From assembly GCA_026874595.1 (NCBI GenBank), contig CM049314.1:68940300-69004299 (forward strand): 64,000 bases of DNA, given 5' to 3'. Below the pieces are notes generated by a model, which ran no database searches, was not told where the DNA came from, and saw only the letters and a program-made list of their open reading frames with translations. The position numbers and the translations under genes are program-made. Origin of the DNA: Sipunculus nudus. Taxonomy: Eukaryota > Annelida > Sipuncula > Golfingiida > Sipunculidae. The first letter of the stretch is position 1. Each line of letters opens with the position of its first letter. Positions 1 to 64,000 of the stretch are shown piece after piece.

Positions 1-140
1 ACTGTAATCACTGTGCATATAGCTTACCTTAACCTATACCTTTCTTTGGTAATGGACACTGAAAATATTTGTGTCCTTGACCATTACTGTTGTAACATCT
101 AACTCCCTATGTACTGATGCCTTAAGCACCTTTTGACTAC

Positions 141-790
141 TCAGTGCTTGCTGGCCTGGACCTGAACTTTTGCTCTTATCTTGACCATTGCCAGCAAAAA
201 GTTTGTCAGAAGTGCTTTGTGAAGTAAAACTTTACCTACCGTGTGCTCAAAAAAGCTTTTAGCCATCTCTGCCATAGTATCAATACTGATAAACTGCCTC
301 TCCCCCTTAGGAAAATTGACTGTTCTTTCGAGCATGAAGTCAGAAACTGCTCTCGTAACAAAGGATCAATCAAGCTCTCATACGTTTGATCAATACCTGC
401 CATTTTGATTCTATTGTGCAAGTAACTACTTATCCGTGCAACAGTCTAAGGCTTCGGCAGATGTGCCCTACCTTTCAATAGTGCACTGAGATGTACAGCC
501 CAGTCTGTTCTATCCCATTGTTGGCCTACCGCGAATCGCTCCAAATAAGAGTCTAGCTGATCTGCGTGTTCATCAAAAGAGGGTATTTTCAGAGAAGGAA
601 TACCGTGCTTAACAAAGGCTGCCCCCTGAGAACCAGGAGATTTCTCAGCTGAGTCTTTAATTTTCAAACTTCTATTTCATGAACGCACTCTAGCTTTTAA
701 CGTACAACCTCACGTTGAAGAACTCTTTCTTCACGGGCTCTATCCCTCTCCCGTTTTACCTCTATACGATGAACTATTTTGTCTACAAAA
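141..790 (-). pseudogene. Decayed LTR-retrotransposon gag (Ty3/Gypsy-like) relic
   Basis: Read on the minus strand, pieces in shifting frames follow the order of a Gypsy-type gag seen in invertebrate elements. First comes a charged R/E-rich coiled-coil segment (about 790-670, with stops). Next is a segment with IPSFDEHADQLDSYLERF and a WAVHLSALLKGRA motif (667-446). Then come IKMAGIDQTYESL and LREQFLTSCSKE (421-236), and a segment with DTMAEMAKSFFEH (335-141). The WA.HLSALLKGRA and REQFL..CSKE blocks are what I recognise as a SCAN-like capsid fold. Frameshifts and stops break the reading frame at least three times, so it cannot make a full protein. No protease, reverse transcriptase or integrase lies in the window; those would be off the left edge. 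I am confident of the gag resemblance and less so of the exact clade. Confidence 0.72.
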
Positions 791-2520
791 CTTGGAGATT
801 AGCCCCCTTAAAGCCTAGCTTCTCCCCTAAAGTTATAAGCTCCCTCAGTATGTCCATGTTGGCTTCATAATGTCCGCTTAAGCAGCATCAATATGCAACC
901 AACAATATGATGATACAACACTTCAGGCCAACCGTCTGAGGTGTAGTATCCACCACTAATGAATTCAAAAGACTTTACTACAACTTTGCTCTGGTCAAAA
1001 CTCTGCCGTAGCATCAGCTAATGGCTTGCAAAAAAAGCAGCAGTAGTACATAAGACAGTCACAAGGTCCACATGTGATTACACAGAGTAAGTCTACTACA
1101 GGGCATATCTAAAAGGTTCAATTAACCGCCGTAGCGTACATCAACTAAACCCCAGCCGTAGCTTCAAATTATTCATTTCGCCCTGAGGAGCTGGCACTTC
1201 TTTCCTCCAACGGATCAACTATCCTACCTATGTAAGGAATACCGAACAAGGGGGTTCAAACATTTTCACAGAGAGTGGATGAACCAAAGATTATGGGTTG
1301 TATGAAACTGTGCTTTTAGCTTTTATTGTATTTTCTAATAGTCTCTTTACAAAAAGAATAGAAAAAGAAAATCCTGGTCACGGCCCCAGTGTCAAGGATT
1401 CCGCCCCAGGTCATTCACACAACCCAAAGTCCCTTGTCCCAGGTTCTTTCATGCCTTAATCATATGTTACAGTTCAGTATCACAGCAGAGTTTCATACAA
1501 ACCAGATGAAGACGGGATAACAAAAAAGAACTTAATTAACTGTATATACAGCTTAATAGAAAAATAGATGTGTGATTGGCTATGTGTCCTCCCCTCTTAA
1601 AACATGACCTCAGTTGACGAAAGACCACAGTATACCAGGGTGGGTGGAATATTCCAGGAATACAACACTGGAAAAAAATGAAAGAAAACCCATGAAAATA
1701 TTTGATTTTAAAGTTACTAGTCTTGACTTGACAAATCTGAATAACCTCCAACTTTTACTTCATTTGTTATATTTGCGACGCATATTTAAACAGCGTCCTA
1801 TCTATGGACATTTACGTATTTAATATGAAAGGACAATTAAAGACTAACATTAATAGAGCGACAATAATAGATGGTTCTGGAGAATTTTCCCATGAATAGT
1901 GTTGCATATAAAAGAGGGCTCACCATATATATATACTGAGTGATATGGTAGGGTCCAACAACTCCAGATACTGACTCAAGAGTACGTTGTCCTCACCGGT
2001 ATAGCACTGGTAGTTGAGCCATTGGTAGATGAGCAGAACCAGTCGACGGGTTTTGGTAGCAGCAAAATAGGTGTCTGCAGTATAGGGCTTTCCTCTGTGT
2101 TAAACACGGATGCATCTGCTTGAATAGAAATTAAAATGTTCGGAATGTTCATAAGAGTTGACCAAGAATAATTCAGTCAAAAAGTCCTCCCTCTGTTACA
2201 AGGGACCCACAGGTAAAAATGGTGCTTAGCTTACAGCTTAGAACACCAATCATTTCATCTCTTGTGCCCCAGCAAATATTCAGCAGAAAAATAAACCAGA
2301 ACCAGTTTGCAGTTATCTATTTTGGGCCTTACAGTCAACTTTAGTTGAAACAAACATGTAGACAATATCCCACATATATCAAATATCAATATTGGTGGTC
2401 AACTTTCAGGTAAGCTGTTTTGACCAGGGCATGAAAAAGACATTCACTCAGGGGAATAAAGGGAGACTAGGGTCTTTTAGGAGGAGTTTACTCTTCAGTG
2501 GGAGATCCACACAAGGGTGG
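791..2520. other. No gene seen; possible 5' leader of the gag element
   Basis: I see no coding signal. A minus-strand TGGGGCCGTGACCAGGATT at 1388-1370 lies upstream of the gag relic and one base after a TTGACA. This resembles a tRNA primer-binding site following an LTR end, but it is a weak call. The rest (about 1,400-2,520) is unassigned AT-rich sequence with short fortuitous ORFs. Confidence 0.3.
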
Positions 2521-2559
2521 TTAATTTTTTTTCTGTTAGAATAGCATATGGCTAATGTT

Positions 2560-3230
2560 ACTTTGTGAAAATGACTGCAGGTTTCCGAGGAGTTTGCCAA
2601 AGACCTCCCTGAATATAACATTAAAAGAGTATAGGGCTCATTTATAGAATTTTTGCCCTGTCTGACTGCTCAAAATTATGCTTCTGACCAGTAACTTGCA
2701 GAATATAGGTCACCATGGCCTCATTTTAAATTTCAATGGGGATTTGCCCATGACCTAGGCATTATACCTACAACTTGTGCCCATCTAACGTTAAAGGTGC
2801 TAAAACCATGTTTTTGGCCTGTCAAGTGAAGGTTTCCCGTGGGATTTGCCAAGATCTCCCCGGATGTTGTGTTGGAAGTTTTAGGGTTTAAGGATACAAT
2901 TTGTGCCCCATCTCACTGTATTTGACATGTATTATAAGAATTAAGTTACTTAATTTCAGGTTTCAAAGAAGACTTGCCAACGATTCCCTATAGACTTTAC
3001 TCTAGAAGGTTCCCAGAAAAATAGATACAATGTGCACCTTGCCTGTCTGTGTGCTCAAATTTATATTTTCTTGGGTCATAGCGCATAGAATATAGCCTGT
3101 GCACCATGAACTAAATTCTGGTTTCCAAAGAGATTTGTCTATAACCTCCATAGATGTGGCTTAAGAAGATTCTAGGCCTATAGGTCGCAGAATTTAGGTC
3201 ACATAGACTTAATTCAGGTTTGTACTCGAT
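2560..3230 (+). repeat. Degenerate tandem array, same family as 28.8-30.3 kb
   Basis: About five diverged units recur here, each with a variant of a 'ggtttccaaggagatttgcc' core (2581, 2827, 2960, 3121), an 'atataggtcaccatg' block and a 'caatttgtgcccc.tct.actg' block. The same core and block order is clearer at 28.94-30.24 kb in the same orientation. Units here are more decayed and unevenly spaced (about 120-190 bp). I found neither the 5' palindrome nor a 3' hairpin, so this looks like a fragment. Confidence 0.7.
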
Positions 3231-3500
3231 TTGTGTGCCGCACATAAACTGTCACAACAAGATGGGCACTCGCTCATTCTAATTGAACGCACATCTTTTA
3301 AGCATATTTTCTGGTGCGTATACTAGAAAGTTCTAAATTATTTCTGCCTCTGCATAGGTGTTAACACGACCAGCTCATGAACACAAAAATTTATATATTT
3401 ATAAATTTTTTATTATAGCATTATAACTGACATCATTAGGATATCATTAAACTTATTAGCACATCCGCTGAAGTACACACTTACATAAATTCCATATATA
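3231..3500. other. No gene seen
   Basis: Short stretch between two repeat blocks. It contains an AT-only palindrome (3385-3410, AAAAATTTATA with its complement) that could be a 5' hairpin of the following element, but in such AT-rich sequence it could be chance. Confidence 0.3.
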
Positions 3501-4390
3501 ACCTTTGACCCCATGCGAAAATGGTTGTAGGTTGGGCCACAAAATTTGAATTTGCTGTTGAGCTATGTTAGATCTATACTCGTGTAGAATTTCAGGCCGA
3601 TACATCAAACCAGTCCCGAGATATTAGCATGGATGTCTGCAGCGTTAACGTGAATGTAGGAGGCGCCACCTGCCACAAAATCGAAAAGGTATCCAAAATG
3701 TATATATATGCCAAATTTTACGCAGATAAGTCAAATTACTGCGACGATATGAGTGATTTTATCGCACAGCAGACAAACAGAAGGGGGCTGTGCAAAAATG
3801 GTTCCAGCTGACGCCACCAGTTTTGCGTATGATAAATAGCTATGGGAGATCTATAAACATACAAAGGTTCAGGAGGATAGGTGCAACAAGTCCTGAGATA
3901 TAAGCATGGATGTCTGCAGCGTGAACCTGAATGTATGTGGCGCCACCTGTCATAAAATCAAGAAACCTATCTAGGATGTATACACATGACATATTCCAGG
4001 TAGGTAAGTCCAACTACTGCAGAGACACAAGTGACTTTAACCCACGGCGAACGAACAGATGAACGCTGTGCAAAATTGGTTGCAGGTGTTTTATTGTATG
4101 ACACAAAGCCATCCAAGAGCTACACTCGTGGAAAATTCCAGCCCGATTGGTAGATCGAGTTTGGAGATATGTGGGTTAATGTTTGAAAATAGACGCACAT
4201 ATGGATGCAGTGCAGAAAGGAAAGGTCAGGGGTTAGATACCAGCTCACATGTGACCCGATAATGGGGTCAAGATTCGGACAAATCGGTCTAGAGGTCTCA
4301 GAGGAGTTCTCCGTACACAAACGCGGCGGCGGCGAAACCCGGTCAAAACATAGTATCCGCACAATTTTATTTTGGCGGATACAATTATAA
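3500..4390 (+). mobile_element. Hairpin-tailed tandem-repeat element (about 273-bp units)
   Basis: Three units each carry a 'gagatat.agcatggatgtctg'-like core at about 3618, 3895 and 4164, spaced 277 and 269 bp. Each also has a 'gcaaaa.tggttgcagg' block and a 'tcgtggaa.attcc.gcccgat' block. The element ends with TCTCAGAGGAGTTC, (CGG)n, a 'cccggtcaaaacatagtatc' box and a hairpin followed by acaatta. This tail is shared with the elements ending at 25.93 kb and, on the minus strand, at 62.2 kb. It has no coding capacity. I infer a non-autonomous mobile element; its class is unproven. Confidence 0.65.
4353..4382 (+). other. Terminal hairpin of the 3.5-4.4 kb element
   Basis: The left arm GTATCCGC (4353-4360) pairs perfectly with the right arm GCGGATAC (4375-4382) across a 14-nt AT-rich loop, and acaatta follows. 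The equivalent hairpin at 25901-25927 has GTATCCCC paired with GGGGATAC: both sides changed together and pairing was kept. Confidence 0.75.
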
Positions 4391-5204
4391 TGCTATCATT
4401 ATAAGTACATGGATGGCTTGGGGTGAGGGGGACGCTAAACAAGACCTTTACCAATAAATCCACACTATAGGAGGACGCACCCTCCTGGCTAAGCATCGAT
4501 GTTGATTGTTCCCTAGGAGTAACTAGATAAGCCAATGGATAGGCGTAAATCCAAGGTAACAACAATTCAAGGTATATGAGCCAAAATCACCCTACAAAAC
4601 TCTCTCTGGTTATCAAGCTGCATACATATCACTGCGATCACTGCTACAGTAAGCGATGATACACCAGTTCAGTGAGCACTATAGTTCAGACTGAATTTAG
4701 ACCTAATAGAAATCTACCTACGCGTTGTAGTGGATATCTCTTAGTACCAGCTGGATATACCAGTAGAACTGCAGGCAAACCTTTCTCGATTTGGCCGTAG
4801 GCATGTAGCTTTCAGTCCTGACTGGCTTGCACAAGCAGTAGACATTGAACGTTTTTGTTACAGCCTTTGCGGTGCTGGAATATTGTGATGTCATGGAAGC
4901 GCTCAACAGTAAGTTTTGTTTATTATTTTATTGTTCTCATATTCAAGATGTGAATGTTCAGATAAAGTTTATATCACTGGGTGCTGACAGGTTTTTACTA
5001 ACCATATCAATGTACCTGTATTTAATAAACAGGGCCCAATCCTATACCAGAGATGTTAATTATGGGTTAATTGTTTGATTTAACTATTTTTTGTACTTTG
5101 TTTTAGTACTGCTTGTATTTGGTGCGTGTTGTGCGTATTTTGGCACCCCAAATCATTGTTTTACTTTTGTTATCTATTTTAATAGTATACACTTTTACAG
5201 ATGC
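4391..5204. other. No gene seen
   Basis: Only small fortuitous ORFs; no recognisable repeat, RNA gene or splice-supported exon. Confidence 0.4.
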
Positions 5205-6066
5205 CTCTTTTATTGTATGTGAATGTGCAGCCCTAGCATTGGCCGTTGCAATGACGGCATAGCCTGGCTCACGCGTGGAGTCTGACATGTAAACAGCGGC
5301 CGTGCTAGTCTGGGGTTTTCTCGCCTGGCCGTGCCGGGTCGGCCCACGTGTGAACCCTGATATATAAAAACACAGCGATGTTGTTCTAGGTGTTTCCTGT
5401 AACGCGTGTGTACTGTGTATCATGTTAGGTTCTTAGGATCCTTCAAGAAATGGAAAGTTCACGACTTGAGGTGAAAGTTATAAATAAGGGGCAGTGTATT
5501 AGAGCCAAGGGGGAGAAATATTCCAGAGGACACAGAAGCGTGTAAGTCAGTTGTGGACATTTTCTGATAAGTGCGGCAATTATAGATATTCTTCTAAATT
5601 TGTGACGAATTTTATTTAGTCTTCAGTTTGCCTTTCGGATCACTGCCAGAATTTTACTTTGAATTACAGTAGATTGATTTTGTGATTACATTGGACTGTT
5701 ATTCCCTGAAAAGATTTGTGTGAACTGTTCATCCGGTTTATACATTTTAAAGACCTGGTCGCTTTGACAGTGGTGGTAACCAGGTACTGTGCACTTTGTT
5801 TATTATGCTGTGTGATTATATTGATTTGCTGTTATATTGTTGTTGTACTGTGTAATTGTTTTGATTTAGTGTATTGTAATGTTAGCGTTGTTTTAAGAAT
5901 AAATTATAGTTATTTGTTTAACAAAAAAATCACTGACTTCTTCATTCATTCCCCTAGACATTTCACGCTGCCTAGTGTTAAAAATTTTGATTTTTTTTTA
6001 TCTCCATGACAAAGTTTATGTTCGTCACGCATACGTGATCTGTTGATATTAGGTTCCGTAACGACA
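5205..6066 (+). mobile_element. Solo-LTR-like sequence, longer copy
   Basis: This matches a second, shorter copy at 50.83-51.17 kb over two blocks. The 5' block has 'tttctcgcctggccg', 'acacagcgatgtt', 'cctgtaacgc' and a TATA box (tataaata, 5479-5486, followed by agggg). The 3' block has 'gttcgtcacgcatacgtg' and 'attaggttccgtaac'. About 550 bp in the middle, including an AATAAA at about 5899, is absent from the other copy. The TATA box, poly(A) signal and a TG start near 5214 fit an LTR. I see no flanking target-site duplication and no adjoining internal domain. Confidence 0.65.
5479..5486 (+). promoter_or_regulatory. TATA box within the LTR-like copy
   Basis: tataaata followed by a G-rich run. 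It corresponds in position to tatataaa followed by ggggcc at 51094-51101 in the other copy, which supports an inherited LTR promoter element. Activity is unknown. Confidence 0.45.
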
Positions 6067-7528
6067 CTATTTCATTGAATAACTATAATTCAGTATAACC
6101 TTATGCATACATAAATTGTGCATTTTGCTTGTATTTATTCTATTGTTATTGTATGTTTTAGTGTAGAGACAAGATAAGTTGTACTTTTTATTGGTTCTCT
6201 GGGCTAGAGACGTTTAAACCTGAATATTATTTCCTTGCAGATGCGAGTGATGATAAAAATCGAGCGGTAGCAGAAAAAAAAGACGCGGTAATGGATGCGG
6301 CGCTCCCTACTCCTTAAGCAGATTTCTGATAGCCCATTGGAATGCTGGCGAAACATGTTTTATGCAGGGAACCATTAATTATAGTTCGCAATTATCAACC
6401 AGCTTCATGGGATTCAAATATATAACACATTACTAAGTTTTTCATTTTGTAAAAACATGTATTTAACAGGATGTAAATATGATTTACATATATGGTGAAA
6501 AGCGACTGGCTTACGCAAAGGGGGTGTGTACTACACATTTATTTATCATGGTTGCAGAAGCAGGCTTAATTGGAAGGCAGTGCCTGTCACCAGAGAACTG
6601 TGACTCAATCATTTTATTATATGCTAGTTACTTGTATAACCAGATTATTGTTTCTTTAATTTGTTGTGCTTTAACAGGGAGTATCATATATCGATGTTAG
6701 CGTGAGAACTTAGTTTAGAGAACCCAAGTCTCTTGTTTGATGTTGGTTTCAGTACAGTTATAATTCCGTGGTAATCGGTTTATGCCGGTTTTAGTCTAGA
6801 CAGTTCCTGTAGTAACATTGTTTACTGTAAGACTTCAAAGGCATGGCGCCTGCATACTTGATTTTTTTCCAAATGTTTTGCTCTCTGGAGATATGTCCAT
6901 TTTAGTATTCATGCATTTAATAAAAGTGTGAGACGATAGGCCAACAGGCGGTCTGGATATGTGACGTAAGTAGGTGTATATAAGCTAAGGACGATAAAAA
7001 AAAACTTCAGAAACTACAGGATCACCGCGTAAAAGGGTGTAGTCTGAATGTTTGTCATCGGACCGAAGGAGGGTTCGGTATTGTCTGCTCAGCTGTTTCT
7101 GTGCTTAGAACATCAGTGTCTGCGGGTTCCCATGAAAGAGGATATGTAAACCTTCGATGTGTTTCAACCGTGGTAAAGTCCCATGCAACAGACGAGGACA
7201 ATTTTTACGCTAAGCGTGTGTGATACCAAATATTGTCGTGCACAGGGGCATTTTCAGCTACATAATGCTGGATACATCCAGGATTATCTTGCTCTAACGA
7301 ACATTTCCTACGTGTTCTTCAAATGAAGGCTGTAAGTTCCTGTGTATACATAGTGATCAGCGGCCTGGACTAAAAGCGGGCATTCAAATGTCACATGCCC
7401 GTCGGTCATGTGATCAGCAACCGAGTTGACCAATGGAACTTTCGTGTGTAGTGTACATTCAGGAATAAACAATGATCTGTAATTTTGTGTGATTTTTTTT
7501 TACTCTAGAGATCTTCAATTAATATGTT
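6067..7528. other. No gene seen
   Basis: Unassigned AT-rich sequence with only short ORFs. No repeat relationship to the rest of the window was noticed. Confidence 0.4.
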
Positions 7529-7785
7529 CGGAATGCCTCTCCAGAGAGGTGTAAGTTTACATTTAACATAATTGATAGTTTCGTTTACTAGTGTCTTTTC
7601 CTCTTTTTGAGTGCAAGTGTGAGTATTAGCCGGTTTTATTCACCGTTTAAAAGAACGGAATGCCTCTCCAGAGAGGTGTAAGTTTACATTTAATATAATT
7701 GATTGTTTCGTTTACTAGTGTTTTTTTTTCCTCTTTCGAGTGCAAGTGTGAGTGTCAGCCGGTTTTATTCACCGTTTAAAAGAAT
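7529..7785 (+). repeat. Recent 127-bp tandem duplication (two units)
   Basis: The unit beginning 'cggaatgcctctccagagag' occurs at 7529 and 7656 and ends 'caccgtttaaaagaa' both times. The copies differ by a few substitutions and a longer T-run in the second, so the duplication is fairly recent. Each unit has a small CTCTcc/agAGAG palindrome. No coding role seen. Confidence 0.9.
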
Positions 7786-10136
7786 CTGGACCTCCATTCC
7801 TTCGGTGGTGTGACAATGCCCCAAAGCCGTTTTTCTTAATGCTTAAGCTAGTTTGTCATATTCTGATGCGAGTCTTGGTTACTCTCGTCGACAGAAGTTT
7901 GCTGAAACTGTCAACTCCAAATTCCTTACGTTAAAAACAGTAAAATAAGTTAATAAGTGAATCGCTCACTCCTTGTTTATTGTTTCACCTATTTAAACAA
8001 TGTAAAACTTGTCTATATGTAATTAGCTCCTTATCCAAGCTGTGTTGTTACAGATGCTAAGGCAATACGGTGGTTTAACTATCATATTAGACTGCATGGG
8101 AGAAAGGAGTCTGAGTAACATGTTAGGTCGATTGAGCATGCTCTGAAACGTGTATACAATCCTGCAACCACATATTCATTTCTCATGTAAAAGAATTAAT
8201 TGATAATTACGTTGTTTATCTTCATGTCAAGAGTATTCTTGTCAACCATGTGTGGGTCAGAGCCGAGATAGCCAATATACATGTTTATTTGATATTTTCA
8301 AAAAGTTTGGAAAGAACCTTGATCCAATATGTATTTTTTAAATTACAAAATATTGAAAATATTATGGAAAATGCATTTAAAATGTCTCCACTACTTTGAC
8401 TGAAACTAAAAACAAATAGCTGGCCTTATTTCACGTGATTAAAAAGTTATTAAGTTTACTTAACAAAAAAAGGAATGATGTTTGAGTAAAGTTGTATAAA
8501 TTAAATACCGCCTGAAATATTGAGAATTATATTAAAACTAAAGAAATATATTGTTTTTATATTTAAATTCATTTATTTCTATCAAATTCTATTTTGTCAA
8601 AAGGACACCCTTGTCGAACTTTGAATCAAAAGTTTTATTAGAAGGACCGAACATTACACGCCGTCTGTTGTTTTACATGTTATTTCTTTGACTTATTACT
8701 TGTTATATAAATATATGATATATATGTTATATAAATATATATGTAATATCATTCCTTCACAATTTTAAGTTGAGTGAACTAGATACTTAAGCTTCTGTAG
8801 AGGCTTCTTTAATAAACACGATGACTTAAAAAACGTTGTAAATAATAAATAATAATACTTGTTCTATTAATAATACTAGGTTAACCATACTTCCAGAATA
8901 TTGTGATAATATTACGTGTTTGGACCAAGAATGAGTGCATTGTATTTTTATTTGAGAATGATGAGTTATAAAAAATCACATTATCATTTTTAACGTAAAA
9001 ACAGTTCATAATAGAAAATAATGTGTTTATGTAGATGTTTACTACCACATGCCTCGGTTGTCTCGATCACTGTTTACTCATCTCTTTCTGGATACATTAT
9101 TAGTATGATACAATTCCTCCCTATTAACCTGTCACGAATTTCTTCGGTTCTCAACTTTATTTAATGTTACCAATACAAGACTGTAACTGGATTACATGCG
9201 CAATGTGAAATGTTCATCGCGGAATTAAACATAATACATTTTTTTTCTTAATGATATTGTTAACTATTCTCAACTAAATATCTTCAGTGGTGAATAAAAC
9301 CTGTTTCTAGGTTTGATTTGAACCACTTTCTGATTCCGTTCACTTGCGAACAATTCATCCAGCAACTAACATTAACAAATCAGTTCTTTACATCTTGGGA
9401 GCCAAACTATTTTCTTCTTCCTTTGCACTGTTTAAAACACTGAGAAGAAAAATTGATCCATGTTCATACCTTACAAATAAGTGTTGGAGCACCCATTGAT
9501 TCTGATAAATTAAGCATATAACGTTTTACGATTTTGTATCCCTTTTTTAAAATGATGTAAGATTTTACATTTTGTCCTCAAATTTAGTACACGCTTTAGA
9601 CGAGTTAGAAACCCGTGACCTTGAAAAGGATGTTCAAAGTCAAATAAGTCGAACTATAGTTATTGTCTTGTGAACACGTTAACTTATTGTGAGATAATTT
9701 ATTATGATACAGGGAGTTGGTATATCTGGGACTCTGGCTTGTTGATTTACTCAAAGATTAAACTATAGTTGACTTCTGGAACTTTAGATTATCAATACTG
9801 GTAGCGGAGGATAAAACACCCTTGAACGATGTTGGGCCAAACCCATGGGCCAGGGCAGTTCGCTAAACTTTGAAAAATTCTTAGCAAATGCAGCAGGACT
9901 GAATTCTATTGTTATATATTTTTGTGTTTGCATTTGAAATGCTAAGACAAAATGAACGTGGTTGCTCATTACAAAATAAATTATTCTGAACTAAAATTAT
10001 GACAAAAAAGAAAATATACAAATAAGAAAACAGAGAAACAAGGAATTAAATACACTGACTGATGGCTTTGAAGGTTTAATTGTGGAGATTAAAGTCATTA
10101 TAAGGATAATTAACAATATGGCTATTCTGTTTCATA
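7786..10136. other. No gene seen; AT-rich
   Basis: Long AT-rich stretch with runs of A/T and short TA tracts (about 8703-8742). No domain-bearing ORF, RNA gene or repeat family is recognised. Confidence 0.45.
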
Positions 10137-10195
10137 CCATCATATATATATATATATATATATATCCATTATATATCCATTATATATCCATTATA

Positions 10196-10236
<41 letters not shown>
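10137..10236. repeat. (TA)n microsatellite with ccattatatat variants
   Basis: Alternating TA interrupted three times by 'ccattatata'. The ORF across it is a composition artefact. Confidence 0.9.
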
Positions 10237-10237
<1 letters not shown>

Positions 10238-11989
10238 ATATCTTCAAGCATGCATAGACCACAACAATTCATATTGGTTTTTCTTTCATTTTAACAAAAT
10301 CAAAACTTTATATATTAAGTGATAAATATTCAGGTGAATTTTCCTTTGATAAGCGAAAGCTTGTTTAAATCATTTGACTTTCATCAGCTGTGCCAATGTA
10401 GAGTTTTGTTTTTACCTCAATAACTATTCTTAACGGCAAGAAAAATGTTCCATAATGATAAATAAATAAAATGCCAATCCCATAAAATACTTTTAAAAAT
10501 TTTAATAATATATTTATTTTTACACAATATATCTAATATTCATATCATGACTTGTTTGCACACTTAGAAGTGCCTATATAAAGTTTGATTGTTACGTTTA
10601 TAATAAGTGTTAACGGCAATTATAGTAAAAGAATTAAAATCACCAGTCACATAAAATATAACTAAATGTTTATATAGGTGGTTGTTGCAGATTGCATTCT
10701 ATTTTTCATATAATCTTAAAGTTTATCATCCACACCAAAAGGTGTATTTATATTGACTAATTAAATAACTGACTTGCAAGACACTGCCTCCCTAATAAGC
10801 GTTGTGTAACCAAATTCTTCAGCTATGGCATCAAGAACGGCTGAGTTGTCCTCTTTGGAAGCTGAACATTAAATTAAGGCAAAGAAAGGTTGGAGTTCAT
10901 AACTGAATTATACCCACTGACTGATATATAATATGACACAAACAAAAAGAATTATATAACAGTAGAATATAACCTGTATCCCTGAAAGAACACATGTTCA
11001 ATTAAATACATGTTTCATTTAGCTGAATAAATAGAGAAAGCAGATAAATAATAAATTACTTCGGGCCGGAAAACATTTTGACTGTTGTGTTCAAGTTGAT
11101 ATATATATATGAGACCACATTTAAATTAAGAGACATTCTTAACCCCAAGACGATTTGACATACAAAACTTCAATGGAACATTTAGTTGCTTCTGTTATCT
11201 GCCTTCCATCCGTGTATTGTTTTAAACATAAATTAAGTCAGGTTTTTTTTCGACACCATTTACAGTCGGACGATATCTACTATGCGGACTGCTTTCTATG
11301 CATGCTTTCTATTATGAAATTTTTAGATACAAATAAACATAATTGCCTTATCTTAATATAGCTGGGTGTTTACGTATATCAAAATTTTGAATGTTGTCCA
11401 AACTGCCTTCCTCATTCTTGTTCTGAATTAAATCACACTTTACATATTTTCGATAACTTATACCCAGCGGCTCGCTTGTTGTGGCAGTACTGTCCACTCA
11501 TATCCGAAAACTTCATCAGAGTGGGGGACGCTAGTGCTCGCCGGTAGATGGCATTTTGGCTCGTTGAGCGGGCTGTAGAGTTGGGGCAGGTCGAGTTTTT
11601 TTTATTTAGCGCAACTAAACTTTTCTTCTCGGAGAGATACTGGACAGCCTACTGTCAGAGCGATGCGGAGATCAGAGATCATTGAGATATCATCATATCG
11701 TAACCATATTGTGTTTGCCCTCCGTTGCCGAGATGTGGGAATCACCCCGCAAAGTCCTCACATCCGCTCAGAGAGCCAAGCAGATTCTAAAAAAAACATG
11801 AAAAGACTTGTTCCGACCAAAAAAAAATTACAAACAAAAGTCTGAAAGATTTAGAGGTCGAGTAAACTTGAGAAGACGGAAAAGTGGATCTGTGGTACGG
11901 ATCTGTTATGGCCACCAATTATTGTGGAATAAGCCCTTCGTAATGTTTTTCAATGCCGCATGTTTGGTACCCTAATATAACTTTACCAT
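10237..11989. other. No gene seen
   Basis: AT-rich sequence. Two pieces near 10.37-10.69 kb ('tgccaatgtagagttttgttttta' type versus 'gtgcctatataaagtttgattgtta') look like a faint, very diverged duplication. There is no coding evidence. Confidence 0.35.
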
Positions 11990-12830
11990 TATCACCTCTG
12001 TGACATTGAAAATTGGACAAGAAACCTATATTCAAACAAAATCTAGCCCTTCATGAGGTCTACATATGCAGTGAGTTTGGTGACCATGCCTCAAATTCTC
12101 TGCAAGTTATTGCAATAATATCACTTAAGCATTATCGCCTCTGTGACCTCGACAAATGCGTCAAAGTCATTGATAAAACATCTTGATCTAGCCCTTTATG
12201 TGGTTTATATACACAGCCGATTCGGTGACTCTGCCTCAAGATATTTTAAAGTTATTGCGCCAACAATATTTTAGCATTATTCCCAGTGTGACATTGAAAA
12301 CCTGTGCCCAGGTCATCCAGATTTAAACTTGACCTAGCCATTTATGAGGTTTATATACTCAGTCAATTCGGTAAATCTGCCTCAAAATATTTTTTCAAGT
12401 TATTGTGCTAACAAATTTAAGTATTATCCCTTGTGTGACCTTGAACAATGTGCCAAGGTCATCCATATTCAAAATATACATAGCCCTTCATGAGGTATAC
12501 GAGTTTTGCAAGTTTGGTGACAATGCCTCAAATTCTTTTCTTAACATCATTTTAGCAGTATAACCTCTGAGACCTTGATAAATGCATTAGGTTCATCCAT
12601 TTTACATAGTGACGTAGCCTTTTATGAGGTCTATTCAATACTGGCAGCCTGGTGACCGTGCTAAATCTTCAAGTTATTGTGTTAACTTCATATCTGTGAC
12701 GGACGGACGGACTGACGGAAATGCGGACAGACACTCCCCATTTTCCATGTTCCCCGCCGACGGCGGCAGTGAAACGCGCGAGAACACGCACGATAAAGAG
12801 AACAGCACGACCAGATCCAGAGATTAAACA
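11990..12830 (+). mobile_element. Tandem-array element (about 143-bp units) with GACGGACGG tail
   Basis: Five units share 'attat..cctctgtgacattgaaaa', a 'gtcatccatatt' block, 'agcccttcatgaggt', a 'gtgac..tgcctcaaa.t' block and 'caagttattg'. The 'gtgac' cores at 12000, 12143, 12288, 12435 and 12569 give spacings of 143, 145, 147 and 134 bp. The array ends in 'ctgtgacggacggacgg', then 'ccgccgacggcgg' (a GC palindrome) near 12755-12770. It has no coding capacity. The design (array plus GACGGACGG tail) matches the elements at 28.8-30.35 kb and 62.2 kb. Confidence 0.7.
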
Positions 12831-13260
12831 AAGTTTAAGGTTGCTCTAACAAAGGATAAAGAAGGTGTACATGCTAAAGGCTTGCTCCTTGACCAGTGAA
12901 ACCGCCCACGTAAGTGTATGTATTGTCAACTGAACAGGAATGCTTAAACATACCACCGTGTCAAAGAGAGTTTTGCAATAAAACAGTGGGTTCCTGAGAA
13001 CCACAAAGCAATAAAAGAAGAACTTCACCAAGAATGAAAGGCGAGCATGCGGTGAACTTATGAAATATACATCTATTATCATTATTCTCCCTGTAGACAA
13101 GCGAAAAGGAAACCATCATGCTAGACCAAGCTGAATCTGAGGTGAAGCAATTATAATGTTGTGTTACCCAAAGACTTGACGTGTACTAAAAAAGGACCCA
13201 GCCTAAAATACAACTCACAACCGTTGAAAATTCTCAGTTTGTTTGGAGAATGTGAAGACG
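12831..13260. other. No gene seen
   Basis: Short ORFs only; nothing recognised. Confidence 0.4.
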
Positions 13261-13441
13261 ATCACGCTTGCACATAACACCTGCCTGTATCCCACGGCAG
13301 ACGCAACGCTACTCCATTATTACACACCTCAAGTGCAGAAAGAAAGTATCTATCACGCTTGCACATAACACATGCCTGTATTCAACGGCTGACTCAACGC
13401 TACGGCAATATAACACAGGGGAAAGTATCCTATAACGTTAA
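13261..13441 (+). repeat. Two-unit degenerate tandem repeat, about 91 bp
   Basis: 'atcacgcttgcacataacac' recurs at 13261 and 13352, followed in both by 'tgcctgtat' and 'caacgctac'. The copies are clearly related but diverged. Confidence 0.75.
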
Positions 13442-16197
13442 TCGCAGACCACGCTACATCGTACAACAAGTCCAAAACATTGTTTGACTTACTCAATACA
13501 TAGGCTGGGAAAAATCCCCATCATGTGAAAAAAGTGAAGTTCGCCGAAGAAGCGGGGAAGATAAACATAACAGATGATGCGAAACGTTGAAGACGCATTT
13601 GAGATCGTGAAGAAATACACCGTACAAGCCCTTTTAAAACCGTAACAAATTAGACTCAACTGGAAGCATCCTGTTCACATATATAAGGCAATGAAAGAGT
13701 GAAAAATTCCATTCCTTGAACGCTGGTCACCAGACGCCCTGGCGATTTGGTAAAGATGGAAGTATACCACTAAAATCGTGACGGGGGACAACACGACCTG
13801 TCCAACTCTGCAAACCACGCTCCACGCCGAAACGCTAACTACTAGCGTGGAGTAGCCAATCCACAGTCTGATAAAATGTGATCCACTTATGTAAGCAGAG
13901 GAAACTGTCATTACAACAAGTAGGCAAAACGTAAATCACAAATTAGAAAAAAAAGTTGAGGAAAAATTTCTTAAATCAAAGATCAGGTGTATATATCCAT
14001 AATGTTGACACGAAAATTGAAAAAAAGAAACAATAAGAAAGTCAATACTTTAAATTGGAGGGTCACATGACAAAAAGATCTTGAACGAGATTGAAAATGT
14101 TAATATCAATATCAATGTTTATATTGTGTTCCTCCTCAACAAAGGATAACCAGCGATATTCTTTAAATTATCTGCAAAATTATGATGTTCCTATATCGAA
14201 GAACAAAACCCGACAAAGGTAAAAAAAAATTAAAGTAGATGAATGCCGTAAAGCCTTACTTTCAATGGAGATTATCAAAATCGCAGAATATTATGGCAAA
14301 GGTTCTGATTTCTATGCACGTTTGGTCAGTTGTTGGTCACCAGCACGTATGTTGTTAATTATTCATTATTCAGCTGACAGCTTCACAAACACAGGCTATC
14401 ATATATAACACTTATTGATAAGCACAACGATCACATAAAATTACAGAATTGGAGATCTTTTTTAATAAATGTAGATTATAAAATTGGATTATAATGCTCT
14501 TTTCCTAGGACTACAACAGTCAGTTCCTATATTACTTCATCATGATCAGTCTTGGTAGGCAAAAAGAATAGATATTTTCAGTAGTCTATAACTTACAGAA
14601 ATACTAAATCATGCAAAGATCAATAACAAAGAAGACTTGATTTTTGCATTGGATTTTGAAAAAAAAAAACTTTTGATTCATTACAGTAGAGTTTTCATTT
14701 TAGGTGTTAAAGTTCTTTAAACATTAGGCCATAATTTGATGACTTAATACTGTTTATAGTCAAGAAAGTTCTACATTAAATATTGATATTGCATTGATTT
14801 ATTTTTTTAAATACTTTTTCTTTTCCCCCTATTTATTTATTCCGAATCTACGTCATTTGGGTTAATGTGGTCATTTACGTTGAAGCGGGTTGAAGACTTG
14901 AATGTCAGATGAAATGGTAAATTTACTCTTATCTGGTTGTGGTTCCTACTACATTATTTGTTCTATAGATTTTATATTATTTAATTATAATATTATCTCA
15001 TAAAGGTATTTTTTTCTCTCGTGTCAAAAAGGCAGTCGCATCAATGTAGGGGACACTCAATTTAAAACAAAGAAAAAATGATATAAAACCATTCCGTGAT
15101 ACATTACTTATTCCTTATTTACCTAGTAGCATTACCAGCAAGAATAGTGGTCCTGAAAGAAATGGTGTACACTTGAGCATCACAGGAAGCATTCAAAGAT
15201 ACAGTATTTAAAACAGTGGCAACTTATTTTTGCTTATTCAGTAAAAATAATAGTATGCCTGGGGAAGCATTGACCCGGTGTCTCTGGCAGCACAGCTAGG
15301 TTGACAGAAGGGTGTCGTGCACATACAATGCAAACTTCAAGCTTATTTAGCCTTATCTCATGTAATTGCCCATGTAGCTTTATGCAGCTCATCTGTCGAA
15401 CCCATATATGGTCAAGGATGGTTTAGTGCAGTCACATCTACTAAAGCCTTCACGTTCCCTTTAACCCAAGCCTTAAGCGGTGGTTTGGAACCGAGTACGT
15501 ACCAAGCGCGTGTCTGCAGGAGATGCACCGTTCAGGTATGAAAGACTGGCTGATGTTCAGCAGGGGACTAAATTTAACAGCTTGTAGAATGGAAGTGGTA
15601 TACTCTACCAGTATGGTACAGAGGGCATTGCACTGGCACTCTTTGTTGATGTAGTTGCGTCAAAAGAAACAACAACAACAAAAGTCAATTTGGTGAGTTT
15701 TACCTGGCTTGACCTCCAAATCCCGTTGCATCTGACAGGAGATGTACCTGGTACAGGGATCCATTAACCAGCCTAAACTGTAAATTTTAGCCCATGATCG
15801 ATGATATTGTTTAATGTCCAATACACCAAAAACAGCCTCTGTCCTGTATTATCAGTGTTATTAGCCAGCGTTTATTTAATTATCACCTACAATGGAAACT
15901 ATGAGTTGTCCCTTCTGCAAGAAGATGAAAATAAAAACTGGCAAAGTCTCTACACTAAAATTAACAATACAAAGAGAAGACTAATTGTAATTCTTGTAAG
16001 GATGTCATATCATTATATGTTTTCAAGTGCCCTTCACATCCAAGGAGAACTAAAGCTCTTTTTTTTAATTTTATTGTTACAAATGTTACAATTTGAAGTA
16101 CATATCACAGTATTGCACAGTTTATTAGCAAACTTTAAATATTCTTGCTTTTTCTTTGAAATCAAACAGTAAAAAATGTTAAGGCATCTCATGGATG
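13442..16197. other. No gene seen
   Basis: AT-rich sequence containing a 123-aa ORF at 15801-16172 (plus). It is leucine- and aromatic-rich with no domain I recognise and AT-driven codon use, so I treat it as fortuitous. A short CGCTCCACGCC / tagCGTGGAG pair lies near 13820-13855. Confidence 0.4.
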
Positions 16198-16207
16198 TTT
16201 ATTTATT
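16198..16207 (-). promoter_or_regulatory. Candidate poly(A) signals of the acyltransferase gene
   Basis: Two overlapping minus-strand AATAAA hexamers about 525 bp downstream of the stop codon. An ATTAAA at 16371-16376 is a nearer alternative. Which is used cannot be told from sequence. Confidence 0.35.
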
Positions 16208-16730
16208 GCAAAATGAATAAATCTTAAACAATATTATATTTAGGTTTATGACATCTGTGTCTACCTGGACATCGCTGGTCAGTTAAAAGGAGAAAGTCCA
16301 TACCTATGTAACAATTGTTTCAACTACCTTGAGAGCTTTAAATGTTGTCTTCATTATGTGGACACCAAAGTTTAATAAGTACCCTCATGCTGACTAACAA
16401 TGTCATACTACCTAACAGTATGAAAGAAGATAAATTACTTCATAAGAAGTAGAAATTGAATCATGCAAGATACATGTGATTTTATATTAAGGTGCATACA
16501 CGTTTCCTTTAACAGGCAATGTAGAACACTATAAAGACTGCACTTTTTTGTAAAGGTAAAAGGGAAACACACATTGTAAAAAATTTTCAAACATCTGCGT
16601 GTTTTTTATATACTCATGATTCATCATATGATGGGATTAGTGCTGTATTAACAGTCCTTTGCACAAGGCTTATAGTTTTCGATGTTATAAATAATACTTC
16701 AAAGAAATATTGTCAATAACAAGATAAACT

Positions 16731-18233
16731 TTAAACTTCCGTTCCCTGGGTCTGCGTGCAATACTCTTCCAGAATTTCTGGGATCTTTTCCATGATGGTG
16801 TGAGCAAATTTCTGGCTGACCTTTGATTTCTTCAAACTGAGTGTCCAGCTCAGTTGGCCGTTGACAGTGGCGACACCATGGAAAAAGTACGGGGGTTTAT
16901 CACCAAAAGAAACTCCGGTGATTGTTCTGTAATACTCAGTAAGTTTCAGATTGTATTTTCCCTCAGTCAGGAGCGGCTTTGGACCTGCGTCACAGTTTCC
17001 GAGATTACTTAAAACCGCATGATGAGTCAGATCAATATCATTGACAAACTCCTGAAACTTGGATTCTTTAAGAATATCACCCATAATTTGCACTTTGGTG
17101 AAAAACTCCAGGTAATTGGGTAATAAGGCCTTTTTCTTGACATCACTAAATGCGCTTTGACAGAGAGTCCAGAACTGTTCCTGTGATGGGTCATTGGGAA
17201 CTTTGATTGTACTATTACCATTGCAATGATAGACCCCGAGCGGTTGAGGACTTCGTAGTCCAGCATGTTCTCGCACGTCGATAGGCCATACAACTGTAAT
17301 TTCAGCCGGAGGGGTCAAGTTGGCCTCGATGTAAGCGGCAGTCAGTGCCATGCTGGACGCTACCAGTAGGACACTATGAACTGAAACACCATTGTTTTTT
17401 GCGCTACTAATTATAAATCTTGTGACCTCTCTACTCAACAGAAATGCTATTGCGAACGGCTCATTAGAGTTGTCGCGTTCCGGACTACTCATCTCATTCA
17501 CAAACTTTAATTTTGAGTACTCTTTTCGACCAAATATCCCTGCTTTCCAGTGGAAAGCGGTCCAAACTATGTTAAACAGCACTTTTTGATACCAGGAGGT
17601 TTTTACTTTACCGAACAATGCAGCTTCAGATGGCTTCAATAAAGGGATCGGGGAAACCATACCGTCTGCTCTTTCTCCGTTTGCTATTGCTGAAAGTACA
17701 GGCAGAAACTGGCGGTAGAGGAAATCAAAAGCGCTTATACCGTCCACAATAGCGTGGTGTATGGTAAAAATGATCACGTGCTCGAAGCACGTGATTGAAT
17801 CTGCCTTATCACGTTCGGTAACGTGTGCAAAAGTGGCACGCCACAATGGGCCATTTAAGGTATCAAGTGGCTCTTTACAAATTTCATTTACCAAGGTTGG
17901 CCAGTCTCCTTTCTTCTCAAGTGTAGTTGAGTCATAATCTATCTGGCCAGGGTTCTCCCTCGGAGAAAACAAAAAGTTTACCTCGTTGTTCGGGTTATTT
18001 TCCTCTCGAATAATACGCATCCGCAAGGCCTCTTGGGAACGAGACATTGTGACAAATGCATTTCTGACGTCATTTTCGTCCAACTTCTGATTTGCCTTCA
18101 CCACGATCACATGACTACATACTGTGGAATTGTCACGTTCCACCATATAATGATATAAACTTTCCATTGAGCTCATTGGTCGACCCATGCTGGCCTTAAA
18201 CTGTTTGGTCGGATCTTCATTGCCCGCTGACAT
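16731..18233 (-). CDS. Single-exon CoA-dependent acyltransferase, condensation-domain/PapA-like fold
   Basis: Uninterrupted 500-codon ORF. Residues 159-165 are HHAIVDG, matching the HHxxxDG active-site motif of the chloramphenicol acetyltransferase-like superfamily (NRPS condensation domains, alcohol O-acetyltransferases, PapA, BAHD). H160 is the likely catalytic base and D164 the structural aspartate. The family's usual two-lobe layout fits: an N-terminal lobe to about residue 185, then a C-terminal lobe with an SNLGN turn at 409-413 and a final strand-rich 'GQLSWTLSL'. No signal peptide or membrane helix is evident, so it is probably cytosolic. By family it should transfer an acyl group from CoA (or a carrier protein) to an alcohol or amine; the substrate is unknown. 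The ATG at 18233 has A at -3 and lies nine bases after a good 3' splice site, so a non-coding 5' exon is likely. The intronless coding region could reflect retroposition or ancient transfer; sequence alone does not decide. Confidence 0.9.
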   Translation of the reverse strand: MSAGNEDPTKQFKASMGRPMSSMESLYHYMVERDNSTVCSHVIVVKANQKLDENDVRNAFVTMSRSQEALRMRIIREENNPNNEVNFLFSPRENPGQIDYDSTTLEKKGDWPTLVNEICKEPLDTLNGPLWRATFAHVTERDKADSITCFEHVIIFTIHHAIVDGISAFDFLYRQFLPVLSAIANGERADGMVSPIPLLKPSEAALFGKVKTSWYQKVLFNIVWTAFHWKAGIFGRKEYSKLKFVNEMSSPERDNSNEPFAIAFLLSREVTRFIISSAKNNGVSVHSVLLVASSMALTAAYIEANLTPPAEITVVWPIDVREHAGLRSPQPLGVYHCNGNSTIKVPNDPSQEQFWTLCQSAFSDVKKKALLPNYLEFFTKVQIMGDILKESKFQEFVNDIDLTHHAVLSNLGNCDAGPKPLLTEGKYNLKLTEYYRTITGVSFGDKPPYFFHGVATVNGQLSWTLSLKKSKVSQKFAHTIMEKIPEILEEYCTQTQGTEV

Positions 18234-18262
18234 CTTTATAGCCTAAAGAACAGATACAGGGA
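18234..18262 (-). promoter_or_regulatory. Probable 3' splice site just upstream of the acyltransferase ATG
   Basis: On the minus strand, 'tgtatctgttctttag' (pyrimidine-rich, AG at 18244-18243) is followed by 'gctataaag' and the ATG. This fits an intron in the 5' UTR, with the whole coding sequence in the last exon. The upstream exon was not located. Confidence 0.5.
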
Positions 18263-19817
18263 TGGGATAAAAGGACAAAATATTCATATTGAATAGGATA
18301 TTTACATGTGGACGGTATTCTTATCCGAGACATGATACACTGATGTTTTTATTCTTATTAAAGTATAATAAAAGTTTCAACATGTAGCCATGGAGCAAGC
18401 GTACCAACCTGTTTGAAAAAAAGATACTACCGGTACCACAGTGTATGAAGCTCAATCACCTGATGAGCCATTGAACGAAGCATATATAGCTAGGTTATCA
18501 TGCTTTGAAAAAAAAATTAGGGGCTGATTGACTGCGGAGAATAAATCTATATTTCTGAAGATTATTACAATTAATATATCTATATACATAATATATATGT
18601 GTTACAGGCAAATTGCGGAAAAACTTTTCATTAAATGCCTAAATAGTTGAAGGCATTTTAAGAAATTACTGTTTCCCATAGGCGTATCACGAAATGAAGG
18701 AATTTTTCAAATATTATGCAAAATGACTGAACGCTATTGTTCATTATTGTACAATTTTTTACTCATGTGATTTAGACAAATATCACAATAGATTATGCTC
18801 AATAATATATGCTCTCTTTTGCAAAATAGTAACTTTACTTATGTATGAGGAAATTCTATTGAAGAATCTTGTATGTATTTTTCTGAAACTCAGGTAAAGT
18901 AGTTTGTCAGATACAATTGTCACTGATCTGCTTATATCATACTTGTTGCATCATAATGTTCTATTAAACAACTGAGCAGTTAAAGGTTGCCTCCCAGAAG
19001 ACTATATCCAAGTTCAGGAATGATTACATGATAAAGAATTAAGTCGGATATCATAATATATTTTCTTTTAATTTGTTTTAAATAACTTTCAAACATGAAA
19101 TATTTGTAAATAATGCAAATACTTTATGATTGTTTATTTATTTATTTTTATTGTTTAATTCTTTAAATTTCTATGTATGGACCATATTGCAACAAAGTAC
19201 TAGCTTTATTAATCACATTCTGTTTAATAAATAGGTACAGACCAGAAGCCCATTTACATCCACAGACCACCATAGATAAAGGGCCACATTAGATGATAGT
19301 CTACTTAATATAATAAGCCTGTGTTTTCCCCACTTTTTTACCCATATAATTTGAAATAATGTATCCATAAATCAATTCTTTATATGGAACAACCATTTAT
19401 GTATAAATTATATTTGTATATTCGTGTTTTTGTGGCTCTAAATCTAAGTTGAAGTATACAAGGCCTAATCATGGCCACAGCGGCAAAAATCAAATGCTGA
19501 TAAAGAATTGAATTCAGGTATAGTATAGGTATTGAAGAATGATTATTGTGTAACTAAATTGGATCTCTTCTGATTATGATTAAGTTTTAAGTGCTTACAT
19601 TTACACGTATGAGTGACGTAGAGTGTTCCTGATCCGATTAGTGTAGAAAACATATGGTTCTAATAGTGCATCAATCATTGTCAAAGCAGCAACATTAAAG
19701 TAAACTCGTTTCAACCTAACACTGTGTTGTCATTTAGACCATCCAGAAATTGGGTATTTGCTTGAAATCTTTAGACATTTCATGAAGTGCCTCACTGTAC
19801 ATTTGCTTGTAACACAA

Positions 19818-19822
<5 letters not shown>
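18263..19822. other. No gene seen; presumed 5' flank/UTR intron of the acyltransferase gene
   Basis: AT-rich with no recognised repeat or ORF. It should hold the first non-coding exon and promoter of the minus-strand gene, but I cannot place them. Confidence 0.35.
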
Positions 19823-19879
<57 letters not shown>

Positions 19880-19887
19880 GAGAGAAA

Positions 19888-19939
<52 letters not shown>

Positions 19940-20085
19940 GAGAGAGAGATGTATGAATACCCTGGTGGGTTAATTGTAAATAGAAATGGAATATTAGAAC
20001 AGAGAAAAATCGGTTCACTGACGACGTAAATCGAACCCATGACCTTCCGATTGCCGGTCGACTGCTCTATTCAGTGTATTCATAT
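19823..20085 (-). mobile_element. tRNA-derived SINE (family 1, copy a) with (TC)n(TA)n tail
   Basis: On the minus strand a tRNA-like head (20080-20010) has a box A-like TGAATAGAGCAGT (20073-20061) and box B GGGTTCGA (20038-20031). The 'ccggcaatcggaaggtca' between them resembles an anticodon arm. A short body with 'accagggtattcata' follows, then a long (TC)n (19877-19950) and (TA)n (19824-19876) 3' tail. Two further copies at 23.5-24.1 and 24.26-24.40 kb share head, body and order. Confidence 0.78.
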
Positions 20086-23000
20086 TCCACTTATATATAT
20101 TTATATGTGTGTGTATGTGTACACATGTTATTAATTTTTTGAATGAGTACTGCTTTGTAGTATAATAGGAGATCCATTAATTAGTGCAGTAATATTTTAT
20201 CAGAGACTTACCTGCACGTAAACACAGTTTAAATGGGTAGATTTTGCAGCTTTGCCTGACAAAACGCTTACTTAATTATGCCGATCTGACACAGGTTCAA
20301 CCCAACAAAACAAAACCGCTTCCCAAAAGAACACCTGATACCTACTGAGCTCTCCCGCATACTAAACCTACGGAACCTATATACAGGTAACAAGGGCCCA
20401 GTGTGTAAGCAGGTCGGCGGTGTATACTGTGCATTGTTATAATTGTTCTCTGAAGCGTGAGGGGGAATAACACGGACACCCTGTGTCGCTACACGCATAC
20501 GGCATACCATTGATTCTAAAAAAAATACCATTTACCTTTATCACTAGTCCTTGAAATCACCATTGACCCAAATCTCCCGACAGGGTACAGATCGATTGAA
20601 ACAATGACAGAACGCTGCAGGAGATTGTTCAACCGACACTGAACTTAACGCCCTTGACTAACATTGACCGAGATTGCTGGGGTAAGCACTATGTACAACC
20701 ATTGCCGACCACATGAACTCGGTTACCTGTCACTCCAGGATCGCGTCAAAACGTGCTTAAACCGGATGGCACTTGGTAATGTTTGTATACATTTACACCG
20801 CCACGTCACCGATATAACACTGCATTGTAGTTTCCTAGGTTTTAAGAAATTACGAACAACAAAGACAATGCTATTCTTTCTAACTGTTATATCTGGCTTT
20901 AAACTTTGTCAATGCATGCTTACTATTTGGACCATTGACTTATTTATTGCAATTTTCAATTGCCAGGCTCGATTACGCCGTACAAGTGTATTCCGCACAC
21001 GGCCGTTTTCATCCTTGATGTTCATAGATAGACCTTCTGTGTGGAGAATGAATTGACCCATCAATGCAGGCAAAATAGGGACAAGTCACAATTGAAATGT
21101 TTTTCCTATTTATTATTTTTATGAAATCCCTATATAACTGACATGCACGTAGTCCCAAAGATTCCTATCTCGCTTTATTTAACCTTTCACTATGATATAA
21201 CATACGTGTATTTTTTCCGTTTATGGAACCTATTTATGATGTGTAATGCCTCATAACCTTTATTAAAGAGTTGTTTCGGTACAAATTACACCTTAATGAA
21301 TGGGAAAGGTTCATATTTTGATTTCGTAACGAAGCGCATGTTTAGAAATTGAGATAAGTGTTAGTTGGCCGACTCTCTCAATCATGTTCAACTAGAGCTA
21401 GGGGGATATTTCATTCACTTTTCAACAATTCTTAATCATTAGGCACAGAATGCCTTTACTTTATGCCTAGACAGGCCGTGGTGAAAGCATCAGGGAAACA
21501 AGGAATATAGGCCAAGATTATATATGTATATAAATTTAAGATGATAAGCTTTTCTGAATAAAGTAGCAAATATAGTTATATACATGTGATGCAGGAATAT
21601 TTCAATATTTTTAATAGGAAAGGTGATTCCGATAGCAAATTGAAAAAAAAATGTAATTGTCTGGGAGTGTTTAAGGCTATAAGTAAAAGCATCATTGATG
21701 TTCATGGTCAGCTGAGAGAGATTGATTAATGACGATTATATAATTGTTCTGGGGTTAGCCATGTCGATATACATCCTGTGCTCATACCAGTGTACATACG
21801 TCCTAGGGACGCCAGGCTCCAAGGCCTTAATAATGTTATTATTGCATCAGTCTACACAGGTTAATTACTTTACACAGATGTACCTGTACACTCGCGTACA
21901 CGGAAGTCACTCACCTGACCTTCGCGGTCCCGAATCACGCTCTCGTTAAACCGATTTCTACCCAATACAAAACAGATATGAACTTTTGCATAGGCTATCC
22001 CCGAGACTGTGCAACTTAAATTTCTTCTGGTAACCTCAGCAAACACCCATGTTTTTATCAACATTGTTTGTTTGATAGAAGGGTTACTGTAAAGACTGAA
22101 TCACAAGTGACAGAGACATGTTTTGGGTACATTGGTTTGCAAGATGTCTGCAAACCTCTGTATATAAAGGGAAAATAATCTAACAAATAATAATCACACA
22201 CATTTTCTGAAAAAAAGTATTTATAACATGACCTTTTTAAGATATCCCAGTGTTGTGGATATTGTCTCTGTTGTTTAGAGAAAATTTGATAACCAATGTC
22301 ATCGAGACATTTAAAAGACGTATTAAAGAAGGATCGGAAAATGCGATTACCGGTATAGGTATATAATTTATATTATCTTATTTTTCATCGGAGTGGTATG
22401 AGCTCTCCGAAAGGTGTCTTGAACAGGTCTGCAGGTGTATGTTGGGGACCTCTGGATCTGTAATTGAAAAAGTAACCACTCATAACACAAGCACACACGA
22501 TTCTATGATGTATTGGTATCAAAATTACATCCATTTATCAGATGCTGGCACTAATGCGGACGGCATCTTCAAGACGTCTTGGCTCAAAACCAATATAATC
22601 CGAGTTGGTTCAGGCAGTTTCCCTGCGATGGACCCATACATCAAAGGGGAAACGAAGCAACTTTCATTGCATATTCCATTTCATTGGAACAAATAAAACT
22701 TATTACACGGACTCTTTTCTGTGATGAAATTTAAGAAACCTTGATTAATTGTACAGGGCTTTCAGGTATGTTTGGGTAAGGGTCTTTGACGCTCGAAAAC
22801 GTTTGTACGGACGCTAGGTTCTGCGGGTCCAAGCGTCCGATGGGACTTGCAAATAACCTGCTTTAGTACCTCGGTGAAGCACTCAATGACCACTACTGAC
22901 TGCCTCAAACGAACCTGTCGTGGTGTAAACACCGCGCTTAAAACTGAGGCTTTCATTTAGCTATAAGCATATATTCATATAATATCACGATTTCTTATCA

Positions 23001-23497
23001 TATAATAATTTGATAATTACATAAAATACGAAGAATATTTAATTTTAATGAAATCCTTCATAACTGGACACGTATCATCTCCACTTGGAATGCTCTAAAA
23101 TTCGAATGACTCCCGAAAATTTTGGCCTAAGCATCCCGGACTCTTCAAATTTGCTTCCTATTGAAAGCCCTGTTCATATTAACAACGTAATTTCTTAAAT
23201 TGATCATGGACCGATAATTGTTAATCTGATGGTGGCAACTTGTTATACAACGTCAAATGTTTTAGTGCAATATCTCATGGGCACAAAAACAGTTTGATTT
23301 CTTATGTATACGCATGTATAAGAAAAAAAGTCATAAATTCTAGTCGTTTCGTTGTAATGTCTATGTAAATTGTATAATTAAATCCTTTCTATGGTATTGT
23401 TCACATGTTGCCTTGAAACAGATAAAAACGCCTATTGTAGGGTGTGCATTAATTGATAATTCTCTTAAATGCTACGTTGAGAATATATTAAACTCAC

Positions 23498-23498
<1 letters not shown>
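20086..23498. other. No convincing gene; two mid-length ORFs noted
   Basis: ORFs at 20664-21056 (plus, 130 aa, basic with a cysteine/leucine-rich centre) and 22439-22696 (plus, 85 aa) show no recognisable domain, splice support or codon bias. I would not annotate them as genes. The rest is unassigned. Confidence 0.4.
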
Positions 23499-23579
<81 letters not shown>

Positions 23580-24115
23580 TGAATAGATAGCCATGCTGGT
23601 TCATTGTAAAAACGAATGGAACATGAATACACATGTCTTAGGGATCAGTTGCCACTTAGTCGGATTTCTGACTTTTACCAAGACTTTTTAAGCCCTTTTA
23701 AGAGTTTAATGTAGCCGAACATTCTATGATTTATATATACTTACCTTATGTTTTCCTTTGTCATATTCCCGTTTGCATATTGTTGTATATGTTTTAGATA
23801 GTATCTTAGAGTGCACAATAATCCTAGACTTCTATGTAGGTATTCGCGTACTATTCATGTATTTATCTTCATGCTATATGTTCAGCATTTTACAATTTTT
23901 ACATAACTTTGCCTTTTATATGTTTATCAGGGCCCAGGACCCTACTAAAAATCAACTTATTGTGCTGAATAGGCCATCCTGGTAAAACATCTTTGAAATA
24001 GATAAATAAATAAATAAAAAAGTCGGTTCAGTGCGGATTGGAATCGAGCCCATGACCTTACGATTGCCAGTCGCTTGTTCTGTCCACTGATCTACAGCCG
24101 ATCCCCGGCCCGTCT
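23499..24115 (-). mobile_element. tRNA-derived SINE (family 1, copy b), split by an insertion
   Basis: The tail and body (TA)n(GA)n plus 'tgaatagatagccatgctgg' lie at 23499-23635. The tRNA-like head with box B GGGCTCGA (24051-24044) lies at 24022-24115. In copies a and c these parts are contiguous; here 23636-24021 separates them. The break falls between 'catgaatacaca' and 'agtcggttca'. Confidence 0.78.
23636..24021 (+). mobile_element. LINE-type 3' end inserted in the SINE
   Basis: A roughly 385-bp insertion ends 'ggccatcctggtaaaacatc', 'tttgaaatag' and an (ATAA)n tail at about 24000-24019, as expected for a 5'-truncated non-LTR retrotransposon. The embedded 75-aa ORF (23758-23985) ends exactly in this conserved-looking tail. 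It has no recognisable RT motif, so only the extreme 3' end is present. Confidence 0.6.
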
Positions 24116-24261
24116 GTGTATAAGCACATTTTAAAGGAACCAGCGTGGTGACGTCACGGTATTTACGTCAGAGTGCTACCCACTACATGTGTCTGCACGG
24201 TGACATTGAATGCAGCAGGGAGAACTGATGGCCTTATATGGTAAGCGGCATATAGTCTATT
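24116..24261. other. No feature seen
   Basis: Spacer between two SINE copies, including an alternating 'gacgtcacggtatttacgtc' patch. Nothing else noted. Confidence 0.3.
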
Positions 24262-24400
24262 GTATAGAGAGATGAATGAATAGCTATGCTAATTCATTAC
24301 ATGAATAGAACATGAATAAACAGAAATGTCGGTTCACTACCGATGGGAATCGAACCAATGACCTTACGATTTCCGGTTCCCCACTGGCTCCACTCAAAAG
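24262..24400 (-). mobile_element. tRNA-derived SINE (family 1, copy c)
   Basis: The minus-strand head (24396-24329) has TTGGTTCGATTCCC (box B) and 'ggaaatcgtaaggtca'. The body has 'ttagcatagctattcattca' and only a vestigial GA tail. It is the most diverged of the three copies in box A. Confidence 0.72.
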
Positions 24401-24516
24401 GACCCTTCAGGGTTATACATGTCACCTTTTTCTATGAATGTATTTTAAAGTCGGTATTACGTAAAATAACTAGACATTTCTTGGCACCGCAGGTGCCAGA
24501 GTATCCCCAGACATAG

Positions 24517-24535
24517 TAGCCCCCCCCCCCCCCCT
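24517..24535. repeat. Poly(C) tract near the element's 5' end
   Basis: A run of C interrupting the conserved start of the element; likely slippage. Confidence 0.85.
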
Positions 24536-24667
24536 ACAAGAACAGACCCCCATTTTTAGCAGCATATACTGACACTTGGCATATTTATTGTTTCTTCAAT
24601 CTAACAATCCACAATCTTGTTGAAGATGTTGGTCCTGTGACCTTGATCTTTTTAAAGATGTGTCCTG

Positions 24668-24686
24668 TGACCTTGACCTTTGACCT
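24668..24686 (+). promoter_or_regulatory. Nuclear-receptor-like half-site run (DR1 plus extra half-site)
   Basis: TGACCTTGACCTTTGACCT. On the other strand this reads three AGGTCA half-sites, two spaced by one base (DR1, the RXR/HNF4 type) and one abutting. It recurs exactly at 24955-24973 and with one mismatch at 25246-25264. It is a motif match only; no binding evidence exists. Confidence 0.4.
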
Positions 24687-25900
24687 CATAACCCCAAAAT
24701 CAATTTGGGTCTTGCTTTTCCAATGGGACATATGCAAGTCAAGTTTGAAATCTATACATCAATAAAGCAGGAATTATCATCCAGAAACTTATTTTTGGAC
24801 AGATGGCTCCTGTGACCTTCGCCTTTGACCTTGTGACCTCAAAATTGATAGTGTTCTTCCTCTCTTGGCAGGAGAACTATAAATGCGAGGTGAAAAATCT
24901 GAGATGAAATGTTTGGCTGAAAATGCATCCACATCTTTTTAAAGATGTGCCCTGTGACCTTGACCTTTGACCTCATGACCCCAAAAAATCAATTTTGGTC
25001 TTACTTTTCCAATGGGACATATACAAGTCAAGTTTGAAATCAATACATCAATAAAAGCAGGAATTATCATCTAGAAACTAATTTTTGGACTGTAGCTCCT
25101 TTGGCCTTGACCTTTGACCTTGTGACCCCAAAATTTATATGGATCATCCACTATTGGCAAGTAAGCTATATATTCAAGATGGAAGAACTAGGATGAAAGT
25201 TTGGCTTAAAATGCATCCACAGTATCTTTTAAAATGCCAGTCCAGTGACTTTGACCTTTGACCTCATGACCCTAGAACCTATAGGGTTCTTACTTTAGTG
25301 GTGGGCCATACATAAGTCATGTTTGAAATCCATATGGCTATCAACACTGGAGATATCATAAGAGGTGTGTGATTTTCACCATATATGGCAATATGCAAGG
25401 TCAAGGCCACTATCATAGGAAAGGTCATGACCCCAATTTAAATAAACATCATCCCATAACCCATACCTATGTATATGCATAATATAAAAGAAATCTGTCC
25501 ATTAGTTTTTGACTTTTAATCTTCACTATACTGTAAGGTGGAAATTTTGGGGATATTAAACGGCACGAAAACAAGTAAAGAATAATAGGTGACGCCACCA
25601 ATTTCTGGAACATTACAACCCTATCCATGATCTTCCATCAACTTGATTTTGGGATAAATCCATGCAAGATTTCTTGAGATATTAAAGAATTTGTGTGATT
25701 TTCCCCAAAATTGGACCTATTCAAGGTCAAGGACACTCTCCTAGTAAAGGTCATGACCTCATTTTAAATAGGCGTCGTCCTCTCACCCATATCTATACAT
25801 ATATCAAGTTTGGTAAAGTTCTGTGAAATATTTTTTGGGTTATCGCGCCAACAAGATTTATATGCGGCGGCGGCGGCGGCGGGACCGGTATGAAAACATA

Positions 25901-25927
25901 GTATCCCCAGACTTTGTCTGGGGATAC
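25901..25927 (+). other. Perfect 12-bp terminal hairpin
   Basis: GTATCCCCAGAC (25901-25912), loop ttt, GTCTGGGGATAC (25916-25927), then aatta. The stem has no mismatch. It is homologous to 4353-4382 and, decayed, to 62211-62240 on the minus strand. Confidence 0.9.
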
Positions 25928-25932
25928 AATTA

Positions 25933-26668
25933 ATGTCAAGCAGACAGGCCGCAAGCGCCTCCCCCCCCCCCGACACACACACCCAACCATTCAAATATCC
26001 ATAATTCTGAGTGTCAATGAAAAGCGTATTTTTAATTTGATTAAATTATTTATGCATCAAAATGCATTTACAATATTCACACTTTTTAAAATCTGCCAGC
26101 CATTTTAGTCTTGTATAAAGATTGCGCTTGAGAACTCGAATGGTGACAGTTGTGAACTATACACGCAGCATGATTTTGTATTTCCGCACTTTCCGTGATA
26201 TTTGTTTCATTTCCTGTGGACATAATTACAATCTGTGGTTTCTTTCTTTAGACCTTGTTGGCCAAAATCTGTGGTTTCCTTGTGTCTTGCGGCCCTCCTT
26301 AACTGTAACGTCTGTTACCTACTAAATGTAACCTGCTGTTAATATCTCTTAATTGGCTCCACTGGTACACCATCTGTGGTTTCTTCCAAAGTCACCACTG
26401 AATATAAGCTGTCGTTTTTGTTGGTGAAGCAGCGCATAGCGTGCGGGTTACTTCCGTCGTGGGCGTACTTGGCCAAACTAATAAAAATGTATTTCACGTG
26501 ATTTCACTTTTTCATATTAGAACTATTCCATATACTAATACGATATAATCATTAAACTATCCTTCTACACAACGGAAAGGCAGTTTTTTATGAGTAAGGT
26601 CTGTCGTTTTTTATCTATGTTACGGAAAGACTCAGAAAGGGACATAGGGCCATGATGAAGTAAATCCA
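25933..26668. other. No gene seen
   Basis: Contains a C-run and (AC)n at 25962-25984. No coding signal. Confidence 0.4.
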
Positions 26669-26940
26669 ATTTTATATCCTGTTGTTAACCAGGCCCGGTG
26701 ACTACTGCACCTGCGGTCCCGGATGGTTGTGTAATTGTCTCCCTCGCTTACCCATACTACCGCGGGATCCTCGTTTGTGAGTGAATATGGCCTGGAAACA
26801 CGTCTTCCCCATTGAACCTGCAGACCTAGCACTCACACGGTAGAGACCGACCGTGAGATTCACCTCGGGTGAGATTCAAACTCACGATCTCCCGGCTTTC
26901 AGGATTGTGCTCTTCCACTAGACCAAAGAAGTCGGTAACC
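26669..26940 (-). mobile_element. tRNA-derived SINE (family 2, copy a)
   Basis: The minus-strand tRNA-like head lies at 26935-26865, with a box A-like 'ctagtggaagagcac' and box B GAGTTTGAATCTCA. A GC-rich body runs to 'taacaacaggatataaaa'. A second copy at 58993-59278 aligns along the full length in the same orientation. Confidence 0.8.
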
Positions 26941-28805
26941 AATGTAGAGTTTATTACGGTTTGACATGATCCGGATCTGAATGAAACTTGGAGATACGTT
27001 TTAACGTCTGAATAACTGCTTATTAGTTAATATGTAAAGTCTCTTATAAGGATGTCCTTATTCATATATAGTTTATAATTTTTAAATTAAATTTTAATTC
27101 TACTGTGGCCGCCAGTATGATTACTGTCTTCTATAGTATTTCAATATTTAGATGTTTCATTCTTTCAATTTTTCCTTCTCAGATTCGATTTAGGCATGCA
27201 GTATCCCCCCCCCAACACCTAATGTCTGCTAGGAACAAGCGGGAAACAATCACATTTGATAATTCACGCCATTTACACAAAAAATCGGGGTTTCACACCC
27301 TTGTGTAAAAACTGTAAAAAAATATGTTTGAGTTGACATGAACAAGTCCAGCTAAACAACAGTATCTAGTTATGATCAACTGGGTATCTTAATCCTACAT
27401 TTTTATTGTCTATGGATATAAGGGGTTTGCAATTGGATCAAGATTCTTTGTCAGCTGCTACTGGCTTTCGCCCTGCAACCACAGAATGAGTAGCAGTCCC
27501 GTTGATTACATTACACCACGATGATGCTGATCCGAAGCAAATCAAAGATCGTTGTAGATCTCGATGATCGTGATGATTTTTAAATTTGTTGACGCAGTTT
27601 GCTTTTTCATACGCTTAAATATGTACAATACCTGGTGATAGGATCAATGAGAAGATCTGCCACGATTGGATACCCGATCAATCCCTTATATTAATTGCTA
27701 ACGCTCTCTTACGTTCAAAACGTTCTATTACCTTTTGTTGCCTTCTGTTAAGATAAACGAGGGCAATTAACACGACTGGGACAAGATCGGTATAAATAGG
27801 AGGCGGATCTTGCATTTTATAAGTGTGTCCATGAAGTAACCCCAAAGAGGTAACATGGATATTGTCCTTCACAATATAACGATTAGTCCGCCAAGCGTTC
27901 TGCACACGCTGTAACACGATCTATTAAGATGGCCATTACGTATTAATTGCTGCGCTCTGGAACGATTTGTTTTTTTTTTTAGTTTAAAATCATAGCATAA
28001 TCACAAAGGAGTTTCATGATCATGAAGATGCAACGCGATCACCACGATTTTTATCTTCTATCTGCCACGCTCAATAAGGTGAGATGCGATCTTAACACGA
28101 TTTAAAAAAAAAATTACCAATTGGTGGTAATCGTGGTCTAGTGTAAACTCAGCATTCCTCTAATAACGGTGGTAATAATCTCTATGATATGTATCATCTT
28201 TATTGCATCATCCTAAGCCGTCAAATGTTATATATTTATGAACAGGCTACAGGATCACTTAAGCACCCTAACTGTCAACAACAGCAAGGGAGAACACAGG
28301 CAGTATTCTGGAGGGTGTGAAGGAGGTGCCTACATAATTTTGATCCAATAGAGATTTCTCTCGCCAGGCTGTCATGACTGGCCTTTTTTGTAAACCCACT
28401 ATTATTCCTTATTAAACACACCTTACCAGTGCTTAATGAATATAACAGCAAATAACAATACCGCCCCACATTAGTAAGGAACCAATTGAAGGCAAGAGAG
28501 CTTTCAAATACTACATCACAGGGCCCTGAGAGGAAATTCTAAGATGGACAATTGGTATCACGTGTGTATCCAAATTTATGCAGTAAATTTACATCTCACT
28601 CAGATATAACAATAGATGTTATTCTTTAACCAAATTACAAGATATGCTTTGATCAGGGCTAGTATAATTTAAATAACTTTATTTAAATAGCGATTTGAAT
28701 CATGATCACTGTAAAAAATCATAAGAATCATCAAAATTGTTTTTTTTTAAGTTTATTAACCGGATGTTATAGATATTACTACATTATGAATTACATAACT
28801 AAACA
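26941..28805. other. No gene seen
   Basis: Unassigned sequence. ATGATCATG-type words recur near 27.5-28.0 kb but form no array. Confidence 0.4.
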
Positions 28806-30350
28806 AGTGGCCCATGGGCCATGACGCTCAGCTAATTTTGACTGGGTGCTCATTTTTTTTTATTAATGTTATATACTGTCTGAGAGAATAGCCTATGACT
28901 AAAGATACAGTGTTGAAAAAATGGACAGAAAATAAAATTTCAGGATTCATAGGAGACCTGCTCAGGACCCCCCTGGATGTCACAACAGAGGGTTCAAAGG
29001 AAAATAGATACAGTTTGTACCCTTGTCTGTCTGGGCGCTCACAATCATGTTTCTGGTCCATAGCTAGCAAAATATAGGTCACCATGATCAAATGTCGGGT
29101 TTCCAAGGAGAATTGCCAAGGATTTCCTTGAATGTCATGTTAGAAGAGTCTGGGGCTAATGGATGCAATTTGTGTCTTGTCTGTCTGGGTGCGCAAACCA
29201 TTTTTCAGCCCATAGGTCACAAAATATAGGTCACCATAACCTAATTTCCGGTTTCCAAGGACACTTAACTAGGACCTCCCTGAATTTTATGTTGTAAGAT
29301 TCTTGGCCTAATGGATACAATTTATGCCCTGTCTGACTGTCTGGGTGCTTATATGACATATTTTCTGATAGGTTGCAAAATGTAGGTCATGGTGACCTAA
29401 TTTCAGTTTTCCAAGACACAAGCCAAGGACGTCTCAAAATGTTACATTAGAAGATTTTAGACCTAACAGACACAATGTGTACCCTCACTCTCTGGGTGCT
29501 TATATAACTTCTTTTCCTATAGGTCGTAAAATATAGGTCATGGTGACCGAATTTCAGTTTTCCACAGACTTTGCCAAGAGCGTCTCAGAATGTTACATTA
29601 GAAGATTCTAGGCCTAACAAAGACAATATGTGTGCCCTGACTGACTTTCTGGGTGTTCAAAATCCTGTTTCCGGTCTGAAGGTTACAAAATATAGGTCAA
29701 CATGACCTAATTTCAGGTTTCCAAAGAGATATCGCTAGGACTTAAATGTCACGTTGGAGGATTCTAGGCCTTATCTATTCAATTTGTGCCCCATCTGACT
29801 GTCTGATGCTAAAAAACATTGTTTTCGGCCAAAAGGTAATAAAATAAAGGTCACCATGACATAATTTCAGGCTCCAAGGAGATTTGCCTCAAAACTCCCA
29901 AGATATTGTGTAAGAAGATTCTAGGCCTCACAGATACGATTTGTCCCCATCTGACATTCAGGGTGCTCATATGACATCTTTTCCCTATAGGTCGTAGAAT
30001 ATAGTTCACAGTGATCTAGTTTCAGGTTTCCAAGGACATTTGCCTAGGATCTCCCAAAATATCAGGTTAGAGGTTTCTAGGCCTAATGGATACAATTTGT
30101 GCCCCGTCCGACTGTCTGGGTGCTCAAAATCATGTTTCTGGCCCGTATGTCACAAAATATAGGTCACCATTTTAGGTTTCCAAGGAGATTTGCCCAGGAT
30201 CTCCCCGGATGTACAATTAGAAGTCTCTAGGTCTAACGGTAACAATTTTTGCCCTGTTAACGGACGGGCGGCCGGACGACTTGACAACCGGACGGACGCC
30301 GGACAAAGGGCGATCGCTAAAGCTCATGCAGATGACTCAAATGACTGAGC
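28806..30350 (+). mobile_element. Terminal-palindrome element with about 154-bp tandem array
   Basis: It opens with the perfect palindrome TGGCCCATGGGCCA (28808-28821) followed by tgacgctcagct; the same start is found at 34564. Nine units follow with cores 'ggtttccaaggagatttgcc' and 'aatataggtcaccatgacct'. Core starts at 29098, 29250, 29406, 29556, 29716, 29870, 30025 and 30175 give spacings of 150-160 bp (mean about 154). It closes with GACGGACGG-type repeats, 'ggacaaagggcgatcgctaa' and GCTCA/TGAGC (30322-30350). The closing block reappears, inverted, at 62.34 kb. It has no coding capacity. Confidence 0.8.
28808..28821. other. 5' terminal palindrome
   Basis: TGGCCCATGGGCCA is a perfect 14-bp palindrome. 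The homologous end at 34564-34577 is TGACCCATGGGTCA, where a paired G-to-A and C-to-T change preserves the symmetry. Confidence 0.85.
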
Positions 30351-33300
30351 AAAAAAAACACCAACTGCAGATTCTGTGACAAAAAATCAAAATAACCTGA
30401 AATCATTTGTTGTAAGTTTGTATTTCCACTAACCATGATACATACTCCAAAATTAACACTATCATTCAAATTTTGAAACCAGTATCCTATGCAGGTAAAT
30501 TTAAACTTTCATCTGTTTTAGTAAGAAGGTTGACGGATTTGATACCCTATTTGTAATCTATTAATGTTGCATTATTATTGAATGTACCGATAAAATGTTA
30601 TGGAGATATGCTGAATTATTTATAAAGATAAAAATGGATAAAGACCCAGCATTGGTGAACAAACCAGCAACGTTGCATGGTATTATAATAAGGCATTTAT
30701 ATTCTTTTCTCGTAAACTAAAACTAAGTAAAGAAGAATGAGAGCTAATTCAAACACTGTATTTTACAGGATTTTATTATTTCAATTTAATATTTTTTGGA
30801 TATGTGCCATAAAATGTAAGTATGCAGGCATATTAAAGGGTTGTAGTACATGGTAGATCTGAAATGACACGCTGAAATCCGGTTTGCCAATGGCCACGTA
30901 TTAATCACAAAAACTTTCTAGTTAGTTTCTTTTCCATTACATATTACTTTCCGAAATACTTTGAAATACTGCCTGATAATCTTCAGTACGAAAACTGATA
31001 AATTAGTTGATAAAGATAGAGGAAATGATTAAATTTTTTTAGGTGATTTAAATGAAAAAAAAAGTGGATTTTTATTTAACAAGGTAAAAAAAAAATCATG
31101 ATTTTTCTATATAAATCGATATTTTACGAGCCCTGGTTATGATTCTACTAATTAATGTAGATGTTTAAATAAACTTATAACAATGTACAGCAATTATTTG
31201 CCAATTTTAAACGTGTCTGTATACACTTTAAACAATAGTTTTTAAAGTGTCTTTATGCAATTTAAAAAATCGTTTTTTTTAGTTTTTTTAAGTGTAATGT
31301 AAAAAAAAGGTTTTACCTACTGCAGTGTCAACTCTATAGAAGTAAACATCTCCCCAAAATAAATCTGTGGAATAACTTCTTTATGGAAATCCCTATGCAA
31401 ACCCCACCAGAAATGGAGACTTTTTAATCAGTATCTTCATACATAGAAACGAAAAGGTTCAAAATATTATATTCCCCATCATATTTCCCCATGAAGGTGA
31501 TATTCGTAATTCATAGTCCATATAAACTAGGACCTGAAACACAGATGAAACAAAAACAATTTTAAATATTTGTCTTCCATCTAATTAATTGAAAAATAAT
31601 TGAACAATTTCTTCCTTTTTACTGAGGAAACTTACAGCTTACCTTCACTTAACGAGCATCCATACCACCCTGCCTCACCTGAACTCAATCACGCCCAAAC
31701 ACTCTGAATACTGCCATCGTATACTGTTAGTCGAAACATTTGGGAGAGAGTCAACTTAAGCTTTAAGTAGCTTGCATTCAATCCCATTGATGCCTGTATT
31801 ATGTGATATATATGTGCGTATTAAGTTTTAATAAAATATCTCAAACAAAATAGGATTTTGACTGTAATTAAACCCACCCCAGTCTTGGATCGTCCGCAGC
31901 GGGTTTTTCCTATAAAATTCAAATTTCTGAGTATTAATATGGGTAATTATAATAAATGAACCCCCTAAGGACATGCTTGGCATCGTTCCCGCACGCAAAG
32001 ACCAAAGTACGAGGGGAAGTCCGCGACATGGCCACCGAGCATTTGCATGACAACCATTTATTGCCATCGTTAATTATAATATAGGAGTTTGTAATACTTA
32101 ATGCTTTAGAAAAGGCGAAGAAAAAATTATGTTCATCATGATAAAAGTGTAATGAGCCAGCGAACGCACTCTATATGGGTACTCGCCCTAAAAGGATTCT
32201 TATGCAAATTATCAGGAGAATCAATGCAAATTATACCTCAACATCTGTTGGGTTAGATTAATGTTTTTGCATATCGTTTTGACAAAAACCTGTTTAAAAA
32301 TTGTCTGCCAATATTAAAACACCCACGAGTATTAACGAATCGAGATGTTTAATAATTGCAAGAACAAGATGGTAAAAAGCGCAATAATCATCATTCTCTG
32401 TGCTGTTCAGGACACGTGGCTGTATTTACTTTCCCCATATAACATCTATAAAACACCCGAGGTTTGGGCCTCTTTTAAATAATTTTCAAAATAAATTCTG
32501 ATATTAAACCTTTTTTTACCTGAGAATTTGTTGTTTCTTCAGTCAAACTAGACCAAGAAAAAGGGGTTTGTGTTTCTCATTTTTTAACCATCCTGGCCCG
32601 AATGCAGTGAAGCCCAAAATACCCCACCAAGCAGTCCCAAACAAACATTTGGACAACATCTCTTTGATTGGCCACAGATTTAAAAAAATGACCAATACTG
32701 TCAATTTTATTGGAGATAATGCTTAACATACTTAAAAATCAAACAATGGGGTGTTTTTAATGCTCCACCACATGATGGCTAGAGCCAACCAGAGAAAGCC
32801 AGACCATTCACTACTCTCCTTCAGGTTCAGGGCTTGGTGACCCCAGGTCATGTAAATAAATAGGACCACGTGACCTTCAGCTCTACAAATTAACCACCGC
32901 CCCATCTGGTATACTCTCTTGACAGACTATACAAAGTGTGGACTTTGAACTAGCTTTTCATAGACAGGTCTCCCATTTGTAGAAAGCGATGACGCGCCAC
33001 GAAGGTTTCAGGGTCTTCTTTGCACGGGAATACATTCATGGCGACCACGTGTCACGTATTTGCCCCACTCTGTGGATCCAATGCATCAAATGCCGAGTAT
33101 TTTGAACGTAGTTATCCCAATGTAGAATTTGTTTATTATATAAAATATAACATAATATAATAATATAAAATAGACAATATAAAACAAGACAGGGCTTTTA
33201 AGTTTAAAATCACCAAATGGCCGAAAGGTCTGTCAGAATATTGAAGGGTTTTTATTACCAAGTCAAATATAAATTGCGGGTATATTGGTTTTACGTGATA

Positions 33301-33660
33301 ATCAGGGAGCTAGAACATTCGCGGGGGCCACTGTATAATTTCACTTTATAGGAATTAACGTTTAGTCACTTAGCACGTCAAAATGACTTAACTAAGAGTC
33401 GCCCAGACGTGTGCTGCTGGGCCCACGTCTGGACCATTCACCCATGCACCAGAGAATAACAAACAACCTACTTTACTATATAGGGGTAGCTTGTTATTGG
33501 CTCAGTCAAATAGGATTTAAGAGAGATGGTAGGTAGCCCTGATATCTCAACTTCTGGGTTTTTATTTTGTTTCAGAAAAGTAGCGGAATCCAATTAGCTA
33601 CAAAAATCTCAGCTTCTGAAAAACCACAGACGAAGGTATATATGCAAACTGGAAAATATT
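30351..33660. other. No gene seen; AT-rich
   Basis: Mostly AT-rich unassigned sequence, including poly(A/T) runs near 31.0-31.3 kb. No recognised ORF, RNA gene or repeat family. Confidence 0.45.
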
Positions 33661-33669
33661 ATTTGTGAA

Positions 33670-34560
33670 GTGATCGCTGTAAATTGTGAAATGAAAATTA
33701 TATTATTAGGTGACCTATATGCAAGAATTGGATATCTACCTTATGTTCTGACTGGTAATAGTGATGATCCTTTCCCATGTTTGGAGTTTAATGATCTTTC
33801 TTTTATAAGAGAGAGAAAAAGTAAAGATCAAATTGTTAATAAGTTTGGTAAATCCCTGCAAGAACTATGTTAAGCTTTGAATATAAGCATACTCAATGGT
33901 AGATTTGATTCTGACCAACAAGGGGAATTAACATTTTGCTCAAAGACTGGAACGATCATCATTGACTATATTATTGTAAGAACAGATATGTTTACATCTT
34001 CTACTGAGATTGAGATCCTAAATATGGATCTGTCTGATCATTTGCCTATATCATCTTATCTGTGTACTAGGAGGGAAAGGGGGCTGGCTACAGGGGATTA
34101 AGCCATTATAGTTAACCCTTGGATACAATATAGAGAACGGAAAATAAATCAGTTTGCATGGCAAGATAATGATAATGTGTCACATTTTGTGGATCAATTT
34201 TATGTAAATGTCCATCAAAACCCTACCATTGCAGCTGACATAATTACGTCACTTTTGCAACATCATGCAAAATGTACAAACAAGGAAAAAAAGTGGGGCA
34301 GTGAAATCAGGAACACAGCCAAAATGGTGGGATCATGAGTGAAAAATGTCTAAACATTTAAAGTACAAATCATTAAACAAATACTGACTTTCAAACAAGC
34401 AAGCAGACTTAAATATATATATAGAGAAAAGGAAAAGGAGTTCAAAGAACTGTGTGCTTAAATGAAAGAAATACATGAGAGGAAAATATATAAGAACTTG
34501 TTGAGATGTCAATCAACTGAGGAATTGTGGCAAGCAATGAAACGCATCAGAGGGTATAAC
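33670..34560 (+). pseudogene. LINE endonuclease fragment (APE type), 5'-truncated and broken
   Basis: The frame has LLGDLYARIG, matching the GDFNAR motif of AP-endonuclease-like LINE endonucleases but with the key Asn replaced by Tyr. DYIIVR and LSDHLPIS (the SDH catalytic motif) follow. Stops at 33871-33873 and 34099-34101 interrupt it. A decayed linker continues to about 34560 with lysine-rich helical text ending 'ELWQAMKRIRGY'. The N-terminal third of the endonuclease is missing. It stops abruptly where the 34.56-kb mosaic element begins, and RT motifs resume at about 40.0 kb on the same strand, so I infer one interrupted LINE. Confidence 0.75.
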
Positions 34561-34563
34561 AAG

Positions 34564-34577
34564 TGACCCATGGGTCA
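34564..34577. other. 5' terminal palindrome of the mosaic element
   Basis: TGACCCATGGGTCA, a perfect palindrome homologous to 28808-28821 with a compensatory pair change. Confidence 0.85.
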
Positions 34578-35216
34578 TGACGCTCAGCTGACAAGCATGA
34601 CCTGTATTTAAAGCCTGATGGTATACCATATGGTATCTGACCATACTTGGAAGATGGAAGGTTTGGGATGAAAAGTCTGACTTGAAATGCATCCACAACT
34701 TTTTTCAGGAAGCTGGTCCTGTGACATTGACCTTTGACACTAAGACCTAAACATCAAAAGGTTTGTTCCTCTATTGACTTGTAAGGTTCGGGATGATTAT
34801 TTTGGCTATAAGAATTAATTCTGGGAGGTGCAAACACACCCCGTAACTCAGAGAATATAGGTCACAGTGACCTAATTTCAGATATGCAAGGAGATCTTTT
34901 TAGAACCTCTAAGACTGCATAGGGTTCATGTATCTAGCCCTTACAGTTACAATTTGATGATGTACCAGTTTCGATTCCTGCAAAACCATGGCCTTTAGAA
35001 TGCTATAAGTAAAATACAAAAACCAGCAAGCAGGTAAATTTGAGGAGAACTGACGAACAGACAGACATACTGACAAAGTGACACAAAGCTGAGACCAGAT
35101 GACTTACTCAGCTTATGGAAAAGACCCAGAGGAAGAAAATAAGCTATAGTTTCTGTAATTGAGGTTTATAATTTTCGAGATATGGCCCAAAAATGATATG
35201 TTGGGAAAGTCGAGTG

Positions 35217-35235
35217 CAGCGCCCCCTAGTGGCCA
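35217..35235 (-). promoter_or_regulatory. CTCF-like motif 1
   Basis: The plus strand reads CAGCGCCCCCTAGTGGCCA. Its complement, TGGCCACTAGGGGGCGCTG, fits the known metazoan CTCF core (CCASYAGRKGGCRS). Motif match only. Confidence 0.5.
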
Positions 35236-36009
35236 TATCTGGAAAATGAAAAAACTGTTTCGAGATATTAGTGTAAGAAATAAGATATAATAGTTTCAAA
35301 ATGATTACTGCATACTTGTAAAATCTAGGCTATCACTAAGCGATATCTCGAAATATCTCGTTTGACGAGATATTGTACAAGATATTGCGAGACTTGCAAA
35401 AAATTCAAACAATACTACTTGTATGCTACCTGATGCAAAAACTAGATCTCTGTAGCTTTAAAACTGATAAAATTAGAAAAATAAGACCCCTTATTTTTGA
35501 ATATAATGACTTTTTTCCCCAAATTGCGTAACAATGGCTACCGCAAATTTGAGGCTGCTATACACTAGAAGAAAGGCCTTGGAATGACGATTAAAATGAG
35601 CTACAGTTGAAGTAGATACGACTAACAGTGACAAAGATATGAAGGAAAAACCGTTTTGCAAACTTTTGATGACCTTGACCGTTGACTGATAATGAAAAAA
35701 TTCAATAGGGTTCGGGCACTTGTGGTTGTACATCAACTGGGTAAGTTTGAAAGCGATCGCTGCAAAACTGTGCATTTGCGGTTGGAGACAGACAGACAGA
35801 CAGACAGACAAGATGACCAGAGGTCACGCGCTTGCCGGAAATGGAAATGATACAGACAGATAGACAGAGAGTGCATGTAGAAACAGTCATATGAATGAGC
35901 AACATTGTGGGGGCAGCAGAAACGGATAATATGTTTATTTATGCATGCTGACCTTTAACAGCTGCATATCTTTCTAGTGTAAAAGGGACCAAGTTCAAAT
36001 TTTTTTTCA

Positions 36010-38060
36010 TGAAATCCCGTTAATCTCGTTTGACAAGAAGCAGTGAGACGTTTTCAGGTTTGTCATGTCAAGCTGGCCAAATGATATGAAATGCCGAAAA
36101 CTAGACCTGTCTAGCTATAAAAGCCGCTGAGTTATAAGCATTTGCATGAAATCTCGTGTTTTCTCGTTTGACGGGAAATGGTGCGAGCTTTGGCGAGATT
36201 TCCAGTTTTGTCATGTCAGGTTTGTCAAATATTACAAAATGCCGGAAACTAGACCTGTCTAGCTGCAAAAGTCGCCGTGTTATCAGCATTTACGTGAAAT
36301 CATGTTTTTTTCTCGCTTGACGAGATATAGAACGAGATTTGGCAAGACGAGCAGTTTTATTATGTCAAGACGGCCAAACGTTACGAAATGGCGAAAACTA
36401 GATCCGTCTAGCTGTAAAAGTCGCCGAGTTATAAGCATTTCCGTGTACTCTCGTGTTTTCTCGTTTGACGAGATATGGTGCAGGATTTGGCCAGTCTTGT
36501 AGATTTGTCATATCAAACTCTCTAAATGTTATGAAATGGCGAAAACTACATCTGTCTAGCTGTAAAAGTCGCCGAGTTATTAGCATTTCTGTGAAATCTC
36601 CTTTTTTTATCGTTTGACGAGATATGGTGCGAGATTTGGCCAGTCTTGCAGGTTTCTTATGTCAAGCCGTCCAAATGTTAATGAATGCCAAAAACTAGAC
36701 CTGTCTAGCCGTGAAAGTCGCCGACTTATATGCATTTCTGTGAAATCTCGTTTTTCCACATTTGACCAGATGTAGTGCGAGATTTCGCCAAGTATCGCAG
36801 TTTTACTATGTCAAGTTGGCCAAATGTTACCAAATGCCAAAAACTAGACCTGAGTAGCTGTAAAACTCGCCTAGTTATAAGCATTTCCATGATATCTCGT
36901 TTTTTTCTCGCTTGACGAGATATGGTGCGAGATTTGGCCTGATTTCTTTTCTGGCGTGTCAAGCTGGTCATATGTTATGAAATGCCGGAAACTAGACCTG
37001 TGTAGCTGTAAAAGTCGCCGAGTTATAAGCATTTCTGTGAAATCTCGTTTTTTCTCGTTTGACAATAAACCGAGCGAAATTTGACGAGACTTGCAATTGA
37101 ATGACTTAGAACCAAGGGGAAGCAGCCTCATCCAAAAAACTAGACCCTTGAAACATAAATATTAACCGAGATAGAAGCCAAAAACTGCATATTTTCAGAT
37201 CGTCAAGTTTAACCCACAAATTTGGTAACCATGGTAACGGCAGCACAAAGCTACATGTGCGGAGGAATAAGCCAATGTTCCTAGTTTAAGATACAACGAT
37301 AAAAATTGTGCCATGTTTAAAATTATTTTAGATATTGCAGAAAAATGATATGTTACAGTGTTTCAGGTACCACGCCCCCTGGTGGCTATTTCCAAAAAAT
37401 GAAAAACTGATTTCGAGATATTTATAAATAACACAAAATATATCAATTTCAAAGCCATTGTTAAAAAAATGCAACCTGTAGGTCATATTTAATGAAATCT
37501 CGAAGACTCTCGTTTGACGAGAAATGGTGCGAGATTTGGCGAGACTTTCATTTTTATCATGTCAAGCTGCCTATAAGGTACATAATGACCAAAACCAGAC
37601 GTCTGTAGCTTAAAAATTGACAAAGTTACAAAAAATGGTCGTGTTATTTCCAATTTCCATGATTTTTGCCCAAAAAATGTAACCATGGTAACGGCACTTG
37701 CATATATGTCGTGTCAAGCTGGTCTAGTGGAACTAAATGCCGAAAACCAGACGTGTCTAGCTGTAAAACTGGCCTATTTATAAGCATTTCCGTGAAATCC
37801 CGTGTTTTCTCGTTTGACGAGATACGGTGCGAGATTTGGCCTGTCTTGCAGCTCTGTCGTGTCAAGCTTGTTTGGTGGAACGAAATGCCGAAAACCAGAC
37901 CTGTCTAGCTGTAAAAGTCGCCGAGTTATAAGCATTTCCGCGAAGTCTCGTTTTTTCTCGTTTGACGAGATATGGCGCGAGATTTGGCGTAACTTTCAGT
38001 TCTGTCGTGTAAAGCTGGTCATGTGGAACAAAATGCCGAAAACTAGATCTGCCTAGCTTA
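36010..38060 (+). repeat. Satellite-like array, 148-149-bp units with a TCTCGT..ACGAGA palindrome
   Basis: The 'gccgagttataagcatttcc' core recurs with 'gttat' anchors at 36131, 36279, 36428, 36576, 36725, 36874 and 37022, then 37777 and 37925. Spacing is 148-149 bp with little drift. A non-array module (37.1-37.7 kb) interrupts it. Units also contain 'tctcgtttgacgagatatgg', 'gtgcgagatttggc', 'gtcatgtcaagctggtc' and 'gaaaactagacctgtctagc'. Overlapping ORFs on both strands simply read through the units and are not genes. Confidence 0.88.
37369..37388 (-). promoter_or_regulatory. CTCF-like motif 2
   Basis: The plus strand has ccacgccccctggtggct; its complement carries CCACCAGGGGGCG, a strong core match. 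Same orientation as motif 1. Confidence 0.45.
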
Positions 38061-38456
38061 AAAACTGACAAAGTTACAAAAAAATGGTCGTGTTATTTCC
38101 AATTCCCATGAATTTTGCCCAAAAAATGTAACCATGGTAACGGCAAATTTAAGTAAGCTACATATCAAAAGAAAGGCCAGGTGATGACGGAAAAAATGAG
38201 CTATTGCAGAAGTGGATAAGCCTATTTATGGCGAAGTTATAGTGCAAAAACCGTTAACCACACCTGTCGTGACCTTGACCCTTGACCTTGGAGCAATGTT
38301 GACCAAAAACAATAGGGTTCCAAGGGGTTCGGTTGTCAATCAACCCTGTAAGGGTCATGTCGATTGCTGCAAAATTGTGGCCAGGAGAGCGCAGACAAAC
38401 ACACAAATAAACAAAAAACCAAAAAAACAAATGGACATACGCAACTGACCAACCAA

Positions 38457-38484
38457 CTTGCCGAAATCGAAGATTTCCGGCAAG
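38457..38484 (+). other. Hairpin, internal/terminal module of the mosaic element
   Basis: CTTGCCGAAATC pairs with GATTTCCGGCAAG across gaa, with one bulged C. It is repeated at 39912-39938. Confidence 0.75.
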
Positions 38485-38985
38485 CAACAAACAAACTAGA
38501 TGAGCTGAGGTCACGCGCTTGCCGGAAATGACGTAAAGTTAGTCAGATGAACGAGCAATGCCAAAATGAAAGAAAATAATCTATAGTTTGTGAAGATAGG
38601 ACCAATATTAACAAAGTTCTTAAGAAAGTAAGATTTTTGTATGTTTTGGTCACCGTGACCTTGACCTTTGACTTATTTAAATAATACACATAGGCCTTCC
38701 AGATATAGTCACAAACTATTACTAGTGTAAGTTACAAAGCGATTCTTGCAAAACTGTGGCCAGTATAATGCTATATGTGAGATGCAAGAACCAGGAAGCA
38801 GGCGAAATTAATGACAACTGAAAAACAGACAAACATACTGACAAACTGACCCAAGATTGAGACCAGATGACTTATTCATGTTATGGAAAAACCTCAGAGG
38901 AAGATAATAAGTTATAGTTTATGTAATTGAGGTTTATAGTTTTGGAAATATGGGCGAAAAATGATATGTTGTAAAAGGTTGAGTG

Positions 38986-39004
38986 CACCACCCCCTAGCG
39001 GCCA
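38986..39004 (-). promoter_or_regulatory. CTCF-like motif 3 (degenerate)
   Basis: The plus strand reads CACCACCCCCTAGCGGCCA. Two core positions deviate, so it is a weaker match than the others in the same module context. Confidence 0.3.
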
Positions 39005-39315
39005 TATATGGAAAATGAAAAATCTGTTTCGAGATATTAGTGTAAGACATAAGATGTAATAGTTTTAAAAGGATTCTTTCAAAACTGTGGCCTGTAGAAT
39101 GCTATATGTGAGACGCAAGAACCGGCGAGCAAGCGAATTTGAGGACAACTGAGAACAGACGGACACACTGACAAAGTGACTCAAGATTGAGTCCAAATGA
39201 CTACACCAGGTTTTTGAAAAGACTCAGAGGAAGGAAATAAGCTATAGTTTATGTAATTGAGGCTTACAGTTTTGGAGATATGGCCAAAACATGATATGTT
39301 GGAGAGGTTTGCACC

Positions 39316-39334
39316 CAGCGCCCCCTAGTGGCCG
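39316..39334 (-). promoter_or_regulatory. CTCF-like motif 4
   Basis: The plus strand reads CAGCGCCCCCTAGTGGCCG; the complement matches the CTCF core fully. Same orientation as motifs 1-3. Confidence 0.5.
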
Positions 39335-39989
39335 CATTCAAAAAATGAAAAAATGATTTCGAGATGATAGTGTAGGACTTAAGATATGTCAGTTTCAAAA
39401 AGATTCCTGCAAAACTGTGGCCTCCAGGGCAAGATTACTGAAATCTCGAAATATCTCGTTTGACGAGATATTATACGAGATATTGCGAGACTCTTACTAG
39501 AATCTTGTAGTACTAGGTGAATGCTACCTGAAGCAAAAAACTGGACCTCTGTAGCTTTAAAACTGACAAATTTAGAAAAATATCAGCACTTTTCCCCAAA
39601 AATGCGTTACCATGGTTACCGCAAATTGAGTCAGCTACACACCAGAAGTCAGGCCTTGGAATGTCGATTAAAATGAGCTACGTTGAAGTAGATACGACCA
39701 ATATTAACACAGATATGAACAAAAAACCGTTTTGTATACTTTTGATGACCTTGACCTTGACCTTTCCCCTATATTGACCAAAAACAATAGGCTTCCTGGA
39801 TTTTTATTTTTGACCAGCTGTGTGAGTTTGAAAGCAATTGCTGCAAAAGTGTGGCCTGTAGAGAGTCCACAAACAAACAGACAGACAGACATACGCAACT
39901 GACCAACCAAGTTGCCGAAATCGAAGATTTCCGGCAAGCAACAAACAGACATACGCAACTGACCAACATGCTTCAAGCAATAATACTTC

Positions 39990-40200
39990 TGAACGTGTCA
40001 CAGAATTATTTATACCAAACATGGATGCACATGAAAGCTCTTAAGAATCAGAACATAATAAAAAATAACCTCTTATGAAATAACAAAGGTGATACGGGAA
40101 ATGAAAAATAACAAAGCACCTGGACCAGATGGGCTTTTAGACAGACTTATTTATTACTCTTTTATGTTAACCTATCCTTCGACTTCAGACTAACACGTCC
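39990..40200 (+). pseudogene. LINE reverse transcriptase, N-terminal fragment
   Basis: From 40077 the frame reads VIREMKNNKAPGPDGLL, the conserved start of non-LTR reverse transcriptases (KAPGPDG). The preceding linker (39990-40076) is readable only with stops and a frameshift. The frame ends at a stop after YPSTSD, just before a (TA)n tract, so RT motifs between this point and YADD are deleted. Confidence 0.8.
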
Positions 40201-40227
40201 GTCCATATACCATTAATATATATTAAT

Positions 40228-40229
40228 AT

Positions 40230-40271
<42 letters not shown>
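40228..40271. repeat. (TA)n microsatellite replacing part of the RT domain
   Basis: A pure TA run sits exactly where the LINE reverse transcriptase is missing its central part. Confidence 0.9.
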
Positions 40272-40273
<2 letters not shown>

Positions 40274-40283
40274 TTTCTGTAAA

Positions 40284-40988
40284 ATTATCAAATATGCAGA
40301 CGACACTGTCATTCTAGTCCTGATACACAAGAATGATGAATCGCTCTACAGGAAAACCATTCAATATGTGACTGGTTGGTGTGAGGAACACTACCTTCAG
40401 TTAAATGTAAAGAAGACTAAAGAAGTAGTCTTTGATTTTAGGAGATCAAAATCTGTAATTACCCCAGTTGCTATCAAAAATGAAGATGTTGATATTGTAG
40501 AAAATTATAAATACTTAGGATGTATTATTGACAGAAATCTGAATTGGAAAGAACATGTGTTGAATCAATCCAAGAAAGCAAACAAAAGATTATATTACCT
40601 TTATTATCTAAGAAAGCTTAATATAGACAAAACCATAATTACCATGTTTTATAATTCAGTAATTTCCAGTGTCCTTACTTATTCACTGGAGTGCTGGTTT
40701 ACAAATATATCTGATAAGTTAAAGAAACAGTTGAATAATACCAGGAAGAGAAGTAGTAGAATAACTGGTACTTCTCTTGCCACACACCAGGAAATCTGTG
40801 AAACCAAAACAATGGCCTTCATATCTAAGGTCATGAATGACAAAACACATCCCCTATATTCATAGTTCCGTTTTTTACCTTCAGGTAAACGCCTAGATAC
40901 GATAGAACAACTCGTTTTAAAAAATCTCTCGTACCACACAGTATTAAACTTTTTAACTCACAACCCTCTTAGAAATTTAATGTTTTGA
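40284..40988 (+). pseudogene. LINE reverse transcriptase C-terminal part (CR1/L2/Rex-like)
   Basis: The reading frame carries YADDTVILV (40293 onward; the YADD catalytic motif), WCEEHYLQLNVKKTKE, NYKYLGCIID and SVISSVLTYSLECWF. After a single in-frame TAG (40863-40865) comes the terminal FRFLPSGKR region. Order and spacing match the RT palm/thumb and C-terminal tail of jockey-superfamily LINEs of the CR1/L2/Rex1-Babar type. Apart from the one stop the frame is intact for about 230 codons, so this copy is moderately young. Codon use is AT-rich like its surroundings. Confidence 0.85.
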
Positions 40989-41164
40989 ATTATGTGTTTT
41001 ACCTGCAGAATTATCTGTTTTATCATTTTTACATGCTTAATTTTACATGTATAGTCAATATGTTATGTGTGATTTTTATGTATTTTTATGTATTATTTTT
41101 ATGTATTTATCTATCTATTTACTTATTTATTTTTTATGTAATGAATTGCAAGTCAACAACAAAT

Positions 41165-41223
41165 TCCTGGAACTGAAGGCTAATAAATGTTATCTTATCT
41201 TATCTTATCTAATATTATCTTAT

Positions 41224-41230
<7 letters not shown>
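41165..41230 (+). mobile_element. LINE 3' terminus with (TTATC)n tail
   Basis: 'ggctaataaatg' followed by TTATC repeats. CR1/L2-type LINEs typically end in a short microsatellite rather than poly(A), which fits the clade call for the RT upstream. Confidence 0.7.

Positions 41231-41267
<37 letters not shown>
41227..41267. repeat. (TA)n microsatellite
   Basis: TA run directly after the LINE tail. Confidence 0.9.
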
Positions 41268-41272
<5 letters not shown>

Positions 41273-42598
41273 TACATACAATCATAACGTATAATATAGG
41301 CCTAATGTTAAAAAATATTATGTAAAATTTAATATAATATATACATTTATAATATATATTAAATAATAAAATATAAGCTACTTAGCCTATTTGGTTCTAT
41401 CATTTTGGTTACGGGTAGGGCCTACTGAAATTCTGATTATTTGCATTAAATGCATGTGTGATCATAATCGTGTAATTCTATGATATAAAAATAAACAGCC
41501 AGATATAACACATTTAAATAATTAAACATACTTTCTACAAAATTACATACATGAAATATCATCATGCTATTTTGTTTTGGGGAGGGGGGGGGGGGGGGGG
41601 GGATTTTGAGACCCCTCATAGACTGTGCGCACGTGCTCACATGTTTACATCCAGACCTCACTATGTTTTTTTTTCATTCCGTGCGGAACATGCTCGCATT
41701 TCCGGTCAAAAAAACAATCCGTTTGACTGAGCTGAAACAAGCAGGTGATCGAACTGTTGACAGTCACGGCTATAGCAGGTCAGATTTATTCTTATATTTA
41801 TTATAAATTGAGATTAGCGTAGTATTTATCTAAAGAACATCTAAGCGATATATTGTACACATAACGGAAGCATGTGAACACAGAATTGGTTGCAACTGCA
41901 CATTGTAAACAAATGTCCGAACCTCACCAGGCTTCACTTATTTTGCTTGACATCGTCGGTTTAAATTAAACAAAAGTACCTCCTTAAAACCCCTTATCGA
42001 TAATACTCAGCGATTTATTAATGTTGTTTGTCCCGAACTGATAAGGACTGATAACAATAAATCATCGCTCACCCAGAAACGCTGTGTCAATTACCGGTGT
42101 CACATATTACAGTGAAGGTTATCAGTAGTACGTCACCCAATATTCGGGATGTGTCTCCTAAAATACTTCTTATTCTCCAGGTTCACGTGGTCTCATGCGA
42201 GAGGATTTCCACACTTTATTGGCGTTTTGAGAAGGAATTTTAAAACTTATTATCATCAGTACGTCAACATTGCAAATTTATTCGTAAAATATAGGACTTT
42301 ACATTCCTTTGAGTACAATTAGCATAAGCAGGCATGTTAGTTACCAACTGTTTAAACGTCAAAATCTTTGCACAGCAGTCTCTCACGCACTTAAGAGTGG
42401 ATTTTATTAAAACGCGTGCACGCAGGTTACCTTACTATATAAAACGGGCTAAAACGTGGGCGGTCCCACGTGCGGACGATGTATATTTGAGCATAAATCA
42501 TGATTAGAAATTGACCGTCACACACACTGTATTACGCAATTTCTTTAATGCCATTTAATTCCATGTTTTCTTATGTAAATAAAAATAATGATGTTGTG
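41268..42598. other. No gene seen
   Basis: Includes a poly(G) tract at 41584-41602. No recognised coding region. Confidence 0.4.
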
Positions 42599-42752
42599 AT
42601 ACACTTTGAATAATGACAAAAACGAACATAAATATGAGACAGTGTTGTTATACAATTTGAATATTGACAAAAACGAACATAAATATGAGACAGTGTTGTT
42701 ATACAATTTGAATATTGACAAAAACAAACATAAATGTGAGACAGAATTCATT
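42599..42752. repeat. 51-bp tandem repeat, three units
   Basis: 'tacaatttgaatattgacaa' recurs at 42600, 42651 and 42702, each followed by 'aaacgaacataaatatgaga'. The period is exactly 51 bp. The first unit has two or three changes and the third drifts at its end. Because 51 is a multiple of 3, it yields a spurious 17-aa-repeat ORF on the minus strand. Confidence 0.92.
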
Positions 42753-43025
42753 CCTGACAAGGTATTATCAAGCAAAATAAGTTAACAATAATACGAATAA
42801 AGTAAACGTACATAATTTTACAGGAACTCTTGATTTTTCTTGTTGAATAACAGGATAACTTATAGTTATTCTAAAATAATATTTGAAATAAATTATCAAG
42901 GATATTTACTTTAAGTATTAAGAAAATTAAAAATGTGTACTCTTGTTTGTGCAATTGAAACCTCTTACAACTCCAGAGTAACGTTAGAGGACCAGACCAT
43001 CCCACTCCCTTTTTACTTCTGAACA

Positions 43026-43027
<2 letters not shown>

Positions 43028-43056
<29 letters not shown>

Positions 43057-43114
43057 TGATTATTATTATCATTATCATTATTATGATTATCTAAACTCAT
43101 GACTACTCGTCTTC

Positions 43115-43182
<68 letters not shown>

Positions 43183-43292
43183 ATATCTGACAGTGTTGGT
43201 GATATCATTTATCTTCAAGGGATTTGGGATGACTGGCTGTCGTGGGAGGTAAATTACAGTTGGTACATTATCTGTATAAACAAATATATGTA

Positions 43293-43352
<60 letters not shown>
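43028..43352. repeat. (ATT)n and two (TA)n microsatellites
   Basis: (ATT)n at 43028-43085 and (TA)n at 43118-43176 and 43302-43350, with unassigned sequence between them. Confidence 0.85.
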
Positions 43353-43355
<3 letters not shown>

Positions 43356-43504
43356 ATATTATTATTATTCAAATATGTTAATGTTATGTATTTGCTTTAA
43401 AAAAGGTTATATGTTTGCGGTATAGGTATAGGTAACTTCTAAACCAGGTTTACTGAGATATAGAATATATCATAGTAAACTCAGAAATGAACCAAAGACT
43501 GTAA

Positions 43505-43625
43505 TTCTTATTATTTCATTTCCAATATATAAATAATTCTCTGAATAGCAGGGGGTGATTACATTGACCATCCCCTTTTCCTAAATTGCGAGGGTGGGGT
43601 GGGGGGACATATATGCCTATCCTTT
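43505..43625 (-). repeat. Dispersed short repeat, copy 1
   Basis: On the minus strand it reads 'aaggggatggtcaatgtaat', 'caccccctgctattcagaga' and 'tatatattggaaatgaaat'. It matches 56755-56880 (plus strand). G-rich halves precede the shared block in both. Possibly a MITE-like element; its full boundaries are unclear. Confidence 0.7.
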
Positions 43626-44100
43626 CTAATTGGACGCCCCCGTTTGTCATTATTGAAAGCATGCGTGCACGCGTTTTAGTAATATTTATAATAATTTGTT
43701 CCCCTGTGTAGTTTTCTCTCACATGGTTATGATTTCCTGATGAGGTCAACCCCCAATAAATCAGTTTTGAGAGAACCCGTCTTGAGAAAGCACCACAATG
43801 AAAGAAACGGGCGCCTTCTCAGCACGGGGATATTTAATCGACTGGAACACTGGAAATCCCCTAAATGTAACCACTAAAATTTAGAAGCTAATGCAATTTC
43901 TTGGATAGTATTATAGAACATTGTATCACGTAACGCGGGCTAAACTTAAGTTTAGTCGATAAGACAATATAGATTACTGATTAGCTGTAACAGATGAGAT
44001 CACCGGGTCGAGTGCAAAGATAATTCTAATGACTATCACTAAAAGTGAGTTGGCTGTCACCGGGTCGTACAGAAATTCAGTTCTAATTCGATAAAGGATA
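43626..44100. other. No gene seen
   Basis: 'caccgggtcg' occurs twice, about 57 bp apart (44002 and 44058), with matching flanks 'ctaatgactatcac'/'gagttggctgtcac'; probably a small decayed duplication. Confidence 0.35.
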
Positions 44101-44104
44101 GGCC

Positions 44105-44107
<3 letters not shown>

Positions 44108-44195
<88 letters not shown>

Positions 44196-44339
44196 GGTAG
44201 ATTTACCCTCCGATGTAAGTGCTCAATGGCCTTCAGACAAGGCTTAAGTGATATAACAATTGAGAAAAACATCACTGTAAAACCACTACAGACTGTTTCA
44301 CGGGATGCGACCCAATCCTCAGGTGAATGTTGTAGAAAG

Positions 44340-44401
<62 letters not shown>

Positions 44402-44432
44402 CTTATATGTGTGTGTGTGTGTGTGTGTGTAT
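44108..44432. repeat. Two (TA)n tracts bracketing a 148-bp island, then (TG)n
   Basis: (TA)n at 44108-44192 and 44342-44398, then (TG)n at 44408-44431. The island 44193-44341 is unique in this window and has normal base composition. Confidence 0.85.
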
Positions 44433-44716
44433 AAGTAACAAATGCACAATAAAGAGTTATTTTCTGACATTCTGAAACTGTGAATGTTATTTATCCACTT
44501 AAAAAAGGATCCAGATTAGGTACGGTAGATATTTTACACCACGATGAATGGTCAATGCAATGGCCGGTTAAGTTGTTGATACTTACGCACTGCACACGGT
44601 TCTATTTGTTACGTTGTCCCCGTCTTTCATATATCTCTGAATGGATGCGAATATATTTTTCTGGTTAATATGACTTCATTGCACGCACATACAATAATCG
44701 TTTTGTGATCGATTAT

Positions 44717-44795
44717 GTAAAAAATTAATTTCAATTGATCGAAAATAATTCGATATATAAATGTAAAAAATTAATTTCAATTGATCGAAAATAAT

Positions 44796-44845
<50 letters not shown>
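44717..44845. repeat. 46-bp tandem duplication plus (TA)n
   Basis: 'gtaaaaaattaatttcaatt' with 'gatcgaaaataattcgatat' occurs at 44717 and 44763, identical except for the junction. It runs into (TA)n at 44800-44845. Confidence 0.92.
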
Positions 44846-44847
<2 letters not shown>

Positions 44848-47800
44848 GGTGTGCTTATGAATCGATATATACAATTTTTAGACTTGTCGTCTTCCTTCAA
44901 AATCGATTACTCGAAATGCTTTTTCGCACAATCGATCACAAACGATATCCATAATATGAAAAAATGCATAATCAGCAGTTATTTTCTCTCATTCACAGGG
45001 CAGTTATGAGTATGAAACATGCTGCAATAAGAAGAAAAAAAATCCGTTGGTGCCTAGAAAAGCCCGTCATGTGTCAATCATAAATTGTTCCAGAGATCCT
45101 CGCTGATGGATTGAAAATGCTCCAGTCCCAGGGAGCACAAGGCAATGGTGGCTCCTTGTCTAAGGACTTGCAGGGGTATGTGACACCTTTTTACAAATAG
45201 ACTTTGATTATATTACGGACGGTGACCATATAAGAAGCGAATTAATATTCTTTTTGACTCCGATTTTGCGATATGTCGTTTAAAAAAAAGGGGGGGGGGG
45301 GGGGTTTAAATATAAAGTTTTAAATATAATTTGTGATGACGATTTTTAATCTTTATGGTTTCTAACAAAACCTTATGGACTAACAGAAGAAGAAAAAATA
45401 TAATTATTTTCCTGGGGGTGTGGATGAGGATGTAATCAATATAATTAATAAACCGTTGTTGTTTTTTTTTTCTAGACAATGGTTTACCTGCTTCCGCTCT
45501 GTTTTGACTTTTCAATTCTGTGCACATATTGTTTTTCTTTTGCTAGATTATTTCCTATTAAGATGCAAAATATATATTTTTATATTCCCCCATAAGTGCA
45601 CATAATTCTTTAAGACCCTCCAAGCATGTCTTTTTTTTTCAGGAGGCGCCCCGGGGATTTTCCAACATATCGTTCAAGCTCACCGGCCCTTTAAGACTAT
45701 GGCCAGAAAGCAGGCCCTGTCAGAGCCCTGAGTCTCCGTGCAATACGCGGTCTTGTGGGCCACTATAATCCCCATTGACCCCCATATCTATTATAACACC
45801 TCTAAAGGAATTTAACTCTCTCGAAAGAAAGTGGTTTTGTATTTCAAAAGCTAAACAAAGACAAATGACTCCGCTTTCAATGCGAGGGCTTTTCAGTTGG
45901 GCCAACACTGGAAATCGAGAAGAGTTGCAAAACCACTAGCCTACTTAGTAAGCCTCTGTATTCTATAGAGACGGATACTCTGTCTACACAACCAAGGTTT
46001 GACATAAGTTTTATGGGTTTACAGGAATGAATATCTATACATTAATAAACATCTTTTCACGAAAAACATGGTCCTAACAGTTCGGCAAATTTATGGGTTG
46101 TTTGAAATAAATGGTTGTTCAAAAAGAAGTCCCACAACTGAAGCACAATCATCGACGTTGAAATCATATTATCAGTTCATCTTAAAACTAATAGGCATTC
46201 TATTAATAAACAGGTTCTGCAGTCAGAGCCTACAAACCTCCGCAATAGTCTTCTTATCAGTCATGTGTTAATGTGTACAGTTTTCATGTACGTATAAACA
46301 TTGGCACGCTTAAGGACCCTGGCGAGTGGCAGAAATACATACCAACAGGCGGCTTCTACATGAAACATAATGGTATAAAGTGAAAAATTATTATGGTAAT
46401 TCTGATTGCCTCCAAAATCTAATGGATTATTCATTCGGTTTAACCCTAACCCTCTACAATTTTTTTAGCAAAAACCTTGCATAACTTTTTGTGTCAATTT
46501 GCTCAGAGGCAAAGCTAACAACCACTGATTCCTTTGCCAAAATGCACCGAAAGATGTTAACCGGCTTTATCTGGCAGCATTGTCAGTTTTTGACCACACC
46601 TGTTTATCAATAAAGACCTTGACAAATATTTAATCCTGTTGGAATCTATTTACCTACGCCTGTCTTTTCATATTGGCAGCCATACGTAGCATTTTTCGTG
46701 TGCAAGGGCCTTAACCGATATACATGTGTGTTACCATGCATAAGATTACCCTCAAATGACAAATAAAGACATTTTCCGTAATGTTCTCTGAGCTTCAATT
46801 TATATAAAGGATATTTCTTAAACTTTCACTTGCTATAGTAATAATATTTTAACTATTTTCACAGTAGATGGCTTCTATATGCAATCTTTATATATATTAT
46901 ATTGTCATCACTCCAGCAATGATGATGTCGTACTCATGTTGATTATCATAAAAAAAGTCTACTCATATTTTGTAGACCCTATATGTGCCTAATGTCAAAA
47001 ACGTATTTATTTGGGTGATTTATTGAATAACATAATTTACCATTCATTGATGATTATTTTTTTTTCATTTCCTACAAGCTTATTACAGAACTATTTATCT
47101 TATATAGAACCGTGGATATTCAACGGGTGCATCCAGTTACTATTATTATATCTATTTTTTTATCCAAATGATCTTTTCAGTGAATGACCATTCTCGCATT
47201 TAAGGCTCATAATCAAAGGATGTTAAACTCTAGTCTTTTATTTGTTGTATTCATAATATATGATTTATGTGATCATTAATAAGTGAAAATAATGTTTATT
47301 TAGTATTGCAGGCATTGGGTAGTTTTTTTTTTCAGATCACAAAATCATGAGAAAGCGCTTATTAGGTTAAATACGGTATATGAAATTCATCACGTCCGTA
47401 GAAGATGATCTTGGCCTTCTTATTCTCTCTTTGATACCATTTTATAAAGATCGTACAGTGTTTTCAAAAATCCTACCAGTTCCATTTCATAGACCGATTT
47501 ACCATGGTATCACTATGTATACATCTGGATGCTTATGCATAAATAAGCACAAGTTATATATTCTATATAAAAAAATGGTAAGCATGAGGATTTTTCCTTT
47601 TGTTTGCTCAGCGCACATGCTTATGAATAGGTGTTCTACGGAATCGCAAATCCTATTTTTCGAAGATATTTTCTTTTCAATTAAAACTTAGCCCGCAATG
47701 TTAATGCTGCTAATCGCTACTTTGGCCTAAATCCCGTCAAAGAATTTATTACGTGTTTGACGTTCTATACAAATTATAATGATTTAAGATGGATGTACCG

Positions 47801-48462
47801 GGGTGTTGTTCATGTACACCTTTTCAAGAAATGTCGCTAATTTATGTTATCCGTTCTGTAATTTCATATAACTTCAGGCATCTCGTCTTGAACGGCAAAT
47901 TTTAAAAATTATATCAATAAATCAATAAGGATCGCCCGCCCTATTCCTGTTTTTGATCCTGAGTCCACAAAACAATTAAGGGGCTCAATCACCACCTATC
48001 TGACCTTTATAAACTAAAGGTAATCCCTAGGAGCTTTATAAAAAAAATAGGCCAGAAAACGTGAATATTACCGCACACAGGCTGCTTGTTTTGTTTATAT
48101 CAAGGTGTCTACAATATGTGGGGGCCCGCCAAAATAATCAAAACAATTCAACAAGGACATCTGGAAGCAAGTCCGATAAGCCAGGGGCATTGCGAATGAC
48201 ATTTTGCAGCAAGTGACCTTTCTACCTTTTTGTCAACATTGCTGTGTTTTAAAAATATTTTTATGAAAAAGTTCATACATCCTTTACAAAGGCTTAACGA
48301 GTACTTTTAATAACCAAAATCACCCTAAGATCATTAATATATACACAGAGGAAATAATAACAAATTATCTTCCAAAAGGTAGGCGAAATAGCACCTTTAA
48401 GTTTCTTAATGGTTGGCCTTGTGCCCAATCACCGAATAATGTTCGCATATATACCTGCCTGC

Positions 48463-48464
<2 letters not shown>
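44846..48464. other. No gene seen
   Basis: Unassigned AT-rich sequence with an A/G homopolymer junction at 45284-45304. The 103-aa ORF at 47380-47691 has no domain I recognise. No RNA gene noticed. Confidence 0.4.

Positions 48465-48530
<66 letters not shown>
48465..48530. repeat. (TA)n microsatellite
   Basis: Pure TA run. Confidence 0.92.
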
Positions 48531-48533
<3 letters not shown>

Positions 48534-49310
48534 ACTATTTCCATGATATACACAGGTATTCAGGACCATGTTTATAAAATATACTGGTATAAATGAACAT
48601 ACAATGCATCCTGCCACTTCAGCTGCATGCAGTGACCCCTTTACAGATACATTATAGAAGTTGTCACTCCCAATGGTCCTCAGCACTTATCAGAAGGCTA
48701 ATTGTAAATAAATCCAGTCAAGGCAAAACACCTGAAGACACATTATTTACAACGTGTTTCAGTTCTTTGATCTTGAATTTTTTATTAAAAATTAATATAA
48801 TCAGACCGGCAGAGTTGTTTTTTAAATTAAACACAAATTAAGAACAATTCCAGATGAGCTTGAGTTCTATTATGTACACGTTCGTTATATTGGATCCAAC
48901 AGGTGTAGTCTATTATTAGCAGGAACGTTATCAGTATTGATTTTAACCTGTTGTTGTAGTTTTATGTGGCCCATCCATTTGTGATTGAGTAAATTTAGGC
49001 GTGCTTCACGCGTTGTGGACTTCTATGTCAGAGCGTCTGTGTATTCTATGCTGGTCCAACAAGCAACGTGTGTGGAATCATATGTTGTTTTCATTCGCAA
49101 GGACAAATCGAGGTTCGCTTAATTATCTGAACACGTAAAGACCCAGAAGGAAAGATCTACAACGTCCATTTTAGTTATATCCTGCGTCATATATTGTGGT
49201 AAGATTAACTTTGTTCAAATATTGGATTTCCTTGAAACCTAAAAGATTGTGTTCGAACGTTATCACATAAAAAACGCCGCTGTATGAAACCAACACACAG
49301 GGCGCCATGT
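48531..49310. other. No gene seen; possible upstream region of the transporter
   Basis: No ORF or repeat recognised. An untranslated first exon of the transporter should lie upstream of 50307, but I cannot locate it. Confidence 0.35.
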
Positions 49311-50110
49311 CAGAAGACTAAAGGGCGGCGACTTTGTGACACCTGGGCTAATTGAGACAGGACTGTAGATCAGTATGCTGGAAACTGTGACACTTAGGCT
49401 GAGAGAGTCTGGTCGGTAGACTGTATGGTACTGACTCTGTGACACTAAGGCAAAGAGGGTCCTGTCGGTACATTGTATACCGGCAACTACGTGATACTTT
49501 TGCTAAGGGGGTCCTGTCGGTATATTGTATGCCGGCGACTTCGTTACATATAGGCTAAGAGGGTCCTGTCGGTATATGGTATGCCGGCGACTTGTGAGAC
49601 TTGGGCTAGGGACATATAGTCAGCAGACTGTAAGGTGGTGCTGTTGTGACTCCGAAGCTTAGGCACATGGACGTTAGACTGTATAGCACTGATTATGTGA
49701 CACTCAGGCTGAGGGCTTCAGGTCGGTAGACTTACGGCGAGTTTGTGACACTTCGGCTGTGGTCTTCAGGTCGGTAGACTTACGGCGAGTTGTGACACTT
49801 CGGTCAGGTCGGTAGACTTAAGTCGAGTTTATGACACTCAGGCTGAGGGCATCAAGTTAGCATAGATGGATGGTGGCGTCTTAGGGACACTTTTAGCTCA
49901 GTGCGGCAGGATACCTAACTGTATGGCGGCGGCTTTGTGGCACATTATTATTATTATTACAGGATAAGAGCGACAGGTCGGTAGAATTAATGGCGCATAA
50001 GAGAGTCAGCTTTGAAGTCTGCACGGTGATGACTCTTTGACACTTGTGCTAAGGAAGTCAGGTCGGTTTAGACTGTATGGCGGCCACTTTATGATATTCA
50101 GTCACTTTGC
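49310..50110 (+). repeat. Degenerate about 55-bp minisatellite
   Basis: About 14 units share 'ggcgactttgtgacactt', 'ggctaagagggtc', 'aggtcggtagactgtatggc'. Units run from 49316 to about 50100 with strong divergence and indels; the 49430-49600 units are most alike. One (ATT)n insertion occurs at 49946-49960. It ends about 200 bp before the first coding exon of the transporter. Confidence 0.85.
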
Positions 50111-50307
50111 GTCAGGTCGTTTTCTTAGATGTCTTGAATTCTCGACACCACGACTTCCTGCTAGCAGAACCACAAGCTATTGATATTGAAAATAGTAACA
50201 AAGACTCAACTGCCAAATTCTCATGACAAGAAAACATACTGGACAAAAATTATTTAAAGATACGAGACAATGCTAACTAAATGATTATAATTGTGTATTC
50301 TTTATAG

Positions 50308-50528
50308 GACCATGGCCACAGGGAGGAGCAAGTACTTCCGGGAGCAAGACAAGGACAAGGGTTACGCCTGGGTGTGTGCGTTCTCGGCATTTTGTCTGGC
50401 GACGTTAGAAACCGGAAACCTCAGCGTGCATGGAGTGTTCTTTGTGCAAATCATCAGTTATTTCGGCGTCACCAAAGCAGCCACCGCCGTCATCGGGTGC
50501 CTCAGTGTCGGTATGTCGGGATTATCGG
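50308..50528 (+). CDS. SLC16-like exon 1 of coding set (ATG at 50312)
   Basis: Acceptor ttctttatag is followed by gaccATGG, so an upstream 5'-UTR exon exists. It encodes residues 1-72, covering the MCT signature DKGYAW, TM1 and most of TM2. Donor GTGAGA at 50529. An in-frame ATG at 50291 lies upstream of the acceptor, so it is intronic and not the start. Confidence 0.9.
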
Positions 50529-50718
50529 GTGAGATTTAACACGTGATATGGCTATGTCTGGAATGTCTGTTAACATTGTTTTAATTCATTTAGAAGAAAT
50601 TGCGTGACTATCGAATGCGTGTCAGTGCTACAGATCGTCTCATGGTAAAACTATTATACTTTCCTTTACTCCAAAGAGGTTTTAACATAAAGTTCATGCT
50701 TTTTAAATACTGTTCACA

Positions 50719-50785
<67 letters not shown>

Positions 50786-53700
50786 TATATATATCTCTAT
50801 TTTATTATTTAGTTTGTTATAGGTGCTCTTTTTATTGTGTGACACGGGCGTAACTCGTGTTGTGACATCCTCGCCGGCCGTTTGTTACATTTTCAGTTTA
50901 ATCCGCACTGGTGGAACTCTTGTTGTCATGCTAGCCTAGGGCTTTCTCGCCTGGCCGAGGTCACGTGGACCTTGGTATGTAGAGACACACAGCGATGTTC
51001 CTCTAGATGATTCCTGTAACGCTTGTTTACTGTGTTGTGTAAGATCTTTAAGACTGTTCGAGAAGTGGAAAATTCTCGGCTTGGGGTGAAGAGTATATAA
51101 AGGGGCCATTACAAAATTTGTGTTCATCACGCATACGTGGTTTGTTTATATTAGGTTCCGTAACAAGTTCTCTATCGTAATGCACATACATGCATGTAAT
51201 ATTTAAGTTTTTTTCTTTTGTTCTAGGCGTGATCCTTGGAGTGTTCGTCACTCGGTATGGCGTACGATCCGTGGTTATATTCGGCTCCCTGGTGTCAAGT
51301 TTCGGCTTTGCTGTGTCGTACGCTGCCCCTAATGTCGTCTTCCTTGATATATTTCTGGGCGTTTTTGCAGGTATTTACCATTTACCAAAGGTAGTTAAAA
51401 GCTTTGTATACATGGAGGCACAGATGACGTCACAAATTATCTGCTAGCCCTGTCTCGGCTTTACTTTTTAAGTTTTCTACAATCATGCGTAAGAAAACAT
51501 GATTCCCTGTACAGACAGACGTTATTCAGTCATTCGGAACACTCGGCCGAAAGCGTTGGCTTCTAACCACGGATGTACATATGGGGCCGCCATGGAGAGT
51601 ATTCCAGCAAGGTAAAGGCAAGTTCGAGGCCAGGTCAACTGCACACCTGTTTTGTGCTTTGTAAGAGCAAACCATGTTTTGTGTACAAGTACTGCCTATT
51701 CTCACTGATTCTACCTTTAAAGCTATAAGACAACACTCATCCACGAAATAGAGGGGAAAATCCCAAGTGTACTGATTTTGACCGCACAAGGATAGAGTTC
51801 ACGATAGGAAGTCGACCCCAGTTGGCGAGGCATTTGAGATGAACTGAACTTTCTAGTTAAATTATTGTCAGAACCTGGTTATATTTGATGTTTTGTAACA
51901 TATCTAGCACACAATATACATTATTATGGCAAATCAATATATTCTTTGGGGGAACTGTGATCTTTTCTTAGACGAGTCAGTAGAAATGGTAACCCGAGGG
52001 ATCCATAATCGGTGGTGTATTATTGGACCATAGCTACATCCGAGGCTAGAAACCAACGGATTCGGCCGAGGTGTTCCGAATGGTAATTCAGTGTCCGCTC
52101 TTATCACGAAATGGTCGAACAGAGAGCCGTATTTAGTCATATAATTTGCTGCAAGGTGACAGAACCTGTTCTAAGCGTTGAGACACAGCAAAGGCAAATT
52201 GGATAGTACTGTTAACTCTATCCATTGCATCAACTGGGCAAGTTTAATTATACCTGCGAAATACTTGAATGTTCAGGACTCCGAGAGAGAAAGAATTTAC
52301 TTCCTTTTATTCTTCTGTTAGTCTTCCTTTTATGTTAAAGGGACGTAATCAGGAGCAACATTATTCCTTTTCTTTCACCTAATCAGTTCATTTTTGCCTT
52401 ATACCAAAGTTTCCCAGCAAAACCATCCAAGCACAGTCTCATTTCCTAGCATACGACTGTTTAAAACCTTGTTATAGCCCTGCGTGTTGGTAAACACATT
52501 CTATTTACCATAACAAGGCCGCCTGACCGGAGGTCCGATTAAGAGGGGCAACACGCGGTGTTTCAGCCAGTATTAAATCTGTTTTACATTTTTTTTTACC
52601 AAGTCAGGCCAAGCATCTCCTGATTGGCACGTGTTGTGGCTCCTCGCAGCACACAGCCCGATGCACTGTGTTTATGTTGACACCTGGGATCGCGCCCGAT
52701 TCACTGTTTTTAACACTCGTTTACAGGAGTAAGCAAATGGTTTCAGGGCAATATTTTGACAGGTACAGATTTCTTTTTAAGGGAAGAAGCTATTTTTCGT
52801 AGTAACTCAACATGCGTAATAGGTGATTGGGCCTCTTTAATGCATTTTCCTTTATCATGAGTATAAGAGGTTACAATCGTCTGTTGTATACTATATCAAA
52901 ACTCCTTTTTCCTGTATAAATCTGTATAAATTGCCCTTGTAGGCATTGGCACCGGCTGCTATCTAATGGGATACCTGATGGGAGTAATGAACTACTTCGA
53001 GAAGCGAATGTCAGTCGCTTTTGGGATTCAAACTCTGGGATACAGCGCTGGTGCTCTTATATTCCCTCCTGTCGCAGAAGCTATGATCCAGGCCTATTCC
53101 TGGAGAGGGGCACTGCTCATCATGTCTGGCTTCCAACTGAATGGCGTTATATTTGGCGCCCTCTTGCGGCCAACAGAAGCGGAAGTCAAAAAGAGAGCAA
53201 ACACAGAAGGAAACAATAAAAATAGGAAAGATAAAATCAAATCTTTTTTGCGCGAGATGGTTGACCCTTCCCTTTTCAAGGATCCACGTTTATCATTACA
53301 TTATATATGCATATCATTAGTTTGCGCCGGCGATTTAATACCTCTCATATTTCTACCGGCACGCTGCGTTTCAATTGGAGAATCAGAAATGAAGGCTGCC
53401 TTGTTGGTGACCATATATGGAGTTACTGCTGGCGTCGCGAGGATAGGGTCTGGGATTCTCGGAGACATTATAAAGACTTATAAGATTATAGGGATGGCCG
53501 TAACCGCTATCTCAGGTGGTGTGCTGATGATTATTTCCTATCCGTTCTATCTCTACTATCAGCTTGTTATCTTCTCAGCTATTTATGGGATCCTCAGTGG
53601 TAAGTACCTAGATCTTATCAGGCCGTAAATAGGTATGGTTCTCAGGCACTTTTTTTCAGAAATCAGTGCAGGTGGGCGGTTTTTTTTATTACCTTTTTTG

Positions 53701-56700
53701 TATGTATCATTAAAAATGTCAAATGATCAGGGAAAAGCATGATAATAACAGAATATATTTTGCTAAACAGGTTAAAGATCTATATAACAAAGGAAATCTT
53801 ATAAAAATTGTATTATTTTATCTTCTTGAAAGATGAAAATGACAGTAAAAATTTTGTTGGGGGTGGGGGTGGGGGGTTAAAATTGACGCGGCCGGTGCCT
53901 AAAAACCATACATTCTTTTACCTAATATATATCTGCTTTTCAGATACTGTGGTAGCCTTTTTGTTCGCGGGGCTTTCAAGTTCGCGATATTCACGAAGGG
54001 GAATTATCGCGAAAATAAAACAGTCGTAAAAGGTTCCATTGCTGGAGGCAAAGTTGAAAAGAAAAAGGCTGACATTATGAATTAAAATGCAGATCGTGTA
54101 TGTTCAGGGATTGATATTAAAATAATATCAGTTCGTTTTAATGGTCTTTCATTAACGAACTATAGTTTTTGTAAATAAGATTTTGTGCACATAATATTTG
54201 ATATAATTAATTCACATAATAACGGTTATCCTCTTTGTATAAAGATCTTTGTTTTGTGAGATCGCGACAATGGAATATTTACGGAACAAAGAAAAAGCGA
54301 AAATCGAGAAAATTCAACCCCGCGAATATAAAATCAACCACAGTTAACAACTTCTCAACACCAATACGTGATATCGTAACTACACGGAAGCTGGAACTGT
54401 TGTGTTTGATATTGAGCTTAATTACATACCCGCCTACTTTTCTTAAAAGAAAAGAATAAACCTGGCAAGGAATTTCTGCAAGGAATGTGAACCTAAATAT
54501 GAAATTTTACATTTTATCATATATTGAAAACCGGTTGTAAGTGTAACATGATGAATAATAAGGAATAAACTCTGCTCTCTGGAAAAAAGTTTCTCTTGTA
54601 GCTACGTGTTATGAAAAAATAAAAATATGCGTAAATAAGTCCGCTCTCAAATTTTAATTGACAAGAATGGCTTCAGTTATTATTCTCGTTTTTTATTTTA
54701 TCCATAAGAACACATGGATTTATATTATAAACTAATCAAGACTTATCCTAACTAATTTTGCACCGTTTGGCTGACTTTCTTGGTGACGATGGAGGGGAGG
54801 GGGTGACATACAAAATCATAGGTTCGTCATCTCTGATGCCCCGGTTCTCTAATCGCCTTTCCACCTGAGGTCGTTTCTAATCTAAACGAACCTAATACTG
54901 TTTATTATCGTGGGACGCCCAGGACTATATGTTTCAACTGTCAGACTTGGAAGGAAATATCTGTTTAAATTTCACATGCGCTTTCCGTGACAACCCGACT
55001 CTGTAGGCAATGATAATTGTTAGTAAGCCTTCTTGAGTCGTGATACAAGCAACATCGAGGATGCATCGCAGTGGTCTTCCATCATGTTGGATTCATATTG
55101 TGGTAAACAGCTAATAATCTTAACTTATGGCTTCGAATGATGATAAATACAAAGAATACATGGGAATTCACCACCAAAACTGATACTCCGTCTTTATTGT
55201 GACGAGTCATTTCCTGTATCGCGTACAAGCTGGCTGCGTCCAGTAACCCAAGCGAGCGATGCCTCTATTCATGCGGTCAGAAATTCACAAACATACGGTG
55301 GGGGTTTACCAATATACTGAGTTAAAAAAAATTTCTCGCTCTTGTTTCGTGTTGTTAGAAAGTATACTAAAATCCTAAGTATTAGTCTAGTTTATGTCAA
55401 TTGACAGTGAACCTATAGGCCATGAGGCTTTGTTAAAAATGACGAATATATTTGCATCCTCATGGGGCCTTTTAATGCGCTCGTCTGACTTAGATGTATA
55501 TAGGCACTCTGACAGCCATTAATCTGGTCATAATGTCAGAGGGCCGATATGGCACTACACATGCGCATGCTTACAAAATATTGCTTATTCCGTGAAGTCC
55601 TCACCACAAGGACACGCATGTATATGTAATTTACCTGATAAAACGGACTACATTACCCTCATCACTACAGTTATACCTTCGCCGTTGGTGTATTTAGAAG
55701 GTCCTGCAGATTTTGAAGCTCACTAAGCAAACCCGAGTCTTACTCTTGTGAGTCAACTTCTGAGCATTTTTTTCCTTAATATAGATATCAAATATATGGA
55801 TGACAGGTATGGCAAAGCAGATCACACACAGGATTGTTTTCAAAATTGTGTTTTGACAGTAAACGTAACTAAATGTTGTACGAAACCTAATTCATGTTGG
55901 ACTTGCTAATGGCAAAACGTTATATTTTAGTTTCTCCTGCTTTCACCAATAAGGCTGGCACAGGGTTGTAATCAGACCAATGAAGGCGTGGTATTGCACT
56001 ATGCATCCAACTCCCCAAGTTTTAAACCCGCAGCACGCCGCTCATATGTGGGAGCGGCAGTGTAATGGTTAAGGGACCGGGCTCATGATCAAATGGTCGT
56101 GAGTTCGATTCCCGGTCAGATCCCCAGTGTGCCAAGACCCTTGGGCAAAGTCTTAACCGCAAATGAAGGTAACCTTCGATGGAGTAGCGTCCGGTCCCAT
56201 TCAGGAGGAGTTTAACTCCAAAGTCGTTTCACGCTACAGAAACCGGGTTAAACTCAGGCCCGAGGAGCCAGTAGGCTCGGATGTAAAGACTCAACTTAAG
56301 CCGCTGTTATGGGTTTGATGTACAATGCGATATCACGCTCTCGTCAGTCTGATTAAAATTCCTGGCCCTGAGCCAGCCCTGGTGTAATAAAACCTTAAAA
56401 CTGGCTAAACAAAGAAACCGTTAAAGCGAAGATATAGAAGTGTCATTTCCTACATATAATCTCCGCCTATGTTGTCCGCAATTGCTTGCTAATGGGTGAC
56501 CATCTGAGGTTAATTATATAATACCAGATCCTTTTGCAATTGGTTTCAGAGAATACAGAATAGCCAGTATGCTTAAATTTCATTCAATTTTTTTATTTCT
56601 ACAGGTGCTTATACAGTGTTCTTCTTGGCAATTCTCGGTGATTTGTCTCCAAAAGATAAAATGCCTCAAGCGACGGGGATCGCAATGGTGATATTTGGAG

Positions 56701-57050
56701 CTGGAGCTTTAATATCGCCGCCTGTCGGAGGTAATGTGTATTACTTTGCCACACATAGGGGGGTAGGGTTATATATCCCCCATCCCATACCTTTTAGCAA
56801 GGGGGAGGGGGATGGACGATGGATAATCATTCCCCTGCTATTCAGAGAATAATATTTATATATTGGAAATGAAATATTCCTGAGTCTTTGAAATAGAGTC
56901 TTTGGTTCCATTTCTGTGTTCACTATGAAATAATATATACTTAACACGGTTTAGACATAACCCATACGGGAAATATAATACGGTATGTTTTAAAAAAATT
57001 ATACTGAAGTGTAATATATTTTGAATTGTGTCAATTAAACAGACAATAAA

Positions 57051-57100
<50 letters not shown>

Positions 57101-58365
57101 TTATATATAGTTGCCCCATATATATAGTTATTTATTAATTTGCATGTATATGAGTGTTTATAAAAACGTTGTCCCACGTACCTTTGTCCCATATTTGATT
57201 TCCCTCACACTCCGCGTTATCCCCCACCCTTGAAGGTAAACTGGCGCCACTGCAGGAAACATTATAATCTTTTGGTTGTTTTCATCTATGTGTGTGCAGC
57301 ACATACGCTCACTACATCGATTGAAAAGGCTTACGCATGCGCATGGTAACAGATTGAATAATTCCACACTTTTACGTCAATGATAGGGTATTCCTCCGGC
57401 GAATGACTTCTCTAATCCTGTAGTGCTTCGCTATACCCCCAGTTATAGTGCATACGTAGCGCACACGCACACATATATACTTATGGAATCACTGGCGTCC
57501 ATTTTCTAGCTACATACACGTATACATGCGTACGCATTTGTACTGAATACGCATATATATTGAATGCTGGCTTAAATTAATGTTTATGCTCATGGAAAAT
57601 ACACATTCCGTGCAGTATTTTGCGTCTCTCCATCTTTTCTCTTTACACATCCCCTTATCAGACAACAGGACACACAAACAGAAAGGAAAACCTGAGAACA
57701 TGTTGTCCACTTTCGACTTTGTAAAAGAATATACAATTACAATTAGACTATGTAGTCCTAGCCCACCGGGATATCTCTACCTGGATAAAATAGTTCTGTG
57801 TTCTTAACTGTCCTGTGTCCATAGTGTCAAGCTTCACAGGTCATCTATAGAAAGAAGACGACCCCTAAAAGCACAAAATGGAGCAAGAATGGAAAAGATA
57901 CTTTGAATTTAATTTTTATGGTGATCCAGGTTACCTACAGATGTAAAAGGAATTGTCCCTTTTGGTATAACCCACCACAAAAGTTTATTAAAATCCTTCC
58001 GGAGCTTTTTTTTCGGAAAGTTGGTAACAGATAAACCAACACCTGTGACCAAGGGGAACATTTACTACCGCGCCACCTGGCGTAGGTATAAAATCGGCTT
58101 GGAACATAAGTCCTTCTAATTGAGCGGCTCATGAGTCTATCCCCCTCTGTTTGTAGGTGCTATCGTGGACGCACTTGGGACTTACGCTTCAGCGTTTGTT
58201 GTTTTCGGGGTTGTGATGATCGTGGGAGGCATCTTGACGTTCGCCACGTTTGTGCTACAAGTTCGGTACCTCAAGACGCAGAGAGATGAGGTGGTAGGTG
58301 AAGTCGAAGTGGATTCGAAACCCGAGGGTGAAGAAAGGATCTCATTAGCTGAAGTGAAAACGTGA
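50312..58365 (+). CDS. SLC16-like (monocarboxylate transporter family) MFS transporter, five coding exons
   Basis: Joining 50312-50528, 51227-51370, 52943-53599, 56605-56730 and 58157-58365 gives an unbroken 450-codon frame. Every junction has GT..AG and phase 1. The protein has 12 predicted membrane spans, a basic cytosolic loop between TM6 and TM7 (about 197-232), and a short acidic C-terminal tail. The MCT signature before TM1 is DKGYAW (15-20; consensus [DE]G[GS][WY][GA]W, so one position deviates). The TM5 signature is YFEKRMSVAFG (138 on). WRGAL before TM6 and an Arg in TM8 (R287) are also MCT-like. The Asp four residues before that Arg in MCT1 (D302 of rat MCT1) is Ala here (A283), so classical proton-lactate coupling is doubtful. 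It is likely a plasma-membrane carrier of an organic anion or other small solute. The start ATG has a good Kozak context (gaccATGG). The orthologous subtype is not assigned. Confidence 0.93.
50722..50783. repeat. (TA)n microsatellite in intron 1
   Basis: Pure TA run, 200 bp after the exon 1 donor. Confidence 0.92.
50838..51165 (+). mobile_element. Solo-LTR-like sequence, short copy, in transporter intron 1
   Basis: Homologous to 5205-6066 in the same orientation but lacking its central ~550 bp. It begins TGTGACACGG and ends 'aggttccgtaaca' (TG..CA). It keeps 'tttctcgcctggccg', 'acacagcgatgttc' and the TATA box. No target duplication is visible. It ends 61 bp before exon 2. Confidence 0.68.
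51094..51101 (+). promoter_or_regulatory. TATA box of the intronic LTR-like copy
   Basis: tatataaa followed by ggggcc, in the same orientation as the transporter gene and about 125 bp upstream of exon 2. A latent alternative promoter is possible but unproven. Confidence 0.4.
51227..51370 (+). CDS. SLC16-like exon 2
   Basis: Acceptor ttttgttctag, donor GTATTT. It encodes residues 73-120: the end of TM2, the TRYGVRSVVIFGS loop (MFS TM2-TM3 signature) and TM3 into TM4. Phase 1 at both ends. Confidence 0.92.
51371..52942 (+). other. Intron 2
   Basis: 1.57 kb with no recognised repeat or RNA gene; short ORFs are fortuitous. Confidence 0.6.
52943..53599 (+). CDS. SLC16-like exon 3 (largest)
   Basis: Acceptor gcccttgtag, donor GTAAGT. 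It encodes residues 121-339: TM4 to TM10, the YFEKR signature, WRGAL, the lysine-rich central loop and TM8 with R287. Phase 1 at both ends. The third coding exon of SLC16 genes is typically the long one covering this region. Confidence 0.94.
53600..56604 (+). other. Intron 3 (3.0 kb)
   Basis: Apart from the SINE at 56.04-56.40 kb and a G-rich stretch at 53859-53876, nothing is recognised. Confidence 0.6.
56041..56400 (+). mobile_element. tRNA-derived SINE (family 3) in intron 3
   Basis: A tRNA-like head at 56050-56115 has a box A-like TAATGGTTAAGGG and box B GAGTTCGATTCCC. It is followed by 'cccttgggcaaagtcttaac', a block resembling the conserved central domain of several metazoan SINE families. 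The body runs through 'aagactcaacttaagccgct' and ends about 56400 at 'aataaaacctt'. It is in sense orientation to the gene. Only one copy is in the window. Confidence 0.75.
56605..56730 (+). CDS. SLC16-like exon 4
   Basis: Acceptor tttctacag, donor GTAATG. It encodes residues 340-381: the end of TM10, the loop DLSPKDKMPQATG and TM11 up to the SPPVG turn. Phase 1 at both ends. Confidence 0.92.
56755..56880 (+). repeat. Dispersed short repeat, copy 2 (intron 4)
   Basis: 'cccctgctattcagagaata' with 'ttatatattggaaatgaaat' matches 43505-43625 in opposite orientation. It starts about 25 bp after the exon 4 donor. Confidence 0.7.
57052..57097. repeat. (TA)n microsatellite in intron 4
   Basis: Pure TA run. 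Confidence 0.92.
57098..58156 (+). other. Remainder of intron 4
   Basis: No recognised repeat or RNA gene; short ORFs on both strands are not supported. Confidence 0.5.
58157..58365 (+). CDS. SLC16-like exon 5 with stop codon
   Basis: Acceptor ctgtttgtag. It encodes residues 382-450: the end of TM11, TM12 (about 391-417) and an acidic cytosolic tail, ending TGA at 58363-58365. Confidence 0.92.
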
Positions 58366-58513
58366 CATTTCAAAATGGTAAACAGTGGAGTGCTGATACT
58401 ATAGCGGCGCCTGGGTCGCGTTTTCAGTTCTGTTTAATAAGATAAAATGATTATTGTAACCAAGAATGCATGTACAGAGTAAATTTACAAATTTGGGTTC
58501 AGAAAAGATAGAA

Positions 58514-58519
58514 AATAAA
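58514..58519 (+). promoter_or_regulatory. Candidate poly(A) signal of the transporter
   Basis: AATAAA 149 bp after the stop codon, the first canonical signal downstream. Confidence 0.5.
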
Positions 58520-58992
58520 CCACACCCAAGTGGGATTTAAAGAACCTCACATATACATAGTGAAATATTCAGAAGTAGTAATGTTTTACACGGCCTTATG
58601 TATATTTTACTATTCTTTTTAATGTCTTAATTCATGACGGGTCGATTACAAGGGAATTAACTAGATGACGCGACAGGGCGCAACAAATTAAATATTTACA
58701 GGATTCCTGTGAACTCGCGATTCGGATTAGACCCTCTGCTATAATTACAGGCCGGGGGGGGGGGGGGGGGGGCATAAAATTGCTGGACCTGTCTCAGTAT
58801 TACATGCAAAATCGAAGGCTTGATCACTGTTTTTTGTGAGCATCTGCTCTTCCACTCTCCCATCAGGCCTGCTTTTTTTTTTTTTTTTTGGTGGAGGTAA
58901 CCGCTAATTAACTTAACTACATATATGTACATCTGAAGATTTCCATTCCGGTTTCGGACTACGTGACAGGGCAGTATCACACGCTTCCTCTC
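58520..58992. other. No gene seen; homopolymer tracts
   Basis: Poly(G) at 58754-58772 and poly(T) at 58873-58889; otherwise unassigned. Confidence 0.4.
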
Positions 58993-59278
58993 ATTTTATA
59001 TCCTGGCGTTAATCAGGCCCGGTGACTACCGCACCTGTGGGCCCCGGGTGCGTAATCGTCCCCATTGCTGGGTCATACCACCGAGGAGCCCCCGAAAGGC
59101 GCACTCGTTTGTGAGTGAAACACGGCCGTTGGGCACGACCTTCCCATTGAGCCTGCAGAGCGCTCACCCTGGGTAGGGGCCGACCGTGAAAAATCTCACC
59201 GCCTCGGCTGAGATTCGAACTCACGTTCTCCCGGCTTTGAGTCCTGCGCTCTACCCCTGACCCACAGAAGCCGGTCCC
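58993..59278 (-). mobile_element. tRNA-derived SINE (family 2, copy b)
   Basis: The minus-strand head has GGTCAGGGGTAGAGCGCAGG (box A region) and GAGTTCGAATCTCAG (box B). It is better preserved than the 26.7-kb copy. The body aligns along its full length to 26669-26940. Confidence 0.83.
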
Positions 59279-60394
59279 ATCAGGCCTCTTATTGACATGG
59301 GACGTCTTGAAGTCACGGACGCTTGTTTACATAGCGGATTGAGTGGTAATAAAAGATATAACAGAAGCGGTTCATGACCAACGTGTCATGAAAATTCACC
59401 GGAAGCTGTTCTGAAAGAGGTCATGCTGACTGACAAACAAACCAACAAAATCCTCAAGAACAGCTCATCCAACCCGTCATGACAGTTGTAACAATATCCG
59501 CCCGGTATATGACCTTAAGGTTAAAAATAGATTACTACCACAAAACTACCATTTAAATTATCCAGTTTAATTTATCCAAAAGATCAACGTTAGAAGTGTT
59601 TATAGAGTACTATTAGCGTAGTAATGCCAACCAACAAATCGCGTCTAAACTCGGGACTGTTAGCCTTAATTTGGAGGGGTGTATTTAGTTACTCTTTAAG
59701 TGATTATTTATTCACGTTCACCAATATAAATATAAGGTTTATGTGTTAAATCAACTCTTCACATACCAGCTTTCCATACATTTTTTAACCTAGATATATT
59801 TGAGTAATATTAATAACACATTAAAAACCTAAATTGTAATGTTTCTATCTATAATTGATTATAGCGTGGAATGTTATCATAGTAAGGAGAATTCGATTTA
59901 AAATCGGGTAATATCTTTGAGTACTCGAGTCTATAATTTGCTTCCAGTATAGGTTCTGGTTGTACTTCATTGTTTGATTCTTGGCTTCTTTGAAAATATT
60001 TGGGGTTTATGTTTATTACATGAGGTGCATTTATGAGGCCAACGCCAACTTTTTTTTTTTTTTTTTTATTTATCTTCTCATTTAGTAGGTGTCTAGGTGT
60101 ACATTGCATCTGCAAAGCATTAATATTGATTTTCAAATAACGCCTGCAAGTCATTTATCTCTTAATAATATGGTATCTAACAACATGGTGTTAACATTAT
60201 CCTTTACGCTGTCTCAAATTTCACTCAGTTTTAATGGCAATAACTTATCTGATACTGTGCTATGGTCACCCTATACAGTGCTCTCTCTATATGTTGGTAT
60301 CTCTTTAAAGAAAAACTCGTATATTCATCTGTTATAGCTATCTTCTCTATAGGTTATCACATACATGTATACATGTGATGGTTTCAGCAGATTG
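59279..60394. other. No gene seen
   Basis: Unassigned, with a poly(T) tract at 60050-60067. Confidence 0.4.
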
Positions 60395-60840
60395 TAAACT
60401 CATGTAGTATCAGCGCTTTGCCTAACTTAAGTCGGGGTTTAGTTAATGTATCAACAATTGTGCTACCGTAGTATCTACAGGAAATTGTCGAGTTATCTCT
60501 AAGCTCCTAAACAGTGCTGTGCTAATTTACCATATATGATATTGGTATCTACAAGTAACTGCTATTTCCACGTTTCTCAGCAGTTGGGTTTAGTTTCGCC
60601 ATACTCTGTATACTACCGAGGTATCTACAAGTAACTATCTCGTTGTGTCGATCATCTCGCTTAGCAGTTGTGCTCCCGATCATCATTTGTATACTAGCGA
60701 GGTATCTACAAGCAGCTGTTGCGGTATCTCCACTCTGCTTAGCATAAGTACTCTAAATCCTAGGCTTATATATTACTCGGGTATCTATTAGTAGTTGTTG
60801 GGGTTTCTCCACTCTGCTTAGCATAGGGCGCGATCAATCC
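60395..60840 (+). repeat. About 78-bp degenerate minisatellite, five or six units
   Basis: 'gaggtatctacaagtaact' anchors at 60471, 60545, 60621, 60702 and 60781 (spacing 74-81 bp), with a shared 'tctcgcttagcagttgtgct' block. The last two units are most alike ('ctccactctgcttagcata'). Confidence 0.85.
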
Positions 60841-61985
60841 TGGAGAGCTCTCAGGCTTTTGCTTAGAATATACTGGGATGATGGCTACCAAACTGTCTCT
60901 GCCCTTAGGTTCGAGACTGAGATTGTCCTTGGAGTACGTTCCGTTGAGTGTTCATGTCTTAATCAAACCCTGACCTCGCAATAATATCGAAACCGCTCAT
61001 GGGGGCTGCCATTTGCAAACAGACTAAAAACCGGATTTTACAAGTCGCATGCTGGAATTAAAGGTATACTGCTAGTATATAGTAATGCAGAAGGATAATC
61101 ATATAACTGTACATGTTTCATTACGGTAAAATAAATAATATAAACTGTATAAAACTGCTATATAAATATATATAGCAGACCCCGGCAACACTGTCACTAC
61201 CAGCGAACTATATTGTCTCGATAACTATCCACTGTCAAGCAGGTTTATTGTGATTTATGCATTATAATTACAACATTAAGCACCTTCTACTTATATTGTT
61301 GGCGGTATAATCATATTGCTAAGAAATTTTGTTCTCTTTTATTCATTTAACATGTTTTCCTTCTGCCTTTAATCTTGTTTATTATTGTGATATAAGAAGT
61401 ATACTCATTGAGTTTGGTGTTCTTGCGTTAGTAACTAACGCCTGTATCTACATCGCTCGAGCTTTAATTAGCAAATAACTGTAGGGAATCGGTCAATGTC
61501 TAAGAATGGCTTATCATTGTGTAATAAATAAATTGCTGTAGGTATTTGACGACGATGTTGTATATCTTTAACGACGTTCATCTTAGTTAAGGGCCTTTTC
61601 CTTTCCAATTGTCTTTCAAAAGAGATCTGATATCTTTATTGTATTGAGTATTTTCTGTCTGTCGGTTATTTTGTTTCTTTGTTTGTATATTAACTTGATA
61701 ATAAATGCCTTTCTGTATAAATCAAGCCTGTCTATACTGGTATGTTTCTTTCCTCCTACTTTATAGGACTATATCGAACAGCATAAAACGTTATATCCGA
61801 TTAAGAGTGCCTTGATTTCTATAAATCTGTATGTAAACTGATGTATATATAAACAAAGGGAAATATACCTCTAAATATATATTATACACATACATATTAA
61901 ACATATTTATATTAGACATATCTATTATAAGTATGTATATATATACTTATTAAGTGTGTATATATAAACTAAGTATATATACTTA
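60841..61985. other. No gene seen
   Basis: Unassigned AT-rich sequence. Confidence 0.4.
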
Positions 61986-61989
61986 TTAA

Positions 61990-62041
<52 letters not shown>
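61915..62041. repeat. (TA)n microsatellite with 'cttattaagtatat' repeats
   Basis: 'atacttattaagt' occurs twice ahead of a pure TA run at 61995-62040. Confidence 0.85.
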
Positions 62042-62204
62042 TTATAGTAGAAAATAAAATGGCTTTCCATGAATCCACAAAACTTTACGGGAAACTTTTC
62101 TGAGGAACCTTTAGCACGGCCTTGCAGACAGACATACGACGTTGGACATAAAAAGACAAATTTCTCATGCCAAAATGAAATTTTCAGTGTATACTTTAAT
62201 TATC

Positions 62205-62420
62205 CTAATTGTGTCCACTAAAACAGAGTTTTGCAGATACTATGTTTTTGACCGGGTTCCGCCACCGCCGCCGCTTTATTGTTTTCAGGAACTCCTCTGA
62301 GATCATTTGACCGATTTTTAGGTCAGCTGACTACAAGTCTTCTGAGCTATAGTCATGGTCCTTTGTCCGTCGGCCGTCCGTCCGTTAACAGGGCACGTTT
62401 TGAAACCGTTGGACCTACGA
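62205..62420 (-). mobile_element. Hairpin-tailed element end, minus orientation
   Basis: Read on the minus strand: GACGGACGG repeats, 'ggacaaaggaccatgactat', 'tctcagaggagttcc', (CGG)n, 'cccggtcaaaaacatagtat' and a decayed hairpin GTATCTGC/GTGGACAC, then aatta. It combines the closing block of the 28.8-30.35-kb element with the tail of the 3.5- and 24.5-kb elements. Its upstream part may extend to about 63.0 kb, but I see no clear array there. Confidence 0.68.
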
Positions 62421-63130
62421 ATCAATAATTTTGCATACAGTTAGATGTCCCAAAAATCTCCTACCATATCGAAAATTTGGTCACTAAGACTTTGTTCGTT
62501 CGAGGTATTAAGTAAAAATCTCCGTTTTCCATGAAAAACCCATTGTTACACTTCAAGACTGCCTGATATCAAAACCAATGACCTGTCTTTGATCAGATTT
62601 AGTATGCATATTCTTTTAAACTTTTCCTATATACATACTAAATATTAGGTCAGTATTGCGTAATTGGTTGAAGTTATGGGCCTGAACATAATACACCTTG
62701 TAAAAAATCAGGAAATATATTTATTCACTTAACAAATGAATTGCTGACGCTAGAGACTTTTTTTTCAGGGATATAACTTCATTTCATCAAGATTCAATTG
62801 TATACTGAAAATAAGATCTGGATATCACATATTTTATATGTAAATAAAATCAGTACCTTAAATTTTGCCCAAATTTGACCATGACACTTTTTTTTCCTGT
62901 AAATGCTGTTCATTTTATATTAACAGTATGTTCACATAAGCATATTAGCCGTTCAGATCTGAAATCTGAAACTAATTGACCAAAGACTGTAGATTTTATT
63001 CAAGTTTTAAAACACAATGTCAAGTATTGTTTACATAAAGCCATTGCTATCCAATGTACTCCAGCCAGCTCTTAGCCGGGCAGGGTGTTATATCTTCACT
63101 CCTGGCCAACTCTGTCCAGGTGATCTTGGT
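62421..63130. other. Probable upstream part of the minus-strand element; no gene
   Basis: No tandem periodicity recognised and no coding signal. Confidence 0.35.

Positions 63131-63133
<3 letters not shown>

Positions 63134-63190
<57 letters not shown>
63134..63190. repeat. (CT)n microsatellite
   Basis: Pure CT run; the serine/leucine ORFs across it are artefacts. Confidence 0.95.
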
Positions 63191-63194
<4 letters not shown>

Positions 63195-64000
63195 TCTTCC
63201 CCCTCCAACGCCTTTCCCTTTTACCACTCCATTCTGTTGACAGAACTGTACAATAAACAGTATGAATCGTATAATTTCATATTTTTTATCAACCAGCAGT
63301 AGTCATAGAGACCAACCCAACCCTGCTATACACAGGACTAATGAACAAGATGAATTGTATAATTTCAATATTAAATTTATTTATGTTATAACCTGAATAA
63401 TTTTGATTTTTTTAACAAAATAATTTTAGGGATTTGAATCCTAATATTCAAATGTGATAAAATGTTAGGATCTAATGTAATTCCTTTTTGACATGTTGAG
63501 ATTTAATAAGATATAAATATTTTGTTATTTATAATACTTTGTTATCTCTTTTAGTTGGCTGGGCCTTGATATGAATTACACTGTTAAACTTAGTTAATCA
63601 GGAATATTGGGCAAACTTATGTTTTATTCGTTATTAGCTCATATAACCATATATTTAACTATTGAAAACTTAATAAAAGTCACACTTTTTTGTTTATGAA
63701 ATGTGTCCTTTCATATACCACTTAACCCGTTTTTCCTTATTGCATCACAAGAAATGGTTTCAGGCCACAATTTTTAATTTATTACACAAGGCAAATGCGA
63801 TGTGTACATAATTGCAATTGGCTTGTTTCAACATGCTTATTAAATTTTGTTCATGCTCATTTGAATTTTTTACAGCATTTTATTCCAGTTGGTAAATGAA
63901 TGTTTATTTTCATTCTTTGGCTGATGTCTGTTATTCTAAAATTTTCAGGGTTCCGTCATAGCAAAGTCATTTCCTCTTAGCTCATCAAATGTGAATGCAT
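63191..64000. other. No gene seen
   Basis: AT-rich and unassigned to the right edge. Confidence 0.4.

Follow-up and report, generated by a model that had tools for sequence, protein, structure and literature searches.

HINEs follow a plan of 5' subTIR and IR, GTCC-like microsatellite, core, 3' subTIR and palindrome (PMC7492417, PMC4067079). For the Cg_HINE elements of Crassostrea gigas, the cited portions of one study (Vojvoda Zeljko 2020, PMC7492417) report that each core goes with a constant pair of flanks, and that none of ten autonomous elements could be related to the HINEs. HINE-borne satellite arrays are already described in oysters in those portions, without a tied autonomous element (PMC7492417).

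In this study, we analyzed a window, a stretch of 64,000 nucleotides from Sipunculus nudus. We consider it very likely that its repeat blocks are short non-autonomous rolling-circle transposons of two kinds, Helentron and Helitron, which keep their ends and differ in their tandem-repeat fillings, with a Rep/helicase of the same genome as the most likely means of copying the HINEs. Direct observations cover the ends, their preference for T, one empty site, the Rep-bearing elements that carry the same ends, and a change in array length.

Shared ends of the repeat blocks

An earlier sequence-only reading proposed that the blocks share ends and not interiors, and comparison by blastn within the window showed that these ends are real. 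The palindromic end is common to 28802-28833 and 34558-34589 (94%), and a (CGG)n-hairpin tail is common to 4323-4387, 25870-25932 and 62206-62274 (75-79%). The closing block of the 28.8-kb block (30228-30274) recurs on the minus strand at 62371-62417 (83%), and the 34.6-kb block contains modules resembling the cores of both the 24.5-kb block (34651-34738, 77%) and the 28.8-kb block (34852-34956, 72%), each as that reading had noted. The shared ends are beyond chance, since the exact A-type 33-mer has 103 genome copies and the exact E-type 3'-end 32-mer has 6,037 in the 1.43-Gb genome, against 0 for each reversed control. Across copies, the ends are kept while the interiors vary. The 12.0-kb block, which had been counted as a member of the network, gave 0 matches to all other blocks at E 1e-3 within the window and shares no end with them. 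A search of Rfam gave no match.

Table 1. Positions of the repeat elements and their flanks in the window
Feature	Position	Strand	Remarks
A-core-like repeat fragment	2578..3221 (approximate)	none	no recognised ends; found by blastn within the window; absent from the list of the sequence-only reading
Helitron-like element C	3490..4384	(-)	hairpin-plus-CCG 5' end
12.0-kb block	11973..12790	none	146-bp tandem array, then (GACG)n and GC-rich palindrome
Helitron-like element B	24470..25929	(-)	
HINE A, non-autonomous Helentron	28803..30352	(-)	palindromic end and hairpin end across loci
Left flank of E block, LINE	34300..34557	(+)	endonuclease side (translation by eye)
E block	34558..39978	(-)	starts with E-type HINE 3' end (ACCCATGGGT palindrome)
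Right flank of E block, same LINE	39979..40865	(+)	RT side (KAPGPDG by eye)
Second Helitron C, 5' part	62209..62319	(+)	resumes past nested HINE to ~65634 (window numbering, locus L050)
HINE F, nested in Helitron C	62320..64000	(+)	runs beyond window

Two kinds of element in the window

The blocks at 28.8 kb (A), 34.6 kb (E) and 62.3 kb (F) are HINEs, with a tandem core between subTIR-bearing ends, a 3' palindrome and a T target. In the minus-strand reading, the 3' end of HINE A is ...TTAGCTGAGCGTCATGGCCCATGGGCCACTTGT, followed by T outside the edge at 28803. Its core of ~150-bp repeats (about 28938-30257) is bordered by a GGAC-like microsatellite (~30260-30310) and a decayed 5' subTIR/IR hairpin (~30320-30352), which in the window copy was missed by the scan and judged decayed by eye. 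The palindromic end and the hairpin end were each found in 18/20 A loci, and both together in 16/20, in fixed order and orientation and with spans of 1,525-2,333 bp, indicating that the ends co-occur. The complete order of 5' subTIR and IR, GTCC-like microsatellite, core, 3' subTIR and palindrome was found, which supports the suspected resemblance to HINE/pearl elements. Against a sought length of ~11 bp or more, the exact subTIR reached 11 bp in the Rep-bearing element C17 (GCTCAGCTGAC) but only 8 bp in F and in one HINE A copy (L013). Genome-wide, T follows 6,037 of the 6,366 exact E-type ends. Compensatory change maintains the palindrome at one pair, which among 29 distinct ends reads A-U in 13 and G-C in another 13, and the covariation score was reached by 0/500 shuffles; the number of pairs with compensatory change and the further pair types did not exceed shuffles (222/500 and 498/500 as high, respectively).

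The blocks at 24.5 kb (B) and 3.5 kb (C) have Helitron-like ends, with a hairpin plus CTAG. Read on the minus strand, B runs from an outside A through TTGTATCCCC, (CCG)n, a core of 289-bp period, GGCACCTGCGGTGCC and AAGAAATGT to CTAG, with T outside. Its 3' end, in which 9 nt separate GGCACCTGCGGTGCC from CTAG, has 1,511 exact genome copies with T next, a count that covers T-following ends alone. The 3' end of C consists of a 19-nt palindrome, 7 nt and CTAG. Both elements thus show the 3' palindrome followed by CTRR of canonical Helitrons, and they also show insertion between A and T. With L035-38 counted once, A (T as drawn) stands outside the 5' end in 8/8 B rows and 11/11 C rows, and T outside the 3' end in 5/6 B rows (L002 has TTAG) and 4/6 C rows. 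The 5' end reads TTGTATCC and not the canonical TC. A strict pattern scan near 3.4-3.5 kb gave no match to the CTAG end of the 3.5-kb C copy, which is probably truncated or decayed.

Contrary to the earlier suggestion, the blocks do not form a single family: A, E and F differ at both ends from B and C, and the palindromic end marks one kind of element, the CGG-hairpin tail the other. The 62.2-kb block, in which modules of different blocks had been noted, is a HINE inserted in Helitron C. HINE F begins with a subTIR/IR and a GTCC-like microsatellite and extends beyond the window to a 3' palindrome edge at 64849, for a total length of 2,530 bp. Its empty site, without target-site duplication, is present in 18/19 other Helitron C loci, although 4 of these 18 come from a single tandem array, and the 3.5-kb copy shows it as well, which rules out a modular hybrid. 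The expectation of clean empty sites held for F but not for E. The E block, whose interior comprises 149-bp and ~330-bp arrays, is inserted in a LINE with an exact left edge, but ~79 bp of the LINE are absent at the right edge; E is not a clean insertion, and ~79 bp of target are replaced.

Other nestings were also seen in this genome. One HINE lies within another HINE, and Helitron C is inserted in a Helentron, for which locus L075 contains C together with the flank on its right. The corresponding empty site was sought in L076 and L077, neither of which aligned.

Rep-bearing Helentrons with HINE ends

We examined 18 Rep loci chosen out of 143 domain matches, and 7 of them carry a HINE-like end with 29-31 of 31 bases identical. 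The end of E is matched by C8 (31/31), C17 (30/31), C5 (30/31) and C1 (29/31), that of A by C3 (30/31) and C2 (29/31), and that of F by C7 (30/31). The other 11 showed no such end in the stretch examined, which in the case of L071 probably does not extend as far as the 3' end. Alignments among C17, C5 and C1 end at most 2 bases (shared Ts) from the HINE end, as does that of C3 with C2. At the other side, C17 and C5 have a common 5' edge between unrelated flanks, and the C5 edge matches HINE A copy L019 at 60/62 bases; for C7, no 5' end was found in 4.5 kb upstream (L062).

C17 was read end to end as an element of 14.9 kb with A-like repeats behind its 5' edge and a 2,342-aa open frame. This frame, the only one domain-scanned, matched Helitron_like_N and PIF1, and gave an endonuclease match below the Pfam cut-off (20.5 vs 24.5 bits). 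It contains SPHIHMLMW and a Walker A motif. The frames of the other six loci are shorter (235 to 1,658 aa), so most of the seven may be broken.

The sought partner, a Rep/helicase element with the same ends, was found through the last 31 bp. Across the final 60 bp, identity between the tested HINEs and the seven Rep elements reached at most 75%, which is below the subfamily rule of 80% given in the cited part of PMC4067079. The OTU-type Helentron class (L049, L051-L054, L057) was rejected as partner, having no network end in 1.5-2.6 kb of 3' sequence, and none was found in the 3' sequence examined of L056 and L060. None of the Rep loci examined emerged as a partner of B or C; L073 and L074, canonical Helitron Rep loci by eye, lack the ends of both elements in the 2.2 kb examined of each.

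What is new here is that Rep-bearing elements carry HINE ends in the same genome as the HINEs. We consider that A, E and F were most likely copied in trans by the Rep/helicase protein of these Helentrons, and, judging from the family, copying would be expected to begin at the 5' subTIR and to terminate where the 3' subTIR and palindrome lie. B and C would probably be served by a canonical Helitron protein.

Satellite cores, rival explanations and known systems

If mobility needs the end modules only, the interior is free to change, and it may do so when arrays expand, when internal stretches are deleted, or through nesting and exchange. Copies that are otherwise alike differ in array length. 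Some HINE ends adjoin a core homologous to that of Helitron B (77% over 306 bp), at a gap of roughly 60, 60 and 236 nt in E, L016 and L028. Together with the A-like core inside a Rep-bearing Helentron, its possible birthplace, this tentatively suggests that satellite cores may be mobile modules passing between two mechanistically different rolling-circle superfamilies. It is about as likely that copies or fragments of Helitron B inserted in HINEs and lost their own ends. The HINE in Helitron C, the HINE in a HINE and the Helitron C in a Helentron are precedents for such nesting; however, no B end was seen by eye in the stretch that separates the HINE end from the core in E, L016 and L028. For L016 and L028 the locus stops before the far end of the block, which leaves nesting plausible.

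The short common modules and the B-like core beside HINE ends could also be explained if all blocks, including B and C, formed a single family that uses one transposase and differs inside only. We regard this as very unlikely, because B and C end in a hairpin and CTAG with A outside the other end, whereas A, E and F end in subTIR and palindrome, and because the mixture at 62.2 kb results from nesting. It is similarly improbable that independent satellites inserted themselves, for example as circles, beside passive end modules. The variable array length and the C-bearing unit standing in a 3,553-bp tandem array are in line with this, but the ends are sharp, recur at either side with a constant order and orientation, prefer T and border an empty site. 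Terminal-inverted-repeat DNA transposons (MITEs), the former label of pearl elements (PMC7492417), would account for palindromic ends; they can hardly be considered here, since the inverted repeats lie subterminally and span only 8-11 bp, no duplication marks the one clean empty site, and the ends are carried by Rep-bearing elements. We therefore retain two kinds of rolling-circle element.

As far as the cited parts of these sources describe them, the HINEs here resemble Cg_HINE in module order (5' subTIR and IR, GTCC-like microsatellite, tandem core, 3' subTIR, palindrome), in core units of ~140-180 bp and in a T-rich target without duplication, and resemble Cg_HINE group 2 in having related ends with unrelated cores (PMC7492417). 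Like DINE-1 / HINE, they are short non-coding kin of Rep/helicase/endonuclease elements whose partner is told by common ends (Thomas 2014, PMC4067079); those partners are about 95-98% identical, whereas here the likeness is strong at the ends only (at most 31/31 bp, and at most 75% over 60 bp). The palindrome sits 5 nt from the edge, versus ~8-35 bp in mite HINEs (PMC4067079). B and C resemble the canonical Helitron in a 3' hairpin that precedes CTAG by 7-9 nt, in the T that mostly follows CTAG and in the A before the other end, and differ from it in their non-TC 5' end, in a hairpin at that end too and in the lack of a Rep-bearing partner among the loci examined (PMC4067079). By description, the central satellite repeats and conserved ends are also like those of pearl (CvA, CvE, CvG) and the mollusc satellite-transposon network (PMC5139131, PMC11136912).

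In contrast to Cg_HINE as portrayed in the cited portions of PMC7492417, a B-like core here adjoins both Helitron-like and HINE ends; such core sharing, if confirmed in full-length copies, would be exchange across superfamilies. Also unlike Cg_HINE (PMC7492417), the non-coding elements occur in the same genome as Rep-bearing elements whose ends are nearly identical to theirs, and one of the latter contains A-like repeats. This coexistence makes two questions testable, namely what moves the HINEs and whether satellite cores are element-born or captured, and enzyme-bearing relatives with the same ends in the same genome help to explain the scattering of satellite DNA.

Block ends in the window and across the genome

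The blocks of the window (G000:C9:68940300-69004299, in a genome of 1.43 Gb and 153 contigs) very probably represent two kinds of non-autonomous rolling-circle transposon with tandem-repeat cores, a confidence that we set a shade lower because the full frame was scanned in only one of the seven Rep-bearing partners. The sequence-only reading had proposed a single family that keeps its ends and exchanges satellite cores. Blast within the window recovered the shared ends and both mixed modules, but not the membership of the 12.0-kb block, a 146-bp tandem array having no end in common with the other blocks. Because blocks A, B, C and E are in minus-strand orientation, what the drawing shows as their "tails" are element starts. 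Elsewhere in the window, arrays of 52-bp and 48-bp units stand side by side at 49387-49854 and differ by eye from the HINE cores, and 16731-18233 (minus strand) holds a 500-aa open ORF which by eye looks like a condensation/acyltransferase-type protein.

Blocks A (28.8 kb), E (34.6 kb) and F (62.3 kb) are HINEs, non-autonomous Helentrons. Among 20 loci retrieved with block A, the window copy being one of them, the palindromic and hairpin ends were each present in 18, and both occurred in the correct order in 16 with a spacing of 1,525-2,333 bp; base-shuffled loci gave no match to either end in 1.78 Mb. Since these loci were picked by core similarity, they are uninformative on core variety. When 36 ends with at least 25/31 identities were gathered from all loci and the window, excluding four duplicate loci, their interior 300 bp formed 12 groups; the A-core group, which is the group selected for, took up 18 ends, and several other groups are Rep-bearing elements. 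Pairing in the palindrome is maintained by compensatory change at one pair (A-U in 13 and G-C in 13 of 29 ends), and 87.6% of palindrome cells pair versus 81.8% in shuffles; neither the count of pairs changing on both sides nor that of pair types was above shuffles. Genome-wide, the A-type 33-mer end occurs 103 times and the E-type 32-mer 6,037 times, both reversed patterns being absent, and the base after the E-type end is T in 6,037/6,366 cases. At one locus (L020), an A HINE edge is duplicated together with its flank, with the break inside the palindrome, between AACAAGTGGCCCATG and AAGAAAGTCC; this resembles the outcome of a copying stall at the hairpin.

The ends of blocks B (24.5 kb) and C (3.5 kb, with a second copy at 62.2 kb) are Helitron-like, and they do not follow the 5' TC rule of Helitrons. 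In minus-strand orientation, B opens with TTGTATCCCC behind an A and closes with the hairpin GGCACCTGCGGTGCC, nine bases and CTAG; exact B 3' ends followed by T number 1,511, a count covering T-followed ends. The 5' end of C resembles that of B, and the hairpin before CTAG differs. At G000:C5:91241168-91252731, Helitron C recurs every 3,553 bp in units more than 99.9% identical where aligned, which is a tandem array whose unit bears a transposon.

Rep-bearing elements and their ends

A PF14214 search of the genome gave 143 domain matches. We chose 18 Rep loci and fetched them on the downstream side, and seven carried an A-, E- or F-type end (Table).

Table. Coordinates of Rep-bearing elements, their ends and HINE F
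Feature	Position	Length	Remark
C17 Rep-bearing element	35625478-35640362	~14.9 kb	fetched whole, in pieces
C5 Rep-bearing element	42907357-42923484	~16.1 kb	from two edges, middle not fetched
Rep locus, E-type end	C17:35630192		30/31
Rep locus, E-type end	C5:42912065		30/31
Rep locus, E-type end	C1:71800017		29/31
Rep locus, E-type end	C8:6662025		31/31
Rep locus, A-type end	C3:38393950		30/31
Rep locus, A-type end	C2:67398052		29/31
Rep locus, F-type end	C7:71189229		30/31
HINE F	62320-64849	2,530 bp	inside plus-strand Helitron C at 62.2 kb

The C17, C5 and C1 copies are 97.5-98% alike and their alignment breaks off no more than 2 bases from the E-type end, as does that of C3 with C2 from the A-type end. 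The 5' edges of C17 and C5 are alike (TAGCTCAGCTGACTGAAAGTCA after TTTT) within unrelated flanks, and the C5 5' end matches a HINE A copy (L019) at 60/62 bases. Behind the C17 5' end lie A-core-like repeats (the five best matches span 121-204 bp at 71-76%, with a lowest E of 9e-25), a region in which C5 and C17 are 94-96% alike. The 2,342-aa open frame of C17, the one of the seven partners scanned for domains, contains DUF6570, Helitron_like_N and PIF1, a sub-threshold Exo_endo_phos match, SPHIHMLMW and a Walker A motif; the listed Rep frames of the other six are shorter.

L049 (G000:C11:50379000-50388900) represents another Helentron class, in which OTU, Rep, PIF1 and endonuclease all match above cut-off; the network ends are absent from the stretch fetched. 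Its N-terminus is a peptide-repeat series with an STPR match just below cut-off. On the 3' side of frames of this class (L051, L052, L054), ~325-bp tandem repeats directly follow the coding frame and are another satellite-like array within Rep-bearing elements.

Nesting and the possible sharing of cores

The 62.2-kb block, taken earlier for a hybrid, is a Helitron C containing HINE F. Once the Helitron C flanks are joined, their alignment to the 3.5-kb copy spans the junction, as it does for 18 of the 19 further C loci (four of these 18 being units of one tandem array), and there is no duplication at the insertion site. L028 holds an A HINE inside which another HINE terminates, one that has a GTCC-like microsatellite and a different core. 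Block E lies in a LINE, by eye between its endonuclease and RT parts, and the LINE flank matches 28 places in the genome; 11 of the 12 places fetched continue through the insertion site. The window LINE copy lacks ~79 bp there, so the right edge of E is not clean. Internal repeats of E (35800-35843 resembling 38487-38530, and 34973-35810 resembling 39072-39891) suggest a tandem or composite element from repeated sub-blocks.

Helitron C occupies an identical position in the C17 and C5 Helentrons and has the same right flank in a third locus on C10; accordingly, one rolling-circle element travels in another. Its length, read from the sequence, is ~0.86 kb in C17 against ~1.35 kb in C5, a difference due to repeat number; arrays thus vary in length at a fixed site.

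The B core (24590-25860) also matches the interior of HINE-ended blocks in L016 (77% over 306 bp) and L028 (69% over 435 bp), as well as E (77% over 88 bp); in 200 block-shuffled versions of the core, no match to E was obtained at 1e-4. Since the blocks in L016 and L028 have their far ends outside the fetched loci, the B-like core may have come to lie by HINE ends through nesting, which we regard as somewhat less likely than not.

Comparison with known elements

The finding is real but mostly of a known kind: the elements are HINEs and Helitron-like ones, some of them nested, that carry satellite cores. Helentrons are used here as defined in the accessible text of PMC4067079, and links between satellites and Helitrons are described in that of PMC5139131, PMC8268682 and PMC11136912. 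A limited literature check turned up no title or abstract opening that mentions either a Rep-bearing partner for bivalve HINEs or a core common to a Helitron and a Helentron. The accessible part of the oyster study (PMC7492417) presents HINEs of the same plan as A, E and F, and relates none of ten autonomous elements to them. To what is known, our study adds Rep-bearing elements whose ends nearly match those of HINEs, an A-like core within one of them (C17), and one B-like core adjoining both Helitron-like and HINE ends.
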